Below are positions 1 to 64,000 of a stretch of 64,000 bases of DNA, piece by piece. This DNA is from Thraustochytrium sp. TN22 (lineage: Eukaryota > Sar > Bigyra > Thraustochytrida > Thraustochytriidae), in NCBI GenBank assembly GCA_013306675.1, contig JABLUY010000041.1, positions 115,755 through 179,754 on the forward strand, in the 5' to 3' direction. Made by a program: the position numbers and the translations under genes. The notes below the pieces were generated by a model. That model saw only the letters and a list, made by a program, of their open reading frames with translations. It did no database searches and was not told the DNA's origin. How positions within the stretch are numbered: position 1 is the first letter of the stretch; each line of letters starts with the position of its first letter.

Positions 1-511
1 AGCTCCTCACTGCGTAGCACGACCACCAGGAGGCATGCCGCAACAACGAACCAGCCGGCAAAGCTCACGCGTCGCAGCTCTCGGTCCACGAGGCGCTTGC
101 GCGCCGACCCGGGCCGGTACATGGCGCTGCCCTGCCCGCCCGCCCTCTGGCTGCGCCGCGCTGGCCGGCAGGCTGTATCGACTCTGCGGCAAGGGCTGGC
201 GCTGACTGTCCAGACGACACTCGTCTCTCTCGTCACACAGATTCTCACTCACGGCTCGAGCCTCCTCCTCCGACTCGAAATCAGGCTGCGGCTCTGCCGA
301 CGCTGCTGACCGTCGGTGAACGAGCGCCGCGGCACAGGATGGTCTCTCCGCGGGACCGGGCGGAGGAACAACAAGGTGAGCGAGCAGTGATAGGGAAACA
401 TTGTAAAACTGAGGAGCAAGGTCAAAGCAAAGAGGAAAACAGAACTAAGAAGAAAGGAGCGGCTCGCGTGGTCGAACGCCTCGTCGCAGGGGATTTGCCA
501 CTTGATCGCGC
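1..511. other. Left-edge stretch, no supported gene
   Basis: No convincing coding region was seen. The short open frames on both strands have no recognisable domain, and those at the very edge begin at non-ATG codons. The right part (about 300-500) is AT-richer than its surroundings and probably carries the 3' end of the pirin transcript. A gene lying mostly outside the window cannot be excluded. Confidence 0.5.
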
Positions 512-1333
512 TCAGGCGAAGCGCGAGGAGCCGTCCTTCTTCATCTCGACGAGCAGCACGTGGGAGCCAGGGGCCTCGGCGTGGATGGTGAGCTGACGGT
601 CGCCAAAGAGCTCGGCGGCGTCGTGCTGCGTGATCTCGGTCTTCTCGACGCCACCGTCGGGCGCCTCGGCGCTCACCGAGACGGTGCCCTCGACGCAGAG
701 GAGGTAGGCCTGGCGGTCGTCGCGCAGGTGGAAGTCGAGCTCCCGGTCGGCGTCAAGCAGCGAGACGTAAATGTTGATGTCCTGGCAGATCTTGACGGGC
801 GTGCGGAAGGAACCATCCGTGTCGGAGACGAGGTGCTGCCACTTGTTGGTGAGCGCGGCGGCGTCACCCTGGCTGGAGCCGTAGTTGACCGGGAGGTTCA
901 TGCGGCGCGGCATGAACCACATCTGGATGAAACGAACGGGCTCCTCGCCCTCGTTGAACTCGGAGTGCACGACGCCGCGACCGGCCGACATGAACTGCGT
1001 GCTGTGGCGGCCCAGGCTCTCCTCGTTGCCAGTGCTGTCGGAGTGACTCAGCTGGCCCTGGACCACGTAGGTGACAATCTCCATGTTGGCATGCGGGTGC
1101 GCGCCAAAACCGCGCTTGGGCTGCACGAGGTCATCGTTCATGACGCGCATCTTGCCGAAGCGCGAGTTACGCGAGTTGTGGTACTCGGCGAAACTGAAGT
1201 GAAACCTGCTCTTGAGCCAGTTCTTGTTCGTCCACGCCGCCGCGTCGGGCGTGTTGGCCCGGTTGCCGAACATGTACGGCGACGGCTCCGACACGAAGAG
1301 CATGTCCTGCTCCACCTTGCGCACGTCCGCCAT
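512..1333 (-). CDS. Pirin family protein (bicupin)
   Basis: A protein of 273 residues of the pirin/YhhW family: iron-binding bicupins of nucleus or cytosol, some of which have quercetin 2,3-dioxygenase activity. The N-terminal cupin carries the complete metal site. His79 and His81 lie in GAHPHANMEIVTYV, and His123 and Glu125 lie in VVHSEFNEGE, matching the His-His-His-Glu set of human pirin. The motif RFIQMWFMPRR is also typical. The frame stays open upstream to 1438, but that first codon is GTG, so the ATG at 1333 is preferred; the extra 35 codons would be Ala/Gly-rich and could only matter as a targeting peptide. The gene diverges from the GST-like gene. The substrate is unknown and a signalling role is as likely as an enzymatic one. 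Confidence 0.9.
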   Translation of the reverse strand: MADVRKVEQDMLFVSEPSPYMFGNRANTPDAAAWTNKNWLKSRFHFSFAEYHNSRNSRFGKMRVMNDDLVQPKRGFGAHPHANMEIVTYVVQGQLSHSDSTGNEESLGRHSTQFMSAGRGVVHSEFNEGEEPVRFIQMWFMPRRMNLPVNYGSSQGDAAALTNKWQHLVSDTDGSFRTPVKICQDINIYVSLLDADRELDFHLRDDRQAYLLCVEGTVSVSAEAPDGGVEKTEITQHDAAELFGDRQLTIHAEAPGSHVLLVEMKKDGSSRFA

Positions 1334-2410
1334 CTTGCCGTTCGCTGCAGCTACGGTTAGCGCCGAGCACTGCGCGCCGCGCGCCAGCCGAACGCCCCCG
1401 CCCTCCTCAGCGCCCAGCGCCGCAGCCGCGAGCAGCACGCCGCCGCTCGCGCGTCGCGCTGCGGAGGCCGCGCCGCCGATCTTTCCTGCCCGACGGTGCC
1501 CGAGAGCGCGCCGCTGGCCTCGACCGCGAGCGAGGTGCCGCCCAGCCGCTGAGTGCAGGCCGTTTGCAGTTTGCTCGCGGCTCTGGGCCGGCCAGCCGCT
1601 GCGTCGTCTGCGAGTTGCTTCTGCGAGTCGTCTCGCGGCGTGGCGGCCTCCGCGGCCTCGGACGCCGGGCTGAGGGATTCCGACTAGGGCCCGTGCGCTA
1701 TTTCGCCTACCCGCAGTGCCCCACTGTGTACTGCCACGCGCTGCTCCTTGTGGTGCTTTGGCCTGCCGTCTGCGGCGCTGGACAGCCAGCCTCAGTGAGG
1801 CTGCCTTGCTGCGCTGCGCAGTGCCGGGTACTGGCCTACCTGCGCCGTCAAGATGGGCCCAGGACCGAGGGCGTCGGCCTTCGCGCTAGCGAGCTAGCTA
1901 GCTGGAGCCGACTAGCAGGCTCTAGCTCTCTGTACTAAGTTAGCTAGGCCTGAGGCCGAGTGTGAGGATCCTTTCGGGAGCCTGGTCTGCGCGGCCTCAT
2001 CAAAGGCCAAGCGAGGTCCAAGCGAGCGCCCGAGCGCGTGAGCGAGTCCGCTCCTCATCAGGCGCGTCCTGTCATCGCATACGCACCACGGACCACGGCG
2101 CAGCCTTTGAGCACATCATGATGAGGCCACATGAGCGTACGTACATTGTTCTGACAGTGAGTAACATTCGAGGCTGGCACGCGCGTGCCATGCCACAGCA
2201 GCCAGCAGCCTGGACGGCGCAAAAGTCTCGTCAGGCTGTGGCAGAGGGTGTAGTACTTTCTGATCAAGCTCGAGACTTGGCACGCGCTCAGCTCTGCGCT
2301 CCGGCTGCGGCAGCGGCAGACCGTGATCTCCTGAGATCACTGGCTGCGCAGGAGCCGCGGCAGGCAGCGGAGACGCGCGCGCGCGACGTACGACCTCGCC
2401 CAGCTACACC
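1334..2410. other. Divergent intergenic region, pirin / GST-like
   Basis: About 1.1 kb between two divergent starts, so it should hold both promoters. It contains CTAG-rich sequence around 1885-1945 and no convincing gene. The open frames here have no recognisable domain and are probably GC-driven. Confidence 0.5.
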
Positions 2411-3208
2411 ATGGCGCCGCAGCAGCAACCCGTGCTCTGCACGATCAGCGTGTCCCACTTCGCGGAGTCCGGGCGGTGGGCGCTGGAGGCGGCGGAGGTG
2501 TCCTTTACGGAGAAGACGGGCTTGCCGGGGCTGCACCAGCTGGTGCTGCCGGCCAAGCCCGGCACGTCGCGCAAACAGGTGCCGTACCTGCTGCTGCCTG
2601 GGGACGAGGCACCGCGGCTGGACTCGTGGAGCGTGCTGGCGTACGCAACGGAGCACAGCCGCAAGCGCGACCTGGGCCCGGTCCCGAGCGAGGAGCTGCG
2701 AGGCCTGCTGGATGAGTACGGCGCCTGCGTGCGCACGGTCGGGTACTCGCGGTTGCTCAAGACGCCTGCCATGAAGCAGCTGTCCAAGGAGCTGGTCAAG
2801 GACGTGTCGTGGACGCAGGCAATCTTGTGGACGGTCATGTCGAGCACGATTCAGAACGGCATGTACAAGCAGCTGGTCAAGTCGGACGAGTACGCCGCTC
2901 GCAAGGAGGCGCGTGTGGACGAGCTCATGCCGCAGCTGGAGCGCGAGCTGGGGATCGAGGACGGCGACACGCACCCAACGGACCTCACCTTGGTCAACAT
3001 CGCCGCGTGCGCGCTAACCTACCCGCTGGTGAGCCCGCCCAACGTCTTTGGCAACCATATCCACTTTCCTGCGGAGGAGCTCATGCCAGAGGGCTTTCGC
3101 AGTCTGCTGGAGAAGTATCGTGCGACGAACCTGGGCAAGTTCGCGATGCGCATGTACGCGGAGAAGCGCCTTTTTGCCGACGATGGGCCGACTGCGGCAC
3201 TGCGCTAA
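2411..3208 (+). CDS. Glutathione S-transferase-like protein
   Basis: A 265-residue protein with a GST layout. The N-terminal thioredoxin-like domain covers about residues 8-80. ISVSHFAESGRWALEAAEV resembles strand 1 and helix 1 of GSTs; KQVPYLLL (about 56-63) supplies the Val-cisPro glutathione site; and LDSWSVLAYA (about 70-79) matches the Glu/Asp-Ser motif. The rest is helical like a GST C-terminal domain. It would act in the cytosol as a transferase, peroxidase or isomerase; class and substrate cannot be told. The start is the ATG in CACCATGG context. The gene is intronless and converges on the repeat-protein gene. Confidence 0.7.
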   Translation: MAPQQQPVLCTISVSHFAESGRWALEAAEVSFTEKTGLPGLHQLVLPAKPGTSRKQVPYLLLPGDEAPRLDSWSVLAYATEHSRKRDLGPVPSEELRGLLDEYGACVRTVGYSRLLKTPAMKQLSKELVKDVSWTQAILWTVMSSTIQNGMYKQLVKSDEYAARKEARVDELMPQLERELGIEDGDTHPTDLTLVNIAACALTYPLVSPPNVFGNHIHFPAEELMPEGFRSLLEKYRATNLGKFAMRMYAEKRLFADDGPTAALR

Positions 3209-3696
3209 CAGAAAGGGGGGAGTCGTGTCACGATGCTGCTACCGGGTGGTACTACAGATGTAATCGCTGATTTTATTCGTGTTTGTGGTGAAGAAGAGGA
3301 AGTTGTTCGACTGTCAATGCGGGGTGGTGCGGATGCCGTGTGCGGATGCGCTTATGTCAAGGGTGGGTTGGCCGGGTGCGCCCCAATCCCGTCCACCTTC
3401 TCCTTTTTTCCCTCGAGTGTGTCTCTCGGCATTTCGAGCAATCGATTATCCGTCTCCCTTGTGAGTCCTTTTGAGATGTCGTGCTACGTCCCCTGTGCGA
3501 CACTCGTTCTCGCTTTCGATGTGATGGTGATGGCGAAGGTGGAGATGGAGGTGGTGGCAAAGTCGCCTCATCCGCGCACCATGCAAGGAGGGCATCCGCT
3601 GGCATTCGCTGGCATCCCAACCCACTCATGGACTCCGGTACCACTCACACACCCACTCACTCACTCACGCTCAACCAACTCGACGCACTCACTCAC
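3209..3696. other. Convergent intergenic region with CACT repeats
   Basis: The 3' ends of the GST-like gene (+) and the repeat-protein gene (-) meet here. Positions 3641-3700 hold imperfect CACTCACTCACT tetranucleotide repeats. No gene is seen. Confidence 0.5.
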
Positions 3697-6600
3697 TCAC
3701 TTGCGGGCGGCGTTGACCGGAGAGAGGACGCCCTCAAAAGCACGCGGGCGCGGGTTGGAGCCGCGCACCGGGCTCGTCTTCTGGGCGAGAATGTTGGAGC
3801 GGCGCTCGGTGGCGAGGTCGAGCTTGTCGGAGAGGGCCTGACGCGAGCGCTCGGCGTTGTTGCTCTGGTTCTCCTGAACAGCCTTGGCGACGTCGCGCGC
3901 GCGCGCCGAGACCTTGGCGGATCTCTTCTGCGTGTCCTCAAGGTGGTTGCTGCGCCGGCGCGTGGCACGGTCGAGCTTGTCGTCGATGCGGCCGGCAAGC
4001 GCCTCACGCTGGCCGTCGGATGCGCCCTGCACGGCAGCGACGATGGCCGCAGCCTTTCCAGTGACCTGAGCAGCGCGCGCCTTGCGCTCGCCGACGGCGG
4101 CCTCGCGGGAGACGGCGGCCTGCTCGAGGCGCGAGTCCATGTCGCGGCGGCGCTGGGAGACGTCGTGGGTCTCGTCGCGCTTGCGGGCCTCGCTAGCAGC
4201 CTCGATGCGGGCGGCGTGCGAGGAGGCCCGCACCTGCTTGGCGTGAATGACGCACTCGCGCGCCGCGGCGGCCTGGTCAAGCTTGCGCACAAGCTCGGCG
4301 CGGCGCGTCTCGGCATCCGACTCGAGCGCCTGGACGGCGGCCTTGGCCTTGTCGCTCTGGAAGGCGGCCTTGGCAGCGACCTCAGCCAAGAGCGCCTCGC
4401 GCGCTGCCTCCGCCTGCTCGAGCTTGGCGTCGAGCAGGCGGCGCTTGGTGGCGCTGAGCTGCGAGGCGCGCTCGCGCAGGGCGGCGCCGGCGCCGGCGAC
4501 GCGGGCGGTCTGCTGGCCCGCACGCGCCTGCTTGGAGAGGAGGACGGCCTCGCGAATCTCGGCGGCCACCTCGAGCTTCTGGTCCATGGTGATGCGCATC
4601 TCGGCGAGACGCTCCTCGGCGAGCGCCGAGGCCTCATCGACCTTGCGCGCCTCGGAGGCGGCGCGCGCCGCGACCGAGGCGAGCATGGAGGCGCGGGCGC
4701 GCTCGGCGAGGTCCAGGCGCTGCTCGAGCGCCTGGCGGCGCGCGGCGGCCTCGGCGCGCTCGCGCTCGCGCGAGGCGACGCTGGCGGCGGCCACCTTGGA
4801 GAGCTCCTGGCCGGCCTTGGCCTGGCGCTGCGCGACCGAGGTGGTGCGCTTCTCGGCGGCATCCTCGAGGCGCTGCTGCAGCTGCGAGCGCTTGCGCTCC
4901 GTCTCGGCCTCGAGCAGCTGCAGGCGGTCGGCGACGCGGCCCGTGTCGCGCGCGGCGCGGCCGCGAATGTCGGACAGCAGGGCGCCGCGCTTCTCGGCGG
5001 CCTGGCCCAGGCGCTGCTCCAGGAGCTCGCGCGCCTGCTCGGCCTCGACGCTCTGGCGGCGGCGCACGTCGGCGCCCGCGGCCTCCACCTTTGCGGCCTC
5101 GTCGCTGGCGCGCGCCTGGACGATGGCCAGCTGCGCGTGGCGAGCGGCCTCGGCCTGGGCCAGGCGCTGCTCCATCTCGGCGCGCTTGGCCTCGGCGGCG
5201 GCGTCGGCCTGGCGGCGCGCCTCCTCGACGCGGCCGCTGCTCGTCGCGGCGCGCTCCTGGCGCTCCTTGAGCTGCGAGGACCGCGCCTCGCTGGCGGCGC
5301 CCAGGCGCTGCTCCAGGGACTCGCGGCGGCGCGCGCTCGCCTCGGAGCGCGCCGCCTGGCCCTCGTCCACCTTGCGCGAGGCCTGTGCGGCACGCGCGGC
5401 GCGCTCCGAGAGCACGCCGTCGCGCGCCTCGCTGGCGCGCGCCAGACGCGACTCGATCGACTGGCGCCGCTGCTGCGCGGCGCCCTGGGCGGACTCCTTG
5501 GCCTGGTCCACGCGATCGCTCTGGCGGCGCGCCTTGCGCACCTTGGCGTCGAGCGCGTCGGCGCGCTTGGTCGCGGCGCCCTCCAGCTTGGCCTGCACCG
5601 CGTCGCGCTGCGCCGAGGCGCGGCCCTCGGCCTCGCGCAGCACCTGCGCGGCGCGCTCCTGCTGGCGGCCGGCGCGCTGGGCCACCTCCTGCAGCGTCTG
5701 CTCGCGCTGCTGCGCGGCGGCCTCCAGCTTGGAGTCGACGCTCTGGCGGCGCGCGGCGCAGGCCGCGGCTGCGGCCTGCGCCGCGCGCTCCACCTTGCCG
5801 GTGGACGCCTGCGCGCGCGCCTTCTTGGCCGAGAGCGACTGCGCGCGCGCCTCCTCGGCGCGCTCGAGCTTGAGCTCGAGCTCCTGGAGCCGAGCCGAGG
5901 CGCGAAGCTCCTGCTCCTCGTTGGCGCGCGCCACCTTGCTGGTGGCCGCCTTGGCCTTGCCGCGCGTCGCGGCCAGGTTCTCCGCGCGCCGCTGGTCCGC
6001 CTCCGAGAGGCGGCAGCCCACCTTGGCGCGGCGCAGCTGCGCCTCGGCCTGCGCCGCGGCGTTGGCCAGCTCCACGCGCTCCGCCAGCCCGTGCGCGCGC
6101 CCGCGCACGCCCTCCAGCGTCTCGGCGCGCGCCTCGGCGGCCTGCGCCAGCCGGCGGTCCAGCGACGCGCGCCGCTCGCGCGCCACCTCGTGCTCGCGGT
6201 CCTGCGCGTCCGAGACGCGGCCCGTGGTGGCCGAGGCGCGGCCCGTCACCTCATCCAGAAAGGACTCGCGCCGCCGGCTCGCCTGCTCCAGCCGGCCCTC
6301 CAGCGTCGCCTGCCGCTCCAGCGAGTCCTTGTGCTCCGCGGCGCGCTTGCTGTGCTGCACCTCCTTGGCGTAGATCACGTTTGCCGCGGCCGACGCCTGC
6401 TGCTGCTCCAGCAGCTTGCTGCGCCGCCGCTGCGCCGACTCCAGCTTGGTCTCCAGCTGCGCGGCCAGCTCCTGGCTCGCGCGCTCCTTGCTCGCCGAGT
6501 ACCGCCGCTGCCGCTCCGTCGACTGCGCGGCGCGCTCCTTGCGCGCGCTCAGAATCTCCCCGCGCTTCTCCTGCGCGCGCGCCAGCCTCTCCGCCAGCGC

Positions 6601-6906
6601 CTCGGGCGTCGCCGTGGACGACCCGCCCACGGACCTCGTCGGGCTCAGCAGCGCCGCGAGCCGCGGGCTGCGCAGGCTGCCTGCCGCGGCCGACGCCGCC
6701 GACGGCCGCCGCGACCGCGTCGGCGTGAACTGCGCCACGTCCACCTCAATCACCGCCGCGCCGCCCTCCTTCGCGCCGCCGCTCTCGCTGCCGTTCGCGC
6801 TGCCGTCCCCGCCGCCGCCGCCGCCGCCGCCGCGCTTGGGCGTCACCGGCGGCTCGCTCGCCGCCGCCAGCGCGCCGCCCTCGCCGCCGTCTGCCGTCAT
6901 CGGCAT
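3697..6906 (-). CDS. 20-copy helical repeat protein, stathmin-like repeats
   Basis: A 1069-residue protein rich in Ala, Arg, Glu and Ser. Residues 1-105 are disordered, with a Gly run and several Ser/Thr-Pro sites. From residue 107 the motif [KR]-L-x2-A-x3-R-x3-[LIV] occurs 20 times, the last copy starting at 1028. The 19 intervals are 47 or 51 residues only (in order 47,51, then 47 eight times, 51,47,51,47,51,47,51,51,51). The sequence is almost proline-free and should form one very long alpha-helix or helical bundle. The closest family I know is stathmin: its tubulin-binding repeats carry a similar KLEAAEERR core and lie 51 residues apart, close to one tubulin heterodimer along a helix. The function is therefore inferred as microtubule or tubulin binding; a generic coiled-coil filament protein is the alternative. 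Large antisense frames here are compositional shadows. Confidence 0.85.
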   Translation of the reverse strand: MPMTADGGEGGALAAASEPPVTPKRGGGGGGGGDGSANGSESGGAKEGGAAVIEVDVAQFTPTRSRRPSAASAAAGSLRSPRLAALLSPTRSVGGSSTATPEALAERLARAQEKRGEILSARKERAAQSTERQRRYSASKERASQELAAQLETKLESAQRRRSKLLEQQQASAAANVIYAKEVQHSKRAAEHKDSLERQATLEGRLEQASRRRESFLDEVTGRASATTGRVSDAQDREHEVARERRASLDRRLAQAAEARAETLEGVRGRAHGLAERVELANAAAQAEAQLRRAKVGCRLSEADQRRAENLAATRGKAKAATSKVARANEEQELRASARLQELELKLERAEEARAQSLSAKKARAQASTGKVERAAQAAAAACAARRQSVDSKLEAAAQQREQTLQEVAQRAGRQQERAAQVLREAEGRASAQRDAVQAKLEGAATKRADALDAKVRKARRQSDRVDQAKESAQGAAQQRRQSIESRLARASEARDGVLSERAARAAQASRKVDEGQAARSEASARRRESLEQRLGAASEARSSQLKERQERAATSSGRVEEARRQADAAAEAKRAEMEQRLAQAEAARHAQLAIVQARASDEAAKVEAAGADVRRRQSVEAEQARELLEQRLGQAAEKRGALLSDIRGRAARDTGRVADRLQLLEAETERKRSQLQQRLEDAAEKRTTSVAQRQAKAGQELSKVAAASVASRERERAEAAARRQALEQRLDLAERARASMLASVAARAASEARKVDEASALAEERLAEMRITMDQKLEVAAEIREAVLLSKQARAGQQTARVAGAGAALRERASQLSATKRRLLDAKLEQAEAAREALLAEVAAKAAFQSDKAKAAVQALESDAETRRAELVRKLDQAAAARECVIHAKQVRASSHAARIEAASEARKRDETHDVSQRRRDMDSRLEQAAVSREAAVGERKARAAQVTGKAAAIVAAVQGASDGQREALAGRIDDKLDRATRRRSNHLEDTQKRSAKVSARARDVAKAVQENQSNNAERSRQALSDKLDLATERRSNILAQKTSPVRGSNPRPRAFEGVLSPVNAARK

Positions 6907-7694
6907 CCGCGCCTGCGTGCGCCCGCCCGCCCGCGCGAGCCTCGCTTCCTCGCTTCGCCGCCTCCTGAGCGCAGAATCCTATTTGCTCTCCGCCTGGATG
7001 CGATTTTCAAATTTTCGAGCTAGCCGCCGCGCCGCCGCGCCGCCGCGCCGCCGCGCCCGCCTAACCGCCGCCGCCGCCGCCGCCGCCGCGAGCTCCGCCA
7101 CGGGCGCGCGGCGCGGGGGCGGGCCCTGCGATCCTCGACTGCCGCCGCGCCGCGCGGCCTGCCCGCCCGCCCGCCCGCCCGCCTGCCTGCCTGCCTGCCG
7201 GGCTCGCCGCCTCGCCTCGCCTAACTGGGACGCGCCTCTGGCTGCGCTCCAGGCAGGCCAGGCCCGGCCGGCCGGCGGGCAACGGTTAGGCCTCTGGCCG
7301 CGCTGCGGGCGGCTGCGGCCGCCGGACGCGCGCGCGCGGTCCCCGCTGCGGGCGCCTTATCGGCCGCGCGCCCCCGCGCCCGCGCCCCGCCCGCGCCCCG
7401 CAGCGCGCCCGCAGCCGCCGGCCCGCGCGCGGCGCGCGGCCGGGACCGCCCCGCAGACGCCCGCAGACGCCCCGCAGAGAAAAACGGAAGCCGCGACACC
7501 GTGCACGAAGACGCGGCCGCGAGGAGAGTCGTGCACGAGAACGCGGATCGCGCGGCATCGCGGGAAAGAAGAGCAGCGGCGAGGAGGAGACGATGATGGA
7601 GGAGGAGGAGGAGGAGGAGGAGGAGGAGCGCGGCGCGGAGGAACGGGGCAGGCAGACCCGGAGCGCGGCGCGGCGCGGCGCGGCGCAGGGAAGC
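6907..7694. other. Divergent GC-rich intergenic region with simple repeats
   Basis: Extremely GC-rich sequence between two divergent genes. It holds a GCC repeat (about 7023-7090), CCCG/CCTG tetranucleotide repeats (about 7165-7200) and a GAG/GGA run (about 7597-7627). An in-frame upstream ATG at 7593 would add a poly-Glu tract to the oxidoreductase but is considered less likely than the ATG at 7695. Confidence 0.5.
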
Positions 7695-9400
7695 ATGGCG
7701 CAGCGCGTGGCGGACGCCGCCGCGCTCGCCCGCGACGGCGCCAGGGTGCATGCGGTAGGTTCGGGCTCGCGGCGCGGCGCGGCGCGGCGCGGCTGGCGCT
7801 TGTTTTCGAAGCGAGAGGGCGCGAGCGGGCGGCGCGCGGGCGGGCGGGAGGGAGCTGACGAGGCGGGGAGGCGGGGACGCAGGAGGTCGATGGCAGGTTC
7901 GTGACGGTGCTGCGCCACCGCGGGAGCCTGTATTGCATGGATAGCACGTGCTACCATGCAGGGGGCCCGCTCGGGAATGGAGATATTGAGGACGTCAATG
8001 GGGAGCCCTGCCTCGTGTGCCCGTGGCATCTCTACCAGGTGGCGCTGGCGGACGGCGGCAAGTACTACAAACCGCTGGTCATGGGGCCCGACCGCAAGAT
8101 GGTGCCCGGTGGCTGGAAGAAGAAGGATCGCGCGCAGCGCACGCACCTTGTCGAGGAGCGCCGCGACGGCATCTACGTCACGCTGGACCGCGAGGGCCGC
8201 TACGATAGCGACGAGTACGGCGGCATGTCCACGTGCGGCGGCGCGAACGCGTCAAGGAGCAACAAACCCGTGCACTCCAAGCGCAGTTTTGGGCTGCCGC
8301 AGCGGAGCGGCCACCTCCTGCGCCAGAACTTGGCCGGCGGGATCCCGGCGCCGGCGCCTCGCCAGCAGCTTGGTGCCGGCGCTGGCGTCGGCGTCGGCGC
8401 TGGCGTCGGCTCGGCAGGCGTGAGCGCGTCGCTCGCGGCGCTCTCCGCCGGCCAGGCGCCCTCTGGCGGAGCGGACGCTGATTTTGACGAGGAGGACGCG
8501 CACGCCTCGACCTCGGCCAGCGACGACTGGCAGCAGCTTGTCGTCGCGAGCGTGGAGCGCGTGGGCGACGCCTGCCTCTCCCTGTACCTGGACGCCACGG
8601 CGCACGAGGCCGCCGATGAGGCCCTGCGTCGCCTGTACCGCCTTGGCGCAGACTTCGGGGACGGGACCATCGTGGACGTGGACGACATTTTTGACACGCG
8701 ACATCTCGACGTCGGCCTTTTCGCCGGCCAGGGCGCTGCTGCGGAGCTCGTCCACCGGCCCTACACGCCCGTGCGCTCGGCCAAGCGCAGCCTGCAGGAG
8801 CGTGGCGCGGGCCATCTCGTTCACCTCGAGGTGCGCCTCTACCGTAACGGCCAGCTCGGCCCGCGCCTCGCGGCGCTGCGTCGCGGTGACCAGGTCTTTG
8901 TCAGACCGGGCACTGCCACGGCCGGCGATTCGCTCTTGGACAAGGCCTTCCCGCCCCTCGCCTCCCTCACACACGTCTTCCTCTTTGCCGGGGGCAGCGG
9001 CATCACGCCCATGCTGCAGGTCATGCAGAACGCCATTGACGCCGGCTCTCGGGGGTTGCGCATCACGCTCGTCTGCGCCAACAAGAGCCTCTCGCGCGCG
9101 CTCGCGGCCGATGCGCTGCATGACCTTGCAAGCCAGGCCCATCGCGCCGGCGTTCCTGTGCGCGTCATCCACTGCCTTACCGACGTGAGCGCTGCGCCCT
9201 CGGATGCCGCGCCGCTGGAGTTTGTCGCCGGGACGCGCGTGGACGACCTCAACTTCCTTCGTGACCGGGTAGGGCTCTCGGCCGCGCCTTCTGCCGTCGT
9301 GGGGTGCTGCGGCCCACAAGGATTTATGGATGCACTCCGTGCGGCACTTGAGGGCCAGCTGGGCGTGCCTGCCTCACGCTGCGTCTTTTACTCGGGGTGA
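7695..9400 (+). CDS. Rieske [2Fe-2S] + FAD/NAD(P) oxidoreductase fusion
   Basis: Two exons (7695-7754 and 7883-9400) give 525 residues. The N-terminal Rieske domain has CYH (Cys43, His45) and CPWH (Cys66, His69), a complete 2Fe-2S ligand set. A Gly/Ala/Ser-rich linker (about 135-225) leads to a ferredoxin-reductase-type module with RPYTPV (312-317) for FAD, GGSGITPM (390-397) for NAD(P), and a C-terminal CGPQGFM. It resembles a cytochrome b5 reductase fused to a Rieske protein, so it should move electrons between NAD(P)H, FAD and the iron-sulfur cluster; the acceptor is unknown. Splicing is supported because the first exon supplies the beginning of the Rieske fold (VHA joined to EVDGRF) and no ATG suits the second exon alone. 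Confidence 0.85.
7755..7882 (+). other. Spliceosomal intron, 128 nt, phase 0
   Basis: The donor is GCG|GTAGGT and the acceptor GACGCAG|GAG. A CTGAC branch-like site lies about 28 nt before the acceptor. Removing the intron joins two reading frames in phase and restores the beginning of the Rieske domain. Confidence 0.8.
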
Positions 9401-9558
9401 GTGTAGTGCGACCAGTGGAAGCAAGGGACGATATGCCTCATGCATGCAAGGCAACTTGAAGCGATGCAGAGAGCCCAGCCAGCTAAGTTAGTTAGTAAAC
9501 AGCGTCATCAAAGGTCGGTCTTTTGGGGCCTGCTCCATCTAGGCTAGCTAGGACTAGG

Positions 9559-9768
9559 TTAGTCTTCCGAGCCGGCCTCACAGTCAGTCGGCGCGACGAC
9601 GTGCTCGGCATCAACCGCCGCGCCGAGCGCCGCCTTCCAGCGCTGCATGACGGCCGCCGACCGCTGCGCGAGCGCCGTCATCTCCGCGAAGCTGTCGCGC
9701 GCAGCCTCCAGCTGCGCCGCCACCGCCGCCGACGACGCGCGCAGCGCCTCCACCTCGCGCGCGTCCAT
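9559..9768 (-). CDS. Small DAD2-like protein (DASH/Dam1 candidate)
   Basis: A 69-residue ORF from the ATG at 9768; an upstream extension to 9930 is not conserved-looking. The sequence is a short helical hairpin, ending its core with VMQRWKAALGAAV. The spacing of Leu, Gln, Met and a single Trp recalls DASH complex subunit Dad2, whose core ends in a VLxxWxxVL pattern. Dad2 helps form the ring linking kinetochores to microtubules, and Dam1/DASH subunits are known patchily outside fungi. This is pattern matching on a very short protein, so chance similarity is possible. Its 3' end faces the oxidoreductase gene. Confidence 0.4.
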   Translation of the reverse strand: MDAREVEALRASSAAVAAQLEAARDSFAEMTALAQRSAAVMQRWKAALGAAVDAEHVVAPTDCEAGSED

Positions 9769-9955
9769 GCTTTTGCTTTCGCGCTTTGCTCGCCGGCGGG
9801 CGTTATACGATGGCACCGTGTAAGTTAGGTACCAGGGAAGGGGACCCTGTCGCGCCAGGAATTCGCCCATTCGCGCCGGTTTTTTCTTCACCCGCGGGGC
9901 AAATTCGCGCTGCGTCCATGGCCGCGTCAACGGTACACGCCGCGCACGCTGGAGA

Positions 9956-11629
9956 ATGCAGTGCGACGCGACGCAGTGCCATCAGGTCGCGCTCGTGGCG
10001 AGTGCCATGAAGCGTGCGAGGGGCGGCGGCTCCGGCGGGGCCGCCGGCACGGGCAGCTTTAGGTCCAGGTTCGGCCAGCGCATCCTCAAGACCTCGGGCG
10101 ACGGCTCGTACGTGCGCCTGCACGGGTCGCGAGACGGCTCGGCTGCGGCCGCTGGGTCCTCGCGTGAGCAGCTCAAGCAGCAGCAGCGCGAGCGCCAGCA
10201 GGCTTCGGCCAAGCCGGAGCAGCAGCGCAAGAACTTTGGCACGGCCACCTTCGGCGCCGATGCGCCGAGCCAGCAGCGGTTGCCTCAGGTGCACGTGCAG
10301 CAGCGTGGCGCCGAGGCGCTCGCTTCTGCGGCACGCATCCAGCTCCAGCCGCTGCCGCAGTACCACGGACAGATTTCCACGCAGCCCGGCAGCTCCTGGC
10401 AGGCCCCCGGCCGTGATGACGCGGCCGCTGTGCCCCAGGCAAGTCCGAGCGCCGCGGTGCCGAATGCGGCTGGGTACGTTAGTTACCTGGCGCAGCCTTC
10501 TGTGAACGCAGTCCAGGTATCTGGCTACGCAGCTCCCGCATCTGGCTATGCTGCCCCGGCACCCGGCTTTGCTGCACCCGCATCCGGCTATGCCGCACCA
10601 GCATCTGGCCACGCTGCGTATACATCGGGCTACGCAACCTATGCAAGCTATGCGCGGCCAACTTCTGCCTTTGGAGGCAACGAACCTCAAAAACCTTTGG
10701 AGGTCTCTCCAACAGCCGCAAGGCCTTCGCTCGCGGACCTTCGCTCTGCGTCGCAACAGCGACCGTCAAACGACGCACAATCGGCCTATCGCGCTTCGCC
10801 GCCCGCGGGTGGTCTCATGTACGGCTATGCGCGAGCAAGTCAAGCGGAGCATCATCATCATCAGCAACAGCAGCAGCAGCAGCAGCAACATCAACCACAG
10901 GGGTTTTACGCTCAAGCTTCCCCAAGCGCGCAGCAGCACCGGAGCGCACGAAGCCAGCGCAGGCGCGACCCGGACGTTTTTGCCGAGGAGGTGGAGGAGT
11001 CCAAGGAGAGGCCCACCAAGGACGAGGCGAACGCGCGAATGGTCAAGAGCGAGAAAGACCGCCTCTTTTACAGCCGGAAGCACCGGTCCGTGGAGTACAC
11101 GCCATGCACGACCAAAGAATACCTCAAGACCAAACCGGACAAGTACTACGAGCTGGGCAAGCTGCAGGTGGATCTCAATACAGAGGAGGTGGCGCGCAAG
11201 CGGGAGAAGATCGAACGCATGAAGTCCTACGGGGCCAAACTGCGTGCGATCAATGGGGCGCCCTCCCCGGGCCGCGAGACGGGCAACAATCAGGTGGATG
11301 ACGCACTTGCCAACAGCTGCCAGGCGCGACGCGTTTATCAGCAGCGCGTGGGGCCGGAGGTGCGCGAACAGGCTCTGCGCGAGAAGCGCAAGGCCAAGTC
11401 CGCTCGGCACCGTGCGCTCGAGTTCGCCAAGAGCGTCCCGAAGCCCAAGGTGCGCACACCACAGGACTGCATCTCTCCCGCCTCGTCGCCCGCGCGCGGC
11501 TTCGCGAGGGGTAGCACTGATGCGGTGTCGGGCAAGGCGCTTTCGGATCTCGAGCGGCTCGAGCTTGAGCACGACCGTGCGCGAGAAGAGATCGAGGCCA
11601 TTCGTCGCGACCTCGCCATGTGCGAGTGA
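9956..11629 (+). CDS. Disordered Ala/Gln-rich protein with conserved C-terminal block
   Basis: A 557-residue protein. Residues 1-170 are basic and Gln-rich. About 175-235 hold repeats of SGYAAPA type, followed by a His/Gln run encoded by CAT and CAG repeats (about 300-315). The only block that looks conserved is about 375-440: YTPCTTKEYLKTKPDKYYEL, then a highly charged helix. That pattern (tyrosine and lysine-rich, then G-x-L-x-x-D-L and a charged helix) faintly recalls vertebrate JHY and related ciliary proteins; I give this low weight. A second ATG at 10007 is a possible start. It converges on the lipase gene. No enzymatic function is suggested. Confidence 0.65.
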   Translation: MQCDATQCHQVALVASAMKRARGGGSGGAAGTGSFRSRFGQRILKTSGDGSYVRLHGSRDGSAAAAGSSREQLKQQQRERQQASAKPEQQRKNFGTATFGADAPSQQRLPQVHVQQRGAEALASAARIQLQPLPQYHGQISTQPGSSWQAPGRDDAAAVPQASPSAAVPNAAGYVSYLAQPSVNAVQVSGYAAPASGYAAPAPGFAAPASGYAAPASGHAAYTSGYATYASYARPTSAFGGNEPQKPLEVSPTAARPSLADLRSASQQRPSNDAQSAYRASPPAGGLMYGYARASQAEHHHHQQQQQQQQQHQPQGFYAQASPSAQQHRSARSQRRRDPDVFAEEVEESKERPTKDEANARMVKSEKDRLFYSRKHRSVEYTPCTTKEYLKTKPDKYYELGKLQVDLNTEEVARKREKIERMKSYGAKLRAINGAPSPGRETGNNQVDDALANSCQARRVYQQRVGPEVREQALREKRKAKSARHRALEFAKSVPKPKVRTPQDCISPASSPARGFARGSTDAVSGKALSDLERLELEHDRAREEIEAIRRDLAMCE

Positions 11630-11765
11630 TGGGAAAGGCTCTCAGGTCCGACGCCCTTCGCAGTTGCTGGCTCGCCAGCTTACCACTGCGAATGGTTTGG
11701 CGACGGGCGCGTGCATTAGACGCTCTCCACATACATAAATAAAGGCTTGAGTTTCTATGTCTCAA

Positions 11766-13793
11766 TCAAACAGTCGCGAGTGCCTTGGCGACGGTCACAT
11801 CGGGAGAATCCACGTCAAGGTCGATGAGGCGGTTTAGCTCGTCAGCGCATAGGTCGATGAGCTTGCCGACCTCGGGCACGCCGACGATGGGGAGGTCGAA
11901 GCAAAGGAAACCGTGCGACATTTCAGGAACGATGACGAGCTTGGTGTGACCAGGTGGCGTGAGGTGCGCGAGGCGGTCGGCGAAGATGACGGTCTTGTCG
12001 TAGAGCGGGTCGCGCGCCGCGGCAACCATGACAACGGGCGGAAACTGTGCAAGGATCTCGTCCGAGGCGACGTTGGGCGAGGCCAGCGGGTCTTGGCAGA
12101 CCTTGAGCATGGTCTCCGGGTCCATCGTGCCGAGGTAGGCAGAGAGACACGACAGCAAGAAGGTGTAGGGCAGCAGCTTGTCGTTGAGGCTCCATAAAAT
12201 GGAGGGCGAGAAAGCGCGTCGAATGTCGACCGCCGGGTAGACGAGGAGAGCGCCGTGCGGGCGGCGGTAGCCGTCCTGGATGCATTTGATAATGACTGCT
12301 GCGCAGAGCGTGCCGCCGGCGGAATCGCCCGCCAGCAAGACGCGGTCGGTCCCGTACAGCTCGCAACCGACCTCACAGCACCACCGGTACGCGGCAAAGG
12401 CCTCCTCGACGGCTGTCGGGAAGACGGCGTCTGGGGAGAGGCTGTAGTCCACCGACACGATGGGCACCTTGCAGCGCTTGGCCCAGCGGCGCGTGTAGTT
12501 CTCATGAGAAGAAGCGCTCATGGAGATGAAGCCACCACCGTGAAAGTGCAGGATGAGCGCGCGTTGTGGCACCGCCTTGCGCGCCAGCTTGGCCGCCTCG
12601 CCATGCTCCGTCTCTTCCTCACCGGGGAGAACTCCGACCTTGTGCGCCGCGATGAAGCGTGCCTGGACCTTGTCGCCGATGGAAAAGGAGTGGCTGTGCT
12701 TGACGGACTCGATACCGGCGCGATAGAAGCCACGGATCAGCTTCTTGTCCGGCAAGTTCCACACGTACTGCACGAACTTGAGGTTCTGCGAGATGTCGGG
12801 GCCCAGGCCGGTGAAGGTGACCATACCGCGGTGGCGGCCGCGCTCGCGCGCCAGCACGCCGTAGTAGATGCTGCCCTTTACAAGGCTCGCAAACCGTGCG
12901 AAGTGGTGCTTTTTGAAGTACATTTCGTGCACCGAAGCGTTGGTGACCATGAGCACGTTGAAAAACTTCTTCAGGTTGCGTGCGCAGCGCTTCTTGTCGT
13001 AGAGACCCTCTGCGATGTGCGTGTAGGCATGGTCCTCCTCGCGCGTCTCCCCCGAGGCCACGCGCATGGTCAAGTCGTCCGGCGCGCACGCGCTCCCGTG
13101 CAAAAGCATCTGCAGCACCTCGTTGAGGCCGTGGACCTGCGAGCGCAGCAGCCGCAGGTCGCCGGGCGCGTTCCAGGTAATCTTGCGCTGCTCGAAGGCG
13201 GAGAGAATCCCGTCCACGGTGATGCCGTCATACACGACGTGGTACTGGGTGCTTTTGATGCGCGGTCGGCTCTGCAGGCTGGTGAGCGGTTCGCTGAGGA
13301 TCACCACAATGTATTGGAGGGTGATGGCCACGTGCAGCGCGTAGCCGCTATTCCCTGGCTCGGAGAGCCACGCATGCAGCTCGCCCAGCGTCCCGTTCAG
13401 GTTCTGCAGCTCGTCCGCGAGGAGCGTGAACTCGTCCTTGATGCTGAGCGCGCGGCGCTTCTGCAGGCGCCTTTCCAGGCCGCGCGCAGCGGTCGCCTTG
13501 GCCACGACCTCCGGCACGATGATCATCATGTCCGCGAGCGCCTTGCCGCTGCGCTTCATGCACATCCAGACGTCCGCCAGCACGTCATCGATGGCCTCGT
13601 CATGGCTGCGCGCAGGCCTGGGCAGCTCCGCGGCCACGTCATCCGACGCCACCGAGCCCGCCGCGTCGAAGAGCCCGGTCGGGACGGTAATCTCCGTGCA
13701 CCGCTCCACGATGCTCTCGTCGCTCGTAGCCGCGGTCGCCGAGGCCGTTGAGGTGGTCGCCGCCGGGGGCGGGGTCGCCTCCTGCGCCGCCAT
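11766..13793 (-). CDS. Hormone-sensitive-lipase-type esterase
   Basis: A 675-residue alpha/beta hydrolase of the HSL class. The C-terminal domain has HFHGGGF (oxyanion hole, about 416-422), GDSAGG with nucleophile Ser491, Asp595 in ARDPLYD, and His627 in PEMSHGF: a complete catalytic triad. Residues of about 60-360 match the long HSL N-terminal region (for example an SIYYGVLARERG stretch), which separates this from small bacterial HSL-like esterases. It should hydrolyse acylglycerols or related esters at lipid droplets or in the cytosol. The open frame continues to 13967, but its first codon is TTG and the extension is Arg/Ala-rich, so the ATG at 13793 is used. No regulatory phosphorylation motif was established. 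Confidence 0.88.
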   Translation of the reverse strand: MAAQEATPPPAATTSTASATAATSDESIVERCTEITVPTGLFDAAGSVASDDVAAELPRPARSHDEAIDDVLADVWMCMKRSGKALADMMIIVPEVVAKATAARGLERRLQKRRALSIKDEFTLLADELQNLNGTLGELHAWLSEPGNSGYALHVAITLQYIVVILSEPLTSLQSRPRIKSTQYHVVYDGITVDGILSAFEQRKITWNAPGDLRLLRSQVHGLNEVLQMLLHGSACAPDDLTMRVASGETREEDHAYTHIAEGLYDKKRCARNLKKFFNVLMVTNASVHEMYFKKHHFARFASLVKGSIYYGVLARERGRHRGMVTFTGLGPDISQNLKFVQYVWNLPDKKLIRGFYRAGIESVKHSHSFSIGDKVQARFIAAHKVGVLPGEEETEHGEAAKLARKAVPQRALILHFHGGGFISMSASSHENYTRRWAKRCKVPIVSVDYSLSPDAVFPTAVEEAFAAYRWCCEVGCELYGTDRVLLAGDSAGGTLCAAVIIKCIQDGYRRPHGALLVYPAVDIRRAFSPSILWSLNDKLLPYTFLLSCLSAYLGTMDPETMLKVCQDPLASPNVASDEILAQFPPVVMVAAARDPLYDKTVIFADRLAHLTPPGHTKLVIVPEMSHGFLCFDLPIVGVPEVGKLIDLCADELNRLIDLDVDSPDVTVAKALATV

Positions 13794-15246
13794 GCTCAGC
13801 TTCGCCGCCGCCTCCGGCGCCGCGGCCGCGCCGCGCCGCGCTACGCCAGCGCTGCGGTGCCGTGGCGGCCGCCGTCGCCCGCCGCTGTCGCCCGGGACGT
13901 CGCGCGGCGCCGCAGCGACGGCGCCGGCCAAGGGGTTTTGCGCAGCGCGCTGCAGTGCCGCCTTCAAGTTGAACTGAGGCCTCGAGGCTCGAGGCGCGAC
14001 ACCAGGCCCCCCTCAGCGCAGCGAGCTGTGCCGCCTTCGAGGTGCTGGCGGCGGCGGCGGCGGCGGCGCCCGTAATCGAGCTCACCTCGCAGCGTGGCGC
14101 CCTAGCTTCAGCAACTAATTTGGATGCTTGGAGCGAAGCGAAGCGAGGCGCTGACGCTGGACCTCCTGGCGATGACTTCGTGCTCAGCGGCCAGGAAGCA
14201 GCGCCGCACTTCGTTCAGGTTGTAGCTGAGACTCATCTGTCAGTGAGCTCAGTCGTGCATTCGAGCCGCGATCGCGACCACTGTTTGCAAGTGACCGTGA
14301 CTGGCGTCGCTTCAAGTTCAAGTTGGAGTCGCGGGCGAGGTCGCAGCGCAGCGCAACGACCTCACGAGGCGGTCGCCTGGATGGACGCGTGCATTGGTCG
14401 GCCACGCTGTTGGCAATGGCTGCGCACTGCCTCAGCTCAGGCTTGCCGACGACGGACCACGGACGAAGTAAAGAAACCGTAGGTTTTCTTCCTACGCGCG
14501 AACGCGATCATCTTCTCTCTCTCTCGCTCGCTCGCTCGCTCGCTTGAGAAGAAGGCCTTTCAAGTCGGACAGCTCCCGGCCCGAGGCTCGGGCCCACTCG
14601 AAATCGAGGACTCCGGCGACTCGTGGCGACTCGGGCGACTACTACTACTAGTAGGCGACTCACTCAGGCAGTGGCTGACACAGGCGACTCGAGCAGCTCC
14701 GACTCACAGTCAGAAAGCTTGGCTTAACGACGGGCTTGATGTGAATACCCACCCACCGGGCCACCCAGTTCCGTTATGTGGCGTTACCTCAGTGTCGTCT
14801 CAGCTCAGGCTCATGCAGCTTAGCGGCAGCTAGCGCAGGCCGCCGCTTCTGTAAGACACCGCCTCCGAGTCTGGCTACCTCGCCGCAGCTGGTCCACCGG
14901 GTCTGTGAATACTGCGGCAGCGGCGTGGAGCGCCCGCGCTTCGACGGGTGCCGTTACGTCCAGGGTAGGTAGTTCAGTTTGGGCTTCGTGCCCACGCGGG
15001 AGGCGAGACATAAGCAACCTTTCTGCCCACATGGTGTACCGTTTCTCTTGTCCGACTATTTGTAAGAAGTCCAGTGTGTGCTCCGTGCTCGAGCGGGAGG
15101 CGAGTCATCAGCAGATGCTGTTGCCGTTTTCTTGTCCCAACTGTTTGTAAAGAAAGCTCTCGCGGTCAGCAGGACGCCGAGTGCGGGTGCGTTCAAAAGC
15201 TCAAGGGCGAGCGAACGAGCGAGCGCGGGCAGCTTGGTTTGCCAGG
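13794..15246. other. Divergent intergenic region with degenerate repeats
   Basis: Holds CTCG tetranucleotide repeats (about 14517-14545), a cluster of GGCGACTC-type short repeats (14600-14700), and two degenerate copies of a segment of about 97 bp starting at 14996 and 15093 (shared GCGGGAGGCGAG and CTCTTGTCC-like parts). No convincing gene. Confidence 0.5.
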
Positions 15247-17093
15247 ATGGTGGCGGAGCAGGACGCGGCGCTGCACGCGACATTCCGTGGCGCGGTGCTC
15301 CGCCGTCATGCGAGTGCGCTCTCCAACGAAGACATGAACTCATTGGCTTCAGCGATGCTCGCAGAGCTCAACGCCAGCGGCCGCAGGCCAATCAGATTGC
15401 GCGTGCTCGAGGCGCTCAAGCTGAGTACGATGCTCGCAGTCTGGAGTGTGGTTGGACTGATAGCGTCCCTCGCCTTCTGGATGTCGAGGTCCCATTCGCT
15501 GCGGAGTACCGAGTGGACACGGAGGCAAAGGAACCACTTATTGTCGATCAATACGACGGCAGCAAGCCGCTGGAGTATCTGCTGGAGTGGTTGACGTTCG
15601 ACATCCCTTTCGCTCTTTACTTCACACTCGCCTTTGTACTTTACTGCCGCATGACTGTGCGCGAGACGACCGTGAGCGTTGTCATCGCGTTGGCATCTCT
15701 TCTTCTCTTCCGACTCGGTCTCGTGCCGCGCTTGGGCAACATCGCCATCGTCGTTTTGTTAATCGTGCCACCTCTCTCACTGCGCTTCGTGCTGGGGCCT
15801 GGCACGGGCATGCCCATGGCAGCAGCACGTGGGAGCTTTTCCGTCTTCATCGGCTACGTCCTTCTCCAGGTGCTCACGTACGTACCCACGGACACGGACC
15901 TGCGAAAGTTTTTCGTGGTCTGCGGCGCCTTTCCCATCTTCAAAGAAGTCGCATACATGGTCACAAGGGGCCTCGCATCGCACCTCGCCTTCTCCTCGCA
16001 ACTCCGGGTCAAGGGCCGAGAGCTGCGGCGGGAGATCTCCTGGCTCATGCATCTTTTCCTGCAGATCGTAGCGGCGCTCTCAATGCGGCTCTACAACACA
16101 AGGTTCGAGAACAACTCCACGCTCGTGCTCGCCGTTGCGATCCAGTCCCTCACGGAGTTTGTCTCGCGCGTAACCATGGCACGCAGAGACCGCTACATGG
16201 CTCGCGTTGCTAGTAGTTACAACCGGCGGCAGCGCAGCCCTGCTTACGCTTCCGTCGTCATGCCGGTCCAGCTAAAGCAGGCCATCAAAGCAGTGGGTAC
16301 TGAGAGAGACCTCCACCTGAGCAAGCTTCAGGAGAAGGAGGGGGGGGAGGAGGAGGCAGAGGGGCCAGCCGGAGAGGGAATGATCGCGACAGAAACCATG
16401 TCGAGACCGAACGAAGCGTCAATCTCGCCAGGTGACACGCATTTGGAAACGCGCGTTCAAGCGCACGACCGGAAGAGTGGCTCAGATTTGCTCAAGAGCA
16501 TGAAGGAGTCTGGCTCGCAACGGCAAATCATGGAAGAGTTCCTCCAGGCGAAACCAGCCAGGGTGGCCGTCTACGAGGTCTGCAAGCGTCATTTTCATTC
16601 CTCCGTGGTCGTAGGTGAGATGGTGAGCGAGTACGTTGCCATGATGCTGGTTCCCTTTGTGCTCTTAGGGTTCGAGGACGCTCAGCTGCAGATACCGTTT
16701 GATCAGTACCTGGGACCGGACGGCTTTACCCCGGACCCACTGGATCGTACAAAGCTTCTCTCCGGCACATTACTGCAGCTTGCAGCCGAGCTGGTGGTCG
16801 ACCTGATCTGCGTTGTCTTCGAGGAAGGCGAGGGCTTCGACATTATTAGAGCCTGGAAGCTCCGGCCAACCTACTTTCCCCTCCTCTTTGTCTGGGCGTG
16901 CTGGATGGGCAACGCCGCGGCCCTTACATTCACGGACGCTCGCGACAGCTTCAAAGCGTGTGCCCATGATGGCATGTGCTATTGCGCAAACAGCAACGGC
17001 CTCTACATCGCCGGAGTCCGACAAGCTTATTGCGAGTACATCTATGGGGGTACTGGCATTCCCCCAAACATGACCGGCCACCTTTTGTTGTGA
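15247..17093 (+). CDS. Polytopic membrane protein, tandem copy 1, frameshifted
   Basis: First of two tandem paralogues of an unrecognised family. Residues 1-83 (from ATG 15247: MVAEQDAALHATF, a helix and a first membrane segment ending FWMSRSH) are in one frame. The rest, from FAAEYRVD at about 15495 to the stop at 17093, is in another. At the junction this copy is 7 nt shorter than copy 2, whose sequence runs through without a break. The downstream part has about ten hydrophobic segments, a cytosolic loop with acidic repeats (about 16320-16560) and a Cys-rich C-terminus (CAHDGMCYCANSNGLY). The long downstream frame looks intact, so a recent mutation, an assembly error or use of a later start are all possible. 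The function is unknown. Confidence 0.7.
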
Positions 17094-17596
17094 GGCATCC
17101 GGGGGGGCGCCGCGAGAGTTTTCGACATGCCTACCACCAAACTGAATGAAACTGAAGACTCCATTTGTTACGCAGCCGGGGAACCTCATCACCCTGCCAG
17201 GGACAGAACGAATCTGATTTGATTTTTTTTTTCTTTCTGGCAAATCAAAACGGACCCGGACCTGAATTCCACTGCATCACTGCGTAATTATCACACACCA
17301 CACCAGGTCGTCCGGTGAGTCCGATAGCTCGATTGCTCGAGTTCCCGGCAGAGCGCGGGGATCCGAGGGTCCGACTCGGACGTGGCTCTGGGAGAAACGG
17401 ATACACTGGCGACTCGGAATCAGCGCAATCGAGGTCAGTTGACGGCGTTCACGGTGTGTGGCTGCCAGTGGGGTGCGGTGTCTGTCGACCCTTTCGCCCA
17501 AGTGGCACATGCCGTGCAGGAGGACCCAGATGCGATGCGGGCGCAGAGCCAGAAAGGACGCGCTCGCGCAGCGCAGCGCAGCGAGGCGCGTGCGTC
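17094..17596. other. Spacer between the tandem membrane-protein genes
   Basis: About 500 bp with a poly-T run near 17221 and no gene. It should hold the terminator of copy 1 and the promoter of copy 2. Upstream in-frame codons before 17597 do not resemble copy 1. Confidence 0.5.
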
Positions 17597-19372
17597 ATGG
17601 CGGAGCATCAGCCCGCGCCGCAAGTGGCGGGACGACGAGCGAGCAGGAAGCTCAGCTTGGCAGAGATGGAGAATCTCGCCGAGGAGATGCTCGCGAATTT
17701 CGGTGCACTTGCACGTAGGCCTCTCAAGTCGAGGCTCTTTGGAGCATGTAAACTTAGTGCGGAGCTCATGCTCTGGGGCCTGGTAGGCCTTGTTCCCTCG
17801 CTCATATTCTGGCTGGGAAGGAGGCATACATCCTTCTGGGCAGAGTACAGAGTAGACGTAACTGCAAAGCAGCCCGTCATGATCGAAAGATATGACGGCA
17901 GCAAGCCGCTCATTTACTTGGTGAAGTGGCTGACCTTCGACATTCCGTTCGCTCTCTACTTCAGCATCTCTTTCGCGCTCTACTGCCGCATGACTCGGCG
18001 AGAGGTCGCCGCGATGCTGATGATGGGTGCTGGCATCATCGTATTTAGCCGGCTTGTTCTCCAGCCCGTCCTAGGCTCCATCAGCGTCCTCGTCCTCATC
18101 CTATCGCCGGTCCTGTTCTTGCGGGTGACGCTTGGTGGAGGGACTGGCGTTCCCATGGCCGCAGCTCGGGGTTGCATTGCCATCAGCGTGGGCTACATCC
18201 TCCTCCAGCTTCTGACCTACCTTCCGCTCGACACAGACCTGCGCAAAGGCATTGTCGTCTGCTTGGTCTTCCCGCTCACCAAGGAGGTTGCATACGTGAT
18301 CGCGCGAAACCTCGCGTCACACCTGGCCTTCTCGTCGAGTATTCACATCGAGGGTCGCGATTTGCGCCGAGAAATGTCCTGGCTCATGCACCTCTTCGCC
18401 CAGATCGTCGCCGCCATCACCATGCGCCTCTACAACACGCGCTTCAAGAGCAACACTGCGCTCGCTGTTGCCGTTGCGATCCAGTCCGTGACGGAATTTG
18501 TCTCGCGCGTCACCATGGCGCGCCGCGACCACATCATGTCCCGTTTCCTGGGCGGACTCTGCAGGCATCGCGGGTCTGAGCAGGGCACCGCCGTCGTCAT
18601 GCCGGAACGCCTCCATCGGGCCGTCAAGGCCGTGGGCGCAGCCAACAGCAACAGAATGATCCTCACGCCGACTCCGGTGCAGCAGCAGCAACAGGACACA
18701 ATGGCTGCGGATGACGCGAGCCCAGTCCAGGACACGCCCGGCGCGCTCAAGAATGGCACGAGAACTGCGTCGGATCTCGGCATGGACTTGACCAAGACTG
18801 ATTCGCAGCGGCAGATCATGGAGGATCTCTTGCAGAGTAAGCAGACCAAGGCCACGCACGAAGTCTGCAAGCGCCATTTTCATGCATCCGTCGTGGCGGG
18901 GGAGATGGTCAGCGAGTATTTCGCCATCTTCCTCGTCCCGATTATGCTCGCCATCTTCGAGAACGCGCAGCTGCAGATGCCCTTTGATCAGTACCTGGGC
19001 CCGGAAGGCTTTGTGCCAAGTCCACTAGATCATTGGCAGCTTTTGACCGGCACGCTCATGCAGATCATCGCCGAGGTTGCCGTAGACCTGGTCTGCGTTA
19101 TTTTCGAAGAAGCCGAGGGCTTTGACGTCCTCCGCGCCTGGACGCTACGCCCTCCCTTCTTCGCCTTCGTCTTTGCTTGGGCCTGTTGGCTTGGCAACGC
19201 GGCTGCCATGGCCTTCACCGACGGCCGCGAGAAGTTCGCGGCGTGCGCCAACACAGACATGTGCTATTGCGCTGACGGGCACGGCCTCTACCCTGCTGGC
19301 GTCCGTCAGGCCTACTGCGAGTACATTTACGGCGGTTCTGGCTTTCCGCCTAACGCCACCAGCTCACCCTGA
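17597..19372 (+). CDS. Polytopic membrane protein, tandem copy 2
   Basis: A 591-residue protein, clearly homologous along its whole length to the preceding gene (for example YDGSKPL, WLTFDIPFALYF, MAAARG, DTDLRK, RLYNTRF, VTEFVSRVTMARRD, FDQYLGP). About eleven hydrophobic segments are seen: one near residue 60-78, a block of seven to eight between about 110 and 340, and three near 440-560. A polar loop (about 360-430, with a Gln run) lies between the last two groups. The C-terminus has clustered Cys residues (CANTDMCYCADGHGLY) and an NAT glycosylation sequon. The start ATG at 17597 is chosen because homology to copy 1 begins soon after it. I do not recognise the family; channel, transporter or receptor roles are all open. 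Confidence 0.85.
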   Translation: MAEHQPAPQVAGRRASRKLSLAEMENLAEEMLANFGALARRPLKSRLFGACKLSAELMLWGLVGLVPSLIFWLGRRHTSFWAEYRVDVTAKQPVMIERYDGSKPLIYLVKWLTFDIPFALYFSISFALYCRMTRREVAAMLMMGAGIIVFSRLVLQPVLGSISVLVLILSPVLFLRVTLGGGTGVPMAAARGCIAISVGYILLQLLTYLPLDTDLRKGIVVCLVFPLTKEVAYVIARNLASHLAFSSSIHIEGRDLRREMSWLMHLFAQIVAAITMRLYNTRFKSNTALAVAVAIQSVTEFVSRVTMARRDHIMSRFLGGLCRHRGSEQGTAVVMPERLHRAVKAVGAANSNRMILTPTPVQQQQQDTMAADDASPVQDTPGALKNGTRTASDLGMDLTKTDSQRQIMEDLLQSKQTKATHEVCKRHFHASVVAGEMVSEYFAIFLVPIMLAIFENAQLQMPFDQYLGPEGFVPSPLDHWQLLTGTLMQIIAEVAVDLVCVIFEEAEGFDVLRAWTLRPPFFAFVFAWACWLGNAAAMAFTDGREKFAACANTDMCYCADGHGLYPAGVRQAYCEYIYGGSGFPPNATSSP

Positions 19373-20258
19373 TTTGCTTTTCCATCAATTCCCTCAATTC
19401 ATGTCGAATGTGCAGGAAAGGGCCGGGGCGGCTCGGAGCCGGCTCTGCACGACTCGATCGTTCAGGACGAGAAATTTTTTGACTCGCTCGTTGAGGATGA
19501 GGGTGCGTGGGTGAGTTGACTACAGTGACCCGGGCCGGGAGCAGACCCGAAGGAGGTAGCCAGCCTGCGGAGAAACGCGAGAGGTAGATGGCTGCCATCG
19601 TGACAGTAAGAGTCCCCGATCCTTGAGAAAGGCCTCACCCAGTCCTTCTCGCTCTCGCGCCCGCGCGTCGTAGCAGGGCTAAAGCGTCGGCTTTTTGATC
19701 AGGGATAATCACGATTGAGGTGATGACTAGCTAGCGACTAGCTCTGGAGATCTGGAGACCTTCTGGCGCGACCTTCTCCTGCTATTTGATGGATGGGGAT
19801 CAGTCAGCGAGGATGGCAGGGTCGTCGAGCCCACGGTCGAGATGAGACCCGCCGGCAGTCTGTTGTAAGCACGCTCGCGCTGAGGTAGCGCGTAAGCGGT
19901 GGTGGGGCGGGGCTTCTTTTCGTTCGCCAATAAGGGCATCATTGACGTAGTTTTCATCACCTTTTTACCAGTCCTTTCATTACCTGCACTCGAAGAGTCC
20001 GAGTCCTCCGCTTTTCTTTTGCATTCTTCCCCAAAATTGCGCATCGTGCACGAAGTCTCGCATTACCGTGCACGAAAACCCCTCACGCCCAGGTGGGGGG
20101 TCCCCCTCATAATGAAGGTGGATAGAGTGTCCAGCGTTAACGAGCGCGCACGCGCCGAGGATGAGCTGGGGGGGGACGCGCGGCGGCGCGTGCTTTTGCG
20201 AGGAAGCAAGCTCGAGACAGACACGCTCCCGCGCTCGCCCACGTGGAGTGGACCCCGC

Positions 20259-20304
<46 letters not shown>

Positions 20305-20386
20305 ACCGGAGCGTGGCAGCGCACGACCAGACAGGCACCCGCGGCCGGGCGTTGGCGGCGCTGGCGCTGGCGCTAGCGACAGCAGC
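19373..20386. other. Intergenic region with GGC repeat
   Basis: One kilobase with no convincing gene. CTAG-rich sequence lies at 19726-19745. A run of about 14 GGC triplets (about 20260-20303) sits just before the RhoGAP-like start and is read as poly-Gly or poly-Ala only in spurious frames. Confidence 0.5.
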
Positions 20387-21292
20387 ATGGCCGACACCAA
20401 GGCCACGCGCACGCGCACGGCGCGCCTCGTGCCGCAGGTGCCCTTCGTCGTGGCGTGGCTGCGGCACAGGTCGCAGCACGCCGCCGAGCTCTTCCTCGGC
20501 GACGCCCGCAGCGTTTCCGATCGCGAAGGTGAGTGGAGCCCAGGACAGAGCTGAAGCGGTGGAGGTACCAGCACCCATTTCCACGGCCGAGTTCAACGAG
20601 ACACGGAGAGACTGACCTCGCGAGGGCGACGCGCGCGTGCAGCGAACAAGGCGTGGGACCAGATCGCCCATGCAGTGGAGTGCTACGTGGACCTTTCCAC
20701 GGCGCAGCTGCGGCAGATCTGCGACTCCTTTGAACCTGCGGTGTGGGCCAAGGCGCTCCTTGTGCTCTTCCAGACGGCTGTGCCGCGCATCGTGACGCCC
20801 AAGGCCTTCATGACGATGCTCAGCGCCACAACCAAGCTCCAGGACGGCAGCACCGGTGCGCAGGTCGCCAACAAGCTGTCGCCGGAGCTTGACCAGATGA
20901 AGATCTCCTGCCTCGAAGCGCTTGGCGAGCTGTGCGCCCTCATCCGCGACACGTCGCACGATTCCGCGCAGAACGCCATCGCGCTTGGACCGTACGTTTT
21001 GCTCGAGTCGGCAGAGCCCAGCCCGGAGCTGCAGGCCGCGAGCCGGCTCATGTACTTTCTCGTCGAGCATGCCGAGTCCATCTTTGGTAAGTCTGCGACG
21101 CGCTCCACCTACGCCGCGCTCGGCGTGCGCGCTCAGCAATCCGGGGATGACGCGGGCTCCTTCGCCGGCACCGACAGCCAGTACAGCTCCCGCGTCCCCG
21201 GCGTGGCCGGCTCAGTGGGCCCTCCCTCGCTCTCCGCGCCTCGCCATCAGCCCAAGGTGCGCGACGCGCTCGAGGAAGCAGGCTTCCTCTGA
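20387..21292 (+). CDS. RhoGAP-like protein, one intron
   Basis: Exons 20387-20528 and 20643-21292 give 263 residues. Residues of about 50-185 resemble the C-terminal two thirds of a RhoGAP domain: AVWAKALLVLFQTAVPRIVT matches the helix leading to the E/LP-x-P-L segment, and LEALGELCALIRDTS, then NAIALGPYVL, matches the helix pair ending in NLAxxFGPxLL. The N-terminal part that normally carries the arginine finger is short, and no clear GAxRxSG motif is seen, so catalysis is doubtful. The last 70 residues are Ser/Gly-rich. It may be a degenerate GAP acting as a GTPase-binding adaptor, or only a fold-level look-alike. Confidence 0.6.
20529..20642 (+). other. Spliceosomal intron, 114 nt, phase 1
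   Basis: Donor GAAG|GTGAGT, acceptor GTGCAG|CGAAC, with a CTGAC branch-like site about 30 nt upstream of the acceptor. Removal joins SDRE to ANKAWDQIAHAVECYV in frame. Without it the first exon ends at a stop at 20554. Confidence 0.75.
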
Positions 21293-21529
21293 TGAGGGCC
21301 TCCTCCGCTCTACCTCGTTTCGTTGTTCACTACTCTCCCAACACCAAAGCGAAAAGGAAATTGGATTGTTTCGCAAAAGTCATTTTCGCAAAGTGGTTGT
21401 CTGGCTGGGGCTGCACGCATGTCTCCGTCTGTACGTGTGATGTTGATTTGTACATGAAATCTGTCAAGAGGCTGCGCGGAGCTCGTGTTAAGCTACTGCC
21501 GGGCTACGACATCAAAAGCAGGGCGCCTT

Positions 21530-21591
21530 GACGATGCTGAAACTTGAGGGATACATCAATGACGATGCCGAAACTTGAGGGATACATCAAG
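21530..21591. repeat. Two 31-bp tandem direct repeats
   Basis: Two near-identical units, 21530-21560 and 21561-21591, share the core AAACTTGAGGGATACATCAA. They lie in the convergent gap (21293-21586) between the RhoGAP-like gene and VPS15 and touch the VPS15 stop codon. Confidence 0.85.
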
Positions 21592-24500
21592 CCCATGCCT
21601 TGACAATGCCGTCGCGCGAAGCAGAGAGGAGGAAGCCCTGTGCGGAGCTCGTGCCGAGGCTCACCGAGGCATTGAGAAAAGCCAGGTCAAGGATGGCGTC
21701 CTCGTGGTTGGTGGACGGGTGCGGCAGGCCGCGGCCCTCGCCAGAGAGCTGCTGCTGTTGACGCTGCTGCAGTTGCTGCGACTGCAAGCGCTGCAGCTCC
21801 TGGTGGCCGGCAATGTCCTCGCGACAGACAACGACCTTGTCGAGCGCCTCCCAATACTGCTTGACGCCGTGGCCAAAGTCCTGGTCGAAGATGGAGTAGC
21901 ACAACGCCGGATCCTGGTGCCAGTAGCGGATGCGGCGGTCCGTACCGGCCGTCATGACCGTCGACGGGATGTGTGCGGAGTGGGTGCGCACGTCGGACAT
22001 GTCAAACGGGCACACGACGGCGCGCACAGAGGGCTCGAGCCGCGAGGTGGTGGCGTCGAGCTCGTCGACAGCAAGCTTACTCCAAAGCGTTGAGGCCGGC
22101 AGCGCGGGCGAGCCGTGGTGCGACGTGAGCGCGCGCACGTCGATCTCCTCGAGCGGCTCCGTGCCCCCGCACTCCTTTGCCGTGGCGCGCGTGGGCACGG
22201 TACGAAAGGCCTGCTCCACGAGACCTGTCGCCACGTTGTACAGCGTGAGAGCGTTCAGGCCCGCCGCCACGTACACGAAGGGGTCGCTGCAGGTGGCGCG
22301 CGACAAGTAGAGCCGGTGAATGCGCGCGTGGCTCGGATGCCGCCACGCTTTGAGCAGGATGGAGAAGCGGAGGTCGTACAGCAAGATGATGCCCCGCGAG
22401 GTGCCAGCAACGAGCCAGATCGGGTCGCCGTCAGCCGGCACGGCCAGCGACGTGATGACGCCGGCCTGCGGGCCGACGCGCAGGACCCACGCGCGCTTGC
22501 GCGCGCGCAGGTCCCACCCATGGATGGCGCCCGCCTCGCTGGCAAAGACCAGCATCGACTCGCTCATGGCGGGGAAATGGCACACCGCGCGCACCGGGCC
22601 ATCGCGCGCCACATTCAGCTCCAGCACCGTGCTCGCGCCCAGGCTGCGCTGCTGCGCACCGCGCTGCGAGAAGCTCTGTGTGGAAGACCCTCCGGCGCCG
22701 CTGCCGGCGACCGCGCTGCCGGCACCGCCAGAGTCCGCCCCGGCACCCGCACTGCCGCCAGCGCCGCCAGCGCCGCCGGTGCCGCTGCTGCCGTCGCGCT
22801 CGTCGCGCAGACTGGCGTCCGCGGCAGCGCGCGCCTGCGCGAGGCGCGCCTGCGACTTGTCCAGCAGGCGGTCCTCCGAGGTCCCGTCCCCGGATGTGAT
22901 GACCACCGTGCTGGAGGGCCGCAGCGCATCGTGCGTCTCAAGAGCCGCGCGAGTCACGTCCAGGGCGTGTTCCACCTTGAACACGTGCACGCTGCCGCTC
23001 GTGGACGCTGCAGCGACCGAGTGCGTGTTTTCGATGAAGCAGAGGTCGGCGATGCAGCCACCCTGGCTCGCATACGTGAGCTTGGGCCGGATGCCGTAGC
23101 CCTCCTCAAGGCCGGCCGTCATCCACAGGCGCACCGTGCCGTCGTCCGACCCGGTCGCGAAGAAGAGGTTGTCCTGCGAGGCCACCACGCGGTTCACCGC
23201 GCTGTCGTGCCCGTACAGATTGGCCGCCAGCACGCCGCGCGGCCTCCACGGGCGGTCGTTCGGCATCGCCGCGGCGTCGCGCGTTGACCCAGCGCTGGCC
23301 GGCTCCACGATGCTGCCCACCGCGGCCGATGGCCGCCGCACCGAGGCCACATAGTGCGAGCCGTCTAGCTTCCGCATCGTGCCCATGTCGGGCGGCAGCG
23401 GCGGGACCTCGAGAGCGCGGATGCGCTGCGAAAGCCGCAGGACGCCGCCGGACAGCGCCTCCGCTGTGTCCGGTACGCCCGCGCCGCCGTGCCGCCGCGA
23501 TCGCGCCACCACGCCGTACCGGTTCACGATGCGCTTGAACTCGGGCGGCTGCTGCTGCAGCAGCACACCGGCGCCAAGCGCGGACGCGGACTGGTCCAAG
23601 TAGTCAGCGTACCGGCTGTGGATGGCCAGCGTCACGAAGCTCTGGTCCGGCACCAGCACCGCCTGCAGAGACGAGGCGTGGTTTGGCCCGCCGCGCAGGC
23701 TCTGCGTGTACGCGTCCGGGAGCGTCTTCTCGTCCTCCAGCAGGGCGGCGCGCGTGCCGCGTGATAGACTTGCGGACGCCTTGAAGAAGCCCTCTAGCGC
23801 CTGCACACCGCGCGAGTCGGACAAGGGCCCCGAGGCGCTGTCGCCAGGCGCCGCCCCGCCAGACGCGGCAGTCGACGACTTCGCCGACCGCGGCGAAGGC
23901 GGTGTGGCCCCGGACCCCAGCGAGGAGGAGGCCGCTGAGGCCTGCCTGCCCTGCATCCCGCGGCCCTCGTACTTTTCGACCACGGTGTCGTACGTGTCGC
24001 GCGGGATGCGATCGACCAGCATCTCGCGCAGCAGCAACTCGTTCTCGCGCACGTCCTTGGAGTACCCGAGGAGGAGCGCGTTCTCCGTGTTGCCCTTTTT
24101 CAGGTACGGGGCGAGCAGTCGCACGATGGTGACCTGTGTCTCAATGAGGCCCATGCGCTTTGACGCCACGAGCGCCGCCAACACGCGCACCACGGTGTTG
24201 CGGATCCACAGGCTCGGGTGGTAGACCAGCGGAACGATCTTGGCCGTCAGCTCCGACATCATTGTCACGTCCAAGAGGCCGAGCTGCGTGAGGCTAAACA
24301 CACACGTCAGCGTGCGCTCCACGACCAGCTCCTCAAACTCGTACAGGCTCTGCACAATGCAGGGCAGAAGGAATTGCTGCAGCGCGAGCGGGCCGACCAG
24401 AGCGCTCACGCCCGGAATGTGCTCGAAGAAGGTTGCGCGCAGCTGCCAGTCGTTGCGCTCGCTCAGACACGTGATGAGGATTGGCAGCACGTGGCTGCTC

Positions 24501-27112
24501 GTGCGCTCGCGCCCGAAGAACAGGCACAGTCGCGTGATATCGCGCAGCAGCGTTCGCCGCACCACGGCTGGCTGCTCGATCATGTTGCTGACGAAGTCCT
24601 GCACAGCATCGTGCAGCTCGGTCAGCTGCGCGTCGAAGGACGGCGCCTTGCCAGGCGCGGCTACGGAGCCGGCCGCGGCGGGCCGCTCCGCTCGGCGGTC
24701 TTTGCCGGCGCCGGTGCCGGCGCCGGCGCCGGTGCCGGCAGTGGCGGTCTCCTCGGGCTGGCTCACGGTGTGCGCACGGGAGAGCTCCAGGAAACGCGCG
24801 CTGGCCGCAGCGAGCCGCGGCAGGCACTCGGCAAAGGTGAGACGCGCATTGAGCGAGGAATCCTGCTTGAAGCGCGTCAGCGCCTGGAAGATGTACGCCG
24901 GGAAGATGCGGCTATCAGAGCTCGGCAGCGACCGCACGTTGCGCACGAGGTCCGTCAGGACGCGCAGCGCGGTGCAGCGCACGAGCGATGAGGTGTCGCT
25001 CAGCTCCAGCACCACATACGGCAGCACGCGTTGCAGGCGCGTCTCATCGTTGCTCAGGCGCGACAGCCGCAGCACCAGGCAGAGCGCCGCCACCTTGGTG
25101 CTTGGGTACCGCACGTGACGCATGGTGGCCACGAGCATGTGGATCACCATGAGGACGCCATTCGCTTCTTCGTTCACGTTGCGCGCCGCCGGACTCGGCG
25201 CCAGAGGCGCGCGCTCCTCGGCGGCCGATGCGTCGACGCCGCTGGCCGCCTCCGCGGCGCCGGGGAAGCCGGTGAGGAAGAAGTCCTCGCTAGCCGTCTC
25301 ACTCCGCCGCGCCAGCGGCCCGGAGGTCTCGGGCGCGGCACCGCTGCTACTGCTCTGATCGCTGCTATCGCCCCCCTGGCGGGCGAGCGCATCCATCTGC
25401 TGGTCCACCGTGGCGCTCGCATCCTTGACAATGTCGCGCATGGCAGGCGGGATATCCAGCGCCTCCAAATCCTTGATGATCTTGTGCGTGTGCGTCAGCA
25501 AGTCGCGCACCGCGCGCTCGTCCTCCGCCTTGTCGCGTTGGTCGGCCAGCGTCTCGCTCCAGTCCTCCTCAATGGCGCCTGGCGCGCCATCCTCCTCGTG
25601 CACGGTGCGCATGGGCGCGTCCCGGAGGCTCACGTCGAGCGGCGCGTGGCGGCGCGCCCACTCGGCGGCGCGCGCCGCAAAGTAGCGCGCACCACGCGGG
25701 TCGTCCACGCCGCACGTGGCACGCACAATCTCCCCATAGCGGCGGCAGACCGCCCACACGCGCTCGTCAGGAACATCGTACTCCTCACGCAAAAAGTCGC
25801 GAAAGAACGGATGTAGGCAGCTCGCAAAGTGCTCCGGGAAGAGGGAGCCGGTAAACTCTGAGAGGTAGGCGTCCGCCGATTTGCGCTGCGTGGCGTCCGC
25901 CTGCAGCATGCTCTCCAAGAGCGGGCGCACCGCCGGGTCGCGCACCTTGGCGAGCTTGGCATCCAGGAGCGCCGCACGCGCCTCGGCACTCTGGTCCGGG
26001 TTCGCGTACCGCAAGACCTCGGCGAGCTGGAAACATGGCTCGCCATCGCGGAAGAGCTCGGCGATGACGCACCCGAGCGAGAAGATATCCATGGACGGCC
26101 GCAGCCGCGTGGATCGACTTTGCGTGTCGAAGCTGTAGCTGCGCTGGCGCTTGACGAGCCCCTTGAGCATGGCCCCGCCGCCCGCCTTGGATGCCGGCGA
26201 GCCGGCCAGGCCCGCGACGCCGCCCCGGTCGTCGCGGCCGGCGCCCGCGCCCGCGCCGCTGCCGTCCCCGCTCTCGGCGCCGTCCGTGTCGCCGTCCGCG
26301 CCGGCCGCTGAGGCTGCCTCGCGCGCGCGTCGCGCCGCGGCCAGCTCCTCGCCCTCCAGCGACGCGGACGCCTCGGCCAGCTCCTGTTCCGCGTCCATCA
26401 CTGGCACGTCCGGCTCCATCATGACGCTCAAGACAGACGCGCACTGCGGGGGCGCCGAGTCCAGGAGCGAGATGTCGATGATGGACGTTGGCGACCGGAA
26501 GCGCTCCGGCGCCACGCAGCAGCAGTCGCGCTTGTTGCTCGAGTCGAAGAAGTAGTTGTACGGCGCCGTGTCGTCCAGCGGCAGATACGTTGGCTTGAAC
26601 GGCGCGAAGTCCGACAGCAGCACCCACGTGTACGAGGTGACCAGAAAGTTCTCCGACTTGATGTCGCCGTGCGCCAGCCCCGATGCGTGGCACTGCGAGA
26701 GCGCCTTGAGCATCTGGTAGGCGATCCACCGCTTCTCCATCATGCTCAGGAACGGCCGCGTGCTGAGCCGGTCGAGCAGGTTGCTCGCCGTGCACTGGCG
26801 CATCACGAAGGCTACGCGCGCCGTCTCGCCCCACCGGCTGTACGCCAGCACATTAGGGTGCGTGCTGGGCCTCACCTGGTCGCGCAGATCCTCGATCTCC
26901 TTGCGCAGCTGCCGCAGCACCTTGGGGTCACTTCCGGGGATCTTCTCGTACACCTTCACCACCACCATGTTGCCGCTCGACTGGCACCGCGCCGATTTGA
27001 GGAACTTGCCATTCCACAGCTCATCATGGAACGCCAGCCGCGCGTCGTCCAGCGCCGCCACCAGCTGCGCCGCCTCCTCGCCCGCGCGCCCGGTGGGCAC
27101 GACGTTGCCCAT
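21587..27112 (-). CDS. VPS15: VPS15 (PIK3R4), regulatory subunit of class III PI3-kinase
   Basis: An 1841-residue protein; human VPS15 has about 1360. It begins MGNVVP, the N-myristoylation signal of the family, which fixes the start even though the frame is open to 27820. Residues 25-330 are the unusual kinase domain, with HGDIKSEN (148-155), SDFAPFKPTYLP (from about 167), YNYFFDSS and a weak glycine loop. HEAT-like repeats follow (about 650-1000). C-terminal WD40 repeats begin with GHDSAVNRVVASQ (about 1300) and run to the end. The extra length is in acidic, Ala/Gly/Ser-rich linkers (for example about 1440-1475). It should scaffold VPS34 and Beclin 1 on endosomal and autophagic membranes. 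Divergent from the scaffold gene. Confidence 0.93.
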   Translation of the reverse strand: MGNVVPTGRAGEEAAQLVAALDDARLAFHDELWNGKFLKSARCQSSGNMVVVKVYEKIPGSDPKVLRQLRKEIEDLRDQVRPSTHPNVLAYSRWGETARVAFVMRQCTASNLLDRLSTRPFLSMMEKRWIAYQMLKALSQCHASGLAHGDIKSENFLVTSYTWVLLSDFAPFKPTYLPLDDTAPYNYFFDSSNKRDCCCVAPERFRSPTSIIDISLLDSAPPQCASVLSVMMEPDVPVMDAEQELAEASASLEGEELAAARRAREAASAAGADGDTDGAESGDGSGAGAGAGRDDRGGVAGLAGSPASKAGGGAMLKGLVKRQRSYSFDTQSRSTRLRPSMDIFSLGCVIAELFRDGEPCFQLAEVLRYANPDQSAEARAALLDAKLAKVRDPAVRPLLESMLQADATQRKSADAYLSEFTGSLFPEHFASCLHPFFRDFLREEYDVPDERVWAVCRRYGEIVRATCGVDDPRGARYFAARAAEWARRHAPLDVSLRDAPMRTVHEEDGAPGAIEEDWSETLADQRDKAEDERAVRDLLTHTHKIIKDLEALDIPPAMRDIVKDASATVDQQMDALARQGGDSSDQSSSSGAAPETSGPLARRSETASEDFFLTGFPGAAEAASGVDASAAEERAPLAPSPAARNVNEEANGVLMVIHMLVATMRHVRYPSTKVAALCLVLRLSRLSNDETRLQRVLPYVVLELSDTSSLVRCTALRVLTDLVRNVRSLPSSDSRIFPAYIFQALTRFKQDSSLNARLTFAECLPRLAAASARFLELSRAHTVSQPEETATAGTGAGAGTGAGKDRRAERPAAAGSVAAPGKAPSFDAQLTELHDAVQDFVSNMIEQPAVVRRTLLRDITRLCLFFGRERTSSHVLPILITCLSERNDWQLRATFFEHIPGVSALVGPLALQQFLLPCIVQSLYEFEELVVERTLTCVFSLTQLGLLDVTMMSELTAKIVPLVYHPSLWIRNTVVRVLAALVASKRMGLIETQVTIVRLLAPYLKKGNTENALLLGYSKDVRENELLLREMLVDRIPRDTYDTVVEKYEGRGMQGRQASAASSSLGSGATPPSPRSAKSSTAASGGAAPGDSASGPLSDSRGVQALEGFFKASASLSRGTRAALLEDEKTLPDAYTQSLRGGPNHASSLQAVLVPDQSFVTLAIHSRYADYLDQSASALGAGVLLQQQPPEFKRIVNRYGVVARSRRHGGAGVPDTAEALSGGVLRLSQRIRALEVPPLPPDMGTMRKLDGSHYVASVRRPSAAVGSIVEPASAGSTRDAAAMPNDRPWRPRGVLAANLYGHDSAVNRVVASQDNLFFATGSDDGTVRLWMTAGLEEGYGIRPKLTYASQGGCIADLCFIENTHSVAAASTSGSVHVFKVEHALDVTRAALETHDALRPSSTVVITSGDGTSEDRLLDKSQARLAQARAAADASLRDERDGSSGTGGAGGAGGSAGAGADSGGAGSAVAGSGAGGSSTQSFSQRGAQQRSLGASTVLELNVARDGPVRAVCHFPAMSESMLVFASEAGAIHGWDLRARKRAWVLRVGPQAGVITSLAVPADGDPIWLVAGTSRGIILLYDLRFSILLKAWRHPSHARIHRLYLSRATCSDPFVYVAAGLNALTLYNVATGLVEQAFRTVPTRATAKECGGTEPLEEIDVRALTSHHGSPALPASTLWSKLAVDELDATTSRLEPSVRAVVCPFDMSDVRTHSAHIPSTVMTAGTDRRIRYWHQDPALCYSIFDQDFGHGVKQYWEALDKVVVCREDIAGHQELQRLQSQQLQQRQQQQLSGEGRGLPHPSTNHEDAILDLAFLNASVSLGTSSAQGFLLSASRDGIVKAWA

Positions 27113-27970
27113 GCCGCTTCGCTTCGCGCCGCGCCGCGCCTGCGCCGCCGCGCCCGCCCCGCCCCCCGCGAGCCGCGCCGCCGGGCCCGGACCACGCGGC
27201 CCGCAAGGCCGAGCGGCGCGCCCGCGCTCGCCCGCCCCGCGCCGCCGCGCCGCCGCCGCCCGCGCGCGCGAGAGGAGTCGCGGCGAGCCCGAGCGGAGAG
27301 GAGTCTGCTCGCAGCCGCCGCGTCCGGAACCCCGTCGCGATTTCCTTTCCGGACGGACGGCGACGCCCACCTGGGCCCGGCCCCTGCCACTGCGCGCCCC
27401 TGCCCGCGGCACGGGTCGCTCTCGAGCGCGCGCGCTCGAGAGAGAGCGAGCTTGCGAGCTTGCGAGCTCATTCTGACTCGGATGGATGCGTGGCACAGCA
27501 TCGATCGAAGTGTCGCGGGCCGGGAGGTGTTTGTTCACTGCGCTTTTGCCGATGCCTGAGGTGCCCGCACACGAGTCGCAGCGCTGCGCGCAGAGGACGC
27601 ATGCCCAGAACTTGCAGGCTGGCCCGCCGACGAAGAGATCAAGTCTCCGTTGGGCAAGAGCTTGCTGCAGTGCTGGCTGCTCCGAGTCTCCGGCGCCGCT
27701 GCATGCTGTGATGACTTCGGGGCGGCAGCTGAGTGGACTGTGCGGGTGACCCGTCCGCACACCCCGTCGCACACCTGAAAAGCGAGCCACGCGCCGCGCA
27801 AGAGAACGGAGACTGCGCACACAAGGTCGCGTCTGCCGCGCTCCGCCGCGTCGCGCAGGCGCTGGCTGGCTTGCTCGCTTGCTTGCTTGCGCAGTGGCGC
27901 TTGCTTGCTTGCTTGCTTGCTTGCGCAGCGGCGCTTGCGCAGCGTCGACAGCTCGGCGCGCCTTGGCGCC
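27113..27970. other. Divergent intergenic region with CTTG repeats
   Basis: About 860 bp between the VPS15 start and the scaffold start, presumably holding both promoters. CTTG tetranucleotide repeats lie at about 27866-27925. Open frames run through here on the minus strand upstream of the VPS15 ATG but look non-coding (Arg/Ala-rich, no domain). Confidence 0.5.
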
Positions 27971-30900
27971 ATGCGGTCGCCGACGCTGCCGACCTCGCCC
28001 GGGTCTGCGTATGACCCGGAGGCCGTGGAGGCGCTGGACCTGGACAAGGCGCTAGAAGGCCGCGGCGGCGACTTTTCGACGGCCGCCAGCGTGCTGAGAG
28101 CCGGCATTCCAGAGTACGATGCCGTGCGCGACGCTTTCTGCACGTACACGGACTCCAAGTCGTTCCGCCAGTCGCCGTACTTTCGGCAGCAGCTGCAGGA
28201 GCAGCACCAGGAGATCGACTTGGAGGCGATGAGCCCGAGTCGCGACCCCCGCAAGACGCTCAAGCGCCCGCGCCCGCGTGCCGTGGACACGCGCGCCTCG
28301 GGCTCGCCCGTCATGGCGCCGCGGCCGTCGCTTTCCCCGCCGCCCCCGCTCGTGCCCGGCCTCAAGGGGTCCGCCGCTGGCTCGCGCGAGATGCACCTCA
28401 TGAAGCTCGCCTTCTTACGGGAGGGCCTTGTGGAAGAGGTTGAGCGCAAGAGCAACTTCCTGCACCGTCGCCTGGAGCGCGGCGTCGCCGTGGAGCACTG
28501 GGTCGCAGCGGCAGTCGACGCCCACGTGCACGCGGCGGCGCTCGGGCTGCGGCCGACACTGGAGCTTGTGCAAAAACGCACGGTCCAGGTTGTCGAGGCC
28601 GTCCAGGCGTGGCGCGCCGAGCTTCGAGACCGTCGTGCGGTCTTTGCGTGGCGCCACTACAACTATCTGCTCAAAATGGCCGTGGACCTGGGATTCCTCG
28701 AGCGCGTCCTGCCTGGATCCCGCACCAGCCTGCTCTCGGCGCTCGGGCTCGCGGCAAGACGCAACCCGCTCCTCACACTCGTAGACCTTGACGCGCTCGC
28801 GGACCAGCAGCACGCGAGTCAGTCGCCCGAGTGCGCGAGCTTCCCGGTCGTCCTGGACGCCGAGACGGCAGAAGACGATGCGAACCTGCAGGAGCGCCTC
28901 ATCGCGCTTGAGCTCACGCAGGTTGGCGAGTCCCCGCGGCCGCGCAGCGTGCCGACAGAGGAAGAGCCTGTCACACAGCGGAGGCTCGAGCTCGCGGCCG
29001 TCGTGCTGCTCCAGGAAGAGCGCCAGCACGGCCGCCTCGTCCCCGATGCCGCGGCGACGGGGACCGGCCCCGTCGCCACGTGCGGAGATGATTTAAAGGA
29101 GTCCTTCTTGCCGCAATTCCGCGCGCAGGAACCCGCGTCGGCGCAGGACGACAGCGGCTTTGCTGCGGCGGCCGGTGCGGCGTCGGCGCGCGAGCGTGAG
29201 GGCCTCCAGTCGCGCCAGGCGGGCATCCTGGCAGTCCCAAGCACAAACCGCCGCCGTGTCACTGAGCCGCCGGCCGTGGCGTCGCCGCAAGTGCAGCATC
29301 AGTCCATGAGGTCGCCTCCACCGGTGCTCGTTCAGAAAAAGGCGACGAGAAAGCGGCCCTCGGCGTGGCGGCCAGCGCCCGAGGTCTCTGGGCTGACAGC
29401 GCTGAGCATCCGCGAGCTCGCCCGAAACCCATCCGAGGTGGCTCAGGGCGTCCTAGGCGCGGTGCGAGTTCTCTTGCAGAATCCGCGCGAGCCACTGCCG
29501 CCGCGCGCCGAGTTTCGCTGGGACCGTCTCGTCGCTGTGCTCCTGGACGACCCGATCAAGCTTTTGCGCAGCCTCGCGGCCTTTCGCGGGGCGAGGGACA
29601 TCACGGTCTCGCGTGCCAAGTTCCTGCAGCCCATCTTCAAGGACCCGCGCTTCGACCCGGCCAGTATCCGCGTCGTGAGCCCGGTTGCAGCACAGCTCTG
29701 CGTCTGGTGCCTCGCGCGCGCGAGCAAGTATGTGCTGTCCGAGGAGCTCTGTTTCGACTTCCACTCGCACCTGGACCACACGGACCGGCACTCCGAGGCT
29801 GTCATCACCGGCCTGCGTCAAGAGATTCATGACCTGCGCCAGCACATTCTCGGCGAGAAGCGTGCGGCCGCCGACGTGGACGAGGCGCCGGCGCAGCAGC
29901 GCGCTTGCGCCAGCCTGGAGCTCGAGGGCATGCGCATCGAGCAGGACCTCGCGTGCCCGCAGGACGTGGTCGTCTGGCGGCCCAACCGAAAGGAGCCTCG
30001 CAAGATCACGGCCGCCTTCGTCGAGCTGCACACCGGGGGGCAGGTCATGCGAGCCGCACGCTTCGAGGACCGCGAAGCGCGTGCAGCCTTCGCGCTCCAG
30101 GTGCTCGAGCTTGTCGCCGTGCAGGATGAGGCCCAGGGCGATCTCTTGTGGCGCGGTGGTCTGCGCGACCCTTCACTTGGCGCGGTCCTCGCGAGCGTCT
30201 GCCGCGTGCATCGCCCGGCACCGCACCTCGTCGTCGCCATACTGGACGTGCACTCTGGGGAGCGCACCCGTTTCCAGTTCCCGGAGCCGCAGGTCGCAAC
30301 GTTACTCGGCCTGATCTCGCCGCCCGACGCGCGGGGCTTGCAGCACGGCCTCGCGAACGCAGGCATGACTGCGGCCATGTGCCGTGCGATCGTGCGTTCA
30401 GGTGGCGAGGTGACGCTCCCTATCCCGCACCCGGTCTACGGCGTCGAGGTTTCGGGCGTGCGGCTTCACATGGCGCTCAAGGTGCTGGAGGACGGTGGAG
30501 TGCTGCTCAAGGCGCAGGAGCTCTCCGGCGAGGAGAAGCCAGAGGGCGACATGCGACCCGGGGTACCGCTGCTCACGGCGAGGCTCGACCGCAAGGAGCT
30601 CGACGCGCTCGGCCTCCCTTCACTGCCACGGCTGTTGGAGCGCCTCCAGATCTACGTGACCCCAGCCGGGGACCGTGGCCTGCGCATCAATCCTGTCCTC
30701 TTCGAGGCGGAGGATGTCTTCATCAGCGGCCACCACGTCGACAAGCTCCGAATCTGCGTGCAGGAGCGGGGAAGCATGTGCAGTTTGGAGGCCGATCTGC
30801 ACGGCGGCGGTAAGCTCCGCAAGGAAGCCACGGTAGAGAGCTTCCGCGCTGAGCTGGAGCAGCAACGACAACAGGACCAGGACCAGGACCAGGACCAGGA

Positions 30901-33900
30901 CGACATCCAGAGATGCGGCCAGGGGGAGGGGGAGGCCGCGGCTGAGCCGCTGCACGTGCCGCCGGGCCTGATCCGGGCGGCGGACATCGTTGACCGTCTC
31001 ATGATCTTGCCGTGGCCCGAGAGCGACACTGGGCTGCGACTCGAGTTCGGTTCGTGGCAAGAGCGCGGCCTGCGCATGCAGGTTCGGCTGCAGCACGGGG
31101 AGGTGTGTCAGGTTCTGGTTGGGCCGCGCAGCACGCTCTTCGATGCGCGCCGCCAGGTGGAGCTCATTGACGCGAACAAGGGACGCAAGTTCCTCTTCGA
31201 GCAGTGCCCGAGCAAGCACGCCGAGGTGGCCACGCTAGCCTTTGACTTCTTCCCGACGCTCACCATTATGCCGGTGGACATGTACAGCGACGAGGAGCTG
31301 AGTGAGGAGGAGAATGACCCCTTCTTCGAGCTGGCCAGCCCAGAGCCCGAGGGCGGACGTCGCAAGGGCCGCAAGAAGCGGCGGCGTCGGCGCAAGAACA
31401 AAAAGGACTTTCTAACCATGCTCACGGAGCGGCTTCTGCCGAGCGGGCCGACGCCAGAGGAGGAGGAGGCGCGCCGCAAGGCGGAGGAGAAGAAGCGCAA
31501 GGCCGCAGCGCTGGAGGCGCGGCGCCAGGCAATTCTGGAGCGCAAGCGGCGCGAGGTGTGGTTCGAGGAGCTGGTGAAGCTCCCGGGTACTGTCACGGTG
31601 CGCCGGGGCGCGCGCTATTTCTCGTCCAGCGTGGACCTGGTCGACGTTCTAGAACGCGGCGACCTGCTGGAGATCGACGGCGTCCGCGCCATGGTATCCA
31701 AGAACAAGCGCACCCAGTTCGACCCTTGCACGGTGCCCCTGGCCAAGCCCTTTGACGTGCAGACCAACCTTTCACGCGCCGCCTCGCGGCAGTCGGCGGC
31801 GCTGGACGAGGATGAACTGGCGGCCCTCGAAGCGGAAGCTGCTGAGGAGGAGCACCCAGAGGGGGAGCGTCCAACAAGCGCGGGTGGGGCCTCGACACGG
31901 GCCGAGTCAAAGGACTCGAAGCGGCCCGAGAGCACGGACAAAGGCGACCTAGAGGCGCGGCCCACGAGCGGCGCCGGTAGCGTCCTGCTGGAGGAGTCGC
32001 TCGACATGGGCGCGAATGCCAAGGAGTACGTGGACGTGGACGCGTACCGCGTGGCTCGGACGCCGGGTAAGGTGATCGACATCAAAAATGCGCGTGCGAG
32101 CGTGGAACCCGGCTCGCGGCGGCTGCAGACACACAGGGACCTGCGTTACGAGCTGCGGCTTGGCGACTTTGTGCGGCTCGACGAGCGCGTCCTCCTGGAG
32201 CTCTCCGACGACCCTGACGACCCGTTCGAGCCGGACCACCTGACGCTCAAGGAAGCTTTCAAGGGCGAGGAGCCGCTGGCCGACGTGCTCCTGCAGCGCG
32301 TCGTCGTGGTTGAGCCCTCGGAGAAGGAAAAGGAGAAATCGCTGCTGCAGAAACAAAAGGAGGAACAGGCCGAGAAGCTGCGCAAGGCGCGACTCGAGGA
32401 AGAGCTGCGTCAAACAGAGACCTTCTTCGGATTCACCATGACGTGGCGCGAGCTGGTGCCGATGCTCGGGTCCGGGCCGCTGCACCCGCGGCAGCAGGAT
32501 TTCCGCGACCAGGTCTCACTGCAGTTCGCTATCCGCGCGATCTACCGCATGCTATGCTCGCAGTGGTACCCACCGGCGGAGGGACTGGACAACGTCAAGT
32601 TCATGAAGTTCCTGCGGGAGATGCCCGGGGTGCTCAACGACCGGCTCACGAGCACGGACGTGGACCTGATCTTCGCACGCAGCAAGCGGCCCGGCGAGCG
32701 GCGCCTGAGCATGCGCGGGTTCTTGGAGAACGCGCTGGCCGAGGTGGCCGTCGTGCACTTTCCGTGGCTCGATGAGCGCCCCGCGGTAAACAAGTTTCTC
32801 GAGACCTTCGTGGTGGAGTGGAAGGAGACGCAGCGGCTCATGTGGGCCGAGGCGAAGCGGCTCGCCGTTGTGGCTGAGGCGCAGCGGCAGTGCGCAGCCA
32901 AGCTCATTCAGAAGGTCGCGCGCGGCCGCGCCTGCCGTCACACGTACAAGGTACAGCGCGCCGCGACGATTCGGCTGCAGGCGCAGCTCAAGTCCTTCCA
33001 CAACCGCAACCAGTTCCTCAAGGTGGTGGCCGCCGTGCGGCGCGTGGCAGCCGTGCGACGCGACGAGGCGCGTGCGGTACGCGAGTCTCGGCGCAAAGCG
33101 CACGTGTATGCGCACGTGCGGCTCATCTCGGGCATTCGCAACATCGTGCGCGTGTCCAGGCACATCAAGGGGTCGATTTTGATCCAATGCTACCGGCCGG
33201 CAGACTGCGAGATGAACACGTTCACCATGACGCTGGATGAGCTTCGCGCCGCCGTCGAGGAAGCCACGAGCCTGAGCAACTACACGGACGAGGACCTCTA
33301 CTCGGCAGCGTGCCTGGAGTACGTGCTGCTGCGGCTGCAATACCGCAAACGCGGCGCGGAGCCTATCATGGTCCTAGGACGCAAGCCAAACCGCGAGAAC
33401 GGCAACAAGCTGCTCAAGCAGGGCGTCTACGTGGCGACCACGGACCGCGCCAAGATTTTGCACGTGGTCTCGGTCACGGAGGCCAACAACGAGTACTCGT
33501 TTCACGCGTACAACCCAGTGTCGGCGGAGACCAAGTCCGTGGTGCTGAGCCGCAAAAACCTGAACGGCTGGTTCAACTACAACGAGGAAGCGGACTCTGT
33601 GGTGCCGCCGCTGCTTCGACCGGGTCGTCGGGAGGACCTGCTGCAGTACTTGGTGAAGCGGCTGATCCTATGCCGCGCGTGCGCCCTGGAGCGGCACCGC
33701 GCGCTGCACCGGCGCGGCGAGGACGTGCTCATGCTGGAATGCGACGTGCAAGAGCAGCGCGAGTACCAAATGGCGTGCCGCATCCAGGCGCTCTTCCGGC
33801 GGCGGCACGCCTACGAGCTTGTCGTGCAGATGGTTCTGCGCGCGTACCGCAAGCAGTGGGATCGCGAGACGGGCCGCTGGTACTACGTGCGCATGGACAC

Positions 33901-34969
33901 GGGCAAGGTGTCGTGGACACGGCCGTGGCTGCTCGGGTCGCGCGACCTGCCGAACCCGCCCGACGCATGGGAGGTTTGCTACGCCGGAGACGGCTCGCAG
34001 TATTACTTTCACCCGCTGACGGGCCACACGGCGTGGATCTCGGAGCAGGAGGCCGCGACGCGCGTGCAGCGACTGTTTCGCCAGAAGCAGGGCGTGGAGT
34101 TTCAGATGGACTTTGCGGGCATTGTCAAGGCGCTCAGCTTCCAGCGGCAGAGCGAGCTCAACTACGAGCGCAGCCCGGGCAGGCTGTCAAGCGTCGCGAA
34201 CTTTGCGCTGCTCAAGCACACGCGCGACCACGACTATGTTCGCGCCAAGCAGCTCTACCAGGAGGCGCTGGAGATGGCACCGCACAGCCCGACGCTCCTC
34301 TTCGCCTTTGCCATCTTCGAGCTGGCACACAACGGGTACCCGCGCAAGGAGACCTTTGCGCGCGCCATGCGGCGCATCGACGAGGCGCGCCGCACGGACC
34401 CGACGTGTGCCAAGTTCGAGGCGGCCAAGACCTCCTTTTTCTTCTGGGCCGTGGTCTCGCAGCCGCAGAGCTCCGAAGCGTGGCTCAACTACGCGCTGGT
34501 CAAGCAGAGCCTGGACGCAGACTACGAGCGCGCCGAGAAGTTCTACCGCAAGGCGCTCGACCTCGACCCAACCAACCAAAGCGCCATCGACAACTACAAC
34601 GACTTCTTGCTCAACCGTCTGCCGGGCGGCCGTTTCGAAGGCGGCGGACCCGGCGACATGGCGCGCAAGCGCAGCTCGCCGCTGCGCCAGGACGGCGAAT
34701 GGTACGAGATGTTCGACCCGGAGGCCTCGCGCGAGGAGTTCGCGCGCTTCTGGTTCAACGATATCACGCAGCACACGCAGTGGAAGGAGCCCACCTGGGA
34801 GATGGAGTGGATCCACCGCCGCAAGCGCGCCAAGCTGCTCAACGAGCGCGACGGCTGGTCTCAATTTAGCGACCCGCTCACCGGCGTGTGCTTTTACTAC
34901 AACTTGCAGACCGGCGTTGCGCAGTGGGACTGCCCGCCCTATCTCGCCGTCTTCTTCGGCGTTGCCTAA
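27971..34969 (+). CDS. Giant scaffold: dynein-stalk-like, p25-alpha-like, IQ, WW, TPR
   Basis: A 2332-residue intronless protein. Residues of about 470-590 match the dynein heavy-chain stalk/microtubule-binding pattern: LTALSIRELARNPSEV, AVRVLLQ, a Trp, DPIKLLRSLAAF, then FDPASIRVVSPVAAQLCVWC. Residues of about 1130-1200 are Lys/Arg/Glu-rich helix. About 1535-1600 resemble p25-alpha/TPPP (VKFMKFLREMPG, then STDVDLIFARSK and a RGFLENALAEVA helix). IQ-like motifs follow (about 1640-1740, 1935, 2030). WW-like modules lie near 1955, 2000, 2250 and 2300, each with a YY or WF aromatic pair and a second Trp. TPR-like repeats lie between them (about 2065-2220). No AAA+ motor is present. It is probably a microtubule or axoneme scaffold; no orthologue is recognised. 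The start is the first ATG of the continuous frame. Confidence 0.85.
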   Translation: MRSPTLPTSPGSAYDPEAVEALDLDKALEGRGGDFSTAASVLRAGIPEYDAVRDAFCTYTDSKSFRQSPYFRQQLQEQHQEIDLEAMSPSRDPRKTLKRPRPRAVDTRASGSPVMAPRPSLSPPPPLVPGLKGSAAGSREMHLMKLAFLREGLVEEVERKSNFLHRRLERGVAVEHWVAAAVDAHVHAAALGLRPTLELVQKRTVQVVEAVQAWRAELRDRRAVFAWRHYNYLLKMAVDLGFLERVLPGSRTSLLSALGLAARRNPLLTLVDLDALADQQHASQSPECASFPVVLDAETAEDDANLQERLIALELTQVGESPRPRSVPTEEEPVTQRRLELAAVVLLQEERQHGRLVPDAAATGTGPVATCGDDLKESFLPQFRAQEPASAQDDSGFAAAAGAASAREREGLQSRQAGILAVPSTNRRRVTEPPAVASPQVQHQSMRSPPPVLVQKKATRKRPSAWRPAPEVSGLTALSIRELARNPSEVAQGVLGAVRVLLQNPREPLPPRAEFRWDRLVAVLLDDPIKLLRSLAAFRGARDITVSRAKFLQPIFKDPRFDPASIRVVSPVAAQLCVWCLARASKYVLSEELCFDFHSHLDHTDRHSEAVITGLRQEIHDLRQHILGEKRAAADVDEAPAQQRACASLELEGMRIEQDLACPQDVVVWRPNRKEPRKITAAFVELHTGGQVMRAARFEDREARAAFALQVLELVAVQDEAQGDLLWRGGLRDPSLGAVLASVCRVHRPAPHLVVAILDVHSGERTRFQFPEPQVATLLGLISPPDARGLQHGLANAGMTAAMCRAIVRSGGEVTLPIPHPVYGVEVSGVRLHMALKVLEDGGVLLKAQELSGEEKPEGDMRPGVPLLTARLDRKELDALGLPSLPRLLERLQIYVTPAGDRGLRINPVLFEAEDVFISGHHVDKLRICVQERGSMCSLEADLHGGGKLRKEATVESFRAELEQQRQQDQDQDQDQDDIQRCGQGEGEAAAEPLHVPPGLIRAADIVDRLMILPWPESDTGLRLEFGSWQERGLRMQVRLQHGEVCQVLVGPRSTLFDARRQVELIDANKGRKFLFEQCPSKHAEVATLAFDFFPTLTIMPVDMYSDEELSEEENDPFFELASPEPEGGRRKGRKKRRRRRKNKKDFLTMLTERLLPSGPTPEEEEARRKAEEKKRKAAALEARRQAILERKRREVWFEELVKLPGTVTVRRGARYFSSSVDLVDVLERGDLLEIDGVRAMVSKNKRTQFDPCTVPLAKPFDVQTNLSRAASRQSAALDEDELAALEAEAAEEEHPEGERPTSAGGASTRAESKDSKRPESTDKGDLEARPTSGAGSVLLEESLDMGANAKEYVDVDAYRVARTPGKVIDIKNARASVEPGSRRLQTHRDLRYELRLGDFVRLDERVLLELSDDPDDPFEPDHLTLKEAFKGEEPLADVLLQRVVVVEPSEKEKEKSLLQKQKEEQAEKLRKARLEEELRQTETFFGFTMTWRELVPMLGSGPLHPRQQDFRDQVSLQFAIRAIYRMLCSQWYPPAEGLDNVKFMKFLREMPGVLNDRLTSTDVDLIFARSKRPGERRLSMRGFLENALAEVAVVHFPWLDERPAVNKFLETFVVEWKETQRLMWAEAKRLAVVAEAQRQCAAKLIQKVARGRACRHTYKVQRAATIRLQAQLKSFHNRNQFLKVVAAVRRVAAVRRDEARAVRESRRKAHVYAHVRLISGIRNIVRVSRHIKGSILIQCYRPADCEMNTFTMTLDELRAAVEEATSLSNYTDEDLYSAACLEYVLLRLQYRKRGAEPIMVLGRKPNRENGNKLLKQGVYVATTDRAKILHVVSVTEANNEYSFHAYNPVSAETKSVVLSRKNLNGWFNYNEEADSVVPPLLRPGRREDLLQYLVKRLILCRACALERHRALHRRGEDVLMLECDVQEQREYQMACRIQALFRRRHAYELVVQMVLRAYRKQWDRETGRWYYVRMDTGKVSWTRPWLLGSRDLPNPPDAWEVCYAGDGSQYYFHPLTGHTAWISEQEAATRVQRLFRQKQGVEFQMDFAGIVKALSFQRQSELNYERSPGRLSSVANFALLKHTRDHDYVRAKQLYQEALEMAPHSPTLLFAFAIFELAHNGYPRKETFARAMRRIDEARRTDPTCAKFEAAKTSFFFWAVVSQPQSSEAWLNYALVKQSLDADYERAEKFYRKALDLDPTNQSAIDNYNDFLLNRLPGGRFEGGGPGDMARKRSSPLRQDGEWYEMFDPEASREEFARFWFNDITQHTQWKEPTWEMEWIHRRKRAKLLNERDGWSQFSDPLTGVCFYYNLQTGVAQWDCPPYLAVFFGVA

Positions 34970-35068
34970 GTTTTTCTCTCATCAGGAAGAGAAATGGTGG
35001 CTCACAGACTGTGAGTAAGTGAGTGAGTGAATCAAGCTGTTTGTTGTGTTTCTTTTCGTGTTTTCTTC

Positions 35069-35842
35069 TCATCGTTTGCCCCAGGCCGCAGTGGCCCACG
35101 GCTGGCCTGGAATAACGTTGCCGTCCTCGTCAAGCTCAGGGTACGGCAGGCCCTTGGCGTCGCAAACAGCAGCCACCTCGGGCTGAACGAGACGCACAAA
35201 GAGGTCCGCGAGTTCCTTCTCGGAGAGCGGGTTGCGGTCCGGCTCGTACATGCCTGCCTCGAAGCGCTGGCGCTGCGCCTCGTACAGCACGACGGCCGTG
35301 GCCGCGGACACGTTCAGACTCTGCACCATGCCAACCATGGGAATGGTGATGATCTTGTCCGCATAGCTGCGACCCTCTTCGCTGACGCCCTCCGCCTCGG
35401 CGCCGACCAGGACGCACGTGGGCAGCGTGTAATCGATCTCGCGAAAGTCCACCGCCTCTGGGGTCAGGTCTGCCGTCACCACCTGCATGCCGAGCGCGCG
35501 CACGCGCTCCATGGCCATCTCCAGTCGCTCGTGCACGTGCACCTGGACCCACTGGTCCGCGCCCTTGGACGTGGACCGCAACTCCCGATTGCGCGGCCTC
35601 CGACCAGTCTTCTTCTTGCGCTCCGAGCCCAGCACAGAGACGCCGTCCTCTCCACCCAAGAGCACGTGCCTGGCGTCACCCTGCGCCACGCACGCGTGCA
35701 CCTCCACGCATCCCACCGCGTCTGCCGTGCGCGTCACCGCACCCAGGTTCAAGCTCTTGCGCACGCCGTCCATGACCACCGTCAGCCCTGGCTGTCGTCG
35801 CAGAAGCGCCTCGCGCAGTTTATGCACGCGCGCCGCCGACAT
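35069..35842 (-). CDS. SpoU/TrmH-family RNA 2'-O-ribose methyltransferase
   Basis: A 257-residue SPOUT methyltransferase using S-adenosylmethionine. Motif 1 is NLGAVTRTADAVG (32-44) with the catalytic-type Arg38; motif 2 is LVGAEAEGVS (145-154); motif 3 is IPMVGMVQSLNVSAA (167-181), forming the knot that binds the cofactor. This is closest to TrmH, which methylates G18 of tRNA, so tRNA is the likely substrate. A basic insertion (about 74-95) replaces a loop. The frame is open to 36853, but the upstream part contains a poly-Glu stretch and looks like the GC-rich promoter, so the ATG at 35842 is used; an organellar presequence further upstream cannot be excluded. Confidence 0.85.
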   Translation of the reverse strand: MSAARVHKLREALLRRQPGLTVVMDGVRKSLNLGAVTRTADAVGCVEVHACVAQGDARHVLLGGEDGVSVLGSERKKKTGRRPRNRELRSTSKGADQWVQVHVHERLEMAMERVRALGMQVVTADLTPEAVDFREIDYTLPTCVLVGAEAEGVSEEGRSYADKIITIPMVGMVQSLNVSAATAVVLYEAQRQRFEAGMYEPDRNPLSEKELADLFVRLVQPEVAAVCDAKGLPYPELDEDGNVIPGQPWATAAWGKR

Positions 35843-36302
35843 TTTCCGTCTCCCCGCCGGGCTGTTGAACTGCGCAGGCTGCTGTCGCGAGACACGAGAG
35901 CTCGTGGAGAAAAGCGCCCGTCGCAGGAGGCAACGCTCGCCACGCTCGCCGCCCGCCCGTGCAGCGTCTCCGGCTCCGTGCGTCCTCTGCCCGAGGTCCA
36001 GGTCCTCCTCCAGGTCGTCCTCCTCCTCCTCCTCCTCCTCCACCACCAGCCAGCCGCTCGTCGCCGCGCCGGGCCCTCCCGAGCCGCCGACTCGGGCGCG
36101 GCGCCGGGTCTCGGGACGCAGCGGGCGCCTCGCGGGGCCGGTGCGCGCCTCGCCGCCGCCGTGCCGCGCGAGCCGCCGCGGCGCGGGTCCTGGCGCGCGG
36201 CGCGGTCGGGGTTCTGGCGCTGCGGCATGCCTGGGCGCAGCGCCTCTACTCCATGGACCAGCAGCAGAGCCGCAAGCGCCCGGCAGGCGCGGCGGCGGCG
36301 GC
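35843..36302. other. Divergent intergenic region with CCT repeat
   Basis: Holds a CCT/CTC run (about 36003-36042) and otherwise GC-rich sequence between two divergent genes. No separate gene is supported. Confidence 0.5.
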
Positions 36303-37508
36303 ATGGCGCAGGTGGCGGCGCTGCTGCGGTGGCTGACGGAGCACCGGCTGGACGCCGTGGAGTTCCTGTCGCCGCTGGTCAAGGCCGGCGTCAAGGACGT
36401 GGCGGCGCTCGAGGCCGCGACGGCCGCGGACCTGGGCTCCGAGCTGTCCGCCGCGCAGAAGCGCCGCGTGCTCAACGCCGCGGGCCGCGGCGCCAAGAGA
36501 AAGCGCGCGGCAGGCGCCGTCGTGCGCGACCCTGGCCCGGACGCCAAGGCCGGCCGACGCGCAGACGCGCGCCCTGGCGTCGACGACCTCGCGGACCCGC
36601 TCGAGGTCCCGCCCGAAGCAGAGGCCGAGGCCGAGGCCGGGAGCGCGGCGGAGGCTACGGCGGGCGTCAAGCGGGAGCAGGCCCCGGGCGCGGCAGTCGA
36701 TGCGGAGCGCATCTTGGTCAATCGGTCGCCTGTGATGATCCTCTGGGGCGCCTGCGTCGCGGAGGAGCTGGGCTTCGACTGGAGCTCGGCGCTCTCCCTG
36801 GCGTCCGCCATGGCCAGCCTCAACGCGCGCTCACACGGAGAGGCGCTCGGCATCTACTCCCGCAAGGACGACGAGGCGGCCTCTGCAGGGGGCGGCGTGC
36901 AGACCATCACCGTCTCGCTCTTGGGCCGCGACCTCAGCGCAAGGGTTTATCCGTCGGCCGAGGAAGGCAAGCGGCCGGCGCTGCGCGGCGTGCAGCATGA
37001 CGGGCGTACTGCGGGGCCGACCTACGTGCTGCAATCGCTTCGACGAGCCTTTGGTCCGGCGTTGGAGCCTGTGTACGCGGTGATGAGGCGCGTCATCGCG
37101 CAGATTGAGGTCGACCCGCTGCGCGAGAACCACAACCGCCTCGCGTACGAGATGTACACAACCTTCCGCCCCACGGTCCCGGCGGGCCGAGCAGGGTGGG
37201 GCGCCAAAGGTCCGCTCCTCCTGTCCAAGGTCCGCGCCCTTGCCACGGACGAGCACCTACCACTGAAGCGAAAGGCAGCGCCTGAGACGGACGCCGAGGC
37301 GGCGGTCCCGGTCAAGGCGGAGCCCGCGCCGGCAGCTGAGCCCGAGCCCTCCGTGTCCCAGGCCCAACGCGACGCCCTCCTCGCGCGAATTTCCAAGGCA
37401 AGCACTGGCGTTCCGATCGCCTCTCTCCGCGCCGACCCCGACGTCCTGCAGAGCCTGCAGCTCGACGGCCTCGTGTACGAGCGCGACGGCCGCCTGCACG
37501 CCAGCTGA
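36303..37508 (+). CDS. Conserved hypothetical with SAM-like N-terminus
   Basis: A 401-residue protein. Residues 1-65 (LLRWLTEHRLDAVEFLSPLV and AALEAATAADLGSEL) look like a SAM-type helical domain. An acidic/Ala-rich linker with RGAKRKRA, a possible nuclear signal, follows. Residues of about 138-187 (ILVNRSPVMILWGACVAEEL, then ALSLASAMASLNARSHG and LGIY) match a domain I know from uncharacterised fungal proteins with an NRaPVlxLWAaVVAerlG pattern. The C-terminus (about 360-400) looks like a small helical or winged-helix piece. No function is known to me. The start is the ATG at 36303, immediately before the SAM-like region; the frame is open far upstream without homology. Confidence 0.75.
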   Translation: MAQVAALLRWLTEHRLDAVEFLSPLVKAGVKDVAALEAATAADLGSELSAAQKRRVLNAAGRGAKRKRAAGAVVRDPGPDAKAGRRADARPGVDDLADPLEVPPEAEAEAEAGSAAEATAGVKREQAPGAAVDAERILVNRSPVMILWGACVAEELGFDWSSALSLASAMASLNARSHGEALGIYSRKDDEAASAGGGVQTITVSLLGRDLSARVYPSAEEGKRPALRGVQHDGRTAGPTYVLQSLRRAFGPALEPVYAVMRRVIAQIEVDPLRENHNRLAYEMYTTFRPTVPAGRAGWGAKGPLLLSKVRALATDEHLPLKRKAAPETDAEAAVPVKAEPAPAAEPEPSVSQAQRDALLARISKASTGVPIASLRADPDVLQSLQLDGLVYERDGRLHAS

Positions 37509-37994
37509 CCCGTCCTTCACCCTGAACATCTATCTTACAAACTAACGAACCTTAAATCCTCCTGCTTCCGCGTCCATTCTCCGTCATGAACACCCAGCTT
37601 GCCAAGGCCTCTGGCCCGCACCTCGCGCTGCGTCGTAGTCAGCGCGAAGGTGGAGAGACCTTGAAGAAGCAGTTATTTCAGGAGAGTCCCGACGCAGGTC
37701 AAGGCTCCGCTGCGAGCACCAGCACATTGCCGCGTCGCGGCCAGCAAGCAAGGAATCAAGCGAGCGAGCGAGCCAGCCGACGCGGACAGAGCCGCTCCAT
37801 TCTTGCTAGCTTAGTAGCTAAGTAGCTAAGAGAGCCTGCAAGAACGAGCGAGCGCAGTGACTTCGGAAGTGCGTCGCAGACTCGCCGAACGGAAAAGCGA
37901 GCCCCCGTCTCGGAGGCCCGACTCGGACTGCGCAGCGCAAACCTCGGCGGCGCTCCGAGCAAAAGCGCAGGGCGCGCAGCGCAGCGGCACCGCC
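37509..37994. other. Intergenic region, CTAG-rich
   Basis: Between two + strand genes. Positions 37804-37830 hold TAGCTTAGTAGCTAAGTAGC-type sequence. No gene is supported; a short ATG frame at 37586 has no recognisable feature. Confidence 0.45.
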
Positions 37995-40327
37995 ATGCCC
38001 GACACGGTGGACGAGTACCCGGAAGAGCAGCAGGCGTGCCGGCGGCGCAGCCTGGGCGACCTGCGCACGCTGTCGCTGGACGGCGTCGATGAGACCGAGG
38101 AGGACCTGGCCGAGTCCGGGGGCGAGGACGACGAGGAGGAGGATGACGACGGAGATGGGGCGAGTGAGGGGGGCGCCAAGGTCGACCAGAGCGCCAGAGA
38201 AGCGGCCAAGAAGGCGGACGAGGACTTTGAGGCGTTCAAGGAGAAGGCGACCACCGGGAAGCTCTTTGTGCTGGGCAAGAACGCGTCGGCGGCGGCGGCG
38301 GTCTGGACGAACAGGCAGGAGGAGGAGAGCAAGTGCGCGACGCTAGGGGACCTCGGGAGCTGGTCCGAACGCGGGGAAGGCTCGGGCGCAAGTGGAGGCC
38401 TCGGCGCAGGGCAGTTCAGACTCGGGTCGCCGCAGCAGGTTCTGCGCTCTGGGTGCAGACGGGCGTGGTCAGAATGCAGCGTGGGCAGCGCAAACAGTAG
38501 TCTGCGCGAGGTTCTTGAGGAAGGGGAAGACGAGGATCTATTCGAGGGAGTGGGCAACGAGCTCGGCAGCCTCGAGCACCTAAGAAGCGGGATGCATGAC
38601 GGCACGCTGGCCGCAGACTTGACGCAGAAACTGGACGAGCTTCCGTTTGTGAGCGACGTCAAGGTAAATCAGTACGCGCTGGAGCGCATCCTGGGCCGCG
38701 GGTCTCAGGCGGTGGTCTTCGAGGCGCTTGACGAGCAGCGCGCCGAGCGGGTCGCGCTCCGGGTGGTCCGAGGCGTGCAGCTGAGCGACGTGGAGGGCAA
38801 CAGCCCGGGCGAGGGACTGCTGCGCGGGTCGAGGCTGCTGGGCAAGACGGCCATGCTGACGCGAGCGATTCGAGAGGAGCTGGCGGTGATGCGGCGCGTA
38901 GATCATCCCGCCGTGGTGCGATTCTTGGACGTCGTGGACCTCGCCGCGTACGACCAAGGCACTCCTGGCATCGCCTTCGCCATGGAGTTGGTGCGCGGCG
39001 AGCAGCTCATGTCTGACGAGGAGCTTACGAAGCTGGACGCCGAGTTCTGGGCCCCTTGCAGCATGAGACCAGCCCGCCCGGCCATGGAAGAGGACGCGTG
39101 TCGCGCGGTTTTTGGCCAGGTTCTGGCCGGCCTGGAATACATGCATTACAATGGCATCTTTCACGGAGACGTGAAGCCATCGAACGTCATCTTCGACCGC
39201 GCGAGCGGGATAGCCAAGCTGATTGACCTTGGCGTCAGCCGTGCATCTGACATCAGCTTCCGCGAGTCAGTGTTCGGGCCTTCCCGCTTCAGGAGCCATG
39301 GCGGCTTCGGGCGCGGCACGCTCTTGGTAGGTTACAACGATGCTAGGTCCGGCGTCGCGAGGGGGGAGCTAGGGTTAGACCAACCAAGGTTACGAACTTG
39401 AAGGAGGCTAACAATCGCAAGGTTACGCTGAAAACGCACACACAGTTCTTCAGCCCGGAGTGCTTCAACGTGGCGCCTGGCGCCACGTACAGCGCAGCGG
39501 ACTGCGATCTATGGGCTGCAAGCCTGACGCTGTACGCCATGCTCTTTGGCCACCTGCCGTTGCGCGGGGCCACGGGGCGCGCGGCGCTGATTGAGCTCGT
39601 GCAGTCAGGCGAGGAGCTTCCGCTGTGGTCGCCGAGCCGGTGTGGAATTGTGTCTGAACAGACGTCGGCCGGTGGCGCGGCGCTGTTGCATAAGTGCCTG
39701 CGACTCGATCCCAGTGTGCGACTGGCGAGGGTAGCTGACATTATGGAGGACGAGTGGATGGTGCCGGTGCGCGAAGCCTACCGCGCAATGAACAGCGACG
39801 TACACGAGACCGCGCCGATCGCGCACACACTGTCGTGCGAGGAGGTGGACGGCGTGGCGAGCCCGGTTACGAGCGTGGTGTCGTGGGACGGCTTCAAGCG
39901 CGCCTTCGCGCAGATGGACTCTGGCATCCGACACGCGGCCTCCTCGGCAGCGACGCGCCTCTCGGATCTGAGCGATGCATCATTCTCACAGCTGGAGCGC
40001 GTCTCGGACCTGGGCACTGTGGGCCTGCACATGACGGCGCGTGCAGTGCGCGGAGAGCTGGATGCGGCCGCGGTCCGCATCCAGAGCTATTACCGCATGG
40101 CACGCGCGCGGAGCTCCTGGACTCACATTTGCGCGAAGCGGGCCCGGGCTGCGACGCGCATTCAGTGCCTCTTTCGTCGACGGCGTGCCCAGCAAAAAGT
40201 GGATGACATGCGCGGCGAGCGAAAGAGCGGTCTCGCGCGCGTAGGCGCGAAAGCCGACCACGCGGCAAGGAAGATCCAGCGGGTGTTCCGGCGGCACGGG
40301 CGGCGCGCCAAGGCGACGAATGCATAG
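37995..40327 (+). CDS. Protein-kinase-like protein with IQ motifs, one intron
   Basis: Exons 37995-39326 and 39422-40327 give 745 residues. The first 210 are disordered and acidic. The kinase fold starts near 225: GRGSQAVVFEA for the glycine loop, VALRVV at 253-258 where the ATP-binding lysine is replaced by Arg256, HGDVKPSN at 390-397 in place of HRD, and DLG at 411-413 in place of DFG. The catalytic and metal-binding Asp residues are kept. A large insertion between lysine strand and helix C recalls CaMKK/SAK1-type kinases. After the kinase lobe, three IQ motifs (IQSYYRMARAR, IQCLFRRRRAQQ, IQRVFRRHGRR) end the protein and suggest calmodulin binding. The lysine change makes full activity uncertain; it may be a pseudokinase. 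Confidence 0.8.
39327..39421 (+). other. Spliceosomal intron, 95 nt, phase 0
   Basis: Donor CTCTTG|GTAGGT; acceptor ATCGCAAG|GTT, with CTAAC about 12 nt before it. Retention leads to a stop at 39401 in the middle of the kinase activation segment, so splicing is needed. A second acceptor at 39388 (ACCAAG|GTT) is in the same phase and would add 11 residues; both follow a CAAGGTTACG sequence that occurs twice. Confidence 0.75.
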
Positions 40328-40389
40328 CTAGGAAAGACATGAAAGACGGGAGATGACCAACAAACCCTAAGCGAAGACGAAGTCGAAGT

Positions 40390-40390
<1 letters not shown>

Positions 40391-40420
<30 letters not shown>

Positions 40421-40624
40421 AAGAAGAAGAAGAAGAAGAAGAAGAAGAAGAAGAAGAAGAAGAAGAAGAAGAAGAAGAAGAAGAAGAAGAAGAAGAAGAA
40501 GAAGAAGAAGAAGAAGAAGAAGAAGAAGAAGAAGAAGAAGAAGAAGAAGAAGAAGAAGAAGAAGAAGAAGAAAGAAGAAGAAGAAGAAGAAGAAGAAGAA
40601 GAAGAAGAAGAAGAAGAAGAAGAA
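40391..40624 (+). repeat. Long (GAA)n/(TTC)n microsatellite
   Basis: About 78 AAG triplets, interrupted once by an extra A near 40571. Degenerate GAAGTAGAAG units continue to about 40670. The tract lies in the convergent gap between the kinase-like gene (+) and ERCC8 (-), probably in or next to both 3' untranslated regions. Open frames through it are poly-Phe/Ser/Leu artefacts. Confidence 0.97.
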
Positions 40625-40779
40625 AAGGAAGAAGTAGAAGTAGAAGAAGTAGAAGCAGAAGACGGCGAAGGACTCGGTGCTTCCCCGGCATCGACAGGCC
40701 CCATTCGTCGTGAATGCCTCCAGTCATGCGAGTTTTCGACATCAAAAAGCCGTTCATCTCTTGGCATTTACAGAATGTT

Positions 40780-42114
40780 TCACCCGCGGAGTTCTTCCAC
40801 GTCCGAAGTCCACTCGTCCTCGTCCGCTTCGAGGTCGACGAGCCCTCCCCCGGGCGGTCCTGGTTCCAGGACGGTGTGGCGCGAGGCGCCACGCGAGGGC
40901 GCAACGGAGGCGCGACGCGGAGACCAGCGCAGCAAGAGGCCGTCGAGGCCGACGGAGAAGAGCTCCTGCGTGGTCTCGCGCAGCGCGAGGCCAGCGATGC
41001 GCATAAAGTGTCCATTGCAGCGCGTGGCGACCGGGATGGTGTTGCCAGAGAGCACGTCAAAGCAGCCGAGCGCCTGGCCCTGCACGCCGACGGCGTGGAA
41101 GACAGTGAGCTTGTCGATGGGCGTCTCGCGGCCCGAGGCGACGAAGATGCCCGTGTTGGCGAGCGGCAGGCCGGTGGAGGAGGTGTAGTTGACAAAGGCA
41201 TTTTCGTAAATGGGCTCGTGCGAGTGAAGCTGGTGGTTTTGGAGCTCGCGCGGCACGCCGCGCAGCGTCCAGAGGCGCATGCGGCAGTCGACGCCCGAGG
41301 ACAGGAGCATGTTGCCGCCGGCGACGAACTGCAGGCCGTTGACGGCGCCGTCATGCGCGGAGTGCTGGTGGTCAACAAGCGCGCGGCGCGCGACGAGCGG
41401 CGCCTTGTGCTGGTCCAGGGTGGCGAAGCAAGCGCGGTCGCCGGAGCGGCGCAGATCCCAGAGGCGGATGCTGCGGTCGTAGCTCCCGGTGGCCAGCACG
41501 TACTCGGAGGCCGGCGACCAGGCGGCGCTGACCACGGCAGCGCGGTGGCCCTTGAGCACCTGCGTGCTCACGCCCGAGGCGAGGTCGCACAGGTGCACGA
41601 GCGGGCCGCCGGTGCCGCACGCCACGAGTCGCGCCGTGGCCGCGCCCGGCACGGGCGAGAGCGCCGCCACGTGCACGGCGTGTCGCAGCGGGAACTCCGT
41701 CACGGGCACGAAGGCGTCGGTGTCCCAGACCACGACGCGCGCGTCGCGGCCGGCCGACACGAAGAGCCCGAGGTCAGCTGCGAACCACGCCAGCGAGGTG
41801 ACGGCCTTGCCGTGGCCCGCGCCGCCGCCCGAGGCGCCGCGGCGGCCGGAGCTGCCCACGACGCCCTGCGCCGCCGGCAGCTGCACGTCGCGCAGCTGCA
41901 GCTCGCCCGTGCCGCGTCCCAGCAGCAGGAAGCGTTCCTGCAGCGCCTCCAGTGCCGTCGCGCCCCAGCCGCCGCCGCGCGCGTGCGCCGGGAACGGGTC
42001 GCGCACGTCCACCTCCAGGGACCGCAGCCGCGACGCCGCCACCTCGCGCTCCATGCGCCGCCGCGCCGCCGCCGCCGGCTCGGCCTCGCGGCCCAGCACG
42101 GCGGCGGCCCACAT
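40780..42114 (-). CDS. ERCC8: Cockayne syndrome A (ERCC8) WD40 protein
   Basis: A 444-residue WD40 propeller, slightly longer than human CSA (396). It matches CSA throughout: GKAVTSLAWFAADLGLFVSA with WDT, then RLVACGTGGPLVHLCDLASG, LKGHRAAVVSAAWSP, YDRSIRLWDLRRSGD, AHDGAVNGLQFVAGGNMLLS, MRLWTL, and the acidic end DEWTSDVEE. WDLR is a DWD-type motif for docking to DDB1. CSA is the substrate receptor of a CUL4-DDB1 ubiquitin ligase that acts with CSB and RNA polymerase II in transcription-coupled nucleotide excision repair. An insertion after SAHDGAVNGL (HSHEPIYENAFVNY and following) is longer than usual. The start is the first ATG. Divergent from the sirtuin gene. Confidence 0.88.
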   Translation of the reverse strand: MWAAAVLGREAEPAAAARRRMEREVAASRLRSLEVDVRDPFPAHARGGGWGATALEALQERFLLLGRGTGELQLRDVQLPAAQGVVGSSGRRGASGGGAGHGKAVTSLAWFAADLGLFVSAGRDARVVVWDTDAFVPVTEFPLRHAVHVAALSPVPGAATARLVACGTGGPLVHLCDLASGVSTQVLKGHRAAVVSAAWSPASEYVLATGSYDRSIRLWDLRRSGDRACFATLDQHKAPLVARRALVDHQHSAHDGAVNGLQFVAGGNMLLSSGVDCRMRLWTLRGVPRELQNHQLHSHEPIYENAFVNYTSSTGLPLANTGIFVASGRETPIDKLTVFHAVGVQGQALGCFDVLSGNTIPVATRCNGHFMRIAGLALRETTQELFSVGLDGLLLRWSPRRASVAPSRGASRHTVLEPGPPGGGLVDLEADEDEWTSDVEELRG

Positions 42115-42410
42115 GCCGCGCCTCGCGCGCCGCCGCCCCGCGGCGCGCGCTCTGCTTCTGGTTCTGCGGCGGGCTCTCGCGCGGTCTCCCGCGCATGCTC
42201 GTGCTCGTGCTCATGCTCATGCTCGTGCTCAGGCCCATGAACGTGCTCTTGCTCGTCCCCGTCGTCAAAGTCGAAGTCAAAGTCGAGGAGGACGCCGAGA
42301 GCGTCGCTGCAGCGGCAGGCAGTCCGCCAACCTGACCACGAGCGCGGGCAGGCAGGCAGGCAGGCAGGAAGGCAGGCAGGCGGCGCGGCGCGGCGCGAAG
42401 GGAAGCAAGG
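42115..42410. repeat. Divergent promoter region with simple repeats
   Basis: Holds GCTCRT hexamer repeats (about 42190-42235) and GGCA tetranucleotide repeats (about 42346-42382) between the ERCC8 and sirtuin starts. No gene. Confidence 0.6.
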
Positions 42411-43367
42411 ATGGCGAGCGGCGCGACGGAGGTCGCGGCGCTGCTGCAGCGCAGCCAGCGCGTGGGCGTGCTGCTGGGCGCCGGCATCTCGGTCGGAAGC
42501 GGCATCCCGGACTTTCGGTCACCCGGGGGCATGTACGACACGCTGCGGCCTGAGCTGCTCACGGCCACGCCCGCGCAGAGGGCGCTCATGCGCGCCGACC
42601 CGACGGCCGTCGTCAGCTGGACGCTCTTCCGCGAGAACCAGCTGCCGTACCTGGAGCTGCGCAGGCCGTTTATCCTCGGCATCCACGAGGGCCGCTGGCG
42701 GCCTTCGCTCGCGCACTACTTTCTCCGCGAGCTCGCGGACCGCGGCAAGCTCCACCGCTGCTACTCGCAGAACATCGACGGCCTCGAGCTCATGACCGGC
42801 ATCGACCCGGCGCGCGTCGTCACCTGCCACGGCAGTCTTGGCGAGGTGTCCTGCGAGTGGTGCGGCGCCGCAGCCGACCGTGCGACCTTTGTGCAGGACC
42901 TGCGCGCCAGCATCCGGGACATTTACCAAGAGCCCGCCGAGACCGGCCCCGACGGCAGCCCTGCCAAGTCCACGCCCATTCCATGCGCGTCCTGCGGCAA
43001 GCCGGGGGTCAAGCCTTCCACCGTGCTCTACGGCCGCCACCTCCCAGCCAGCTTCTTTTCCGCCATGGAGCAGGACTTCCCCGACGCTGTCGACCTCCTT
43101 CTCATCATTGGCACCAGCCTCACGGTCGGCCCGGCCAACCAGATCCCCGGTCTCGCCAGCCCCAGTACGCCGCGGGTGCTCATCAACATGGAGCCCGTCG
43201 GCCTCGACCTGCCTCGTCCTCTCGACTTTGCATCGCCGCGCGACCACTTCCTCCAGGGCCCGTGCGATGACTCTTGCAAGGCTCTTCTCCGCGAGCTCGG
43301 CTGGTACGAGGCATTCTCCGATCGCTTTCGCACCGACGTCGCCAAGCCCGACATGCTCGCGAAGTAG
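42411..43367 (+). CDS. Sirtuin (NAD+-dependent protein deacylase)
   Basis: A 318-residue Sir2 protein. NAD-binding motifs are GAGISVGSGIPDFRS (23-37) and QNIDG (120-124); the catalytic base is His140 in CHGS; the zinc site is Cys148/Cys151 and Cys192/Cys195; GTSL (234-237) completes the Rossmann fold. The loop that usually reads FGExLP is YGRHLP (207-212). The residue spacing fits the SIRT1/2/3-type classes of eukaryotes, so it may deacetylate histones or tubulin, but subclass and location are not clear. No targeting peptide is obvious. The start is the first ATG. Intronless. Confidence 0.92.
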   Translation: MASGATEVAALLQRSQRVGVLLGAGISVGSGIPDFRSPGGMYDTLRPELLTATPAQRALMRADPTAVVSWTLFRENQLPYLELRRPFILGIHEGRWRPSLAHYFLRELADRGKLHRCYSQNIDGLELMTGIDPARVVTCHGSLGEVSCEWCGAAADRATFVQDLRASIRDIYQEPAETGPDGSPAKSTPIPCASCGKPGVKPSTVLYGRHLPASFFSAMEQDFPDAVDLLLIIGTSLTVGPANQIPGLASPSTPRVLINMEPVGLDLPRPLDFASPRDHFLQGPCDDSCKALLRELGWYEAFSDRFRTDVAKPDMLAK

Positions 43368-43846
43368 CTGCACGCCTGTCGAGCATCCTGCCACGCCCGA
43401 CACGCCCGCCAACGCGCAGCACGCCTCTTCAGTACCATTCCACGTCCACGTCCGCGACGGCGTCGCCCTTCACCTCTCAGACACCCGCATCGCAGGCCGT
43501 GCATCTCCTCCGCCTCCCTCTCGCCCTCTTCAAGCCAAGCCATGCCAAGCCGCACGAGTTCTCGGCCCCGCGCGCCACGTCCACCTCCCGGCGCTCGACG
43601 ACCATTCCTGCAGACATCTCTCTCTCCCTCTCTCTCGTAGCAAGTAGCAAAAGCTGGCCAGGCTAATTTCCTCGCCGTCGTCGTCCGCCACGACGTCCGC
43701 GCCTCCTCCGTCGCGGCCGCTTTTCCTGGCCCTGGCCCGAGCCCGCGGCGCCGAGCAGCTCCGGGTCGCGGAGCCCGTGCAGCTCGAGGCGGTGGTCGTT
43801 CAGGTTGCGGTGGTCGCGCGCGGCGCGGCAGACCGGCAACCGGTTG
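43368..43846. other. Intergenic region
   Basis: Downstream of the sirtuin. Contains TCTC repeats (about 43616-43640) and GC-rich sequence. No gene is supported; large open frames here have no recognisable domain. Confidence 0.45.
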
Positions 43847-44275
43847 ATGTGGTCGACGCCGGGCGGGAGCGGCGGGCGCGCGCGGGCGGAGGGCGCGGGC
43901 GCGGGCGCGGCGGCCGCGCGCGCGCGCGCGCGGCGGCAGGGCCTGCAGCCGCCGCGGTACGCGGCGGCGGCGGCGACGCCGGCCAGCGGGGCGCGGCCGC
44001 GCGGCGGCAGCGGCGGCGGCGGCGGCGGCGGCGGCGAGGCCAACGTGCTGGCGGCGCGGCCGCAGCGGACGGCGGCGCAGCAGCAGCTGGCGGACGAGCA
44101 GGAGGTCGCCACCGAGGCGCTCCTGGACAAGATCAAGGAGCAGGCGCGCGCGAGAGAGCTCGGACTCGGCGCGCGCAGGGTGCTCGTGAGTGATATGCTG
44201 GACAACCTCCGGCTGCTGGAGCAAGAAATCGACGGCGACCAGTGGCTTTACGAGGACGCGCCGGCGCTGCACTAA
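43847..44275 (+). CDS. Small hypothetical protein with conserved-looking helical C-terminus
   Basis: A 142-residue ORF from the ATG at 43847. The first 80 residues are Gly/Ala/Arg-rich and could be non-coding or intron. The last 65 (AAQQQLADEQEVATEALLDK, then VLVSDMLDNLRLLEQEIDGD and QWLY) have balanced composition and a helical pattern that looks selected. I do not recognise the family. The true start may lie in an upstream exon. It lies 81 bp before the GatB gene on the same strand. Confidence 0.5.
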   Translation: MWSTPGGSGGRARAEGAGAGAAAARARARRQGLQPPRYAAAAATPASGARPRGGSGGGGGGGGEANVLAARPQRTAAQQQLADEQEVATEALLDKIKEQARARELGLGARRVLVSDMLDNLRLLEQEIDGDQWLYEDAPALH

Positions 44276-44356
44276 CATAGGTCGGGTACCGGAGGACTGT
44301 ACGTCGGCTACCGTACGAGCGGCAAAAAGCGTCGGCGCGGCGCGCGCGTTTCGAGG

Positions 44357-46138
44357 ATGGCATCTGCGGCGGTGGCCAGGGCGGCCAAGGCTGTCTCCGA
44401 GGCCGGGGCCGTCTCGTGGCGCGTGCGCGTGGGCATCGAAATTCACGCGCGCGTGCTGGCGCGAACCAAGCTGTTCTCGGGCGCGTCCACAAGCTTCGCG
44501 CACGACGCGCTCAACCCGAACGAGCAGGTGGCGCTCGTGGACGCCGGTACGCCCGGGACGCTGCCGCGCGTGAACGCTGCCTGCGTGGATCAGGCCATCC
44601 GCACTGGTCTGGCGCTGCAGGGCCGCGTGCAAACGCGCTCCATCTTTGAGCGCAAGCACTACTTTTACGGCGACTCCCCGCTGGGCTACCAAATCACCCA
44701 GCAGCGCGAGCCCATCATCGTGGGCGGCGCGCTGACGGTGCAGCTCGCGCAGGGGTCACGCGAGGAGGCGCTCGCAGCGGCCGCCGAGGCGCAAACCGCC
44801 AAGATGAAGAAAACAAAGAAAGGAAAGAAGTCGAAGAAGAACAAGGCCGCTGCTGCTGCTGCTTCCGCGGCGGTGGCGGAGGCCGAGGGCAGCGACGCCG
44901 AGAGCACGGCGGACGAGTCTGCCGGCCCGGTGCTCTGGCTGCCCGACGACACGCGCCGCGAGGTGCGCATCACGCGCATCCAGCTGGAGCAGGATACCGG
45001 GCGCATGTTGCCCACCGTGGACGGCCGCAAGCAGCTGCTGGATCTGAACCGAGCTGGCACGGGCGTCATGGAGATCGTCACAGAGCCCGACATGCAGTCG
45101 CCGCAGGAGGCCGCCGCCTTCGTGCGCACCATGCAGACCCTGCTGCGCACAGTTGGCACCTGCGACGGCAACATGGAGGACGGCTCGCTGCGCGCCGACG
45201 TCAACGTGTCGGTGCACGCGCCAGGCGTCAACTCGCACCGCGTCGAGGTGAAGAACCTCAACTCGGTGCGCTCCGTAGGGCGCGCCGTGCAATACGAGGC
45301 CGAGCGCCTAATGCAGCTCTACGAGGACGCCGCACCGGACGACGTGCCCACCATGGCGCGTCCCGCCGAGACGCGCGCCTTTGACGCGCTTGAGGGCATC
45401 TCGCGTCAGCTCCGCGACAAGGAGGGCGCCGCCGACTACCGCTTCTTCCCCGACCCAGACCTGCCGCCGCTCGTGCTTGACGACGCGCGCGTGCAGCACC
45501 TGGCCGAAACGCTGCCCCCGCTGCCCGAGGAGGTGCTCGCGCGCCTGCAGGGCCCTGGTGTGGGCTTGCCCGCCGACGACGCCCTCGTGCTCTTCCACGA
45601 GGATGGCGCCGTCGCCTACTTTGATCGTGTCTGCGCTTCGCTCGCCACTCGGCCTGACGCGCCGCCCGACGCGCCCGCGCAGGCTGCCAACTGGATCTGC
45701 AGCGTCTTGCTCGGCATCGGCGAGCAGGCGCCGCTCGCCACCAAACTCAACCCGGACTTCCTCGCCGGCATCATCATCATGGTGCACACGGAGGAGATCT
45801 CCCGTCTCACGGCGAAGACCTTGCTTGCCGAGGCCCAGGGAGACCTCGCCGCCGCGGACCCGCGTCCGCTCGTCGAGGCGCGTGGCCTTGCGCAGATCAA
45901 CGACCCCGACCAGCTCACTGCGCTCGTGCGCTCCGTCTTTGACCAGATGCTCGCTGCACCCAAGGGGCGCAAGCTCATTTACTCTTACCTCGACGGCAAG
46001 GACGCCCTTTTCGCAAGTTTTATTGGTCAGGTCATGCGCACAAGCGAGCAGCGCGCCAACCCGCGTCTCCTCGAGCCTATTCTCCGAGCTGCTCTCGACA
46101 CCATCAAGGCCGACCGCGACAGCGGCAAGCTCAAATAA
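44357..46138 (+). CDS. GATB: Glu-tRNA(Gln)/Asp-tRNA(Asn) amidotransferase subunit B
   Basis: A 593-residue GatB. With GatA and GatC it converts misacylated Glu-tRNA(Gln) to Gln-tRNA(Gln), in eukaryotes in mitochondria (and plastids). Family motifs are VGIEIHARVLARTKLFSGAS (about 34-53), RKHYFYGDSPLGYQITQQ (about 97-114), RITRIQLEQDTGRML, DLNRAGTGVMEIVTEPD, and VNVSVHAPG with RVEVKNLNSVRSV. The C-terminal YqeY-like tail domain is present to LIYSYLDGKDALFASFIGQV. Oddity: an insertion of about 40 residues (about 145-195), Lys-rich then Ala/Glu-rich, interrupts the cradle domain between QGSREE and LWLPDD. The N-terminus is Ala/Arg-rich, fitting a presequence. Confidence 0.93.
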   Translation: MASAAVARAAKAVSEAGAVSWRVRVGIEIHARVLARTKLFSGASTSFAHDALNPNEQVALVDAGTPGTLPRVNAACVDQAIRTGLALQGRVQTRSIFERKHYFYGDSPLGYQITQQREPIIVGGALTVQLAQGSREEALAAAAEAQTAKMKKTKKGKKSKKNKAAAAAASAAVAEAEGSDAESTADESAGPVLWLPDDTRREVRITRIQLEQDTGRMLPTVDGRKQLLDLNRAGTGVMEIVTEPDMQSPQEAAAFVRTMQTLLRTVGTCDGNMEDGSLRADVNVSVHAPGVNSHRVEVKNLNSVRSVGRAVQYEAERLMQLYEDAAPDDVPTMARPAETRAFDALEGISRQLRDKEGAADYRFFPDPDLPPLVLDDARVQHLAETLPPLPEEVLARLQGPGVGLPADDALVLFHEDGAVAYFDRVCASLATRPDAPPDAPAQAANWICSVLLGIGEQAPLATKLNPDFLAGIIIMVHTEEISRLTAKTLLAEAQGDLAAADPRPLVEARGLAQINDPDQLTALVRSVFDQMLAAPKGRKLIYSYLDGKDALFASFIGQVMRTSEQRANPRLLEPILRAALDTIKADRDSGKLK

Positions 46139-46216
46139 GCCCTTGAAGTATAGCTCCATGCCAAGACATGGTGGCCACGATTCGTGCCAGGATACAGTTT
46201 GACAAGCAGCATCAAG

Positions 46217-46275
46217 CAGCGGCAAGTAGCGGCAACCAGCGGCAACCAGCGGCAACCAGCGGCAACCAGCGGCAA
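46217..46275. repeat. 10-bp minisatellite
   Basis: Five to six head-to-tail copies of CGGCAACCAG (with CGGCAAGTA variants at the edges), inside the 480-bp intergenic gap 46139-46621. The rest of that gap holds no supported gene. Confidence 0.85.
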
Positions 46276-46621
46276 GTATAAGATTTACACCAACAGGAAT
46301 ACCCAAAAGAACCTTTTTACTTCACGGTCGTGGCGCCTGCTTCGAGCCTAATTATAAGCAGAAAAGGTTCTCGACGAACTTGGTCACGGCGCATGAAGTT
46401 TTACGTGATGACGTACGCGTCGCGCGCTCAAATTGACTCAGACCAGACTTTCCCGCTACCTACGGCGGGCGCACCCGCCCGGTTGTCCGTTCATCGGGGA
46501 CATCCCGGGGCCACTCCACCGGAGTGCAGTGCAGCGAGCTCAAGATCAAAGGTCACCGAAACCGGGGCGCACGCCTGCGCACGCCTGCGCAAGCAGACAT
46601 CAAAGTCAGCAGCGGGAAAGA

Positions 46622-47725
46622 ATGGCCGGAGACGAGGTCTCGGCGGCAGACGCGCCCGAGAAGACGGGAGAGGAGACCAAGGCGGAAACTGGCGAGAACC
46701 ACGTGGACGACGTCGTGATCAAGGCCGAAGAGGAAATCAAGGAATGCAAGGCCGAGGACGAGGCCAAGGCTGAAAGCGAGACAAAAGCGCAAGACTCGCC
46801 CCAGATTCAGGATGAGACCCTAATGGGCGAGCAAACAACGAGAAACAAGGACGTCGAGGCCGACACGGGTGCCGCTTCTCCATTGACCGCGGCGAAGGAG
46901 AGCGACGCAGGCCCGCCACAGACGACGGGACATGGACCGACACGTGATGAGGAGCCGAAGCGTGCGCGGCCTGCTCCGGTGCAAAAGCCTTCTCGCCCAG
47001 ACCACGGGGAAGATGTCGTGCCGGTCTTTGTGGAGGTGTCGTCCCCGCAGAGCGCGTTGCACCGAAGCGGAAAGTTGCGTGCGACAAGCGCCGGCGAGGC
47101 GCGCGAGCCTGCATTTGCGCATGCAATCTTCAAAAACTATCTGTGGACCAAGCACGGCGCGGGACGGCTTCCTGGGCAACCTGCGCGTGTGCTTGTGCTG
47201 GTGGGGCGTCGGTCGGACTTCATCGAGCGGCACAGCATCGCGACGAGCGTAGTGCACGCGGCGCTTCATGCCGGTGCCATCGTCATTGAGGATGCCGGCA
47301 TGGAGTCCGTGCTTGCGGGGATGCAAAGCATGCCCAAGGTGCTGCCGGACGTGATTGGCCTGTGCCCAGGTGAACTTGCGGGCCCACAGTGCAAGGCGCA
47401 CCGCGTGACGCTGGAGATCCGCGCGTGCGCAGATCGGGACGACCCGACGTTTGCGCGCGCCAAGCTCGGACTCGCCGAGAGCCTCGCGGACGGCAACAAG
47501 GTGGTGGTCTTCGACATGGGCACGGACGCAAGCTGTGGCGCGTCTGCAGCGGCGCACGAGGCAGCGCGCCTGGGCTGGCCCGTGGTGGCCCTCGCTGACG
47601 GCGCGCTCCCACACGGCGCGGATGGGGCCCAGTGCACGGAGCTGCCGCACAACGCGTACCTGCACGAGGCAGAGGTTGCCTCGCTGCTGCACCTTCACCT
47701 GACGGTGAACCTATTTGCGCTCTAA
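46622..47725 (+). CDS. Hypothetical alpha/beta protein with acidic N-terminus
   Basis: A 367-residue protein. Residues 1-125 are disordered (Glu/Lys/Ala-rich). From about 190 to 360 alternating strands and helices appear: RVLVLVGRRSDF, AGAIVIEDAG, VLPDVIGLCPG, then KVVVFDMGTDASCG, and WPVVALADGA. This looks Rossmann-like and is faintly like SLOG/LSDAT domains, but key glycines are not convincing. I do not recognise the family. The ATG at 46622 (GAATGGCCG) is chosen because the upstream frame is non-conserved-looking. Convergent with the coiled-coil gene, with only 58 bp between stops. Confidence 0.7.
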   Translation: MAGDEVSAADAPEKTGEETKAETGENHVDDVVIKAEEEIKECKAEDEAKAESETKAQDSPQIQDETLMGEQTTRNKDVEADTGAASPLTAAKESDAGPPQTTGHGPTRDEEPKRARPAPVQKPSRPDHGEDVVPVFVEVSSPQSALHRSGKLRATSAGEAREPAFAHAIFKNYLWTKHGAGRLPGQPARVLVLVGRRSDFIERHSIATSVVHAALHAGAIVIEDAGMESVLAGMQSMPKVLPDVIGLCPGELAGPQCKAHRVTLEIRACADRDDPTFARAKLGLAESLADGNKVVVFDMGTDASCGASAAAHEAARLGWPVVALADGALPHGADGAQCTELPHNAYLHEAEVASLLHLHLTVNLFAL

Positions 47726-47783
47726 CTAACTTTTTCAACTGTAAAGCAAGGGTCGCATCGCATTGATAATGTCATCTACCGAT

Positions 47784-48674
47784 TCATAGGCCAAGCTTGT
47801 TCTTGAGCGCGATGGTGCGCTGCTCGCGCATCTCCTTCTCGAACTGCATGCGCTTCTGGCGGCGGAACTCCTGCTGCATCTGCTTGCGCTGGCGTTCGGC
47901 GCGCATGGCGGCCATGAGGTCCTGCTTGCGGTTGAGGTTGGTCTTCTCGACCTCGATGAGGGCCTTGAGGCGGCGCTCCTCCTCCATGATGAGGCGCTTC
48001 TCGGCGCGCAGGGCGTCAAGGTCTGAGGCCTCCTGGAGGGCCTTGAGAATGATATCATTCTTGACCTTGTTGCGGCGCTGCACTGCGCGCGCTTCGCGGC
48101 GCACGGCCTCCTCTAGACGCGCGCGGTTCTCCTCCTCGATGCGCTCGTTCTCGGCGATAAGATTAATGAGGAAGGGGGACTTTTCCAGCTTGGATTTCCA
48201 GGTCGCTTCCTTCTTGATACGCTGCCGCTGCAGCTTACTGCGCTGGAGGGCGCGCGTCTCGATCAGGTCGCGCTTGACAGACTCGCGTTCCAAGAAGCGC
48301 TGCTCCATGAGGCGCTGTGAGCGCGCCAGCATGCGTCGGCGCGTCTCTGCGTCGGGATCGTCTTCGCCCAGGTCTTCGCCGTCGCCGGCCTCCTTGGCCT
48401 CGACGCCGCTCCTGCCCTTGCGCGTCTTCTTCCGGCTTCGCCTGGAACCTTTGCGCCGGCGCCGCGCCGCTGGCTTGGGCGCGCCGCTCTCATCCACCTC
48501 CATGCTCTCGCCGTCCTTGCTCTCCTCCCCCACCTCCTCGCCGTCGCTCTCGTCGCCCCAGCCCTCGTCATCTTCCCCCAACTTGTGCTCCTCCTCCTCG
48601 TCGTCGTTGCCTTCGTCGGCGTGGCCGAACCCGCGCTCGCCCTCGCGCAGCTCGAGTTCCTTGTCACCAGCCAT
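47784..48674 (-). CDS. Charged coiled-coil protein
   Basis: A 296-residue protein. Residues 1-65 are very acidic; about 66-90 are a basic patch (RRRRKGSRRSRKKTRKGR) that could act as a nuclear signal. Residues 105-296 are almost continuous charged helix (RRMLARSQRLMEQRFLERES; KKEATWKSKLEKSPFLINLI; RTIALKNKLGL at the end). No known domain. It diverges from the CCDC42/CFAP73 gene with a shared 329-bp promoter gap, so a related cytoskeletal role is possible but unproven. Confidence 0.75.
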   Translation of the reverse strand: MAGDKELELREGERGFGHADEGNDDEEEEHKLGEDDEGWGDESDGEEVGEESKDGESMEVDESGAPKPAARRRRKGSRRSRKKTRKGRSGVEAKEAGDGEDLGEDDPDAETRRRMLARSQRLMEQRFLERESVKRDLIETRALQRSKLQRQRIKKEATWKSKLEKSPFLINLIAENERIEEENRARLEEAVRREARAVQRRNKVKNDIILKALQEASDLDALRAEKRLIMEEERRLKALIEVEKTNLNRKQDLMAAMRAERQRKQMQQEFRRQKRMQFEKEMREQRTIALKNKLGL

Positions 48675-49003
48675 GGTTGGCGCACGTGCTGCGCGTGGGT
48701 CTATCCGCTCCGGCAATCGCCCTGCCGCCCGCCAGCGCGCCGCCGCGCGTGCCGACTGCCGCGCGACTTGATGTGGAGCCTCTCGCCGCGCCGAGGTCGC
48801 TCGGCTCCAGGGGTGCGCGCCGAGGCTCGGAAAGCATGTTCTCCAACGCATCTGCGGCGGCGTCAGGCGGCACTGCGCTGCGATCAATCAAACGATCGCT
48901 CCAGCGGCGAGTCCGAGCGCGACGAAGACAAGAGCGCGGCGCGGCGCAGCCGTGGCGCGGTGCGGCGCAGTGCGCCCTGCTCTCGCAGCAAAGTGAGCGT
49001 GTC
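48675..49003. promoter_or_regulatory. Shared divergent promoter region
   Basis: 329 bp between the starts of the charged coiled-coil gene (-) and the CCDC42/CFAP73 gene (+). Both promoters must lie here or in the transcribed leaders. No TATA box or defined element could be assigned. Confidence 0.4.
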
Positions 49004-50122
49004 ATGGGCGATCATGAGGGCGCGCAGGTGAGCGGCGGCGGGCCGGCGGCGGTGCCGCAGGCGCTGGTTCTGGAGCACGTGTCGCCAGCGACACGACTGC
49101 TGGAGAAGCGGCGGCAAATGTTCGAGGTGCAAGAGGCGCTGGATGCGCAAAAGGAGGAATTTGCGCGTAGGGAGGAAGCCTTCCATCGGCGTGAGGAGGG
49201 GCTGCGCAAGAAGGACCTGGAGCTGCAGGAGAGCCTGATCAAGTTCAACAAATTCTTGCAGGAGAACGAGTCCAAGCGCAACCGTGCGGAGAAGCGCGCG
49301 CAGGAGGAGACCAAGCAGCGGCGGCTCAAGGAAGCGGAGATCCGCAAGCTGGAGGACCAGCTCGAGGAGATGAAGGAGGAGTGCGCTAAGCTCGAGGAGG
49401 TGGTGGGCCGCAACATCAAGTACCAGCAGTACCTGGAGACGGTGCAGGAGGCCATGCCGGAGGACTACCCGGAGGTGAGCGACCTCTTGAACCGCTATAA
49501 GACGCTCAAGGACGCCAACTCGGACCTCAAGGAGCGGCTACAGACGTACGAGGACTCGAACGAGTCGAAGCGCGCCGACTATGTGCACTACACCAAGGAG
49601 CAGACCAATGACATTCTGAACTTCAACAACGAGATTGCCAGCATGCAGAAGCAGCTGGAGACCTCGGAGTCAGAAGCCTTCCGCATGCAGAACGAGGTGG
49701 ACGGCCAGATTCGCAGCATCTCAGACCGCACCTTGGAGATTGGCCAGGCGCTCATGGCGATTGAGAACCTCCTCCAGCGCTGCACGTCCAAGCCGCACGG
49801 CAACTTCCTCAAGCACTTCCAGGCCGCCGAGGAGCCACAGGCGGCGCAGCAGCAGTCCCAGTCGCAGGCACAGTCGCAGTCGCAGTCCCAGCAGGGCGGC
49901 CAGCAGCAGCAGCCGGGCTTTGCTGCCGGTTCATCAGCAAAGGGCACGGAGGAGTCTGGGACGCATGGCGAGTCCAAGGAGGACGCCGGGGTGGTGGTGG
50001 CCGCCACTTCGGACGAGCTCACGCGCAAGGGAGCCGCGGCCATGAGCCAGCTCGATGTCATTGCCGCCTACATTCGCGATTTTCGCTCCATTACGGATGA
50101 GTTTGGCGAGCAGCGCTTCTAA
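49004..50122 (+). CDS. CCDC42/CFAP73-family axonemal coiled-coil protein
   Basis: A 372-residue protein. Residues of about 27-145 are the DUF4200/CCDC42 domain: LLEKRRQMFEVQEALDAQKE, EEAFHRREEGLRKKDLELQE, SLIKFNKFLQENESKRNRAE. These match CCDC42, CFAP73 (MIA2) and CCDC38. The rest is coiled coil to about 270, then a Gln/Ser-rich tail. In Chlamydomonas the CFAP73/CFAP100 pair forms the modifier-of-inner-arms complex that tunes inner dynein arm f. The presence of this gene is the clearest sign that the organism has, or recently had, motile flagella. Confidence 0.88.
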   Translation: MGDHEGAQVSGGGPAAVPQALVLEHVSPATRLLEKRRQMFEVQEALDAQKEEFARREEAFHRREEGLRKKDLELQESLIKFNKFLQENESKRNRAEKRAQEETKQRRLKEAEIRKLEDQLEEMKEECAKLEEVVGRNIKYQQYLETVQEAMPEDYPEVSDLLNRYKTLKDANSDLKERLQTYEDSNESKRADYVHYTKEQTNDILNFNNEIASMQKQLETSESEAFRMQNEVDGQIRSISDRTLEIGQALMAIENLLQRCTSKPHGNFLKHFQAAEEPQAAQQQSQSQAQSQSQSQQGGQQQQPGFAAGSSAKGTEESGTHGESKEDAGVVVAATSDELTRKGAAAMSQLDVIAAYIRDFRSITDEFGEQRF

Positions 50123-50533
50123 CAACCTGACGAACGTGTGCCCTGCCTATAAGTAACCTCTGATTGATGCTCTCGCCAACTGCCAGTGAGCGCGCTTGCG
50201 CAACAAAGCCGACTTTGCGCTTGCGCAACGGAGCCGACTTGGAACTGAGTGCTTGGCGAAGAAAGCTCGCGTCTTGAAGACGGTCTTTTGTGAGCAAGTT
50301 GCAGGGCCGAGATCGTTGCGGCCCTGTAGTGGTGGCACCTTCGTCTTGGGCTTGCTCTGGTGCTGCTCCTGTTTGGGCGCCTTCGATGTCCTCTGCTGAT
50401 CCGTGCCCAGTGCCCCCACCCCTTGAGCTGCAAGTTCCATCGCAAAATGCGTCTGCTTGATTGCAAAATTGTACATGAATACCATGGTAGAGAAGCGCTT
50501 GCTTCGTCTACACCCAAGAGCTAGCTAGTTAGA
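50123..50533. other. Convergent intergenic region
   Basis: About 410 bp between the CCDC42/CFAP73 stop and the disordered-protein stop. Nothing beyond CTAG-rich sequence at 50519-50533 and a degenerate pair of GCGCTTGCGCAAC repeats near 50190-50230. Confidence 0.45.
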
Positions 50534-51787
50534 TTAGAAGGCGAGGTGCCGCCGATAGCGGGGTGCACCTGGAGAATGGCGCAGCTGGCGGCCAAGGCAA
50601 GACTCGACGCTCGATACAATCGCAGCGGCGCGCTCGCCCACCGGGGTGCTCCACTGCGCCGGCCCCCGCGTCTGAAACGCGCGGGGCCCTGGCGAACCGA
50701 AGCCAGGCGATGGAAGGCTGGCTGGCGAGGCCTGATCTTCGTCGTCGTCGTAGGAGATGGCAAAGGAGGAGAGAGACTCGAAGGGCGCGGACGACTCCTG
50801 GGCGGTGGCGGCGGAGGCCGACATATGGTCAGCCTCGGCCGCAGAAAACGAATCTGCCATCGCCGAGGACGCCTGGTCTGGCTGCGCGTGGGCGCGCGAG
50901 TAGAGCTCGGCCATAGCGAGCGGGCGCTCGGGCGAGTCGGGCGAGTCCAGCGCATGCGGCGCGTGGCACGGCAAGGCGCCACGCGCCACGGCGCGCTTGA
51001 CCGCGGAGCGCGGGGGACGCGCGGCAGCCGGCATGAAGGGCGTGCGCAGGTGCGCGATGGGAAGGTGCGAGTCGAGCTGCAGAGGGCGCGCACGCGCGGC
51101 CTGCTGCTGCATCCAAGAAGGCTTGATGGGCTTGACGGGCGTGGCATGGTCGAGCATCGAGGCGTTGAGCGCGGAGAGGGTGTCGATGCTGAGGTTGAGG
51201 TCGCCGTTGGCGGTGAGTGCTGCCTCGGGCGCGTCCGGGGAGACCACCTCCTCGAAGACCTCTTCCCAGGGCGGGAAGTGCTCCCGGAATGGGCCGTAGA
51301 ACGGGTTGAGCACGGCGACTGGCCGCGCTGGCCGCTGCGGCGTGCGCGAGGCGGCTGGCGTGGAGGCAGCTGCGAGCAGCAGGCGCGGTGGCGGTGTGGG
51401 CGAGGCCTGTGCGCGCAGCGCCGCCGGCAACGGCAACGGCGAGAGCGACGGCAGTGGCGACGCGTGCATAATAGGCGACGGCGGCAAGGCCGGCATGGAG
51501 GGGGAGGAGGCTGCAAAGGGCGACGGCTCCGGCCCGTCGTTGAGCGAGAGCATGTTGAGTTGCTCCAGAAAGTCCTCGGCGTCCGAGTCATACTGCGCCA
51601 CCTCTCGCACCGCGCTCACCTCGAGCGCCGAGATATCCGCCGCCGACGCCTCCATCAGCGCGGAGTTCGCGTCGCTCTCGTCCAGTCCGCAGGCGGCCGC
51701 CAGCGCGTCCCACGACGTGCTGCGCGGCCGCCACTGCTCGTCCGCCGCGCCCTCCTCGTCCGCGTGCCGAATGGGCGAGAGCGCCAT
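50534..51787 (-). CDS. Disordered Ser/Pro/Ala-rich hypothetical protein
   Basis: A 417-residue protein of low complexity, with many Ser-Pro and Thr-Pro sites (CDK/MAPK-type). A few blocks look less random: YDSDAEDFLEQLNMLSLNDG (about 65-84), VLNPFYGPFREHFPPWEEVF (about 160-180) and the C-terminus LRHSPGAPRYRRHLAF. These may be short binding motifs. The ATG at 51787 (MALSPIRHADEE) is preferred over one at 51883. No family is recognised. Coding is supported by length and by codon behaviour, not by homology. Confidence 0.65.
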   Translation of the reverse strand: MALSPIRHADEEGAADEQWRPRSTSWDALAAACGLDESDANSALMEASAADISALEVSAVREVAQYDSDAEDFLEQLNMLSLNDGPEPSPFAASSPSMPALPPSPIMHASPLPSLSPLPLPAALRAQASPTPPPRLLLAAASTPAASRTPQRPARPVAVLNPFYGPFREHFPPWEEVFEEVVSPDAPEAALTANGDLNLSIDTLSALNASMLDHATPVKPIKPSWMQQQAARARPLQLDSHLPIAHLRTPFMPAAARPPRSAVKRAVARGALPCHAPHALDSPDSPERPLAMAELYSRAHAQPDQASSAMADSFSAAEADHMSASAATAQESSAPFESLSSFAISYDDDEDQASPASLPSPGFGSPGPRAFQTRGPAQWSTPVGERAAAIVSSVESCLGRQLRHSPGAPRYRRHLAF

Positions 51788-52724
51788 CTTGCGCGCAGCG
51801 ACGGAGCGCCGCGCGAGGCAGGCGGCCGGCCGGCCGGGGTCGAGCGGGCAATGGGGTTTGCTCGCCGCGGCCGCGCCGCGCATTGCGCTGGGTTCTCAGA
51901 ATGAGCGAGCGAGCGAGTGCGTGCGTGCCCCTGCCCGAGCCAACGAGGCCGAGGTTGACAGTTACCTGGGGCGTCCCGTGCACGGGTCGATGAACCTAAC
52001 CATCGCGCGGCGGGTCAATCAACTTGCAGAGTCGAAGCGCCTGCGGTGGCCGGGGGCCTGCGGCCTTGGCGGTGTTGGGGCCTCTGCCGCTGGCTGCCCG
52101 GCCGACGAGCCGAGGCGCCGACAAGTCGAGGCGCGCACGCGCAGCGTCGTAGAGTGAGGCAGGCAAAAAGGGCGCATCTGCCACAAGGAGAGCGTTTCTT
52201 CTCTTTGTGGACTTGGAGTGTGAAGGGATGATCGGGTCATCGTCAATTACGAACGTAACTTATGAGTCGGAGGCGCCGGCGCTTATGTTACGACCCGTGA
52301 CGGACCCGTGCCACCCGGCGCAAGGCAGGACATTTGTTCTCTCTTTTTTGTTTCTCTGCCAGAAGGCGAGCGCTTTTTTGGACATGGAGCGTGAAGCGAT
52401 GATCGGGTTATCGTCAAAGTCGAATGAATGACTCGGAGACGCCAGCGCTAGGCTAATGCACGAAGGGAGTGTATGCCACCCGCAAGGTAGAGCGATCCTC
52501 CTGTTTTTTTTACTTGTACGGGTAATCGTCAAATACGAATAAATGGCGGAAGAGATGCGCGGCGCAAGCGGGGAGCATTTGGGGCGCTTGCTTGGGACTC
52601 GTCGCCGCGGATCTTGGTTGCTTAGTGTTTTCCCCGCGCGTGAGGGGGGGGGGGGGCGGCGTGATGCAATGGTTTCTTCAAGGTTGGTTGGTCACGGAGC
52701 ATTTGCTCGCTGTGTCCCGTGCCC
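51788..52724. repeat. Intergenic region with triplicated degenerate segment
   Basis: No gene is supported. A segment with GATGATCGGGTYATCGTCAA occurs at 52227 and 52398 (171 bp apart), with a shorter third copy (CGGGTAATCGTCAA) at 52519. The copies also share GCCACCCG and T-run parts. A G-run lies near 52645-52655. GAGC/GTGC tetranucleotide repeats lie at about 51903-51925. Confidence 0.6.
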
Positions 52725-53312
52725 TCACGCGGAGGTCTTGCTGACCTTGGCGTGGTGGCGCGACTGCTTGGCAGGAACGGGGATGGAGGCGTTGGCGAGT
52801 TTGGCGGCAGCGCGGAAGCGGTTGAAGCGGTCGAGCTCGAGCTTCATCTGGTACAGCTTGAGGTCCTCGACGAACCAGACATTGGGGTCGGCGACCTTGC
52901 GGCGGCGGCGGATGAGCGTGAGCGCCTCGACAAGATTCGCTCCACGCTCGTACATGAGGTAGCCAGCCACGATGGACACGGAGCGCGAGATGCCCTTGCG
53001 ACAGTGCACCATGACGCGGCCGCCGTTGTCGAGGCAGTCCTGGATGAAGAAGGCGGCCGAGGGGATGAACTTTGCGAGCGGCGTGAGCGGCATGTGCAGC
53101 TGTTCCTCGGACGCCGGCTCGTCCTTGAGCGGCAAGTTCAGATACGTGAACTCGGAAGGGTACATGGACTCGCACGAGGACGCCGCGCAGTTCACCACGT
53201 GCGTGATGCCGTGCTTCTTGAGGAAGGCCAGGTCGCGCGCCGCGCGGTACCGCCCTACGTACACCCCATCGGTAATGACGGACATCTCGCCGTCGAACGC
53301 GAGGCGCACCAT
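52725..53312 (-). CDS. Dual-specificity protein phosphatase
   Basis: A 195-residue DUSP. The active site is VHCRKGISRS with nucleophile Cys104 and Arg110; the general acid is Asp64 in LPLKDEP. DGVYVGRYRAARD and ITHVVNCAA are standard DUSP N-terminal parts, and AGYLMYERGANLVEALTLIR follows the P-loop. It should dephosphorylate phospho-Tyr and phospho-Ser/Thr, possibly MAP kinases, but no docking domain is attached. It is compact and intronless; the start is the first ATG. Confidence 0.92.
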   Translation of the reverse strand: MVRLAFDGEMSVITDGVYVGRYRAARDLAFLKKHGITHVVNCAASSCESMYPSEFTYLNLPLKDEPASEEQLHMPLTPLAKFIPSAAFFIQDCLDNGGRVMVHCRKGISRSVSIVAGYLMYERGANLVEALTLIRRRRKVADPNVWFVEDLKLYQMKLELDRFNRFRAAAKLANASIPVPAKQSRHHAKVSKTSA

Positions 53313-55885
53313 CCTGCTGTCTAGCTCGCTAGCGTGTAGTACGTCTGCAGCTCCTGCACGAGCTCGCCCGCACGCTCGCTCGCTCCCTGGGGCGGGTGCG
53401 CTTGGCTGCGCAGCGCCTCACGGCCGCTGCGCCGCTGCGCCGCGCCGCCCTCTGCCCGCTGGCGCCTGCGGCGGTGCTCTCGCGACGTCGGCGCCGCGCC
53501 TCCCGCTCTGCCGCCCCGCGCGCGCGCGCCCGCGAGCGCGAGCGCCGCTGCCCGTCTGCGGTTGTGCAGCGCGCGGGCGGCCGTGCTGTGCTGTGAGCCT
53601 GGTCGCTGCACCCCGCCGGGCCCCGCCGCCGCCGCTCCGCCGCTGCGCCGCTGCGCCGCTGGCCGCGGGCCGCTCGCCGCGCGGGCAGCGTCTGGCCGGC
53701 CGCCGCTGCCGCCGCGCGCGCGCCGCCGCCGCCGCCGGGCTCGCGCGGGCGCTGCTGGCGCGCGCGGCTCGGAGGCGCTCTGCCGAGGCCCGACGAGGCG
53801 AAGTCTCGAGCTAGTACGAGCCCGCCTATAACGCCCAACTAACAGGCGGGCGACTTCGACCTCAGCACCGCCAGTGCAACCAAGCAAGCAAGCCCGACCT
53901 CCGACTCGGGGTCCGAGTGCGTCCGAGTCGTCGGCTTCAAGTTGCTTGGCGTGTGTGCTCGCTCTGCTCTGATCAAGAGCACTGCACGTGCACGAGCTGC
54001 ACAAGCTGCACGAGCTGCACGACGTCACGTCGAGGTGGAGGGAGTCTCTTCCGAATCACTTCACCGCCAAGTTGGCAAAGGCGGGCAGTGGGGCTCTTCT
54101 TTGGGCGCGACCGCAGCTCGCGCGAGGCGGCGCGAGGCTCTGCTTTTGCGGGGGGTCATCGGAGGCGTGGAGGGGCGAGCGCCACTGGCAGCGGTCACGG
54201 CGCTGCGGCGCAGGCGAAGGAGTAGTTAACGAGGAGCAAGCGGACCTCCAATACAAGTTTGCGCAGTTTGGCTGAGTTTGCGCAGGTTTGCCTGGTTCGC
54301 CTTCTCTCTTTCTCGTTCTTCTCTACTAGCTAGAGCTAGCTAGTAGCCAGGGGTGTGCGCTGTGAGTGTTGATGTGTGCAAGCTGGAGCTATCGTTATCG
54401 TCGTCGGACTCGGACACGGACGTGGACGAGGAGGAGGCATTGGGGAGGAGCCCACGCGGGAGGCAGTGAAAGAGGCCGGGAGGAGGGCAGAGACTGCTCT
54501 TTGTCCTTTTACTTCCATTGATAGCAGCACGCCAGGCCGCCACCTGCAGCCTGCCAGTGGCCCAGCTCTGGCTGTTCGTGGCCCGTATGGTGACGACATG
54601 TAAGCTCGATGACGTTGGCCAACCTGGCCGTGGCGGCGGCGCTGCTGCAGCCCGACAGCGCGTCGCATGCGAGAGTAGGCCTTACCTAGCTAGCTAGCTA
54701 GCTAGCCACCGGCAGTGATGAAGAAAAGAAGGTACTGGTACGCCAAGGGACAGGCAGTGAGTGGCCAGGCCCAGGCCCGTGCTCCGAATCCTCCGATGCT
54801 CGTGCTATCTGCAGATTCTGCTTCCGGCCTGGCCGCTTCTACCGGTCGATCGCCGACATCCACCCTACGACACGCCTACGACTTCGTACAAAGGCGTACA
54901 AAGGCGGTCTATCCATGCTCAAGGACAGCATCGCGTACCTGCCACACGCACGAAGTCTCATGGCTCGCAAGCAAGCCCGAGCTGACAGGTCGGAGTTTCA
55001 GCTCCGGCTGCAAGCACTAGCCCGCAGCCACAACTGCGCGCTCTACATACTAGGCCACGCCGCCACGGTCCTGCAACTCCCGCTCCGCGCTGCCCTTCCC
55101 AGTTGTGCAGGAAGTTTCAAGGCATGCACGCGACGCATCTGCGCGCTCTACGCCACGATGCGCTGCGCCCACGCCTCGGCCGTGGCCGTCCGCCGCCAGG
55201 CCGGGGGGTCGGGGCGAGGCCGCTCCTCCCGGCTCGCACCATCACCCTCCGAGCCGCGCGCGACCTTTGCATGCAAACCAATGATGCGCATTCTCGCGAG
55301 CTCCAGGCCCTCCTCCTGATCGTCCTCCAGCAAACCTACCACCGCGCTCACGATTCCCCGGCGCGCTTGCAGCAAGGCGCTCCCGTGCCCCACTTCAGCG
55401 CGCGGGCCCTGCTTGGCCGCCGGAGGGCGGCGCGCGTGCGGGGGCACGCGGGCCACCGGGCGATCCCAGGGCGTCGGCGCAACCCGGTGGCGCGTGCCGC
55501 TCGTCGAGGCGGCGCGACGCCCCGTCGCGCAGCAGCAGGCCGCAGAGACAGAACTCGCGCCGCCGCGCCGCGCGCCGCTGCTCTGCCGCCCGCGCTCGCC
55601 GCTCGCGCCGCGTTGCGTCGCGCAGCGCCGCGCCGCCCCTCGCGCGCCGCGCCCGCGGGGAGGCTCGAGCTCGCTCGGCCGCGGGAGGGAGGAGTCCATT
55701 TGGCAGCAGCCCAAGGTTTCCGCGCCGTGCCGCCTCGTGCCGCGGCCGCCCGCGCGCTCGCTCGCCCGACTTCGCTCGCTCGGTCAACTTCGCGCGCTCG
55801 CTCGCCCGTCCTCCCGCCGGCATCGGCCGGGCGCGGCAGTCGCCTTCGCTCCGCGAGGTAGCTCGCTCGCTCGCTCGTGCTCGCC
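53313..55885. other. 2.6-kb intergenic region, no supported gene
   Basis: The longest gene-poor stretch outside the transposon. Open frames on both strands are Arg/Ala-rich and lack domains. Features seen: CACGAGCTGCACAAGCTGCA-type repeats (about 53990-54025), a perfect inverted repeat with 11-bp arms at 54323-54346 (CTACTAGCTAG, AG, CTAGCTAGTAG), a CTAG run at 54686-54706, and CTCG/GCTCGCTCG runs (about 55770-55885). A non-coding RNA or divergent promoters could lie here, but nothing shows it. Confidence 0.5.
54323..54346. repeat. Perfect inverted repeat, 11-bp arms
   Basis: Arms CTACTAGCTAG and CTAGCTAGTAG are separated by AG. It would form a tight hairpin in DNA or RNA. It belongs to the CTAG-rich sequences scattered through intergenic DNA of this window. 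Confidence 0.85.
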
Positions 55886-56380
55886 ATGTCGGCCAAGTGG
55901 GGCGCGAGGTCGCTGGCCGTGGCCGTGCCCGCGAGCGCGCGGCAGGACGAGGACAGCAGCCTGGAGGAGCCGCTCGGCACGGGCCGCGCCAGCGAGCGCA
56001 GCAGCGGCAGCAGCTGGGCGCGGCCCGGGTCCGGGAGGTTCCTGCAGGCCAAGCTCAAGCAGGCGCGGTCCTTCTCCATCTTCTCGGCCATGAAGCGTCA
56101 GGCCGCGCAGGCGGAGTCCTCCTTCGAGAGCGAGCATGTGGACGAGCATGTGGACACGGACAGCGACTTTGACGCGCAGTCCGAGAACGAGGACCAGCCC
56201 AGCTCGCTGCCCTTCGCCAAGGGCACCAAGGGCCGCGCCGTGCGCCTGACGGCGGCCGAGCGCCGCTCGCTCACGAACAAGTCGGCCAAGCGCCTGGGGC
56301 TCACGCTCGACGGCGAGGAAGTCGACTCGGGCCGCAGGAAACGCCTGTCGTCCTCCTTCCGCCGGCGCGCCTCCAGGTGA
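55886..56380 (+). CDS. Small Ser-rich basic hypothetical protein
   Basis: A 164-residue ORF (MSAKWGARSLAVAVPASARQ at the start). It has Ser clusters, an acidic stretch with the repeat EHVDEHVDTD (about 75-95), KGTKGRAVRLTAAERRSLTN and a basic C-terminus with RRKRLSSSFRRRAS, a possible basophilic-kinase site. No domain is recognised. Composition differs from the shadow frames around it, which supports coding. Convergent with the DUF4954 gene. Confidence 0.6.
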   Translation: MSAKWGARSLAVAVPASARQDEDSSLEEPLGTGRASERSSGSSWARPGSGRFLQAKLKQARSFSIFSAMKRQAAQAESSFESEHVDEHVDTDSDFDAQSENEDQPSSLPFAKGTKGRAVRLTAAERRSLTNKSAKRLGLTLDGEEVDSGRRKRLSSSFRRRASR

Positions 56381-56504
56381 GCGGCGTTGTGCGCGCGTCA
56401 GGGACGGCGCGAGCCCATCTTTTCTCTTTCTCTCTTTCCTCGCCTCTCTCTCTCTCTCTCGCCTTGTATGATAAGTTACACACATTTTCTGTTCGGACTG
56501 TCCG

Positions 56505-58532
56505 TCAGAGGCTGCTTGCAGCAGCCGTCGCAGCCTTGTTATGGTCGTCGTCGTCGTCGTCCTCGTCTCCGGCGCCATGGGCCTCGAGCAGCGCGTCGAT
56601 CTGTGCGCAGTCGCGCGCCACCTCGTCGCGAAGGCGCAACACCACCTTGTCGTCGCGGTCCACGTGCCCGTGGGCGTCCATGTAGCCCGGGATGGTGCGC
56701 GCGCCGCGGTGCTCGTCCTTGCGCTTGGAGTCGGCGACCTGGTCGGCCATCTCGCAGAGCGCGTCGCGATACCAGCGCAAAATGGTGGCGAGGCCGGCGC
56801 GAGCCATCTCGGGCGCCTCACGGTGCAAAATCGCGCAGGCCAGCGGCCACGCGCTAGCGTGGTCTGCGTCCGGCCCGAGGCGCGTGCCAGTGTCCACCAG
56901 GTCAAAGGCGGGCTCCACGTCCGCGTAGGAGGAGCTGGCCGCACCGAGGTCGCGCGAAACGCGCGCCCAGTCCTCGGGGGCGCCCAGGCCCAGGAGGCGC
57001 TCAAACACCTCGCGCGCCGCGAAGACCAGCATGAAGCGCGTGTAGGTGGCCACGGCCTCCTGACGCGCCGCCTCCGTCATGAAGTTCTTGCCGAGGCCGC
57101 GAAACTCGCGGTCCGTGTAGAGACCGTCGCGCGGCGGCGTCTCCGGCACGCGCGCCAGCTCATCGCGCGCCAGGCGCAGCAGCGCGACGGTCTGCGGGCG
57201 CAGCACGCGCGCGCGCACGCGCAGGCGGCGCGACTTGGTGGCGCGGTCCTGAAACTTGAACTCGTTGCGCATGACGGCGTACATGTTCTGCGAGAGCACC
57301 CAGCCAGGGAAGATCTGGTTGATGGCCGGGCTGAGCCCCGGCACCGCCGACTGCGGGCTGCTGATGAGGGCGAACGGCATGGTGACACGCTGCGGCAGCG
57401 TGGTGACGCCCGTGGCCACCAGGGTGTAGGGCGCGCGCGAGAAGTCCGCCGGAAACTTGACGCAGCAGCCCAGGCCGAAGAAGACGCCTTCGCCAGGCCA
57501 AAGCTCCTGGTCCGGCGCCTTGCCCGTGTGGTTGCTCCCGACGTTGGCGCCGTAGCCCACGTTGCCGCGGCCCGCAGGCCAGTAGCTCGCGATCAGCAGC
57601 GCCTGGTGGTGGAAGCCCACAAAGGGCCCCACCAGGCTCTCCGAGACCTCGCCCTCGGCCACGCCCGAGTACGGGCCCAGGATCGAGTCCAGCAGCTTGC
57701 CGTGCCGCTCCGCGTGGCTACACGTGCACATGAGCGCCGCATGCACGATGGCCTGGCTGTCCACCGTCACCTGCCACTGCAGCAGCGCGTTGCGCACGTC
57801 CGCGCCCGCCAGCACGCGCGTCGGCTCTTGGGCCGACGACAGCAGCGTCGCGTTCTCCACGTGCGCGTTGCTCACCTCGGCGTACGCGCCGACAAAGACG
57901 TCCAGCAGCCGCGCGCACGAGTCCACGCACGCGCCCGTGTCCACCACATTCACCGGCAGCTCCACGCCGCGCACGTAGGCCGCCACGCGGCCCGCGTGCT
58001 GCTCCTGCAGCGCCGCATCCGCGCGGTGCACGGCCGCCGCGCAGGCCTCCTCCAGCTCCATCTCCGCGTACACCGCCACCTCGCGCCCGCCCGTGCCCAC
58101 CACCACGGCCAGCACCTCGCCGTTGCCGAAGCGCGCGGCCTCCTCGCGCCGCCGCCGCGCCAGGCGCCCGCACCGCGCCACGCTCGCGCGCTCGCCCACG
58201 TACGTGTCCGCCACCAGCTCGCACTGCCACACGCGGGCGCCGTCCTCCACGTAGCAGTCGCGCAGCGTCGACCCGTACAGGCCGGCCGGCAGGCCCTCGG
58301 CCGTCTCGCCGTGCAGCGCGCCCACCACGTTGCGCCCTAGGAACACGCACCCGTGCACCGCGCTGGCCTCGAAGCCCTCGCGCACCGCCAGGCACGCCGT
58401 CCAGCCCTCCGCGCCGCACCGGTTGCCCTGCGCCTCCAGCGCCGCCACCTCCGTCGCCGTCGCCGCGCGCACGCCCTCGCCCGCGCCGGCCAGCGCCAGC
58501 GCGGCGCGCACGGCCATGCACCTCGCCTCCAT
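56505..58532 (-). CDS. DUF4954-family left-handed beta-helix protein
   Basis: A 675-residue protein. Residues of about 60-400 show hexapeptide-type turns (CVFLGRNVVGAL; TLRDCYVEDGARVWQCELVA), typical of left-handed parallel beta-helix proteins related to nucleotidyl- and acyltransferases. The block VGPFVGFHHQALLIASYWPA, then GNVGYGANVGSNHTGKAPDQ and FFGLGCCVKFPADFSRAPYT, matches what I recall of DUF4954, best known from Bacteroidetes and spirochaetes. The last 170 residues are helical, ending in an acidic tail (DEDDDDDDH). Sugar or nucleotide-sugar transfer is possible from the fold alone. Start ATG 58532 (MEARCMAVRA); a second at 58517. Confidence 0.8.
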   Translation of the reverse strand: MEARCMAVRAALALAGAGEGVRAATATEVAALEAQGNRCGAEGWTACLAVREGFEASAVHGCVFLGRNVVGALHGETAEGLPAGLYGSTLRDCYVEDGARVWQCELVADTYVGERASVARCGRLARRRREEAARFGNGEVLAVVVGTGGREVAVYAEMELEEACAAAVHRADAALQEQHAGRVAAYVRGVELPVNVVDTGACVDSCARLLDVFVGAYAEVSNAHVENATLLSSAQEPTRVLAGADVRNALLQWQVTVDSQAIVHAALMCTCSHAERHGKLLDSILGPYSGVAEGEVSESLVGPFVGFHHQALLIASYWPAGRGNVGYGANVGSNHTGKAPDQELWPGEGVFFGLGCCVKFPADFSRAPYTLVATGVTTLPQRVTMPFALISSPQSAVPGLSPAINQIFPGWVLSQNMYAVMRNEFKFQDRATKSRRLRVRARVLRPQTVALLRLARDELARVPETPPRDGLYTDREFRGLGKNFMTEAARQEAVATYTRFMLVFAAREVFERLLGLGAPEDWARVSRDLGAASSSYADVEPAFDLVDTGTRLGPDADHASAWPLACAILHREAPEMARAGLATILRWYRDALCEMADQVADSKRKDEHRGARTIPGYMDAHGHVDRDDKVVLRLRDEVARDCAQIDALLEAHGAGDEDDDDDDHNKAATAAASSL

Positions 58533-59224
58533 CCCGCCTCGGAGCCGCCTCCGCGCGCCGCCGCCCCCGCCAGCCGCGCCGCGCCGCGCCGCGCCGCTCG
58601 ATCCGGGTCTGCCGCCTCCCGCGCGCCGCGCCGCGCGCGCGCGCCGCGCGCGCGTCTCGCGCGTCGTGCAGGCGGCTCCGACAGGCTTGTCCGGGAGTCC
58701 AAGTCACGGCGCACCACGGGGACGCGGGCGTCGAGCGCTGCTACTAGTACCACTGGTGCGGCGGCGGCGGCGCGAGCGGCGGGGCTCGCGAGGCCGCGCC
58801 GGCGACGCCGAGCGCCTCGCGCCGGCACGCCCGCGGCCGGCTGCTGTCGGGTGGCTGGCGCGGAGCGAGACGCAGCGAGACCGGGCGACTTGCGAGGCTC
58901 GGCCTCGTGTGCGCGACGCAGGCGGGCTCGACGTGCGTGGGCTCTGCACCAGCGGTGTGCGCGACGAGGTGAAGCAGCCGTGGAGATTGGCGAAGCACCG
59001 TGTGGGTTGGCTTGGGCGCGAAAGAACGCAAGCGACGCTGGTCTTGCCCAAGCATTGCTCGTCGCGTTCTCTCTCGCGCGGCTTGGAGTTTGAGCGACGC
59101 GGCGCAGCGCGGCGCTGCGCGGCGTGGTGCGGCACGACATGAGGGCTTGCTTGGCGGGCAGCGCGAGGATGCAACAATCGCTCGGCGGCGCTTTGGTCGC
59201 ACTCGACGCCCGAATCAGTTGCTC
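58533..59224. other. Intergenic region upstream of DUF4954 gene
   Basis: GC-rich, with Arg/Ala-coding shadow frames only. It should contain the promoter of the DUF4954 gene. No gene is supported. Confidence 0.45.
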
Positions 59225-59479
59225 ATGAGCAAGTTCGCATCTCTCAAGCCTCCGGGACAGCAAAAGAGGAGTACATCCACGAGCGAGCCAGAGAGCGCTG
59301 CCAGCATTCTGGATTTCACCGATTGTAAATACGCTGGTAAGGCCGCCGCTCGCCTCACGAGGCTGCGGGCCGCCGTCCCGCCAGCGGTGGAGGAGCGCTT
59401 GCAGCCCATCTCGTTCGCCGCTGACATGCTAGCTAGTCCGCCATACTGGCTGGGATCTTATGGCCCTGGAAGCGACTGA
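59225..59479 (+). CDS. Short hypothetical ORF, possibly a first exon
   Basis: An 84-residue ORF from ATG 59225 (MSKFASLKPPGQQKRSTSTS). Its first 37 residues have balanced composition, and a strong donor (CGCTG|GTAAGG at 59336) follows, so this may be exon 1 of a spliced gene whose remainder is lost or unrecognised. It lies about 300 bp left of the transposon, whose insertion could have cut the gene. Low support. Confidence 0.3.
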   Translation: MSKFASLKPPGQQKRSTSTSEPESAASILDFTDCKYAGKAAARLTRLRAAVPPAVEERLQPISFAADMLASPPYWLGSYGPGSD

Positions 59480-59773
59480 ACATCGTTGATGTCTAGCTGC
59501 TCGCGCGGCAAGAGGTCTGCTCGGCGCAGGCGGTCGCGAGTGCGCGAACGAGCCTGTCCAGGAATCTGTTCATGGCTTACCCGCTCTAAGCATGGCAACA
59601 ACGACTCTACGATCAGTCCGAAGCACCTCGCAGCCGGTTCGGGTGAACACGAGGAAGATGGTGAAGGCGCGCAGGCTAATTGCTGCGCGCAATTGGTGAC
59701 GCTGCGCAAGACGGCAGCGAGAAGCCTGATTGCACAAAGTCTTTTTTTTAAAGTTCCTGAAGGCCAACTATAA

Positions 59774-59783
59774 CCCTGCCTAA
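59774..59783 (+). repeat. Left terminal inverted repeat
   Basis: CCCTGCCTAA, the exact reverse complement of 62419-62428. It is followed within 15 bp by TTGGCACCGAAATGGCACCG. Confidence 0.75.
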
Positions 59784-60187
59784 TGAACATTTGGCACCGA
59801 AATGGCACCGAAATTTCTCTCCAGTCTTCCGGGGATTTCACTGCGAGATCTCAATAAATTACCTTGAAACTTCGTGCACGTGTGCTCTGACAATGCGGCA
59901 TTCGATCCATACAACTTCGAAAAGCATCAGCTTTTTTGGTATTGCGCAAGCATGATTTGTAGTTTTCGTATTTTATTCGAGCCCTCCGGCATAAAACGGT
60001 CTAATTGCCTAAAATAGGTCGGTGCCAAAATGGCACCGAAATTATCTAGCGGAAACGCTAGTCTCTATAGGGCCTCTGGAAAATGCGTTGCGCTCGGAGA
60101 AACTTCGGGGTGCTAGACAGGGCGCACACAATCAAGCGCTGCATAGAGCTGAAGGAGCAAGAAACCAGGATGGGGGGCTACGTGAAG

Positions 60188-61600
60188 TCAAACGTTACGC
60201 GTGATAAAGGGTTTGAGGTCGAGTTCGGTGTGGAAGATGCGCCAGCACTGCATGCAGAGAGCAATTCTGCAGGTATTGCACATCTTGCTTGTCTGCTGCG
60301 GCTCGCGTATGCCTGTGCAGGTGCCCTTGTCGCACTCTTTGCAGCAGAGCTTGCACCTGACCCGAATGCGCTTCGAGTGACCCAAGCCTGGCTGGTGGCC
60401 TGCTTCAATGCCATGAACGCGCTGCAGGCCATGGGCAGGTCTGGCCCTCGAGCCGGGTTGTCATCAGAGATGGGAGTATAGTGGTCCGGTGGCCCGCTGC
60501 TCGGGGCACGTACTCGAAGAAGTCATGAACGTTTGCGCATTGGGCTTCAGTGCTCGTCCCTGGAGCAGTGTCTGCACCGCAGTTGTTCCATGCGGCGATA
60601 ATGATGGGGCTCAGCTTCTCGGCAGGTGGCGGTGTTCCGTGCCCGAGGACTTCGTCCTGATGCCACCCCAGAGCCGTAGATACGTCTCCAACATGTGATG
60701 GTTCTTGACGTAGCCAAGTCAGGAGCAGTAGTCCGGCCCTATGTCCGGGAACCCGTCCGGGCGTCGGCCAGACGAATGGAGTGCTCACGCCACACGTCCC
60801 GCGGCTCGATTGAGACAAGGATGATGACGACCTGCATGATGTTCATGGAGGTAGCGTACACGAGCGCCACGCACTGCACATATATAAAGCAGAGTGGTGC
60901 ATGATCTCTGCTCGGTGAGACGGCAGCCCGGCACGCACTGCTTCATCTCCTCGTTCCGCAGTCGCACCCGCAAATCTCGCCCGACAGCTGCATACGCCGC
61001 GATATCAGAACTACTTACCTCGGATGTAGCGGTCTTGATCTCCAAGACTAACGGGAGCAGCGGCGATCCGCCGCTAGCGCCGTCTTCGACCACCTTGTCG
61101 TCGTCATCATCTGGTCGTCGTCGTCGTCGTCAGCGTCGTCATCGTCCTCGTCGTCGGCGTCGGCAGCGGTGGCGTCGGCGGTGGCGTCTGCGGTGGCGTC
61201 GGCGTCGTCGTCGGCGGTGGCGACCTCATCGTCGCTGTACGGGTCATTGGGGACGGCTGCATCGGCCTCCGAACGAGGTGCTGCTCGCTGGCTGCGAGTG
61301 AAAGGACGGCCCACCGGCCTGCTCTCGGCAGTCTCGCTCGTCGTCGTCGGCGGCGGCGGTGGCGTCGGCGGTGGCGTCTGCGGTGGCGTCGGCGGCGTCG
61401 TCGGCGGCGGCGACCTCATCGTCGCTGTACGGGTCGTTGGGGACGGCAGCATCGGCCTCCGAACGAGGTGCTGCTCGCTGGCTGCGAGTGAAGGGACGGC
61501 CCACCGGCCTGCTCTCGGCAGTCTCGCTCGCCGCCACGTCGCTTGCCCGAGAACACGTCGCTGCCCTGCATGCTCCGCTTCATCGTCCCTCCTGCTGTGT
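60188..61600 (-). pseudogene. piggyBac-like transposase remnant
   Basis: Read on the minus strand in pieces. An N-terminal acidic region (about 61090-61540) has NDPYSDDEVAAADDAADATA, typical of piggyBac transposase N-termini. A short frame around 60900-61070 (LVLEIKTATSEVSSSDIAAY) may be a core remnant. The C-terminus (60188-60385) is a zinc-binding domain with RVRCKLCCKECDKG, then CNTCRIALCMQCWRIFH. Frames change between the pieces and the region between them is too short for a full DDE core, so the gene is broken by frameshifts and internal deletion. Confidence 0.6.
61069..61540. repeat. 190-bp tandem duplication inside the transposon
   Basis: A segment with ATCGGCCTCCGAACGAGGTG occurs at 61261 and again at 61451, with matching flanks (CGACCTCATCGTCGCTGTAC upstream and GGCCCACCGGCCTGCTCTCG downstream). 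The period of 190 bp is not a multiple of three, so the duplication itself shifts the transposase frame. The GTCGGCGGTGGCGTC-type repeats between copies may have caused it. Confidence 0.85.
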
Positions 61601-62418
61601 CCTCCTTCCGCGCACGCTTCTGTCCAGGCATGACGGCAGCTTCGGCGGGCTGGATGTCGACGCCAGTGCGCCCTGCAGACTGAAGCTTGAGATCCGCGGC
61701 GGTTAGACGAGCTAGAATGTCGTCCTGGCTGCCTGAGAGGGGCGCCTGTGGATCCACAAGCTGGAGTTGTGCGATCGTCGTCGCCTCCTTGCCAGAACAG
61801 CGTGCCCAGAACCCGGGCTGGCGGAGATAGTCTCGCCAACTTGGTCAGAGCGATCCAGGCCTTCCTCGTTGACGTTAAACTCAGCACGGGGCGCAAGCGC
61901 CAGATGGCCTTCATCTCCCGGACCAAGCTGGGCTTTGCCTTCTGCACAGCTAGGAGGCCGAGGTCCTTCAGGTTCGTCTTGGTCTCCGGGTCGAGGTCAT
62001 CGATGCTCGCTCACGCGCTCGCTGGCTCGCCCTCCGGCGCGCCGGCAAGAAGCAGAGCGTGAGGGCTGGCGCCGGCGGGCGCAGCGCGCGGCAGCGTGCT
62101 GCCCTGCATCATAACGTGCACTGGGCGTCTCTTGACAGCGTTCTGCTGCTCGACCAGGTCGCAGTCTAACCACCGCCAATCCATCAGCCTTACCACGCGC
62201 TGCCGGAGCCGGCAGAACTCACACCAAGCAGCAGGCAGGTCCGGAAGAGTCCGGGGGGCAGCCTGCACAAGGTTTGAACAATTATGAAAGCCCCGATGAG
62301 GAGTTTTGCACTATGATGTGATTTTCCGGAAATTTCGGTGCCATTCCTGCACCGTAGTTTAAGACACCGGAGAAAATAAGTTCATCCGTTTCGCCGGGTG
62401 CCAAAATGGCACCGAAAT

Positions 62419-62428
62419 TTAGGCAGGG
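62419..62428 (-). repeat. Right terminal inverted repeat
   Basis: TTAGGCAGGG, preceded by GGTGCCAAAATGGCACCGAA. It is followed by ATAA, matching the four bases before the left end. Confidence 0.75.
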
Positions 62429-62432
62429 ATAA

Positions 62433-62873
62433 GAATCGCATCGTCGCACGCCAGCAGAACCGATACATATAAGTTAATCCAAATGCCAGCCTGCGGTGAC
62501 CCTGGCTTCCCTGGGCGATGCGCGCGCGGAGATCGCAAAGCGCCTGCTCAGGTGGTGGCTTGGCGCAATGCGTATTCGTCGCGCCAACAAGAGCTCGCGC
62601 GTCGATTCATGCCGAATCACAAGTCTTTGCGTCTTAGAGTGAGGCTCGCTAGCTTGGATCAGACTCGAAGCAGGCGCTTGGGCCCGGCATGGCGCCCGCG
62701 ATACTTGATACCCAGAGCGGTGGCCGTGTGCTAGAGGTCCAACTCGTGCTTCGAGGCACCACGTTGCTGGTCTTGCTGTGGAGAGTAGCGAAACCAGGCG
62801 GCGCAGCGATCGATCATCATTCCTGCGTGCGTCCAAAATAAAAGGCCACAAAGTGGGACCGCTTGCATCGCGT
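62433..62873. other. Short intergenic region right of the transposon
   Basis: About 440 bp between the transposon end and the COR-TIR stop codon. No supported gene. Less GC-rich than the window average. Confidence 0.45.
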
Positions 62874-64000
62874 TCAAATGAGCTTATAAATCTTGGCAGC
62901 CAGGGACCTCACCTCATCCGTCGTGCCGCCTTGCAACATGCGGGCAAAGAGCGGTTCGCCGCTCCAGCCAGCACCAAAGGCGCCCCTCCACTCTCGCGGG
63001 TTGAGCATGTCCGCATCAAGTACGCAGGGGATCATGCGCGCAGGCTGGTGGTGGCGCAGCGCGTAGTAGAACTCGGTGCGGCAGTAATCGGCCTGGTCTC
63101 GCGGCTTGTTGACTTTGTCTCGGTACTCGCGCGTCACGAAGATCACGCTTGCCGCGGAGTTGTCGATGCCCGACGTTATACTGCTAAGGACGTCGCTGCC
63201 CACCTCCGCTTCGTCGATCCAGCATCGAATGCCGTGCTCTGCCGTCAAGATCTGCGCGACCTTTCGGACAATCTTGTGCGTCGACCGGTCGGGGCCCCAG
63301 GCGTGCGAGAGGAACACATGGAACGGCTTCTCCCGCTTCAGGTCCTTGGTGCTTCCGTACAGAGCCGCAGCCTCCTGGGGCGTCGCGACGAATGCGGCAA
63401 AGTCGCTGAGGCCCCTCGAGGGACCGTCGAGCGGTACCACGAAGCCGTGCGAGCCAGTCGCCGCCAGACTCGCCAAGGCGGCACAGGATGCCTCCACCAA
63501 AGTTCCGTCGCAGCTCACGTGGAGTCGCATGTTGAGCCGGCCATTCATGAAGTCCCGTTCAATCACCAGGAGGTGCTCGAAGAGCTGCGCCACACACTTC
63601 CTCAAAAGGGGAGCGTCAGGCGCAGACATGCGCAGCTCGACGGTGCGGTCGACGACTTCCATGACAATGTTGACACCGCCGAGGATCACGAAGCCGGCGT
63701 CTGCGTAAACTTTGCCCACGCGGTTCACGGGAAGCGCCTGCACGAGGCTCGCAATGAGACGCTGGAAGACGCCTGTCGGGAGGAAGTCGAAGAGGATGTA
63801 GGCCAGCGCCGGCGCGGTGTCGCGCAGCGACACCAGGGCACCGCGCAGCGTGTCGCGCTCCGAGGCGCTCGCAGGCTGGAGCAGACTCGGCACCAGCAGC
63901 GCGCCAGTTGACGCGTCCTCCGCCCAAGGGCTCTTGGACACCAGGAGCATGTCGTGCATGAGATCGACGAAGTAGTCCACGGGCACGTCCGCCCAGAGCC
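62874..64000 (-). CDS. COR-TIR protein (ROCO-like), 5' end outside window
   Basis: At least 375 C-terminal residues; the frame is open to the window edge (LWADVPVDYFVDLMHDMLLV). The first 190 match the C-terminal part of a COR domain: FVDLMHDMLL, GALLVPSLLQP, YILFDFLPTGVFQRLIASLV and an FVILGGVNIVMEVV strand pair. Residues of about 225-370 are a TIR domain: FHVFLSHAWG (box 1), IRCWIDEAEVGSDVLSSI (box 2), ASVIFVTREYRDKV, and DYCRTEFYYAL with the Glu in the position used by NAD-cleaving TIRs. A Roc GTPase and leucine-rich repeats are expected upstream but cannot be seen. A role in immunity or regulated NAD+ loss is inferred only. Confidence 0.8.
   Translation of the reverse strand, partial: LWADVPVDYFVDLMHDMLLVSKSPWAEDASTGALLVPSLLQPASASERDTLRGALVSLRDTAPALAYILFDFLPTGVFQRLIASLVQALPVNRVGKVYADAGFVILGGVNIVMEVVDRTVELRMSAPDAPLLRKCVAQLFEHLLVIERDFMNGRLNMRLHVSCDGTLVEASCAALASLAATGSHGFVVPLDGPSRGLSDFAAFVATPQEAAALYGSTKDLKREKPFHVFLSHAWGPDRSTHKIVRKVAQILTAEHGIRCWIDEAEVGSDVLSSITSGIDNSAASVIFVTREYRDKVNKPRDQADYCRTEFYYALRHHQPARMIPCVLDADMLNPREWRGAFGAGWSGEPLFARMLQGGTTDEVRSLAAKIYKLI

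Follow-up and report, generated by a model that had tools for sequence, protein, structure and literature searches.

We found that a gene on the minus strand of the analysed DNA stretch of 64,000 nucleotides (the window) encodes a predicted helical protein in which a stathmin-like motif recurs 20 times, at intervals of either 47 or 51 residues. Sequence comparisons support a specific resemblance of these repeats to stathmin at the level of the motif. The gene product may be a natural poly-stathmin-like tubulin scaffold, a reading that we favour tentatively and place just short of probable, tubulin binding being suggested by analogy with stathmin.

The repeat gene and its 47/51-residue ruler

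The G+C content of the minus-strand ORF at codon positions 1, 2 and 3 is 0.80, 0.56 and 0.95. A peak at position 3 is common to 6 of the 6 neighbouring genes measured, while the antisense frame on the plus strand (1180 aa) peaks at position 1, and the minus frame is therefore regarded as the coding one. Together with the coherent repeat this rules out that the open frame is a mere G+C-rich artefact; the repeat identity by codon position (0.49, 0.44 and 0.49) is uninformative on coding status. The coordinates of all features are given in Table 1.

Table 1. Features of the repeat gene, in positions of the window
Feature	Position	Strand	Details and basis
ORF of the repeat protein	3697..6906	minus	single exon, 1069 aa, ATG start, TGA stop; strand backed by codon-position G+C
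N-terminal tail, residues 1-100	6607..6906	minus	low complexity, predicted unstructured, 5 of 7 [ST]P sites; sequence, AlphaFold model
Repeat rod, 20 motif copies, residues 107-1042	3781..6588	minus	motif scan, shuffles; proline-free at 102-1045
Copies 3-10, residues 205-580	5167..6294	minus	each interval to the next copy 47; motif scan, shuffles
Copies 11-19, residues 581-1027	3826..5166	minus	intervals 51, 47, 51, 47, 51, 47, 51, 51, 51; motif scan, shuffles
Copies 11-12, 51 apart, second Stathmin candidate	4957..5181	minus	E 2.04, 13 bits, genome search
Copies 19-20, 51 apart, best PF00836 match	3775..4008	minus	20.7 bits (121-aa piece), 20.5 bits (genome search); below cut-off
C-terminal tail, residues 1043-1069	3700..3780	minus	mostly unstructured in model, 2 of 7 [ST]P sites; sequence, AlphaFold model

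A pattern scan of the protein for [KR]LxxAxxxRxxx[LIV] yielded exactly 20 matches, starting at residues 107, 154, 205, 252, 299, 346, 393, 440, 487 and 534 (copies 1-10) and 581, 632, 679, 730, 777, 828, 875, 926, 977 and 1028 (copies 11-20). The 19 intervals are 47 (12 cases) or 51 (7 cases) and never any other value, and as no double interval occurs, no copy is skipped. Their order is 47, 51, eight times 47, 51, 47, 51, 47, 51, 47, 51, 51, 51. The original prediction of 20 copies with only these two spacings, of a uniform 47 from copy 3 to copy 11 and of a mainly alternating 51/47 pattern from copy 11 to the end is thus borne out, and the ruler can be taken as established. With the looser pattern [LIM]..A...R there are 23 matches, three of them off the ruler. 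In 2000 residue shuffles of the repeat region the motif occurred on average 0.087 times and at most twice, which rules out a chance origin of the copies.

The two repeat lengths differ by an indel of four residues, for which the best-scoring site lies after repeat residue 37 or 36. MAFFT placed the gap after residue 36 in 12 of 12 rows of 47 residues; in 6 of 7 rows of 51 residues the additional residues fall there too, row 18 being the exception. Mean identity between repeats is 29-32% at lags 1-9, with no indel besides this one, and because the repeats are only about 30% identical, yet without any other indel, their spacing looks selected. Identity at lag 2 (32.1%) is not truly above that at lag 1 (31.8%); a recent tandem duplication is therefore ruled out, and the 51/47 alternation does not reflect a fresh duplication of a two-repeat unit.

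There is no proline at residues 102-1045 and no Trp at residues 107-1040. The hydrophobic residues form a stripe with a period of 3.625 residues per turn (power 11.8, maximum 5.05 in 200 shuffles), so that the stripe runs near a straight helix, neither pure heptad nor pure hendecad. Two repeats are predicted as one helix with a pLDDT of 96.7. The full-length AlphaFold model, made without an alignment, has a mean pLDDT of 59.1 and contains helices at residues 101-295, 303-683, 690-795, 807-961 and 964-1042; at this confidence it can count neither for nor against an unbroken rod. The N-terminal tail is unstructured in this low-confidence single-sequence model. All seven [ST]P sites of the protein are in the tails and none in the rod, four of them of the form [ST]Px[KR]; these are sequence sites, not phosphorylation data.

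Resemblance of the repeats to stathmin

When the whole protein was compared with Pfam, Stathmin (PF00836) was the sole family at E≤10 (E 0.012, 16.1 bits, under the curated cut-off of 24.7 bits). The strongest Pfam signal comes from copies 19-20, with E 0.00045 and 20.7 bits for a piece of 121 aa (positions 3781-4143 of the window) and E 0.0102 in a six-frame search of the whole genome, in which the only two Stathmin candidates were both located within the repeat gene. Even the best score, 20.7 bits, falls short of the curated cut-off. Among 18 overlapping two-repeat windows Stathmin was the most frequent family (4 of 18 and 5 of 18 in two runs), and with reversed windows it was found in 0 of 18, among the 25 families listed out of 27. 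The rod without copy 20 matched no Pfam family, the same as seven permuted controls.

A two-repeat profile searched against 177,635 PDB sequences gave 21 matches at E≤10, all of them stathmins (best E 0.008). They represent 21 of the 22 stathmin sequences found in a PDB search with stathmin-4, the absent one being the R4 chain 4f61_I. A single-repeat profile had no match in the PDB, and NCBIfam likewise gave no match. These E-values (PDB 0.008, Pfam 0.012) are marginal and none is decisive. Profile-profile comparison by hhalign with four vertebrate stathmins gave no support for similarity: the probabilities were 2.7% and 1.6%, and the E-values, which refer to a single comparison, 0.017 and 0.032, the stathmin alignment being shallow, with four typed-in sequences.

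We also scored the repeat matrix along stathmins. With the full matrix the two best offsets are the two tubulin-binding repeats, 51 residues apart, in 4 of 4 vertebrate stathmins, and four sub-matrices, including one from copies 3-10 alone, placed both stathmin repeats at the top in 16 of 16 combinations. For each stathmin, none of its 3000 shuffles attained the score of the pair spaced by 51 residues. None of 3000 matrices with permuted columns did so, and of 3000 matrices permuted so as to preserve the face one did for each stathmin. These tests are not independent, since the four stathmins are homologous and so are their two repeats. An absolute-score control with nine neighbouring ORFs (maximum 5.9) was dropped as too lenient, as the filament protein RIB43A of the same genome reached 13.7 at its single best offset and other frames of its locus up to 30.3; within the repeat protein itself 28 off-ruler offsets score above 5.9, the highest 19.8. 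Taken by themselves the matrix scores carry little weight. A permutation test therefore replaced it. Out of 1000 face-preserving permutations 304 matched the RIB43A score, and out of 1000 local shuffles 20 did; for the best offsets of the four stathmins the numbers were only 0-6 and 0-1. On this test the likeness to stathmin depends on residue order, beyond the amphipathic stripe. The link to stathmin as originally predicted thus stands as a specific motif resemblance by PDB profile, Pfam and matrix, the PDB profile matching stathmins with two repeats and nothing with one; it does not extend to hhalign, a narrow stathmin HMM (see below) or the Pfam cut-off.

Relatives with the same 47/51 pattern, which the original prediction proposed to look for, did not turn up: no paralogue or relative with this ruler was found in the host genome, and 8 pattern matches in viral contigs and 97 in bacterial and archaeal genomes yielded no confirmed relative. 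The latter collections are viruses and prokaryotes and hence say little on relatives. A search of the genome gave six matches, five inside the repeat gene and one on another contig (E 0.0017), which was rejected as a paralogue because two stop codons interrupt it and the frames at that locus are unrelated. Among the titles and abstract openings of the open-access literature matches listed, no protist or many-repeat stathmin was found. The host, a eukaryote whose genome is small, has at least one ciliary-skeleton gene, that for RIB43A (E 5.6e-41), which suggests a ciliated cell.

A putative tubulin scaffold and alternative readings

As a scaffold the rod would be an alpha-helix that runs almost straight for about 940 residues, or about 140 nm provided that it is unbroken. 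It would carry 20 stathmin-like repeats and be flanked on both sides by unstructured tails, whose proline-directed sites of the phosphorylation type may serve its control. Each repeat would present one narrow face along the rod, made up of L2, A5, R9, L13, A20, V27 and L49. In stathmin a pair of repeats spaced by 51 residues holds two tubulin dimers. By analogy we propose one dimer per repeat here, so that a single molecule would gather many tubulins into a row. Stathmin's tandem 51-residue spacing applies to part of the array, 7 of the 19 intervals. The 51-residue pairs would reproduce stathmin's own spacing, while a 47-residue step would lack about one turn of the helix where stathmin has its linker, keep the face in phase and call for tubulins arranged with stronger curvature or in some other way.

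In terms of helix length 47 residues correspond to 70.5 Å and 51 residues to 76.5 Å. A straight dimer repeat of about 82 Å and a bend of 24 degrees per dimer serve as reference values. On these values the straight repeat would take about 55 residues of helix, and with the 47-residue pitch each dimer would have to bend about twice as much as with the 51-residue pitch. A pitch of 47 residues does not suit a straight protofilament, which counts against a simple line-up of 20 dimers on a microtubule. A more far-reaching version, possible but doubtful in our estimation, is a natural poly-stathmin with room for as many as 20 tubulin dimers in a row, the pitches 51 and 47 setting two curvatures, which would give a protist a genetically encoded template for curved strings or rings of tubulin; the stathmin repeat would then be older than animals or have evolved in other lineages too. 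If true, a natural stathmin relative or mimic with 20 repeats in a non-animal would offer an existing ruler for assembling tubulin into ordered, curved oligomers, and the effect of one-helix spacing on protofilament curvature would become testable. If the partner is not tubulin, there is still a helix of up to 140 nm with a 47/51 spacing held through deep divergence, which would point to another periodic partner.

The best surviving alternative, which we consider unlikely though to be weighed seriously, is a self-associating coiled-coil rod or filament protein whose L/A/R/L/A/V/L face packs on another copy, without tubulin. Here 47 would be three hendecads plus two heptads and 51 the same plus a four-residue stutter, so that the ruler would keep the coiled-coil phase and serve filament assembly. 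The Ala-rich amphipathic helix with its single stripe and the difference of one stutter between the two pitches fit this, as does the first two-repeat profile used against the PDB, in which stathmins ranked top and ATP synthase b made up 5 of 9 matches. A narrow vertebrate stathmin HMM also cannot tell the rod lacking copy 20 from controls: its best domain has 1.7 bits, a value attained in 19 of 400 permuted and in 39 of 400 face-preserving controls. For its full score of -79.6 the corresponding numbers are 298 and 275 of 400, and the reversed rod attains it as well. Against it stands the stripe itself, 3.625 rather than the 3.5 residues per turn of a canonical two-stranded coiled coil, a value that mixed heptad/hendecad coils could yield. 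Arg lies in the middle of the face at all ruler positions (it is part of the motif definition, but missing from no ruler position), which would be odd for a coiled-coil core. A profile of reversed rows with the same stripe matched troponin I (0.16) and no stathmin in the PDB, and in the matrix tests the stathmin resemblance rests on residue order and not the stripe alone.

Improbable, in our view, is a microtubule-lattice binder like MAP9, a long helix crossing protofilaments or running obliquely with one contact per repeat, with a pitch that follows other distances in the lattice than the 8-nm dimer repeat. MAP9, as described in a preprint (PMC12667982), is a precedent for a long helix that acts as a ruler with two pitches of nearly the same length, the rod is basic (net +47 over 934 residues), and Pfam MAP7 matched weakly in 1 of the 18 two-repeat windows (E 0.4); however, the spacings and the lack of Trp differ from MAP9, and 21 of 21 PDB matches are stathmins. 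Least probable of all is a scaffold for another regular partner, for instance a lattice of the cilium or cortex, or a calcium-binding light chain of the kind bound by Sfi1. The strict ruler and the RIB43A gene speak for it; against it stand the absence of Trp and of a Pfam Sfi1 match and the finding of only stathmins among the 21 matches in the PDB, which includes doublet-microtubule structures.

Comparison with known systems

Sfi1 carries some twenty centrin-binding repeats on one helix, a number similar to that of the rod, each of about 33 residues with a Trp motif, neither of which is found here. The microtubule-binding helix of MAP9 (PMC12667982) is about 200 residues long, has five pseudo-repeats with 35/36-residue spacers and a Trp-containing motif and spans adjacent protofilaments. 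It shares with the rod one long helix, regularly spaced contacts and two near-equal spacers; the rod departs from it in its 47/51 spacing, its number of repeats and its lack of Trp.

Stathmins are known as animal proteins with two tubulin-binding repeats on a single long helix and an N-terminal beta-hairpin that caps alpha-tubulin. The KL..A...R core of stathmin and RB3/stathmin-4 (PF00836; PDB 4i4t_E, 1sa0_E and others) is common to the rod repeats, and the second core follows exactly 51 residues on, as in the 51-residue pairs. In the typed-in stathmin sequences S/TP sites precede the first repeat, as they do in the N-terminal tail here, and in our reading of the alignment the EENNN linker corresponds to the site of the four-residue indel. 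A single long helix would be common to both, for the rod by prediction. In contrast to stathmin, the rod protein has 20 repeats instead of two, a mixed pitch, an Ala/Arg-rich composition and a score below the Pfam cut-off, is presumably not of animal origin, and has no recognisable N-terminal cap, the Pfam match stopping short of the N-terminal part. A 2013 paper on metazoan innovations names stathmin as a microtubule regulator. The closest parallel in architecture is offered by the stathmin-like domains R1 and R4 (PDB 4f6r_C and 4f61_I), reportedly engineered by Mignot et al. in 2012, in which stathmin repeats are modular within one chain, as in the rod; pieces of R4 align to stathmin-4 at 51-residue shifts. 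R4 is designed, has no 47-residue steps and with four repeats marks how far engineered stathmin chains reach, whereas the rod is natural and has 20.

Repeat array and gene setting

The minus-strand frame encodes a predicted rod with 20 copies of the motif [KR]LxxAxxxRxxx[LIV] and, just as the original prediction had noted, intervals of only two lengths; of the 19, 12 are 47 and 7 are 51 residues. Residue shuffles (n=2000) gave at most two copies each. The array is flanked by tails of ~100 residues at the N-terminus and ~27 residues at the C-terminus. All 13 prolines lie at residue ≤101 or ≥1046, and seven [ST]P sites, four of them [ST]Px[KR], are located in the tails. A hydrophobic stripe runs along the rod at 3.625 residues per turn (power 11.8, maximum 5.05 in 200 shuffles), and at 99.3 degrees per residue the repeat positions L2, A5, R9, L13, A20 and V27 fall at 136-211 degrees, with the motif arginine R9 at 174. 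From an alignment of 18 two-repeat rows AlphaFold2 predicted a single helix over residues 2-101 (mean pLDDT 96.7); the full protein without alignment was predicted as mostly helical at low confidence (mean pLDDT 59.1).

Mean identity between repeats is 29-32% from lag 1 to lag 9, too low for recent copies, and recent duplication of a 98-residue unit does not explain the C-terminal 51/47 alternation. That repeats this diverged show no third interval suggests selection on the spacing. The indel separating 47 from 51 scores best after repeat residue 37 or 36, which in our reading would be the place of stathmin's EENNN linker, counted along the stathmin sequence.

The genome comprises 37.9 Mb in 453 contigs. 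The source cell is a eukaryote and probably ciliated, since the window carries VPS15-type, Jhy-domain and DUF4200 genes, and RIB43A is encoded outside it. The size of the genome and its long frames free of introns suggest a protist. The Jhy family is ciliary, and DUF4200 occurs in ciliary CCDC42/CFAP73-type proteins. The VPS15-type frame is an instance of the long, intron-poor genes in this genome. In the WW-domain frame a p25-alpha match stays slightly below its cut-off and a dynein-stalk (MT) match is weak. The frame antisense to the repeat gene is most likely a shadow of G+C-rich third positions.

Features of the repeat gene and its setting
Feature	Position	Strand	Remarks
Repeat protein ORF	6906..3697	-	1069 aa, single exon
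Open frame antisense to repeat gene	3481..7023	+	1180 aa; G+C highest at codon position 1
Rieske ferredoxin domain and oxidoreductase NAD-binding domain	7901..9400	+	single frame
Jhy-domain protein	9956..11629	+	Jhy domain E 7.2e-13
VPS15-type kinase	21587..27820	-	helical and WD40 domains; single 2077-aa frame
WW domains (three stretches), TPR-like repeats	27887..34969	+	2360-aa frame
DUF4200 protein	48317..50122	+	E 6.4e-34
RIB43A gene	contig C163:43286-44350, outside window		one match, E 5.6e-41

Resemblance to stathmin

With the whole repeat protein, Stathmin was the sole Pfam family at E≤10 (E 0.012). It was also the commonest family among 18 overlapping two-repeat windows (4/18, best E 0.00045), and again among windows cut in register (5/18, best E 0.015, a value that Phasin reached too in one window). 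Reversed windows gave Stathmin in 0/18, among 25 of 27 families listed. A six-frame search of the genome yielded two Stathmin candidates (E 0.0102 and 2.04), both in the repeat gene and on copies 51 apart. The rod without copy 20 matched no Pfam family, like column-permuted rods (none in 7/7), hence the best Pfam signal rests on copies 19-20.

Among 177,635 distinct PDB sequences, the in-register two-repeat profile matched 21 at E≤10, and each of them is a stathmin or stathmin-4 chain (best E 0.008 and 0.011, the remainder 1.2 to 7). A search of the PDB with stathmin-4 itself lists 22 sequences, these 21 and the R4 construct 4f61_I. An earlier, badly registered profile gave nine, four stathmins (including the best two, E 0.025 and 0.026) and five ATP synthase b chains; a one-repeat profile gave none. 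A one-family list alone is no proof, as reversed rows returned seven troponin I (best E 0.16) and one Rab effector among eight matches, with no stathmin. An HMM of four vertebrate stathmins does not set the rod apart from controls: its best-domain score was equalled by 19/400 permuted and 39/400 face-preserving controls, its full score by 298/400 and 275/400. The link to stathmin made in the original prediction is partly supported, by Pfam and PDB matches with marginal E-values but neither by the curated Stathmin cut-off, which the protein missed, nor by hhalign of repeats against vertebrate stathmins (probability 2.7% and 1.6%).

We also slid a position matrix built from 19 repeats along four vertebrate stathmins. 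In 4/4 the top two offsets were the two tubulin-binding repeats, and all remaining offsets were negative. Matrices from copies 1-10, 11-19, 1-17 and 3-10 gave identical leading offsets (16/16), so this result is independent of copies 19-20. The 51-spaced pair score was equalled by 0/3000 shuffles of each stathmin, 0/3000 permuted matrices and, for each stathmin, 1/3000 face-preserving matrices (permuted within hydrophobic and within polar columns). For the single best offset, face-preserving permutations reached the score in 0/1000 (STMN1), 5/1000 (STMN4), 5/1000 (STMN2) and 6/1000 (STMN3), and in 304/1000 for RIB43A, 994/1000 for the DUF4200 protein and 801/1000 for the Jhy protein; RIB43A's best score is explained by composition and amphipathicity. 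The repeat protein itself has 28 off-ruler offsets above 5.9, the highest 19.8. Because homology links both repeats within a stathmin as well as all four stathmins, the matrix results amount to about one test.

Geometry and possible action on tubulin

At a rise of 1.5 Å, 47 residues span 70.5 Å and 51 span 76.5 Å. The latter length had been predicted to approach a tubulin dimer; the length holds, but the straight dimer repeats at ~82 Å and would take ~55 helical residues. It is therefore unlikely that the rod follows a straight protofilament, one repeat to each dimer. In stathmin complexes the bend is taken as 24 degrees per dimer; if 51 residues fit this bend, 47 on an identical path would require ~50 degrees per dimer. 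The rod may instead bind curved free tubulin, take an oblique path as described for MAP9 on the microtubule (PMC12667982) or have another partner.

Were tubulin the partner, each repeat could grip one dimer through its L/A/R face, and the rod might gather many dimers and keep them curved, as a store, template or sequestering device. Vertebrate stathmins can bind two tubulin dimers and are controlled by phosphorylation (PMC3694009), which together with the seven tail [ST]P sites suggests by analogy that proline-directed kinases may control the repeat protein. Gripping, dimer collecting and kinase control all go beyond the sequence facts. No protist or many-repeat stathmin appeared in the titles or abstract openings of the open-access papers listed. 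We do not class the protein in the stathmin family, because it misses the curated Pfam cut-off (PF00836, 24.7 bits). Its closest known counterparts are the stathmin-like domain and the R1 and R4 versions of it (PDB 4f6r, 4f61), R4 having four repeats; if tubulin binding is rightly supposed, the rod would work like these.
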